23,536 nt of DNA from positions 1 through 23,536 of the IMG/VR virus record IMGVR_UViG_3300031631_000402, one strand, 5' to 3'. The position numbers were made by a program, and so were the translations under genes. Below the pieces are notes generated by a model. That model was not told the DNA's origin, made no database searches, and was given only the letters and a program-made list of their open reading frames with translations. Shown in pieces: positions 1 through 23,536 of the stretch; the stretch's first letter is position 1, and every line of letters starts with the position of its first letter. The DNA is from a virus.

Positions 1-468
1 AGGAAAACCATGTATAACCATATTGTTTTCAGCTACCACAGGCTTGCCGGGCATAAGAGGATTGATCTTACCCACCAACACCATAGTCCAAAAAGCCGAA
101 CGTTTGATAAGATCCATACTATGTAACGGAAGATCATGTTGGCCCGGAACAGCATACATTTCTGGTAAATAGTTGATAGCAAAGTTTATAAGCTCTGGTT
201 CAGCCTTCCAATGGTCAAATACATCTCCCGCACAAATAATAGGACATCTGTATCTCCCAGAAAGAACAAATAATTGTCTAAGAGGGTTTTTCATAGCATC
301 AAACCAATTAGGCTCACCTCTCCTTGCCCGTGGGGGTTTTGGGCAAAGGTGTAAATCAGAACATAGTATTGCTATGACTTTATCTTGCTCCCACATAGAG
401 GACACTGGACCTTTAGAAGTTTTTGGTATTCTTCTTTTAAGTTTTTTAACAGGTTTCTTTTCTGACAT
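1..468 (-). CDS. Mre11/SbcD-like metallophosphoesterase, C-terminus cut by window edge
   Basis: I translated the minus strand from ATG at 468; the frame stays open for 156 codons to the window edge, so the end is missing. Calcineurin-type phosphoesterase motifs are visible in order: D38-L-H40, G81-D82-V-F-D-H86 and P-G-Q-H111-D112. These are metal ligands of the Mre11/SbcD nuclease fold; the usual GNHD/E is GQHD here. The start has an AGGAA site six to seven bases upstream. A later Met at codon 25 (position 396) is possible but has no good ribosome site. The gene overlaps the end of the upstream half-Rad50 gene by 97 bases in another frame. By analogy with SbcCD, T4 gp46/47 and T5 D12/D13, the pair probably processes DNA ends. 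The fold call is firm; the nuclease role is inferred from the neighbour. Confidence 0.82.
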   Translation of the reverse strand, partial: MSEKKPVKKLKRRIPKTSKGPVSSMWEQDKVIAILCSDLHLCPKPPRARRGEPNWFDAMKNPLRQLFVLSGRYRCPIICAGDVFDHWKAEPELINFAINYLPEMYAVPGQHDLPLHSMDLIKRSAFWTMVLVGKINPLMPGKPVVAENNMVIHGFP

Positions 469-1400
469 AATAATTCCTTTCCTTTTATTATATTATCGAT
501 TATCTCTTTTAACCTTTCCTTTTTTCTTTTGCTAACCTTCCTATATTCTATCTTTGTTCGTAAAGGCCCAAGAGGAGGGGGTTTGGGTATTTGCAGGAGA
601 TCTTCAAGTCTCCGGATGTTATCTACTATTTCTTGCAGTCGGTCGCGGCTTGATCGTGTCGTCTTCCATGCTACTATGGCTTTTAGTGCTTCTCTACCCT
701 TTTTCAAGCTTGGTCGCAAGGCTTTAATGCTTTCTCGGTATGTTCGTATATGCTCTGTAACATCTTGCAGTCTACCGCACTTCTTTTCCACCTTTAAGTG
801 CTGGGCATATTTTATCTCTATTTTATTTAATAATGAGTGGGCTTCTTTAGTCCATACTAATTTCAAGCCTTCTTCTTTTATTCCTTTTTTCCTGTCTTTA
901 ATTACACCAAGTTCTGCGTTTGTTTTTCTAACAATAGAATCCATACTAGACTGAACATCATCTATCGCACTTAAATCAACAATCTTATTTAGCTGTCTTG
1001 AAACTTCACCTGGTGTGTCTTTAAACCATAAAGGATTATCATGCTGATCTTGAAAGTTTATCTTTTGAACATTTAAAACTTCCTCGACAGGACCTGGGAC
1101 TTTCCCTTTCCCAAAAGCTTTCAAAGGATTACCATTTAAAATATAAAGATTGGTAGCCTTACCTTTCTTTCTGACAATGGTTGTATTCTCATCCACCACC
1201 AAAGTAACGGTTGCCTCTCTGGCGCCGTCCCTTATAAAATCACCCTTCCTTGGAGGTTCATTTAACATAACCCACCGCAGGGCTCTCAATACAGCAGATT
1301 TCCCAGAATCCGTTGCTCCCACAATAGTGGTTATATGAGGATCAAACTCTATGGTAAGATCTTTGTGTTTTTGAAAGTTCTGTATTCTTATTGATATCAT
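372..1400 (-). CDS. Half-Rad50/SbcC-like ATPase ending at the zinc hook
   Basis: The protein has 342 residues. The N-terminus has the Rad50/SMC ABC half: Walker A G-A-T-D-S-G-K34-S35, and a Q-loop near residues 115-121 (NFQDQHD) of the Rad50 style. A long charged helical region (about 140-330) looks like a coiled coil. The chain stops six residues after a CPLC motif (C333, C336), which matches the zinc hook at the tip of the Rad50 coiled coil. The second half (returning coil, ABC signature, Walker B) is absent from this ORF, so on its own it cannot build a complete ATPase site. Start codon ATG overlaps the stop of the preceding small gene as ATGA. It is followed directly by an Mre11-like gene, which supports a role in DNA end processing. 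Confidence 0.8.
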   Translation of the reverse strand: MISIRIQNFQKHKDLTIEFDPHITTIVGATDSGKSAVLRALRWVMLNEPPRKGDFIRDGAREATVTLVVDENTTIVRKKGKATNLYILNGNPLKAFGKGKVPGPVEEVLNVQKINFQDQHDNPLWFKDTPGEVSRQLNKIVDLSAIDDVQSSMDSIVRKTNAELGVIKDRKKGIKEEGLKLVWTKEAHSLLNKIEIKYAQHLKVEKKCGRLQDVTEHIRTYRESIKALRPSLKKGREALKAIVAWKTTRSSRDRLQEIVDNIRRLEDLLQIPKPPPLGPLRTKIEYRKVSKRKKERLKEIIDNIIKGKELLCQKRNLLKNLKEEYQKLLKVQCPLCGSKIKS

Positions 1401-1606
1401 TTTAAAGCTCCAATTGGAACGGTTTCGTTTAACAGCTTTATCACATCAATCACGTCTTGCATCTTTCTATAGCAATTCAAAAAGTCAATGTGGTTCATGC
1501 CCTCAATATTTTCCATATCCCACTCTTTGAAGGCTTCTTTTTTAAAGTCTTCTGGAAGTTGGTCATATAGGTTTTTAACTTCTTTTCTTAATTCTTTTAT
1601 TTTCAT
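1397..1606 (-). CDS. Small hypothetical protein, 69 aa
   Basis: This is a short, charged, mostly helical protein with no motif I recognise. It contains a possible amphipathic helix (residues 1-30) and a second helix near residues 45-62. It begins 12 bases after the patatin stop codon and ends in an ATGA overlap with the half-Rad50 gene, so it is very probably translated as part of the same operon. There are no cysteine clusters, membrane segment or signal peptide. Placement just ahead of the Rad50/Mre11 pair hints at an accessory role in recombination, but that is only context. Confidence 0.65.
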   Translation of the reverse strand: MKIKELRKEVKNLYDQLPEDFKKEAFKEWDMENIEGMNHIDFLNCYRKMQDVIDVIKLLNETVPIGALK

Positions 1607-1618
1607 TGAACCATCACC

Positions 1619-2458
1619 TTAATTTTTAGGTTGTGATAATAGGGCTTTGGTGTACTCATATGAATGTTTGATAAGACCAAAGTCTTTACTCCAGTCGAGA
1701 AGATGGGAACGGAAAGGAGGAGGTTGAATAACTGTAACATTTGGAAGCCTTCCCCAGCCTTCTTCTTTAACTTGGAGAACTTCTCTATCCATCGTTTCAT
1801 TTAAAGCTTTCAAACTTCTCCCAGCTTTTGTCCAGCTCTTTTTCTCTACACCCTTTTTCGTATCTTCATTGCAGAGGATAATATAGATATGGTCATACTT
1901 TGGTATATCCTCTATCATTATCATTGGGATATTATTTTTAATCCCACCATCTTTATAGCAAACCCCTTTGATCCAAACAGGTTCTATAATTTCTGGGATA
2001 GCTCCACTGGCTGTGGTGGTTTCTACAGTCCCAAGTTTCATCAAAGAATTATACTCTGGATAGCTTGTGACAGACACCTGGATATTCTTATTCTCCCCAG
2101 GTGCATACTTCTTGAGAAAATTTATTATCCCTGTATGTTTGTACAAATAATCTGAAAGCACAAAAGGAATGAAAAGCTTCACAGCTTGCCAAGGAGAGAA
2201 TATGAGCATCTCTTTCAAAGGGGTTTCTTTTATAGCTTTTATAGATCTATCTGATCCACGGAAGGCATGTAGTTTAGAGACAATGGCGCCAGCACTCGCT
2301 CCTCTATATTCGAAAATAGGAATACCAGCCGCACCAGTTTCTTTAGCTTGAAGAAGTACGACTTCATCTATGGCTTTCAAAACACCCATACCATTTTCAA
2401 TCTGACGACAACCACCACCTTGTGCAATAATAAGAATCCTTTTTGGTATCTTACTCAT
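1619..2458 (-). CDS. Patatin-like phospholipase
   Basis: The protein has 279 residues and the full patatin signature. There is a glycine-rich oxyanion segment G14-G-G-C-R-Q near the N-terminus, the nucleophile elbow G53-A-S55-A-G57 (GxSxG), and the catalytic aspartate in D170-G-G. Patatins are Ser-Asp dyad acyl hydrolases that cleave phospholipids or other acyl lipids. No signal peptide is seen, so it would act in the cytoplasm or at the inner face of the membrane. Its ribosome site (AAAGGAG) and first codons are nearly the same as those of the SSB gene. It sits between the ligase and the Rad50/Mre11 genes, an odd place for a lipase. Possible roles are lysis, membrane remodelling or an anti-host activity, none shown by the sequence. 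Confidence 0.85.
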   Translation of the reverse strand: MSKIPKRILIIAQGGGCRQIENGMGVLKAIDEVVLLQAKETGAAGIPIFEYRGASAGAIVSKLHAFRGSDRSIKAIKETPLKEMLIFSPWQAVKLFIPFVLSDYLYKHTGIINFLKKYAPGENKNIQVSVTSYPEYNSLMKLGTVETTTASGAIPEIIEPVWIKGVCYKDGGIKNNIPMIMIEDIPKYDHIYIILCNEDTKKGVEKKSWTKAGRSLKALNETMDREVLQVKEEGWGRLPNVTVIQPPPFRSHLLDWSKDFGLIKHSYEYTKALLSQPKN

Positions 2459-2472
2459 AATCCCTTCTCCTT

Positions 2473-3483
2473 TTATGTTGTTCGTTTATTATTAAACCTC
2501 AAAAGGAGGTCATTAGATCTCCCAGGTTTGTATGGAGCATTCTTTCGAAGCACCACCCCCTCCCATCTTTTTGCTTGAGCTTTGTTTGTGAGAGATTTAA
2601 AGTGGCGTTCACTTTTAATTTTAATATGTTTGACTCTTTTGAGAATATTAGTATCTATTTCTTCAACAAATTCTTTCATTTGGATCATTCTATCTCCAAA
2701 GGAAGGTGTTATAGCTTGAAGATTTATTATATCAAACAAATTAAAAGAAATATTTTCTATTTGATGTTCTTTTTGGAATACCTGGCTCATTAAACCTTTA
2801 TAATAGTCCTTCCCATTCTTCCGGCGGAGAGCTAATTTCCCATCTAATAATATAGGAGGTCCTTTGTAAAATTTAAAAGCATTTTCCAGAACAGATAAAG
2901 TAGATAAAGACTGACCTTGCGGGGAAAGACAAAAAGGACGATCTCTTCCAATAATTATATAACATCTAATTCCTTTTATCTTTCTAGAAATATACCAATC
3001 ATCATCATCTGCCCATATGGGTTGTTCTTTATATATCTTCTGCCATCCTACCCCATGGCCGTGCCCTATAGGATCTAAATGCGATGCTACTAATACCTTA
3101 TTCACAGTTTTCAATCCTAGACCACACTTTAAATCTTTATTCAATATTCTTCCAGCAAAGTTTGATAAGCCTCTGGGTAGGGTTTGCATAAAATTAAACC
3201 AAAGATCAAGAGCGTCCTGTCCAGTGGATTGCCTTGTTCGAAAAAGATCTAAACAACGAAATAGAGTTGTATTTATATCTTTAACCTGGGGTGGATAGTG
3301 TTCTCCCCTTTTCATAGCTTTCCCATGCGTGATGTTGTATTGTCTATAGGGGTCATATACAGCATGTAGAAAAGTTTCTATTGTATATTCATCATGCAAT
3401 AAAGCTTTCTGTAGAATTTTTCGTTTCTCAAACACGGAAGAGGCTTTTTCCAATTCTTGCACAACCTTTCTAAAATACATCAT
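2473..3483 (-). CDS. ATP-dependent DNA ligase-like protein with altered catalytic motifs
   Basis: The protein has 336 residues. A helical N-terminal domain (1-150, including NKDLKCGLG) is followed by a nucleotidyltransferase domain. Motif I reads K168-I-K-G-I-R173 where ligases have KxDGxR. Motif III reads D214-G-K216 where DGE is usual. Motif IV is well kept (EGVVLRK near 310) and is followed by a PYKPGRS segment typical of phage ligases. The chain ends soon after the expected motif V (LLLRFNNK), so there is little or no OB-fold domain. The nucleophile lysine is present, but the two acidic-to-lysine changes leave activity uncertain. The start ATG overlaps the stop of the previous small gene (ATGA). 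It would seal nicks made during replication and recombination. Confidence 0.8.
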   Translation of the reverse strand: MMYFRKVVQELEKASSVFEKRKILQKALLHDEYTIETFLHAVYDPYRQYNITHGKAMKRGEHYPPQVKDINTTLFRCLDLFRTRQSTGQDALDLWFNFMQTLPRGLSNFAGRILNKDLKCGLGLKTVNKVLVASHLDPIGHGHGVGWQKIYKEQPIWADDDDWYISRKIKGIRCYIIIGRDRPFCLSPQGQSLSTLSVLENAFKFYKGPPILLDGKLALRRKNGKDYYKGLMSQVFQKEHQIENISFNLFDIINLQAITPSFGDRMIQMKEFVEEIDTNILKRVKHIKIKSERHFKSLTNKAQAKRWEGVVLRKNAPYKPGRSNDLLLRFNNKRTT

Positions 3484-3674
3484 TTTCCCGTTTCCTTTTT
3501 TAGTCTGTCAAATGTGCTTCGGGTTCTATTTTTATCTGCTTTTCCACATGAACTACACCTCCAAGCTTCATCCACCCAAGTAACAGAATCTTCTGACACA
3601 CAAATCCCACAACTATGTGAACCTTTGGTTAGCTTCTCATAAATGGCATCATCTATTTCTTTGCTTTGTTCCAT
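3480..3674 (-). CDS. Small zinc-ribbon protein
   Basis: The protein has 64 residues from the Met at 3674. Two CxxC pairs, in SCGIC and RCSSC, are spaced about 18 residues apart and would bind one zinc ion, as in zinc ribbons. The rest is charged and rich in lysine. I chose the Met at 3674 over 3689 because GGGAG lies just upstream of it, while the earlier ATG has no ribosome site. The gene overlaps the nuclease gene before it by 22 bases and shares an ATGA with the ligase after it. The function is unknown; such proteins in phage replication operons may bind nucleic acid or act as adaptors. Confidence 0.65.
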   Translation of the reverse strand: MEQSKEIDDAIYEKLTKGSHSCGICVSEDSVTWVDEAWRCSSCGKADKNRTRSTFDRLKKETGK

Positions 3675-4252
3675 CCTAGCTTCTCCCATAAGGTTTTTAT
3701 ATGTTCTGGATCAACTACATTTAAGAAGTCATCTAAAGCACAAAAAAAGATAGACATAAGCTTACCTTCTTTGAGTCTAACCTTCCCTCTCATATGAGGA
3801 ACATCCTGCAGACGACTTCCTGCTTTGCTTAGTTGCTTTATTATCTTTATGGGAGTGTAGATTAGGGCTTCTTTCCTATCCCTCCGCCAAATAATCATCC
3901 AGGTCTTAGAGTCAGCATTAATTGAATCTTCATGGACCTGGTCAAAAAACTTCTCCCACATTTGCTTGGCGGCCGTTTCTTTCTTATCCATCATATTCAT
4001 AAAGTTATCAGAGTTATATCCTCTCTTCAGTTCCATAGTAAATGTATCCAATAATAATTGACCTTTCGGATCCACCGCCTGGATATCTCCATATTGACCA
4101 AAAGTAGATTTACCTATCTTAGAACGGGTTTTCGCCATGGCGCCACTGCCTGCACTTCTCCAGAAAAGATCATCCCTGTCTTCTTCCGACCACCATACGG
4201 ATAATTTTCTGCAAGTTTCTCTTTCGTAATCAGATCCTTTTGAACTAGCCAT
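3653..4252 (-). CDS. Putative PD-(D/E)XK-family nuclease
   Basis: The protein has 199 residues from the Met at 4252, which overlaps the previous stop codon as TAATG and has AAAGGAG upstream. A longer reading from 4291 lies inside the upstream gene and was not chosen. The core pattern is a helix with E (SDYERETCRKL), then F-G-Q-Y-G-D-I and, some 15 residues later, M-E-L-K-R-G. This matches the E...D...ExK layout of restriction-endonuclease-fold enzymes, a group that includes phage Holliday-junction resolvases and other structure-specific nucleases. The gene lies between a FEN-type exonuclease and a ligase, which suits a recombination or replication nuclease. The fold is inferred from one motif set, so the call is moderate. 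Confidence 0.6.
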   Translation of the reverse strand: MASSKGSDYERETCRKLSVWWSEEDRDDLFWRSAGSGAMAKTRSKIGKSTFGQYGDIQAVDPKGQLLLDTFTMELKRGYNSDNFMNMMDKKETAAKQMWEKFFDQVHEDSINADSKTWMIIWRRDRKEALIYTPIKIIKQLSKAGSRLQDVPHMRGKVRLKEGKLMSIFFCALDDFLNVVDPEHIKTLWEKLGWNKAKK

Positions 4253-4998
4253 TATTTGTTCTCCTTTGCTTTTACTCTGGCTTCGTGCCATTGTAGTATT
4301 GATTTTTCGCTAGTGAACAAGCATTTTTTACAATCATTACTTAATGCTCCACAATTAGCAGTATCACAATAATCTACTCTTATATTAGCCGCCTCTTTAT
4401 ATTTGCTCACAAACTCCCCAACATCCGGCACGTTGTAACCTTTATACTTTTCCATTTTACTGCTCCTTTGGTTTAAAATATATTTAATCATTTCTTTTGC
4501 TTGGTTAAAATCAAAAAGATTAGTACCTGTTGGAAACGGATAATTTGAATGGGTAGGCTGTTCAAAACTTATTCCTGCATCTGGATTAAAGTCTTTTGGC
4601 AACTCCCATCCTAAAAAACGCTCTGTAATAGTATCTATATATTCCTCACTCTTAACCCCCTCTATCGTTTTCTTAACATCGGGAAAACGTTCCTCGCAGT
4701 CAAACCTCTTGCTTTGGTCAAACTTAGAAACATAAACCATTAATTCTTCCCAGTCATGGTGTGTTTTATCTATATGTTTCACAGCCAAAGTCAGAACTCT
4801 CAATGTGTCTTGTTCGTTTAAAGCCCTGTTTTGTGTCAAATATGCCAACGGTTGCTCACCTTCCAAATTTGTACCCTCCGCACACCTAGGGCAGTATGGT
4901 TCTGCAGAGGGTTCTAATTTAAAATTGTCAGGGTTGCTATAAGAGGGAACCCACCCAGGAGAAAGCTTCATCTTAGTGTTACATTTTGGGCATTTCAT
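4252..4998 (-). CDS. Hypothetical two-part protein with zinc-ribbon N-terminus
   Basis: The protein has 248 residues. The N-terminus has CPKC (C3, C6) and CPRC (C36, C39), a likely zinc ribbon. The middle (about 124-175) reads ERFLGWELPKDFNPD and later YPFPTGTN, a pattern I associate with short uncharacterised phage proteins. The last 67 residues hold a second cysteine cluster (CDTANC, CKKC). An in-frame ATG at 4455 has a perfect AAAGGAG seven bases upstream, so the C-terminal part may also be made alone. This suggests a fusion of two once separate small genes. The start overlaps the exonuclease stop (ATGA), and the stop overlaps the next start (TAATG). Function unknown. Confidence 0.75.
   Translation of the reverse strand: MKCPKCNTKMKLSPGWVPSYSNPDNFKLEPSAEPYCPRCAEGTNLEGEQPLAYLTQNRALNEQDTLRVLTLAVKHIDKTHHDWEELMVYVSKFDQSKRFDCEERFPDVKKTIEGVKSEEYIDTITERFLGWELPKDFNPDAGISFEQPTHSNYPFPTGTNLFDFNQAKEMIKYILNQRSSKMEKYKGYNVPDVGEFVSKYKEAANIRVDYCDTANCGALSNDCKKCLFTSEKSILQWHEARVKAKENK
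4463..4469 (-). promoter_or_regulatory. Internal Shine-Dalgarno inside the zinc-ribbon gene
   Basis: The minus strand reads AAAGGAG followed seven bases later by an in-frame ATG (4455-4453, codon 182 of the gene). The site is as good as the operon's ordinary start sites. It would allow a separate 67-residue C-terminal product with the CDTANC and CKKC cysteines. Confidence 0.45.
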
Positions 4999-5891
4999 AG
5001 CAATCTCCTTCTTTTTCGTGGTTCATTAAATCGCCCTTTAAAAAATCTTTTCCATTTGTTCATCCCTTTTGGAGAGAGGTATGAGTCTATATCATACTCT
5101 TCACAGAACTCAAAGAAAGCATCTGGATTATATTTTGGAAGTTTTAATTCAAAAGGCCTTGTTTTTTTATGGGGCAGAACCACAAGCTCTTTCCATTTAT
5201 CCAGCTCGCCCGAAGTAAATGAGTCTTGTATGGTTTGGTACTTTTTATAATGCTCAGGCATCTCGCCATTTATATAGTCAATAGCACCTTTTTCACCTAC
5301 ACCTGTAAGTCCTGGAACGGAATCCGTCGTACACCCGCCTATAGCCTTTACGAGACCCCACTGAGAAGGCTTGATGTGCTTTTTCGCTATAAAAGACGTG
5401 GGATTATGCAAAAGGTCCCTTTGAGGGTCGTACCAACTAACGAAATCGGTAATGCTTTGGAATATATCCCCATCACTTGTTATCATGACTCCTTCTTCTT
5501 TCCGTTCCGTTAAAACCTGAGAAGCCCACGCTAAATGATCATCAGATTCTAAGCCCTTTTGACCATGCACTTGAATACCCATGCTTGGGAGAATCTTGTC
5601 TGTGAGCAGTTTTACTTGATCTCTCATTATATGGATCTCCTCCCATTCCTCCTCCGTCCTATCTTCCCGCCTTTTATATTTGTATTTTTTAAAGGCTCTA
5701 AGTCTGTAGGAATGTCGGGAGTCTGCGAGGACAACTATTTTATTGGAAAGAAATCTAGGGTTGTTACATATTGAGTATATTTGTTCAAACACTCCATAAA
5801 GAACACCTGTTGGGTATTCTTCAGAAGTGAGGCCTTGTAGGGCGTGAACAGCTCTGTGAGCTAAAAAAGATAAATCTATTAATATCCACAT
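4995..5891 (-). CDS. FEN-family 5'-3' exonuclease (T5/T7/Pol I 5' nuclease type)
   Basis: The protein has 298 residues and the layout of the 5' nuclease family. It has D6 at the N-terminus (LIDLSFLAHRA), D57 in the VVLADSRHSYR segment followed by an arginine/lysine-rich arch region (62-80), the acidic cluster E115-S-D117-D118, D140-G-D142, and a helix-three-turn-helix DNA-binding motif with D190-S-V-P-G-L-T-G-V-G-E-K. These enzymes remove RNA primers and flaps with two metal ions. All key acids are present, so it should be active. It complements the phage polymerase, which has no 5' nuclease domain of its own. It starts 11 bases after the RecA-like gene and ends in an ATGA overlap with the next gene. 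Confidence 0.93.
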   Translation of the reverse strand: MWILIDLSFLAHRAVHALQGLTSEEYPTGVLYGVFEQIYSICNNPRFLSNKIVVLADSRHSYRLRAFKKYKYKRREDRTEEEWEEIHIMRDQVKLLTDKILPSMGIQVHGQKGLESDDHLAWASQVLTERKEEGVMITSDGDIFQSITDFVSWYDPQRDLLHNPTSFIAKKHIKPSQWGLVKAIGGCTTDSVPGLTGVGEKGAIDYINGEMPEHYKKYQTIQDSFTSGELDKWKELVVLPHKKTRPFELKLPKYNPDAFFEFCEEYDIDSYLSPKGMNKWKRFFKGRFNEPRKRRRLL

Positions 5892-5902
5892 AAGATTCCT
5901 TT

Positions 5903-7003
5903 TTAATCCTTATATTTGGGTGTCCGGGTTAATGCTTTCTCTTTCTGTATCTCACGCCAACATCTTCCCGTTACAATTTGCAGTTTCCTTTCAAGCCCAT
6001 TTTCCTCTATATGAGAAATCAATTTAGGTTTGGAACAGGTTATGTCAAATTCTTCTGCAACGATTGAAGCTTTGATCTTCTCCCACCATTTCTCAGACAA
6101 GAGGTAATCTATGCAAGCACCAACGTCATCAATTCCATAAGAAGGATATATGTCCATTTGGACTTCATGTCTTTCACCAGTAGCTCTGTTTTTCCTCACC
6201 TGGACTTTGACCCTCGTTCCTATGCTTCTTTCCTTGCCTTTGATAGTCCTTGTGATGTCTTCTTTGACACTTGTCCATATTTCATGTGTAGCATAAAATT
6301 TCAAAGCATGTCCACCTGAACGACCTTTGCCTCCGTACCCTGTTAGCTTGTCACGGGTTTGGGATATAATAACAAGAATGGAACCGGTGTCTCGTAAACC
6401 TTTTAAGAGCCTTCTAACCCCTTGCGAGTTTTTCTTAGCCTTCCCATCTCCATACGTTCCAGTAATCTCCTTGTTCTTTTCATGGGCTGATTTCTGTTCA
6501 TCAAATTTATCTTCAGCCGCGTCCGAGGATAGCCCATCCATGGAGTCTAAGATATAAATAAATGGTGTATTGTTCTTTACTGATTTCTTAAATGAGTCTT
6601 CCAGGTGATAGTAAAATTCTTCAATGGTGTAAGAATAGACAGGAACACCTTTCTCCATTTTAGGAGGTTGGAGTTTTTCAGCAACGGTACTCCCAAACAA
6701 TCTTTGGAGGTCCATCTCCATTCCATCTTCAACATTATCATAATAGAAGTCATAATCTTTAAAAGTTGTATGGAGTCCAGCTTCTGCTAGACATGACATG
6801 GAGAGAAAAGTTTTACCACTTGTTGAGTCCCCAACGAGATACACATACTTACCTTTTAAGAATGCCCCGAATGGATTATTGGTGCAAGCTAAATTCATCA
6901 AAGTAGAACCACTGGAAAGTATATCTAAAGTTTTAGGCTTGGTCTTCTTTTTCTTTAAAGGCTTTTTAACTACCTCTCTTATATTCTTGGTATCTTCCGA
7001 CAT
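5903..7003 (-). CDS. RecA/UvsX-like recombinase
   Basis: The protein has 366 residues. Walker A is G58-D-S-T-S-G-K64-T65 and Walker B ends in Y-I-L-D153-S-M-D. Further on there is a VIISQTRD strand and a glycine-rich DNA-binding loop region (GYGGKGRSGG) of the RecA/UvsX type. A lysine-rich N-terminal arm (13-24) precedes the core. It would form filaments on single-stranded DNA and drive strand exchange, working with the SSB and UvsY-like proteins encoded directly upstream. The start has AGGAG six bases upstream. The short gap before it contains a perfect 7-bp hairpin. Confidence 0.92.
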   Translation of the reverse strand: MSEDTKNIREVVKKPLKKKKTKPKTLDILSSGSTLMNLACTNNPFGAFLKGKYVYLVGDSTSGKTFLSMSCLAEAGLHTTFKDYDFYYDNVEDGMEMDLQRLFGSTVAEKLQPPKMEKGVPVYSYTIEEFYYHLEDSFKKSVKNNTPFIYILDSMDGLSSDAAEDKFDEQKSAHEKNKEITGTYGDGKAKKNSQGVRRLLKGLRDTGSILVIISQTRDKLTGYGGKGRSGGHALKFYATHEIWTSVKEDITRTIKGKERSIGTRVKVQVRKNRATGERHEVQMDIYPSYGIDDVGACIDYLLSEKWWEKIKASIVAEEFDITCSKPKLISHIEENGLERKLQIVTGRCWREIQKEKALTRTPKYKD

Positions 7004-7021
7004 AAAGCACTCCTGAGGAGC

Positions 7022-7041
7022 GGGGAGGTTTGACCCTCCCC
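7022..7041 (-). promoter_or_regulatory. Hairpin between SSB and recA-like genes
   Basis: A perfect 7-bp GC-rich stem (7022-7028 with 7035-7041) with a 6-base loop lies between the SSB stop and the RecA start. No run of U follows it on the minus strand, so it is not a typical terminator. It could be an mRNA-stability or translation-tuning element. Next to it the recA Shine-Dalgarno is part of an 11-base palindrome. Confidence 0.5.
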
Positions 7042-7048
7042 TTTCCTA

Positions 7049-8254
7049 CTATTTTCTTTTTAGAGGTTTCTTTTTCTTTTTCTTGGGAGTTTCTTCTTCA
7101 TCTTCTTCATCATCCCAATCATCATCGTCGTCATCATCCCAATCATCATCGTCGTCATCTTCTTCAGGTTCCGGCTTTGACTTCTTTTTGGATTTCTTTT
7201 TCTTTTTAGGAGGCTCGTCCTCGTCCTCGTCCTCGTCTTCTTCAGGCTCCGGTTTTGATTTCTTTTTGGATTTCTTTTTCTTTTTAGGAGCTTCTTCCTC
7301 GTCCTCGTCCTCGTCCTCATCGAAATCCTCGTCCTCGTCCTCGTCTTCTTCAGGCTCCGGTTTCTTTTTAGATTTCTTTTTGGACTTGCGAGGGGCTTCC
7401 TCCTCGTCCTCATCATCATCGAAATCGTCGTCATCTTCTTCATCCGCATACTTAGACTTTTTCTTAGACTTTTTGGACTTGCGAGGGGTGTCATCATCAT
7501 CGTCGTCATCATCATCGTCAGGTTCATCCCCGCCGTCAATTTGGAGGAACATATCTTTCAATAAGTCGTACTCCATAACAACAAACATTTCATCAAGGTT
7601 GACAGCTTTTTCAAGAATATCATCCTCATCCATTTCATCCCTTTCGATGAAGTCAATTTTGGTAGCTTCCAGATACTTTCTGCCTTCATACTTGGCGTCT
7701 GAGAAACGAACCCGAATAGTTCTTCCGCAGTCATCAACATCAAAGAAGTTAGAAACATCTTCGTCTTCGTCAGCTTCATTCATCTCTTGTTCCAAAAGAT
7801 TGTAAAACTTACCAACAGACATAGTAAAGACACTGATGGCATCTTCATCATCCGGATTCAAGATATTCATAGCCATATACTTCTGTGGGCGGAGGTTGTC
7901 TATGATATCTTTGTTTTTATCATAGTCCTTTTTAAGCCTTTCAGCTTCTACACATACAGGGCATTTTTTACCAATAGACGTTGGGCAGACGATAGATTTG
8001 TTTTCTACGCCAATCCCATGATGGATTTTAAACTCATGGCGCCACCATATAGTGCCCGGTTCCAGTGAGTTTGGGTGCCACTTGGCTGTGGTCTCATAAG
8101 GAACAACATCAATTTTATATTTACCTGCTTTGTCTGGCTCCCAGGTATCAACACCTTTTGGAAGGTTTAACCAATTACCACCACCAGAAGGTGATTCTTG
8201 TTTCTGTTGACGTTCTTCCCGAGACAATCTTTTTCTTTTTGACTTCTTACTCAT
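7049..8254 (-). CDS. gp32-like single-stranded DNA-binding protein with long charged tail
   Basis: The protein has 401 residues. Residues 28-55 (WLNLPKGVDTWEPDKAGKY) and a zinc cluster with H78/H79, C90, C98 and C101 (KKCPVC) match the gp32-like phage SSB pattern, in which a zinc ion staples the OB fold. The core ends near residue 240. It is followed by about 158 residues of alternating acidic runs (D/E) and lysine-serine blocks (KKKSKKKSK) in imperfect tandem repeats. Gp32 itself has a short acidic tail that recruits partners; here it is many times longer and also strongly basic. The start overlaps the stop of the small membrane-protein gene (ATGA) with AAAGGAG upstream. UvsY-like and RecA-like genes flank it. 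Confidence 0.82.
   Translation of the reverse strand: MSKKSKRKRLSREERQQKQESPSGGGNWLNLPKGVDTWEPDKAGKYKIDVVPYETTAKWHPNSLEPGTIWWRHEFKIHHGIGVENKSIVCPTSIGKKCPVCVEAERLKKDYDKNKDIIDNLRPQKYMAMNILNPDDEDAISVFTMSVGKFYNLLEQEMNEADEDEDVSNFFDVDDCGRTIRVRFSDAKYEGRKYLEATKIDFIERDEMDEDDILEKAVNLDEMFVVMEYDLLKDMFLQIDGGDEPDDDDDDDDDDTPRKSKKSKKKSKYADEEDDDDFDDDEDEEEAPRKSKKKSKKKPEPEEDEDEDEDFDEDEDEDEEEAPKKKKKSKKKSKPEPEEDEDEDEDEPPKKKKKSKKKSKPEPEEDDDDDDWDDDDDDDWDDEEDEEETPKKKKKKPLKRK
7052..7528 (-). repeat. Low-complexity tandem repeat encoding the SSB tail
   Basis: The DNA has runs of GA-rich triplets (GAC/GAG/GAA) broken by near-identical blocks that encode PKKKKKSKKKSKPEPEE. At least three related copies are visible near 7160-7225, 7237-7300 and 7347-7400, spaced roughly 80-110 bases apart. 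It is coding repeat, not CRISPR. Such DNA can change length by slippage. Confidence 0.8.
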
Positions 8255-8400
8255 AATCCTTTCTCCTTTATTTCTTTTTTATGTTCTATGATAGAATTGG
8301 AAATGGCTCCACCTATCATTCTTACGATAAGATATGCACCAAATAGTACATATACAGCCCAACCTAAGAGCTGAAGAATAAACAATAAAATATCTATCAT
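8251..8400 (-). CDS. Small single-pass membrane protein, 49 aa
   Basis: I found this by translating the gap between the UvsY-like and SSB genes. Its ATG overlaps the previous stop as ATGA, with AGGAG upstream, and its own TGA overlaps the SSB ATG in the same way. The first 33 residues are hydrophobic (DILLFILQLLGWAVYVLFG and on), enough for one membrane span. They are followed by a basic/acidic tail (HKKEIKEKG) likely to lie in the cytoplasm. The double overlap argues strongly that it is translated. The function is unknown; it might tether replication proteins to the membrane or act as a small holin-like or host-directed protein, but nothing in the sequence decides this. Confidence 0.7.
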   Translation of the reverse strand: MIDILLFILQLLGWAVYVLFGAYLIVRMIGGAISNSIIEHKKEIKEKGL

Positions 8401-8897
8401 TTTTTGCTCCTTTTTCTTAACTTCGTTCTTTTCATTATTTTTTCTTCTGTTCCTTTCTTAGCTTCTTTCCAAGCTTCTACTAAGTTACGGGGAACGGAAG
8501 GACCGGCAAAGTATTGTTGACCATGGAGAGTAACAAGAATTTCTATCATTCTTTTTCTCTGTTCCATAGCGACCACCGCTTGAGATAAAAGCTCCGCCTC
8601 CTTTTTGCTTTCTACCCATTTTTCATATGCCTCTATATATTCCGCTGAAGCCTTAACAGCAGTAACAATAGAAGTTTCTGTGATTTTCTGGACACCGTAA
8701 GCATCTGGGTCAAGACGAATCTTATTAGACATGTCCGCAGTAATAACGTCAAGTCTTAATTTCATCATATCCCTCGCCTCTGCTCCGACTACAGACTTTT
8801 GAGCCCACTTGAAGAACAACTCACCTTGCATGGCCGCCGCTACATCAAGTTCATTTGGATCTATCTCTAGATCATGTTTAAATTTGTTTTCCTGCAT
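8397..8897 (-). CDS. UvsY-like recombination mediator (phage LHGQQYFAGP family)
   Basis: The protein has 166 residues, is mostly helical, and is rich in E and K. The segment LHGQQYFAGPSVPR (about 123-136) is a hallmark I recognise from phage proteins encoded beside RecA/UvsX and gp32-like SSB genes and often labelled UvsY-like or recombination mediator. UvsY helps load UvsX onto SSB-coated DNA. The gene order here (mediator, SSB, recombinase) fits. A basic tail (KRTKLRKRSKK) ends the protein. It has a GGAGG site upstream of the ATG at 8897. The family label rests on memory of this motif and on context, so function is only moderately sure. Confidence 0.65.
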   Translation of the reverse strand: MQENKFKHDLEIDPNELDVAAAMQGELFFKWAQKSVVGAEARDMMKLRLDVITADMSNKIRLDPDAYGVQKITETSIVTAVKASAEYIEAYEKWVESKKEAELLSQAVVAMEQRKRMIEILVTLHGQQYFAGPSVPRNLVEAWKEAKKGTEEKIMKRTKLRKRSKK

Positions 8898-8922
8898 TTG
8901 TAAAGCCTCCTTGTTATATTAT

Positions 8923-10956
8923 CTATTTGACTCCGACGATAACGTCGTAGCAGGCCAAAGCTAAGCCAGCCTCCTTTGAGTCATAAAAGTTTTCTTGAAA
9001 GATATCTATTATCCCTGCCGCCTTTGCTTCACCTCCCAATAAGCATGTCCTGGCATATCCTAATACAGACCACCTTACTGTTTCAGGTTCTGTTTTTATT
9101 GCTTTAAGGGTTTTGGCAACCTTTGCCCAATTCCCACCTTTGATGAGCATACGGCAAAGTTCAATAACCTCTGGCTCATCTTCCTCAACTACTATGCCAC
9201 CTTCCCGTTGATCCGGTGGGAGGTTTAAAACCTTGTCAAGTATAACCAAAGCCTTCCTGGCACTACCTTCACTGGCGTCAGCAATATCAGCAACCACCTC
9301 TTCGTCCAGCTCTTCTTTTTCCCGCTTGAGTATTCTATTTATTAATTTCGTTAAATAAGGGGAGGTTAAAAGCTCCACTGGTAGATGACAGCATCTTGTC
9401 TTAATTGTTTTAATCATCTTTTGGGGCTCAGTGGTACAGAGGATAAAATATACATGCTTAGGAGTATCCTCTAATATCTTTAAGGCGGCGTTCTGGGCAT
9501 CTTTTGTCATCGCATGACAATTATGGACAAAGACTCCTTCAACACAATAAGATGGGTGATCTTTTATTTGGAGATCATAAAACTCTATAAATCCTTGATC
9601 TCTTTCTTTATCTTCAACAACACCTCTGAAAGATTGGTCATTATTTCCTGGTTCGTAAACCTGATAATTTTCCAACCAAACTCCTTCAACTTCTTGGTTT
9701 TCTTTTGATCTAACAATGTTTGATCTTTCAACAGGTGGCCTTCCCCGTCCACTTCTATTCCCAATAGTAGTTCTGGGTTGGCTATGTCTATCTTGTAATT
9801 CGTTGGATATCCTTTTCTTTTTGACCCTAAAGAGACGGGATATTCTACCTCCCATCCTAAAGAACATGCTAATAACATTTGGGGCTCTGTCAATTTCCCG
9901 TTCCCTCCCCTCTCTCCTTTCCAGACATGAAGCGTTCCATTTATCCTTTTTGTTTCCCGAGCTTTTTTTCTCCAAAGAGGATTGAACATAGGGTTCTTCT
10001 TTTTCATTCGTTCTGAGCATCTCTTCCGTTCTAATATCCCCTCCTCGGATTGTTTCCATTCCTCCATCTTCTTTAAGATCCTCTCTTTCCTTTCCGGAGA
10101 ATACACCTTCTTCCGGTACTCTGGTCTCCGATTTCGGTTCTTTGCCAAACAACTTCTGGAACAATAACTTCTGTGATCGCATGGCTGAGACCAAAATTCC
10201 TTCCCGCACTCTTGGCATATCGTATTGTTCACCCTCTCCCTCTTTCTTTTTGTTCCGTTTACCTTGTTGGAACATTGGACCGAGCAATACTTTTGATGGT
10301 CTGGGATGGGCTTCCTGCATAGTAGACATTTCATCTTTAACCTCCTTTTGTGATACATTGTTTAACAATATATTACTAGAAGGAGACAAAAGCAAGTCCT
10401 TTTCATTTAAATTTTGTGATTCTTTCCACCCACTACCTGTCATGAAGAGATGTTGCTTTGTTGTGAATATAGTTTTTCCATTAGAAAGATCCATACGAAC
10501 TACCCTGTCCAAGGAGACACGATTCTTAAAGACTCTCTCGACTTCAGAAGGACCTTTCAGGTTGGGAAGATGGTCGCCCTCTTTTATTTTGGATATAGGA
10601 ATGTATCCTTTAGACGTGAGAACTTTTGTCATTTGATGGAAGCATTCATCCAACAACCATACCCTTACCTTCCCACCTATAGGAGCCATTCCCATGACTC
10701 TTGTAATCTCACGCACGGTGTCCACCCCTCGGAAGTCCGAGCAGTTTAGCTCTTTAAAATCCATTTCCATGTTACATCTTAGCTCTCTCGCAATAATTCG
10801 GGCAAGTGTAGTCTTTCCACAACCGCTTGGGCCGGAAAGTAAGGTTGTATGAGGCAGAGTATTCCTTTCCATCATATTCTTTAATGTCTGGACCGTGGTT
10901 GTATTTCCCACCACACCTTTTAATTTTTTTGGTCTGTGTTTCTTGTAAAGCTCCAT
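8923..10956 (-). CDS. Clamp loader ATPase (DnaX/RFC small-subunit type) interrupted by an intein
   Basis: The full reading frame is 677 codons; after splicing the product would be about 302 residues. The N-extein (1-104) starts ELYKKHRPKKLKGVVG, typical of clamp loaders, and has Walker A G42-P-S-G-C-G-K48-T49. The Walker B/DExx motif W-L-L-D103-E104 is cut by the intein after E104. The C-extein (480-677) resumes with CHAMTKDAQNAALKILE, then sensor-1-like CTTEP and a conserved ASEGSARKAL sensor-2 helix region. Joined, the site reads LLDECHAMTKDAQNA, a canonical clamp loader sequence. The protein loads the sliding clamp encoded at 14363-15400. The intein has to be spliced out for an active ATPase. 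Confidence 0.92.
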   Translation of the reverse strand: MELYKKHRPKKLKGVVGNTTTVQTLKNMMERNTLPHTTLLSGPSGCGKTTLARIIARELRCNMEMDFKELNCSDFRGVDTVREITRVMGMAPIGGKVRVWLLDECFHQMTKVLTSKGYIPISKIKEGDHLPNLKGPSEVERVFKNRVSLDRVVRMDLSNGKTIFTTKQHLFMTGSGWKESQNLNEKDLLLSPSSNILLNNVSQKEVKDEMSTMQEAHPRPSKVLLGPMFQQGKRNKKKEGEGEQYDMPRVREGILVSAMRSQKLLFQKLFGKEPKSETRVPEEGVFSGKEREDLKEDGGMETIRGGDIRTEEMLRTNEKEEPYVQSSLEKKSSGNKKDKWNASCLERREGREREIDRAPNVISMFFRMGGRISRLFRVKKKRISNELQDRHSQPRTTIGNRSGRGRPPVERSNIVRSKENQEVEGVWLENYQVYEPGNNDQSFRGVVEDKERDQGFIEFYDLQIKDHPSYCVEGVFVHNCHAMTKDAQNAALKILEDTPKHVYFILCTTEPQKMIKTIKTRCCHLPVELLTSPYLTKLINRILKREKEELDEEVVADIADASEGSARKALVILDKVLNLPPDQREGGIVVEEDEPEVIELCRMLIKGGNWAKVAKTLKAIKTEPETVRWSVLGYARTCLLGGEAKAAGIIDIFQENFYDSKEAGLALACYDVIVGVK
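9585..10334 (-). CDS. Zinc-finger EDxHD (Vsr-like) homing endonuclease nested out of frame in the intein
   Basis: The product has 249 residues, in the +1 frame relative to the clamp loader. I chose the ATG at 10334 because a perfect AAAAGGAGG lies six bases before it; an earlier ATG at 10358 precedes that site. The N-terminus has two zinc-finger-like motifs of CxxC...YCSxxC type (C3, C6, C17, C21 and C40, C43, C58, C62). A basic linker follows. The C-terminal domain has E150 (KLTEPQ), D183 (YKIDIANPE), E194-V-D196-G-E-G-H200 and GWKIIRF, the layout of EDxHD homing endonucleases related to Vsr and DUF559. The stop TAG lies just before intein block F. It would cut intein-less clamp loader alleles to spread the element. 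Confidence 0.85.
   Translation of the reverse strand: MKCLLCRKPIPDHQKYCSVQCSNKVNGTKRKRERVNNTICQECGKEFWSQPCDHRSYCSRSCLAKNRNRRPEYRKKVYSPERKERILKKMEEWKQSEEGILERKRCSERMKKKNPMFNPLWRKKARETKRINGTLHVWKGERGGNGKLTEPQMLLACSLGWEVEYPVSLGSKRKGYPTNYKIDIANPELLLGIEVDGEGHLLKDQTLLDQKKTKKLKEFGWKIIRFTNQEIMTNLSEVLLKIKKEIKDL
10341..10349 (-). promoter_or_regulatory. Shine-Dalgarno of the nested homing endonuclease
   Basis: AAAAGGAGG on the minus strand lies six bases before the ATG at 10334, inside the intein coding sequence. It is one of the strongest ribosome sites in the window, and it fixes the endonuclease start. Confidence 0.8.
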
Positions 10957-10971
10957 TCTAATCCTCCTTTA

Positions 10972-11163
10972 TTAGTTATTTTTCTCTTTAACTGCATTAC
11001 CACAAACAGGACAATCAATATAAGAAACAAACTCTTGGGAATCACCATTCCACATAGCTTGTTCATCAATAACATCACCTGAATCGTGGTCATATACATC
11101 AGGGAACGTCAACCTATCTTTGTCTAAAACAATACCACAAGAATTACACGATATCATATTCAT
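10972..11163 (-). CDS. Small zinc-ribbon protein, 63 aa
   Basis: Two CxxC motifs (C6-N-S-C9 near the N-terminus and C51-P-V-C54 near the C-terminus) flank an acidic stretch (VYDHDSGDVIDEQ). This is a typical layout for a one-zinc ribbon. GGAGG lies eight bases before the ATG at 11163. It sits between the 50-residue protein and the clamp loader, with gaps of only 3 and 15 bases, so it is in the replisome operon. The role is unknown. The acidic nature argues against simple nucleic acid binding and more for a protein adaptor. Confidence 0.65.
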   Translation of the reverse strand: MNMISCNSCGIVLDKDRLTFPDVYDHDSGDVIDEQAMWNGDSQEFVSYIDCPVCGNAVKEKNN

Positions 11164-11166
11164 CCT

Positions 11167-11319
11167 TTAATCCTCCAATATTTTGCTATATAGATTAGTC
11201 CAGCCTCTTTTGCTGGTTTCTGGCTTAGCTTTCTGCCTGATGCCCTCTAGTGTATCTGCTTCGATAACTATTGAGTCTTCCGTCCCGTCAGGGGCTGTTC
11301 CATGTATTTCTACTTTCAT
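11167..11319 (-). CDS. Small hypothetical protein, 50 aa
   Basis: The reading frame extends further upstream to 11469, but that part lies inside the HAD gene in another frame. The ATG at 11319 has AAAGGAG upstream and gives a compact acidic protein (MKVEIHGTAPDGTEDSIVIE...). It looks like a small alpha/beta fold with strands near 2-6 and 15-20 and a helix at 23-30. It overlaps the end of the HAD gene by 32 bases and ends three bases before the next start. No family recognised. Confidence 0.6.
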   Translation of the reverse strand: MKVEIHGTAPDGTEDSIVIEADTLEGIRQKAKPETSKRGWTNLYSKILED

Positions 11320-11722
11320 CTGGCTCTCCTTTTTTTGGTTGGTTGTAAACTGGAACAGATAAAAATTTAGCAGGCCACTTTGGATCTCTTGTAATAGAGA
11401 GAACATGTTGTAAGGCCGCCGCCCTATCCCAGTTAAATGATTTATTATCATAGTAAACATCTGCATCAATCTTTTTGCTCGTTGGTCTGCCTTTATACAT
11501 TTGAATTCTGTTTTTATTAATACTATTAAAAACCAACCCTAAATGTGTGATGGCTTGTATGCGTTCTTCCAATTCCTCTCCTTCTCTGCAAGTGTTAAGA
11601 ATAAGATAGTGTCCGGCTTTTTGAGCATCTATGAAAGCCTCTATTAATTCCATGTCAAAGTCTAAAAACTCTGAGGTTTCTTCACTAATTAAAGTTCCAT
11701 CTAAATCTATTGAAAGTATCAT
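11288..11722 (-). CDS. HAD-superfamily phosphatase-like protein
   Basis: The product has 144 residues from the ATG at 11722, which overlaps the polymerase stop (ATGA) and has AAAGGAGG about ten bases upstream. HAD motif I is intact: S-I-D6-L-D8-G-T-L. Motif II is likely the T in LNTCREGEE (about 40-48), a conserved Lys is likely KK near 90, and an acidic motif follows (DVYYDNKSF near 95-103). Short cap-less HAD proteins of this type hydrolyse phosphate from nucleotides, polynucleotide ends or small metabolites. The position between polymerase and clamp loader suggests a nucleotide or DNA-end phosphatase; the substrate cannot be told from sequence. Confidence 0.75.
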   Translation of the reverse strand: MILSIDLDGTLISEETSEFLDFDMELIEAFIDAQKAGHYLILNTCREGEELEERIQAITHLGLVFNSINKNRIQMYKGRPTSKKIDADVYYDNKSFNWDRAAALQHVLSITRDPKWPAKFLSVPVYNQPKKGEPDESRNTWNSP

Positions 11723-13149
11723 GATATGGTGACCTCCTTTTTGTCTGCCCAACACCCATCTAAAGGTGTCATTTCAGCTTCTATTTCAAGTGGTGTTATA
11801 ATCCAAGGCCAAACCTTCCTTAGTCTTTTTGTCATATTCCTATTTGAAAGGTGTAGGTATTCTTCTACTTCACCAGCAGGTACATCTCCAACAATACTAT
11901 CATGAATCTGTCCTATAATTAAAGAATCCATACTCCTCTTTTCGATGGTATTACCATTCCATATAAGGCCTTGAAGCAAGCCATGGAAAGCAGAACCCTG
12001 GACAGGATAGTTTATCATTTCATTCTTTTTCATAACACCCTGGCAGATAAATCCAGTCTTGGTTAGAAAATAGCCGTCCCTGTTCACCTGTTTTACCCAA
12101 TCCTTTTTCCATTGGTTGTATATAGGAAATCTATCATTCCAGAAAGAGTATTCCACGTCTTTGATATGCTTTTCAAAAGTCCCTGAGCGAGGAGACATAT
12201 CAGGATCGCAGTCACCCAATTCGTGTATTCCTTTCTTGGCTAAATGATCTTTTAAAGGAGTACCATCTCTTAAGCAAAGATTAAACTCACCTATGGCTTC
12301 CCAAAGAGCCTTAGCACAATCAATATACCAATCACCATAAAATTCTGGGAATACAAATTTATTTTTCCCGCAGTATCTTATGGTGCTGATTCTTTTCTTG
12401 TCCTTATCATCTACTGGATTCAACATATCACCCGGAGGCAATATATAACATTCTTGGCTACAATCCCGGTGCATGTCTTTTGAAGAGTCTGTGAGATACT
12501 CAAGCATGTTAGGGTCTTTATGGTAGCAAGCCGCGAATGAAACTTCTATTCCACGATAGTCCAATTCTATTATATGCCTTCCAGGTCTGGCTATGAAAGC
12601 CGACCTAACCATTTTACCCAAGATGGGGTCACGAATAGGTAGGTTCTGGAAATTAGGATTGGATGAAGAAGACCTATATGTGATAGCTGTATGCAGATTA
12701 AAGAAAGGGTGGAGAAGCCCACCTACTATTTCTCTTCGTATTCCTTTAAGATAAGTATTGACAACATGCTTCAGTTTCTTGACTTCAACATATTTTTTAA
12801 CGAAAGGAATATCTAGAGAGGCTAAAGTGGTTTCGTTCACTTTGTATTTCCCTGACTTTGTATATGCTGGGGCTTTATAATCCAAACCCTCAAAAAGAAC
12901 TTTTCCTAACTGATCACCGGAACCAAAGTTCATTGTCTTCCCGTACATTCTTCTCCATACTTTCGCTACCTGATCATGTTTAAGGTCTTGTTCTAAACAA
13001 CCTATCTTTAAAGTTTGTCTCTCAATTTCATCGTTGAGGTATTCTACATCCATTCTAATCCCGTTTGATTCTACTTGAGCTAGAGCAAGAGAACCCTGAT
13101 GGAGTAGTTTATATGCTTTCTGTTTATAAGGTAAAATGAGTGATCCCAT
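11719..13149 (-). CDS. Family A DNA polymerase, polymerase domain only
   Basis: The protein has 476 residues, covering thumb, palm and fingers of a Pol I-type enzyme and no exonuclease. Motif A is E-L-D197-Y-R-G-I-E. Motif B runs from R258 through K262 to F-Y271-G272. INYPVQGSA holds Q384, and motif C is Q-I-H416-D417-S418, with the second palm aspartate kept but Ser where HDE is usual. YRSSSSNPNFQNLP (158-171) is the classical primer-template contact region. The proofreading domain is encoded in the preceding gene, whose stop overlaps this start as TAATG. The two proteins probably work as a complex. Compared with E. coli Pol I (928 aa) this is a split enzyme. Confidence 0.93.
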   Translation of the reverse strand: MGSLILPYKQKAYKLLHQGSLALAQVESNGIRMDVEYLNDEIERQTLKIGCLEQDLKHDQVAKVWRRMYGKTMNFGSGDQLGKVLFEGLDYKAPAYTKSGKYKVNETTLASLDIPFVKKYVEVKKLKHVVNTYLKGIRREIVGGLLHPFFNLHTAITYRSSSSNPNFQNLPIRDPILGKMVRSAFIARPGRHIIELDYRGIEVSFAACYHKDPNMLEYLTDSSKDMHRDCSQECYILPPGDMLNPVDDKDKKRISTIRYCGKNKFVFPEFYGDWYIDCAKALWEAIGEFNLCLRDGTPLKDHLAKKGIHELGDCDPDMSPRSGTFEKHIKDVEYSFWNDRFPIYNQWKKDWVKQVNRDGYFLTKTGFICQGVMKKNEMINYPVQGSAFHGLLQGLIWNGNTIEKRSMDSLIIGQIHDSIVGDVPAGEVEEYLHLSNRNMTKRLRKVWPWIITPLEIEAEMTPLDGCWADKKEVTIS

Positions 13150-14363
13150 TAGAATTGTTTTCCTTTGTTTTTTATAATCTCTCTTTGTTTAAAACAGACG
13201 AGGTATTCAAGTATGCTATCCATTCCATTATACAATAACAGATCATCTCTATCCAGTTCATATATCCTATTCAGCTCATTAGATCCGGAAGCTTTAAGGT
13301 AAGGGCTTATGTGGCTGTCATAGTCGGATATACCCAATAATACAAATGCTTGGAATTTTACAGATGTAATTTTAGATCTATTATCTATCATATGAGCGGC
13401 AAGCATTGTATCCCACCACCATCCCAGACATTTCGTTTTAAGTTTGGCAATACTCCACCTCTCTTCAAACTTCATATTGGAAGCTATTTTCTTCAGCCTT
13501 TTGTTTTTTAGAATTTGTATGAGAGGTTCCTTTAGTTTCTTGTTCATCATACAAGCAAAAGTCTCTTTACCGTCTAAGCAAAAAGAAACGCTGACAATGC
13601 GTTGTTTCTTCCTATCCGGTTTAAGTCCGGTCGTTTCGTAATCCCATGCGAGATAACCGCTTCTCGTAGCAAGGTCAAGCATTCTCTTCTTCGCTTCCTT
13701 AGTAGACCTTATTATTTCTACCGTTTCCTCCAGGTCTTCTATTTTAAGGTACCCTGGTTTTACATCTTCCAATGCCAAGGCCGCTTGGATATGTCTTGCG
13801 AAAGATGCTGTGAGGATAGGGTTTTCTTTATGGAGAACAAACTCAGGACTATATGTAGGGCAAACCCAAGCGTCATATTCTCTTAAGGGTATAGTGTACC
13901 CCACCCATCGTGAAATCCCGTCAACACTTTTCTTCCATACATCAAAAAGAATAGATTCCAAAGCAGAGATTCCTAAAGGTATAATGACCTTGGGTTTGAT
14001 TTTTTTAATAGTGCGGAGCAGGTTGGGACGACAACAAGAAGTCATATAAGGTTCCACTCTATCCTCTTCCGGACGACAGGTTATGGAATTAGTAGAGGAG
14101 CAATCCTCCAAGTCAATACCAACCTCCTCCATAATCGCCCGCATCATTTCACCTGATGGTCCGACGAACAGTTCACCTAGCTTGTCTTCTTCTATCCCAG
14201 GAGCCTCACCTATGAATAAAATCTTTCTATCCCCGCTCCCATATACTTCCATTTTGGGTGATAAGCATTTTCGGGATAGTCCGCATTTACCACATTGGGA
14301 AATATTCTTTGGAGTCCCTTTGCTGTTCTTATCATATGCTTGTGGATTAAAGAAGCCTGGCAT
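13149..14363 (-). CDS. Family-4 UDG-like domain fused to a 3'-5' exonuclease (split Pol I proofreading domain)
   Basis: The protein has 404 residues in two domains. Residues 20-195 resemble family-4 uracil-DNA glycosylases: CGKC (C24, C27), F-I-G-E-A-P-G (50-56), a FVGPSG loop, C96-R-P and C110/C111 in iron-sulfur ligand positions, and PLGISALESIL. The usual C-terminal HPS-type motif reads TYSPEFV, so the histidine is missing and base excision is doubtful. Residues 235-400 are a DnaQ-like exonuclease: W-D241-Y-E243-T-T-G-L, N296-M-K-F-E-E, WWWD318 and L-Y378-N-G-M-D382, giving all acidic residues of Exo I-III. It overlaps the polymerase gene by one base, and probably supplies its proofreading. 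The UDG part may detect uracil or tether the complex. Confidence 0.88.
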   Translation of the reverse strand: MPGFFNPQAYDKNSKGTPKNISQCGKCGLSRKCLSPKMEVYGSGDRKILFIGEAPGIEEDKLGELFVGPSGEMMRAIMEEVGIDLEDCSSTNSITCRPEEDRVEPYMTSCCRPNLLRTIKKIKPKVIIPLGISALESILFDVWKKSVDGISRWVGYTIPLREYDAWVCPTYSPEFVLHKENPILTASFARHIQAALALEDVKPGYLKIEDLEETVEIIRSTKEAKKRMLDLATRSGYLAWDYETTGLKPDRKKQRIVSVSFCLDGKETFACMMNKKLKEPLIQILKNKRLKKIASNMKFEERWSIAKLKTKCLGWWWDTMLAAHMIDNRSKITSVKFQAFVLLGISDYDSHISPYLKASGSNELNRIYELDRDDLLLYNGMDSILEYLVCFKQREIIKNKGKQF

Positions 14364-15400
14364 TATTGATCACCGCCTGCTTCAAGAGCCGCAGTGAAAT
14401 GAATGTTGTCAACTTCTACTTTTATTTGGGTATCACTGATGATGGCCTCTCTTGTTCTGCTAACCAAGTCCTTAAGAAATAAAGGATGAATAGAAAAAGT
14501 TAATGGAGGTCCATCATATACAGCTTTTCTTTCTTCCTTAAACCAGCCTTCTTCTTTTCGTGAAGACACTCGGATACTATTGTCATCTAAAGATATAGTA
14601 ACCTGTGAATCCCACCCACCTATGGAAAGTCCTGGAGTGTCCATAATTTCTGCACGAGAAAGAACCTCTGAAAGATTTTTAGGGAAGGTAACCTTATCCC
14701 CATCAACAGACAAAAGATCATCTATCATATCTTTCTTATAGTATTTATCCTCTGAGCAAAGAAGTGACATAACCATTCCGTCCTCTGTTTTCAAATGGAA
14801 CCAACCATGACCATCAATCGCCGCACCTTTAACATCAAAGCGACAAGCAAGGATAAGACTGGTGGCTTGCACCAACACAGATTTTTGTATCTTTGTTTCC
14901 AACTCGCCTCTGAACACTCGATAGGAATCCGTAGCTTCAACTCTATCCTCAGCTATATGGACATGAGTGGTCTTTGGTGCTGTTTTATCTTTACCACATA
15001 TCTGAGCCGCCTGGAGTAATAGTTTTATGAGTTCTTTTGGAACCTTTTTAAACTTTTTGGGTTTGGGCACTTCTTCATAAGGGAGAATAATCTCAGCCAT
15101 CATTTTAACACCTGCTGATCTTCTCTTACCTTTGATTCGAAGCTCACCACCGCGTTCTTCAATCTTTAATATATCGTCTGGGAACCGTTGCAGAACTCTC
15201 AGGAAATCTCCAGCCATTATAGAGCCCGTAATTTCATCACCAAAAGGAGATTTCTGTCTTGTTAGAAATTCCCCGTTAAAGGTTATTAATCTACCATGCT
15301 CAAATACGAAGGTATTGGACTGTTCCAATATAGCATTACTTGTCACGCCGGCTAGGGCGTTTTCTAACCTTTTCAGAACTTCTTGTCTTTTCACTTCCAT
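14363..15400 (-). CDS. DNA polymerase sliding clamp (DnaN-like)
   Basis: The protein has 345 residues, near the length of bacterial beta clamps (about 366). The mid-domain segment HIAEDRVEATDSYRVFRGEL matches the beta clamp signature in which (A)TDSYRL sits on the strand after domain 2 begins. The repeated strand-rich layout also fits a three-domain clamp. AAGGAG lies before the ATG at 15400, and the stop overlaps the UDG-exonuclease start (TAATG). The clamp would be loaded by the clamp loader at 8923-10956 and hold the split polymerase on DNA. The sequence is divergent, so the assignment depends on this signature and on context. Confidence 0.8.
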   Translation of the reverse strand: MEVKRQEVLKRLENALAGVTSNAILEQSNTFVFEHGRLITFNGEFLTRQKSPFGDEITGSIMAGDFLRVLQRFPDDILKIEERGGELRIKGKRRSAGVKMMAEIILPYEEVPKPKKFKKVPKELIKLLLQAAQICGKDKTAPKTTHVHIAEDRVEATDSYRVFRGELETKIQKSVLVQATSLILACRFDVKGAAIDGHGWFHLKTEDGMVMSLLCSEDKYYKKDMIDDLLSVDGDKVTFPKNLSEVLSRAEIMDTPGLSIGGWDSQVTISLDDNSIRVSSRKEEGWFKEERKAVYDGPPLTFSIHPLFLKDLVSRTREAIISDTQIKVEVDNIHFTAALEAGGDQ

Positions 15401-15545
15401 TTTTCTTTCTCCTTAATTTTATAATGTTTTGAAAATCTTTGGCTTGTTCATCTTTTTCATTCTTAGCATAATGGTAAGAGATAAGAACATTTTCTATTCT
15501 TTCACCTTTAGGAAGAAATATTTTTCCTGCTAGAAATATCTTCAT
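15336..15545 (-). CDS. Small protein resembling the missing N-terminus of phage DpdA, 69 aa
   Basis: The start at 15545 overlaps the DpdA-like stop (ATGA) and has AGGAGG eight bases upstream, so it is surely translated. The first 30 residues (MKIFLAG ... NVLISYHYAKN) look to me like the first strands of phage DpdA/TGT-like proteins, in which a similar MxxFLAG...ILxSYYY segment normally precedes the LDSGAF motif. The DpdA-like gene just upstream begins almost at that motif and lacks this segment. The rest is a basic tail (RRKKNGSEKTRSSEKVRKR) that overlaps the clamp gene by 65 bases. An alternative is a truncated nucleoside deoxyribosyltransferase-like start (MKIxLAG), but no later motif supports it. 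Confidence 0.6.
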   Translation of the reverse strand: MKIFLAGKIFLPKGERIENVLISYHYAKNEKDEQAKDFQNIIKLRRKKNGSEKTRSSEKVRKRPSRRDK

Positions 15546-16495
15546 AGTAATTTCCTCCTGCCACCGTGTTTGAAAGGTCTTGGCCAATCCAGACGCTTCT
15601 CCACTGATTCATAATAATGTTTGTTGACATGACATCTCCATTCAATAGAATTGGAAACACCAGGCACTACTATTTCTTCAATAACAAGATGGTCTTCGTT
15701 CCTTTCATATATATTTTCGTGGACTGCATCATGCTTGTATTTTAGATCTTCTTTTCTGTATTTAGATTTACCAAACTCACTCCCTGCTATTGCAAGATAG
15801 TTGTCTAATACTCTTCTCATATGCTTGGAGAGGAATGAGTAATGATTTCCTTTCTCTTTAGCAGACTTTCCTATTTTAGAAGAGAAGAAAACACATTGAG
15901 GAGAGTTTAAGAAATCCCATCCCCCGTCTTGTTTTCTATGTGGAATAAGAACAGTTCCATATATGGCAAATTTAAGCCATGAAGCTGAGTCGCATGAATA
16001 CCAAGGGTATCTAACCATTAAAGGAATGGACGTGACAGCAAAGCCATGAAACTTACAAAGGGGCATACCATCCTTATCACAAATATGTTTCATGCAAGAG
16101 TCCAACCATAAACGGCGGAGACCTGAAGAGCAATCATTGGCAGGGGATATACCTAAATAAGGCACACCATATTCCATATACCTTTCCAACCATTTGAAAT
16201 CATCGTTTTGATGAAAAACAGGAACCACCTTTTCTTTAGGCAGTCCTGCTTTAATCATTCGCTTGTAATTTTTCCAACCCTCTTTACAAGCTTCATCAAT
16301 ATTATTTTTGGTGAGGGATAAACGATCTCCAGGACTTCCAGGTATGACATCAAGTGCTACGATTATATCCAATTCATCTAAATACTCAAAGCAGAAAGAT
16401 ATATACTTTTTCAGATTGACTTTGCCTCCATTGTTCCATACGGAGAAAGCCCCGGAGTCAATCATTAAAGTATTTGGATTAAAATCTATAGACAT
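15542..16495 (-). CDS. dpdA: Phage DpdA-like 7-deazaguanine DNA transglycosylase (TGT paralogue)
   Basis: The protein has 317 residues. The TIM-barrel TGT-related signature is clear: M-I-D13-S-G-A-F-S-V-W, A-L-D49-V-I-P-G, V-F-H-Q, LGISPAND, K-F-H150-G-F-A-V-T-S and R-Y-P-W-Y-S-C-D169-S-A-S-W-L. The last is a hallmark of phage DpdA and carries the probable nucleophile Asp. D13 in DSGAF corresponds to the base-binding Asp of TGT. DpdA swaps guanine in DNA for a 7-deazaguanine base. The chain starts only ten residues before DSGAF; the expected first strand seems to be in the next small gene. The start overlaps QueF by ten bases, with AAGGA upstream. Confidence 0.88.
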   Translation of the reverse strand: MSIDFNPNTLMIDSGAFSVWNNGGKVNLKKYISFCFEYLDELDIIVALDVIPGSPGDRLSLTKNNIDEACKEGWKNYKRMIKAGLPKEKVVPVFHQNDDFKWLERYMEYGVPYLGISPANDCSSGLRRLWLDSCMKHICDKDGMPLCKFHGFAVTSIPLMVRYPWYSCDSASWLKFAIYGTVLIPHRKQDGGWDFLNSPQCVFFSSKIGKSAKEKGNHYSFLSKHMRRVLDNYLAIAGSEFGKSKYRKEDLKYKHDAVHENIYERNEDHLVIEEIVVPGVSNSIEWRCHVNKHYYESVEKRLDWPRPFKHGGRRKLL

Positions 16496-16959
16496 TTGTG
16501 TATATCCTTGGTAATTTCATACCCGTATTCTTCACTATACTCTGCTGTGACGGTGATGGATAAAGCACCACGAGGGGCAAAGGTGGCTTTCACTACCATT
16601 TGAAGTGGTTCACATTTATGAACAAAATCACGAAGAATTTTATTAGTGATGGATTCCATAAAAGCCCCAAAGTTTCGATAAGCGAAAAAGTATAATTTGA
16701 TACTCTTACTTTCCAGACAAAGTTTATTAGGAACATATACGACTTGAATATGAGCAAAATCTGGTTGTCCTGTTTTTGGGCAAAGAGAAGTAAACTCAGG
16801 GAAATTCAAATCCACATGGTATTGTGAATCCTTATTCCTGTTTGGAAATGTTTCCAGCATAAGCATATTTGGATCTTTATACTTATAATCTGTTTCGTTC
16901 GTCCCCAATGATTTTAATTCAGAGACATCATCAATGTTAGCTTTACCTTTTTCAGTCAT
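16486..16959 (-). CDS. queF: NADPH-dependent 7-cyano-7-deazaguanine reductase (unimodular QueF)
   Basis: The protein has 157 residues, the size of type I QueF such as the B. subtilis enzyme. F-T-S-L-C60-P-K-T-G-Q-P-D67-F has the catalytic Cys and Asp. The NADPH-binding family motif E83-S-K-S-I-K-L-Y is intact, which separates it from QueF-like amidinotransferases that lack it. The glutamate that binds substrate is kept (E102), but the neighbouring histidine of B. subtilis QueF (FHE) is methionine here (F-M101-E). It should reduce preQ0 to preQ1. AAAGGAG lies before the ATG, one base after the FolE stop. It points to preQ1 as the base given to DpdA. Confidence 0.9.
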   Translation of the reverse strand: MTEKGKANIDDVSELKSLGTNETDYKYKDPNMLMLETFPNRNKDSQYHVDLNFPEFTSLCPKTGQPDFAHIQVVYVPNKLCLESKSIKLYFFAYRNFGAFMESITNKILRDFVHKCEPLQMVVKATFAPRGALSITVTAEYSEEYGYEITKDIHKCL

Positions 16960-16960
16960 C

Positions 16961-17932
16961 TTATGCTCCTTTGATTAAACTTAAAAATTCCTGGCGGGTT
17001 GCTGGGTCCGTTTTAAAGTCCCCTAGCAGGCTTGATGTAACCATTACAGAGGATTGCTTTTCTACACCTCGGGCTACCATACAAAAGTGCTTAGCCTCTA
17101 TCATACAAGCCGCCCCTAAAGGTTCCAAATGCTCCATAAGAGCTTCGGATATTTGGCTTGTTAGTCTTTCTTGGATTTGTAGCCGTCTAGCAAAGATTTC
17201 AAGGATCCGTGCCAGCTTTGATATTCCTATCACTTTCCCATTAGGGATATATGCGATATGGGCGACACCAAAGAATGGTTGCATGTGGTGTTCGCAGGTG
17301 GAATAGAATTCAATGTTCTTCAGGATAACCATTTCATCGCTAGAGTCATCTTTAAACACTTTTAGAACATCCTCTACTTTTTTATGGTACCCTCCATATA
17401 ATCTTCCCCAAGATTTAACTACACGGTCTGGGGTTTCGAGGAGACCTTCACGCTTTGGATCATCTCCTATGAATTCTAAAATACGTCTGACGTTTTCTGT
17501 TGGAGCAGTTTCGTCTTGGAGACCTTCCCAAGGGAACACAATCCATTCACCTTTCTTAATATCTGTCAGACATGAAACTAGATCAAAGAATGGTTTGTTG
17601 TGTTTGTCTTTGTATTGTTTCTTGGTTGCTCCTGAATCCACAATGTCATCAAAGATAATATCTGCGTTTTCAGGACTTTTCATGACAAGGACATCTTTTA
17701 GGAAGAGAGCTTTGACCATAGAAGCTACATATACACCGCCCCTAGGTACACCATAAATTTTAAGAGGGCGAAAACAATCACCATCTATGTTATCCATATC
17801 CCAATCGTCTTCCAGATCCACTTCCTCCCTCGCTTGGCTCACCATTAGTTTTATGGCTGTTATAGTTTCGTCCCAAGTAAGATGCCTCATCTTACGTCCA
17901 GGATCTTTTGTGTTTGTAGTGATAGTTTCCAT
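16961..17932 (-). CDS. folE: Phosphoribosyltransferase-GTP cyclohydrolase I fusion (FolE)
   Basis: The protein has 323 residues. Residues 18-130 form a type I phosphoribosyltransferase: Y-G-V-P-R-G-G-V (60-67) and the PRPP loop [12 protein letters not shown] (92-103), closest to the xanthine/guanine type. WIVFPWE (130-136) links to GTP cyclohydrolase I (140-323) with zinc ligands C213, H216 (in CEHH) and C284 (HFCMVARG), and [15 protein letters not shown]. FolE opens GTP to dihydroneopterin triphosphate, the first step to preQ0. The fused transferase might salvage guanine into the GTP pool or handle a deazapurine. AAAGGAG before the ATG at 17932 sets the start, with 46 bases of overlap with queE; a Met at 17890 makes ATGA with the queE stop but has a poor ribosome site. 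Confidence 0.92.
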
Positions 17933-18525
17933 GTTGGATTCTCCTTTATAAAATTAATAGCTGGAAGGACATCTTCCGAGCAGGGTTGAATATAATAATG
18001 ACGAAACCTGTTTCCAAGTTTGACCGGTAGTTCTTTGAGCATTTCAATATCAGCTTCCGGATCCAAAACAACTTTTAATTCATCTCCACACCACTTTGGA
18101 TCGTCAAAATACAGAGAACAATCTTCAATGGATAATTTGGGAGATACCGTCGTCCAGAAATGACAAGAAGCCCTGACGTCTTTGATGATGGAATCTGCAG
18201 AAGCTCTTCCATTAGTTTCCATGGTTATTATATTGTGAGGAAAGTAATGGTTTAGAACTCTTACAAGTGATGGATAATTTTGTAAAGTAGGTTCGCCTCC
18301 TGTTAAGACAAAAATAACATCTTGAGCATTCGCTACCTCTTTCAACAGAGAGACAATTTCTTTCTCTATGTGAAGCACGTCCATTTTTCTTTTTACAGAA
18401 AAATCTGTATCACACCAAGAACAATTAAGATTACATCCAGCAAGCCTGATGAAAATCGCAGGCCATCCTGTGAAGTATCCTTCACCTTGGATAGAATAAA
18501 ATATTTCGTTTATATCATATAACAT
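17887..18525 (-). CDS. queE: 7-carboxy-7-deazaguanine synthase QueE (radical SAM)
   Basis: The protein has 212 residues. C31-N-L-N-C35-S-W-C38-D-T is the CX3CX2C cluster that binds the iron-sulfur centre used with S-adenosylmethionine. SIQGEG (11-16) near the N-terminus and LTGGEPTLQ (74-82) are both typical of QueE. The enzyme converts 6-carboxytetrahydropterin to 7-carboxy-7-deazaguanine. Length is normal. It overlaps queD by 16 bases and the folE fusion by 46 bases, so the genes are expressed together. Confidence 0.95.
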
Positions 18526-18923
18526 GCGACATTTCCTTCCGATTCTTGAACGGTTACTTTGTAGACTTTTGGGCGATCTTCGTAAGAGGTTTTGTTTGGA
18601 ATAAGCTCCATTGAATCATTACCCCAATCATCCCATTGTTGGTTTATTTTAGTCTGGACTGAATTACAAATCCACTTAGCTATGTTCTCAGCTGTGGGGT
18701 TGACACTAACCACCTCATTAATATTAGCGTGGTCAAGTCTGTTGACAACCTCTTTAATGTGTTTGAAGTCTATGAGCATACCATTTATATCCAAACAAGA
18801 ACCCTCAACGGAAACGTGGATAATCCAGTTATGCCCGTGAAGATTTTCACAAGGAGATTTATAAGATAAACCTAAACGATGGGCTCCGGCTACTTCACAT
18901 CTTTTTGTAAGTTGGTATTTCAT
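18510..18923 (-). CDS. queD: 6-carboxytetrahydropterin synthase QueD
   Basis: The protein has 137 residues. Zinc ligands are H15 (AGAHRL), H29 and H31 (LHGHNW). The catalytic Cys is C25 in SPCENLHGH. L-D-H65-A-N-I-N and N-P-T-A-E79-N complete the family pattern of the PTPS/QueD fold. QueD turns dihydroneopterin triphosphate from FolE into 6-carboxytetrahydropterin. The start overlaps the queC stop as ATGA with GGAGG upstream. Confidence 0.95.
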   Translation of the reverse strand: MKYQLTKRCEVAGAHRLGLSYKSPCENLHGHNWIIHVSVEGSCLDINGMLIDFKHIKEVVNRLDHANINEVVSVNPTAENIAKWICNSVQTKINQQWDDWGNDSMELIPNKTSYEDRPKVYKVTVQESEGNVACYMI

Positions 18924-19597
18924 TGGTTACCTCCGTCATACATTATTGGATCTGTTGTATTTAGATTTCTAAAAGCCTCCAGGCGTTCTTGGCAGGCCCC
19001 GCACTTACCACAAGCTAGTGGTTGATCTTTATAGCACGTCCTTGTGAACTGATAAGGAACTTTGTGATTCAGCCCCCATTTAAGGATATCTGTTTTATCC
19101 ATATTAAGGAAAGGAGCTTCTAAGACCACTCCTCCGTCTGTGGCGTCTTGTATAGCCTTAGCCATGGAGCGAAAGAATTCAGGACGGCAGTCAGGATATA
19201 TAGCATGGTCTCCTGAGTGTATTCCTAACGCCACAAATGGAGCTTTCCGGGATTCAGCTATGCCGGCGAGTATTGAAGCAAATATCATATTTCGTCCTGG
19301 GACGACAGTTGATTTCATGTTTTCTGATTCGTAGTGTCCTTCTGGAATATCTCCTCCGGATTTTAAAAGGCTGGAGGATAGGGCAGAGCCCACCTCTTCA
19401 AGATTAATTTGGATAAATTCTACATCATTTTCTTTGCAAAGTTTTTCAGCACATGCCAGTTCATACTTATTATGTTTAGAACCATATGAGAACCCAACGG
19501 CTAGAACATTGCCATATACCGTTTGGGCAAAAGAAAGAAGCGTTCCACTATCCATCCCTCCTGAAAGTGAGATCACGCATTGTATAGGTTTTTTCAT
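18920..19597 (-). CDS. queC: 7-cyano-7-deazaguanine (preQ0) synthase QueC
   Basis: The protein has 225 residues. The ATP-pyrophosphatase P-loop is S12-G-G-M-D-S17. VVPGRNMIF (98-106) is the second family motif. The zinc site is C188, C196, C199 and C202 (ACGKCGAC). QueC converts the carboxylate of CDG to the nitrile of preQ0 with ATP and ammonia. No glutaminase-like Gat domain is fused, unlike the Gat-QueC of phages such as 9g that make archaeosine-like bases. It is the first gene of the deazaguanine operon, has AGAGG before the ATG, and is preceded by a hairpin and a putative promoter. Confidence 0.96.
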   Translation of the reverse strand: MKKPIQCVISLSGGMDSGTLLSFAQTVYGNVLAVGFSYGSKHNKYELACAEKLCKENDVEFIQINLEEVGSALSSSLLKSGGDIPEGHYESENMKSTVVPGRNMIFASILAGIAESRKAPFVALGIHSGDHAIYPDCRPEFFRSMAKAIQDATDGGVVLEAPFLNMDKTDILKWGLNHKVPYQFTRTCYKDQPLACGKCGACQERLEAFRNLNTTDPIMYDGGNQ

Positions 19598-19627
19598 GTT
19601 TACCTCTTTAAAGTTAATAAGAGAAAG

Positions 19628-19675
19628 CGGTTCCTGTCCTTATATTATCGTTATGACAACACAGAACAGGAACCG
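19628..19675 (-). promoter_or_regulatory. Long inverted repeat ahead of queC
   Basis: Arms of 13 bases (19628-19640 and 19663-19675) match except for one G-T position and enclose a 22-base loop. The element fills most of the gap between the acidic gene stop and queC. No long U-run follows, so termination is not obvious. It may be an operator, an attenuator-like stem or a weak terminator; the repeated promoter-like motif lies in its loop. Confidence 0.55.
19641..19653 (-). promoter_or_regulatory. Candidate promoter motif, copy 1 (ahead of queC)
   Basis: The minus strand reads TAACGATAATATA, identical over 13 bases to a motif at 20390-20402. It lies 44 bases before the queC start, in one of the only two larger intergenic gaps. 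The AT-rich core resembles a -10 box; no clear -35 box is seen. Confidence 0.45.
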
Positions 19676-19687
19676 ACAGGGGTGGAG

Positions 19688-20338
19688 TTATTTTTTCTTA
19701 AAAGAAAGTCTTTTGTCTTTCTCTACCAGGAGAGTTTCAAAAGAACAATATTTTGGATTCTTACCGTCCGACAGATGTGTCCGGATAGTAGACTCCGAAG
19801 CGTCTTCAACTACTTCCAAGACTGCTTCAACTACTTCTTCGCGAGTTAAACCTTTCTTAGATTTAGAAATCGCTTTGGTAATGGCTTCAACCACAAGACG
19901 TTTTTTCTCCTTACGAGGAGTTTTTGGTGTGGAGCTTTTGGTTGCTTCCGGTTTAGCTTTGCCTTTGCCTTTCTTTTTGGGAACATCTTCTTCTTCCCAA
20001 TCGTCATCATCATCACCAGCTTCAGCATCATCTGAATCGTCTGGATCATCATCATCATCACCAGCGTCATCATCATCGCCTTCAGGATCACTGGCATTGT
20101 CTTCGTCGCCATCATCATCATCTTCTTCTTCTGAGTCTCCGTCGCCTTCGTCAGCTGAGAGTTCAAAACCAAGACTTTCCAGATACTCCGTTTCGTCATC
20201 CGTGAGGACAACATCTTCTGGAATACCTTCTTCTTCCAGTCCTGCAATTAACTTCTTTTCTGCTCTTTCAGCAGATACCTTTCCTGGACATTTGATGTCC
20301 AACTTTTCCATCAGTGCTACAATTTCTGACTTTTTCAT
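19688..20338 (-). CDS. Acidic protein with basic linker and possible winged-helix C-terminus
   Basis: The protein has 216 residues and no family I recognise. Residues 1-60 are helical and charged. Residues 62-115 are almost entirely D/E/S/G/A (runs such as EEEDDDDGDEDN). Residues 118-145 are basic (KKKGKGKAKPEATK). Residues 146-216 could form a small winged helix (GLTREEVVEAVLEVV, then SESTIRTHLSDG as a possible recognition helix). The acidic-plus-basic design recalls the SSB tail. AAAAGGAG precedes the ATG. It is a single gene flanked by the two main intergenic gaps, each with the same promoter-like motif, so it may be expressed on its own. DNA binding or a histone/DNA-mimic role is possible but not shown. 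Confidence 0.7.
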   Translation of the reverse strand: MKKSEIVALMEKLDIKCPGKVSAERAEKKLIAGLEEEGIPEDVVLTDDETEYLESLGFELSADEGDGDSEEEDDDDGDEDNASDPEGDDDDAGDDDDDPDDSDDAEAGDDDDDWEEEDVPKKKGKGKAKPEATKSSTPKTPRKEKKRLVVEAITKAISKSKKGLTREEVVEAVLEVVEDASESTIRTHLSDGKNPKYCSFETLLVEKDKRLSFKKK

Positions 20339-20389
20339 CTTTGGCTCCTTTTTGGTTGCCGGTTATTATTGTACTATTACCTTCTATAC

Positions 20390-20402
20390 TATATTATCGT
20401 TA
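20390..20402 (-). promoter_or_regulatory. Candidate promoter motif, copy 2 (ahead of the acidic gene)
   Basis: The 13-base motif TAACGATAATATA on the minus strand lies 52 bases before the acidic gene start and about 45 bases after the helicase stop. It is identical to copy 1. The surrounding gap (20339-20446) shows no ORF, and no clear terminator beyond a weak CCCG/CGGG stem at about 20409-20424. Confidence 0.45.
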
Positions 20403-20446
20403 CGAGTCCCGTTCGTCAGCGGGGGATTTAAAACTCTTTTTAATAT

Positions 20447-23104
20447 TTATAAACAAGAGCAACAGAACGCCCTTCCTAATGAAAGACATTGGCCTACATT
20501 AAGACATAAGTCTCCTATAAATTCTTCTTCCCTTAAAGCTATCCAGTTTAATCTCATCACCGCCGCCTTCTTTTCTTCCCCTATTTGGTTTAATCCTATC
20601 ATACCTGTAACATGAGCGATCTTCCTTTTATCCTCAGTAAAGTTACCCATGCCTAATGTTTCTAAATCATAAGAACCTGCGTCAGCTTGAGTAGGAGCTA
20701 TAACCAAACAATGTTTTTCCTGGGATAGTTTTCTCATAGCTTTCCATGTGGCGTTCACTGTTCCTCGTTCTGAAAGGTTGGATCCGCCTGGTTCCACATC
20801 AAGGATGTCAGGATAATCAATTATAATAATATCAGGAACAAATCCTTCAAACACTTCCCATTGATTTAATATAGTTTCTATGCCTGCTATGTTAATGGAG
20901 GAGTTGGCGTGAATAGAGCTTTTGACATAAGTTACATCTTTCTTAATGCCATTCGCTCGCATGAACTTATCCATTCCTTTTTTCCTAGATTTATTTGTCG
21001 CCACTTTATCGCAGAACACCTCTTTGGTCTTGTGTCTTATCTTCTTCCCTTTCCTTCCCATTTTCAAAGGAACTTTAATAGGACCGAGATTTGATTTAAA
21101 CATAGGCCGTCTAGATAACCTTACACCCATTCTTCTTAGTATCTGGGATTGCGACATATCACCCACCTCAAATAAGGCTACCCGTCTTTGGTTCATTAAA
21201 GCCCTAAACAGGAACTCCACGCACCACCAAGTATTATGAACAAGACAATTACCAGCCACATAGTTATGGGTAGTTTGGATTGTTAAATCATATGTATGTT
21301 TTTCTCCTACGTCTTCAATTTTTTCTATTGTATCCCATAGAATGTCAGCATTCATATATTTTTCGTATGCTCGAGTGCCTTTTGTGTTTTGAAAAGATTT
21401 TCGCATCACAGGCTGTTTTTTATTTAATTGATATTTTACACTTGTGGCTTTGTTTTGTCCAAATATCTCATAAAACCCTTTTCCATCTTTTCTTATTTCT
21501 TCCTTCACTTCTTTGTAAAACTTCAACCCAACTTCATATGGGAGTTTGTCAAGGAAAGACCTTCCAGGAATAATATCTACTTCTTTCTGTGTCTTTGGAG
21601 TGTCAAAATTAATTTCTTTTATGAATTTTGCAATGTTTTCATCATCACCTATTATTAACTCCCAAGCTGTGAACTTCCCATTTATAACTTTTCTAATAGT
21701 GTACACAAGCCCAAACCGAGTGAGTAATGATGCTATTTGGTATATTAAAGGTCTGTTAGCCAAGCAAATTCCAATCTGTCTGTTTTTATTTTTATTACAG
21801 CACCATCCGTCACAAGTATACAGAACCCTTAAAAACTCAGCTACCTTCCCTTTTGGTAACTTTAATATTTCTTCTGGGATTAATTTAGTTTTTGCTGAAT
21901 GTCCGGCTAATCCATATCCTCTTATGTAGTCGTTTGCTCCGGACAATCCATAAGAAATATCATTTTCCTTCCATCCTATGCCTAAGTCGATACAACACCT
22001 CTTAAAATCAGCAATAATATCTTCATTGATATTTGTAAAAGAAGCATTCAAACCATTTTTTCTTCTTGTTCCGTCTTTCTTTAATTTATTTATGTGCCCT
22101 TGAGTACAGCACCCTTCTGCTATCATGTACGCTAGGAATCGAACCAACGTGCTTTTCATATAATAGCTTCCAAAATTATCAAGCTTCTTAGGAACGGCTA
22201 TATAATCCTTTTCTTTCAAGTCCCCTATCTCCTTCCATCCGGAAGGTGTTAGATACTTATGATTAAATGTAGTTATAATTTCCCTTCCACCCCTTGTAGT
22301 GACTTTACAACAGGACTTAATCCCATTATCCCAATGTTGTAGTATAGGTGTTTCTTTAAATCTTGATATTTCTTCATCATAAGTTAATACTTTGACATCA
22401 AGCTTTTTATTTACAATCTGAGAAATAGGCAAACTCCGTCCATCTGATAATTGTATTAATGTGGATCCTTCAATACACTTGCCTCGTTTTTCCGGACCTA
22501 GTATGCCAAGGAGACAATCGCGACACAAAGAATGACCAAAGAATCTATTTGCGTCCTCGTCATGCCAGTCTATTAGGGGTTTCTGTGATTCCGAATAGGC
22601 AAGCTCCCAAGCTTCTTCATTATTAAATGGATCTATGCCACTGCCCGTTTCCTTTGTTACAGCTGAATACCGTGCTATCGCACTTGAAGCGGCTATCATA
22701 TCCCCTTCCGTAAGGCTATAGTCTAACTCGTCTTTAAGTGCTTCTATTTGCTTGATGTTAAGGTATTCAGTTGTTATATCTAAATATCGTTGAACGTTTA
22801 ATGTTTTATGTTGTTCATATTGCTCTGAGAGATTTTCTAAAACATCACTTACAGCTTCCATTTGTTCAGAAGAAGCTTTTCCTTTCCTAACCCACCCATG
22901 ATAGATAGATTCTATTTGACTTCCAGGGGCTTCACCATACTTGGTATAATACTTCAAACACCATGTGGCAATTTGTCTGAGTGGAGGACTTTTCAGTAGG
23001 TCTGTATTTATCAAAGAAGCAACCTGAAGCAGATACTCTTTGGAAACCACCATAGCTGTAATTATCTTTTGTTCACTTATCGTGTCAATCTTAGTTCGTT
23101 CCAT
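20447..23104 (-). CDS. DnaB-like replicative DNA helicase interrupted by an intein
   Basis: The full frame is 885 codons; the spliced product would be about 470 residues. The N-extein (1-209) has a helical DnaB-type N-terminal domain and ends in the P-loop G203-P-E-K-R-G-K209. The C-extein (625-885) restarts with T-W-W, restoring GPEKRGKT. Walker B is P-D-I-I-I-I-D-Y-P-D (C-extein 133-142). APTQAD is the sensor-like Gln motif, and HVTGMIGLNQ is near the end, as in RecA-fold hexameric helicases. It would unwind DNA at the phage fork. The start overlaps the preceding gene by 14 bases. The protein ends in a cysteine-rich FCCSCL tail. Confidence 0.87.
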   Translation of the reverse strand: MERTKIDTISEQKIITAMVVSKEYLLQVASLINTDLLKSPPLRQIATWCLKYYTKYGEAPGSQIESIYHGWVRKGKASSEQMEAVSDVLENLSEQYEQHKTLNVQRYLDITTEYLNIKQIEALKDELDYSLTEGDMIAASSAIARYSAVTKETGSGIDPFNNEEAWELAYSESQKPLIDWHDEDANRFFGHSLCRDCLLGILGPEKRGKCIEGSTLIQLSDGRSLPISQIVNKKLDVKVLTYDEEISRFKETPILQHWDNGIKSCCKVTTRGGREIITTFNHKYLTPSGWKEIGDLKEKDYIAVPKKLDNFGSYYMKSTLVRFLAYMIAEGCCTQGHINKLKKDGTRRKNGLNASFTNINEDIIADFKRCCIDLGIGWKENDISYGLSGANDYIRGYGLAGHSAKTKLIPEEILKLPKGKVAEFLRVLYTCDGWCCNKNKNRQIGICLANRPLIYQIASLLTRFGLVYTIRKVINGKFTAWELIIGDDENIAKFIKEINFDTPKTQKEVDIIPGRSFLDKLPYEVGLKFYKEVKEEIRKDGKGFYEIFGQNKATSVKYQLNKKQPVMRKSFQNTKGTRAYEKYMNADILWDTIEKIEDVGEKHTYDLTIQTTHNYVAGNCLVHNTWWCVEFLFRALMNQRRVALFEVGDMSQSQILRRMGVRLSRRPMFKSNLGPIKVPLKMGRKGKKIRHKTKEVFCDKVATNKSRKKGMDKFMRANGIKKDVTYVKSSIHANSSINIAGIETILNQWEVFEGFVPDIIIIDYPDILDVEPGGSNLSERGTVNATWKAMRKLSQEKHCLVIAPTQADAGSYDLETLGMGNFTEDKRKIAHVTGMIGLNQIGEEKKAAVMRLNWIALREEEFIGDLCLNVGQCLSLGRAFCCSCL
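21233..22477 (-). other. LAGLIDADG intein in the helicase P-loop (415 residues)
   Basis: The intein runs from C210 to N624 of the precursor, with +1 Thr. Block A is CIEGSTLIQLSDG; block B is TTFNHKYLT. The two endonuclease motifs are FLAYMIAEGCC and FLRVLYTCDGWC (LAGLIDADG blocks C and E, with acidic residues E and D kept). Blocks F and G are HTYDLTIQTTHNYVAG and CLVHN. All splicing residues are present, so both splicing and homing look intact. Insertion is between the Lys and Thr of the P-loop, so the helicase is inactive until splicing. Confidence 0.94.
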
Positions 23105-23536
23105 CTAAAATCTCCTTTATTAATCTAGGTGTCCATTGTTTCTGTTTCACAATCCCGTAAAAATATCTATTGAAGTTCTTTCCTTTAGGTGAGAAGTTTT
23201 TAAAGTCCCCTCCCCATTCAGGCCAGCTCTTAATCTCTTTGTTTATCCACATGGAGTATCCTATGAAAAAGACTCTATCGCTAAATAGACTATCTTCATA
23301 TATTTTCTTAAGACCTGGGTCCGTATCACTATCATGCAATTTCTGCAAGGATAGATCCAATTCCTGTTTTATTTCTTTTACCAGTATTGGGAGTGTATCC
23401 TTTTGGCAGTTGTTGATAGATGTAAAATTAGACTTCATTGATGTTAAATATTTCTTCTCTTCTTTTGTCAATTGTGTTTTTGGTTCGTCTGGTGTATCTC
23501 CATTTTCTTCCATCTGCCTTAACATGGATATTTCTA
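23091..23536 (-). CDS. Hypothetical protein, possibly continuing past the window end
   Basis: An ATG at 23525 gives 144 residues and one at 23513 gives 140, but the frame stays open to the window edge, so the true start may lie outside. Ribosome sites for both ATGs are weak (AAGG only). The protein is charged, with a helical middle (about 40-75), aromatic residues in the second half (YSMWINKEIKSWPEWGGDF) and a basic C-terminus. It overlaps the helicase start by 14 bases, so its product may act with the helicase, for example as a loader or accessory factor, but no motif supports a specific call. Confidence 0.6.
   Translation of the reverse strand, partial: EISMLRQMEENGDTPDEPKTQLTKEEKKYLTSMKSNFTSINNCQKDTLPILVKEIKQELDLSLQKLHDSDTDPGLKKIYEDSLFSDRVFFIGYSMWINKEIKSWPEWGGDFKNFSPKGKNFNRYFYGIVKQKQWTPRLIKEILDGTN

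Follow-up and report, generated by a model that had tools for sequence, protein, structure and literature searches.

A family A DNA polymerase encoded by two genes, one for a UDG-like domain joined to the 3'-5' exonuclease and one for the polymerase domain, recurs in 91 of 114 distinct viral relatives of the locus analysed here, far beyond what chance would give. Enzymes of family A ordinarily combine polymerase and proofreading domain in one chain. On the basis of sequence comparison and structural models, we consider it fairly likely that in this phage (a 23.5 kb IMG/VR virus fragment, hereafter the window) the two proteins form a family A replicase of two subunits that works in association with a clamp, and that its UDG-like domain serves mainly as a structural or DNA-binding platform. 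A large phage clade with separate polymerase and proofreader genes as its sole recognised DNA polymerase, beside a β-type clamp, would be a natural two-subunit counterpart to Pol III α-ε in an unrelated family. As intact and decayed natural variants occur side by side, the role of the long-known, unexplained UDG domain of phage polymerases becomes testable, and so do the effect of separate proofreading on fidelity or on the tolerance of modified DNA and the manner in which PolA is tethered to the clamp.

The locus and its relatives

The genes of the window follow the order clamp, UDG-exonuclease, polymerase, HAD-like gene, clamp loader (with an intein), small conserved gene, SSB-like, UvsX/RecA-like and 5'-3' exonuclease, and the clamp stop overlaps the UDG-exonuclease start (Table 1). 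An earlier note on this DNA had divided the Pol I functions over two genes joined by a TAATG overlap. The split is upheld by the reading frames, by Pfam and by the relatives, but the number of genes is not, since a third piece, the 5'-3' exonuclease, is encoded separately.

Table 1. Positions of the replication features in the window.
Feature	Position	Strand	Evidence or remark
UDG-like + 3'-5' exonuclease subunit	13149..14363	-	404 aa; Pfam UDG 2.6e-22, DNA_pol_A_exo1 1.3e-7; AlphaFold2 pLDDT 93.9
Family A polymerase subunit	11719..13149	-	476 aa; Pfam DNA_pol_A 2.9e-40; residue conservation
TAATG junction	13147..13151	-	stop TAA 13151..13149 shares one base with start ATG 13149..13147
Disordered N-terminal tail, residues 1-16, GFF at 3-5; candidate clamp-binding peptide	14316..14363	-	pLDDT <50
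Family-4 UDG-like domain, residues 24-196; C24, C27, C96, C111, E53, N92	13776..14294	-	
UDG-domain motif B, residues 172-178, SPEFVLH	13830..13850	-	Ser172 for His, His178 for Arg
DEDD-type 3'-5' exonuclease domain, residues 233-400; D241, E243, E300, Y378, D382	13164..13667	-	
In-frame A AAA AAC heptamer before the UDG-exonuclease stop	13167..13173	-	-1 frame open into polymerase
β-type sliding clamp	14363..15400	-	phrog_947 1.8e-23; PDB β clamps 6e-5
Clamp loader ATPase with intein	8923..10956	-	phrog_5846 1.3e-59; Intein_splicing 2e-12
Separate 5'-3' exonuclease	4995..5891	-	PF02739 7.7e-19

A profile search of each domain, as the earlier note had proposed, matched all of them in Pfam: UDG (PF03167) at residues 41-180 and the exonuclease (PF01612) at residues 221-331 of the first protein, and DNA_pol_A (PF00476) in the second. 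The four acidic residues of a DEDD proofreader are present as D241, E243, E300 and D382, the first two being found in 118/118 relatives and the last in 123/123 rows, while the ExoII position, Asp in classical Pol I, is Glu in nearly all relatives. In the polymerase subunit the palm and fingers motifs are intact (D197, E202, R258, K262, Y271, H416, D417), with motifs A, B and C and the catalytic Asp residues of family A in place and D197, R258, K262, Y271 and D417 conserved; as a family trait, motif B is longer by one inserted residue (K-N-x-[FW]-V-F-[PA]).

Relatives were collected by scanning IMG/VR with a profile built from four proteins, which yielded 148 loci; a single-protein scan with the UDG-exonuclease reading frame alone found none. 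Both halves were present in 132 of the 148, and removal of duplicates left 114 distinct loci, 91 split and 23 fused. Three small related contigs, which are fragments (L032, L034, L035), carry the UDG-exonuclease gene with no PolA match in the available sequence. Each of 18 long contigs (59-92 kb, possibly partial) contained one PolA and one UDG-domain gene, controls behaved as expected, and neither PolB nor PolC gave a match in these 18; the split enzyme is thus probably the replicative polymerase, as judged from gene content.

Several other features of the window were recorded. The intein of the clamp loader is inserted at the Walker B DEC/H site and contains no recognised homing endonuclease domain, and a DnaB-like helicase (20447..23104, minus strand) carries an intein with a LAGLIDADG endonuclease domain. 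A 7-deazaguanine cluster (15542..19597, minus strand), comprising a queuine tRNA-ribosyltransferase-like (DpdA-like) gene, QueF-like, GTP cyclohydrolase I, and QueE-, QueD- and QueC-like genes, suggests that the phage DNA beside the split polymerase may be modified; such a cluster is common to only a minority of the relatives' loci. A patatin-like phospholipase gene (1619..2458, minus strand) adjoins the replication and repair operon. Assignment of a host was abandoned, as the matches in a scan of genome contigs were MAG contigs from many phyla (Thermoplasmata, Firmicutes, Halanaerobiales and others).

The UDG-like domain and the clamp

The N-terminal family-4 UDG-like domain described in the earlier note is confirmed by Pfam and by the AlphaFold2 model of the UDG-exonuclease protein (pTM 0.90), whose best structural matches by Foldseek are the family-4 UDGs 1l9g and 1ui1 (TM 0.82-0.83 by target length, 0.82 for 1l9g), with the phiLo family A polymerase 9qhs, UdgX and the Klenow exonuclease as further matches; a lack of the UDG fold, which the earlier note had named as counter-evidence, is not borne out. 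The four plausible iron-sulfur ligands also stand, for the cysteines are nearly invariant among aligned relatives (C24 and C27 each in 111/112, C96 in 113/113, C111 in 113/114) and predict a 4Fe-4S cluster, as in family 4. They are missing, among the tested rows, only in Vibrio phage SSP002 (L010), besides one contig truncated before the domain. The UDG-like domain of SSP002 is moreover undetected by Pfam, and the polymerase model of a Vibrio phage related to it aligns from end to end with the fused architecture.

Of the family-4 motifs, motif A (GE(A/G)PG with its Glu) is present as GEAPG with E53, and motif B (HPS..(L/V)R) reads SPEFVLH in the window. In UdgX, uracil is acted on by the motif A Glu, Asn91 and His178, and DNA is bound by Arg184 (PMC10359453); the counterparts in the window are E53, N92, S172 and H178. 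A covalent uracil trap of the UdgX type was rejected, as the R-loop KRRIH is absent and motif A is GEAPG, not GEQPG.

The earlier note had suggested that this domain could be a uracil sensor tied to proofreading that stalls or guides synthesis at uracil. A sensor or glycosylase of this kind would detect or remove uracil in template or product and stall or redirect synthesis. Such a role accords with the family-4 fold and motifs, with the near invariance of the four ligands, with the retention of Glu53, Asn92 and His172 together in 90/116 rows, and with the dCMP deaminase or thymidylate synthase genes that adjoin some fused relatives. The window copy itself speaks against it: the motif B His is Ser172 and the Arg is His178, and the uracil-contacting His is likewise replaced in its three nearest relatives, by Ala (L016), Asp (L017, which also lacks the Glu and the Asn) and Pro (L097), so that none of the four members of the subclade retains it. 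Across the family His172 is kept in 96/115 rows and lost in 19/115 by at least 11 separate changes, and SSP002 has lost essentially the whole site although the overall architecture is retained in a polymerase closely homologous to its own. We regard the uracil role as unlikely for the window.

As the cysteines have been kept while His172 was lost repeatedly, the fold and probably the cluster are more strongly constrained than uracil catalysis; mean pairwise identity is 0.428 for the UDG domain versus 0.429 for the exonuclease. Such constraint speaks for a platform role in this phage, and it is compatible with uracil recognition in most relatives. The Fe-S-stabilised UDG-like domain of the window would then be a platform, structural or DNA-binding, by which the exonuclease or the template is positioned, rather than an efficient glycosylase, whereas those relatives with intact Glu, Asn and His, which are the majority, may still recognise or excise uracil.

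The suggestion of the earlier note that the protein might have a link to processivity gained support, in that the clamp gene directly precedes the UDG-exonuclease gene and a conserved motif at the N-terminus goes together with the presence of a clamp. Among the 91 split loci, 73 have a homologue of the window clamp, in most cases just upstream of the UDG-exonuclease gene, and 81 have a clamp loader homologue near by. Residues 1-16 of the UDG-exonuclease protein are predicted by AlphaFold2 to be disordered, but this stretch has GFF right after the start. FF is found in 80/103 usable N-terminal tails, mostly two to four residues after a Met (mean of 11.5 and maximum of 21 in shuffled tails), and a hydrophobic-aromatic pair [FL][FWY] in 98/103 (shuffled mean 33). 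Among 12 isolates, a β-type clamp gene was found in two, ZHS and SSP002, and an FF start in the same two only (phiXF1 is annotated short); these are sister sequences on the tree, and the association in isolates counts as one lineage. We propose the N-terminal GFF, which lacks the Gln of the classical β-clamp peptide, as a candidate clamp-binding peptide, by which the UDG-exonuclease subunit would bind the β-type sliding clamp of the phage. The C-terminus of the polymerase subunit was dismissed as the site of a clamp motif, no conservation being seen there. In a small conserved protein (8397..8897, minus strand), with a homologue in 66/91 split loci, the sequence QGELFFKW resembles the clamp-binding QxxLFF, and the relatives displayed in the alignment conserve its Gln.

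A further elaboration, which we hold to be quite unlikely, would make the protein a detachable proofreading subunit, in which an Fe-S domain recognising uracil or lesions is linked to the clamp by the N-terminal GFF, so that proofreading and base surveillance can be recruited to or released from a family A replicase independently of synthesis, the pocket having been retuned from uracil in the subclade of the window. It is very unlikely that the Fe-S cluster switches polymerase or exonuclease activity according to its redox state, a redox function having been among the roles raised by the earlier note: the retention of the cysteines through repeated losses of the catalytic His would fit, but a purely structural need for the cluster gives the same pattern, and the ligands are absent from SPO1 gp31 and SSP002 despite the same architecture.

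One enzyme from two genes

The reading frames of the 91 split pairs overlap in 34 cases, lie within 300 nt of each other in 25, 300-1000 nt apart in 24 and more than 1 kb apart in eight, with a maximum of 4.4 kb, and in several pairs other genes intervene. The position of the cut is constant. The UDG-exonuclease proteins of split loci all end 14-37 residues (median 19) past the ExoIII Asp, and the cut, mapped on the model of a fused relative, falls after the final helix of the exonuclease and before the opening helix of the polymerase. In a tree built from the polymerase portion (a quick tree with SH-aLRT support only) fused rows are basal and split rows clustered, with six state changes versus 28 in shuffles; at least four changes between split and fused are forced by starred branches, and the fused L043 and L134 sit inside starred split clades. 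The tree reads as a deep split followed by at least two re-fusions (L043, L134). An ancestral fused UDG-exonuclease-polymerase was cut, on one occasion or a small number of occasions, in the loop joining the exonuclease and polymerase helices.

The model of the re-fused L043 (pTM 0.90) matches Klenow with a TM of 0.81 by target and aligns over its full length to a Vibrio phage polymerase model (TM 0.77). By analogy with this model, the UDG-exonuclease and polymerase proteins of the window would assemble non-covalently into a Klenow-like particle. The two genes might instead act independently, the polymerase working without proofreading and the UDG-exonuclease being a separate repair nuclease or glycosylase, as could be surmised from the eight loci with distant halves and from the few contigs with the first gene alone. 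The constant split site, the at least two re-fusions within split lineages, the co-occurrence of the halves in 18/18 long contigs and the invariance of the exonuclease catalytic residues all argue against independence, to which we assign only a slight chance.

Assembly error and frameshift are both excluded as causes of the split by the arrangement of the partner genes, which in some relatives overlap, in others have further genes between them, and can be separated by as much as 4.4 kb. That the window encodes a fused polymerase, expressed by a -1 shift at its heptamer or interrupted by a one-base contig error, is extremely improbable, for, although the heptamer is in frame ahead of the stop and the -1 frame continues open into the polymerase, 57/91 split pairs do not overlap and no relative with overlapping genes has a heptamer near the junction; with no slippery site conserved at the relatives' junctions, we judge that of the window to be coincidental.

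Genes for HNH_3 endonucleases lie exactly between the halves in L018, L044 and L106 (and, by a weak match, in L105), a hint that homing elements may have helped to open the polymerase gene. As a general rule, splitting by mobile elements is a lead only; MazG and other genes occupy this position in other relatives, and searches with truncated 60-residue queries from the intervening reading frames gave no matches. In Vibrio phage BH21-A1 (L011) the polymerase is annotated in several pieces and is whole in sibling phages, which may reflect a sequencing error or a decayed gene.

Comparison with known polymerases

The order UDG-exonuclease-polymerase is not in itself new and occurs in fused form in SPO1 gp31 (PF03167 3.5e-22), LysYB1, PMBT14, StAshley, vir526, Mel-JY34 and others. 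The fused polymerases of PHROG 17 (SPO1 gp31, Lysinibacillus phage LysYB1 and phiLo, PDB 9qhs) have the same three domains in the same order as the window, both proteins of which match phrog_17 (5e-31 and 3e-52). They differ in being single polypeptides, whereas the window has two reading frames; SPO1 moreover lacks the Cys ligands, all four of which are present in the window, and the SPO1 and LysYB1 genomes gave no match to a β-type clamp, for which the window has a gene. Among the phage records examined, none was of an isolate with this particular split, and a search of the open-licence literature turned up neither a UDG domain described in PolA nor an account of this split, which is weak evidence of absence. 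The fused three-domain order was already known; the stable, widespread two-gene form seems to be undescribed.

By gene order (clamp, UDG-like-exonuclease-polymerase, clamp loader) the nearest isolates are Edwardsiella phage ZHS and Vibrio phage SSP002 (Mardecavirus), which also share with the window family an inserted VFP(Q/E) fingers motif and the N-terminal FF. Their polymerase is fused and their UDG site decayed, ZHS keeping the Cys without the Glu or His and SSP002 keeping neither. A family A polymerase on two reading frames is also found in the OM43 phages MEP401 and MEP402, where the break falls within the polymerase domain itself and the presence of an intron was suggested; the part of that report consulted mentions no UDG domain (PMC10580990).

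With the family-4 UDGs (T. maritima TM0511 and T. thermophilus UDGA) the window shares the fold (TM 0.81-0.83 by target), the four Cys, motif A (GEAPG..ED) and Asn92, but motif B is HPSxxxR in those enzymes and SPEFVLH here; UdgX has the R-loop KRRIH and the motif A Gln, both absent from the window. Akin to the Klenow fragment, the window has the exonuclease and polymerase fold and the catalytic residues, and it differs from Klenow in having two chains, Glu for Asp at ExoII (family-wide), the one-residue insertion in motif B, an extra fingers insert and the UDG-like domain. In Pol III, α and ε are a polymerase and a DEDD-type proofreader made as separate proteins and working with a β-type clamp. 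The assembly we propose for the phage enzyme would follow a logic comparable to that of α and ε and would work alike, although Pol III belongs to a different polymerase family and is not homologous as a polymerase.
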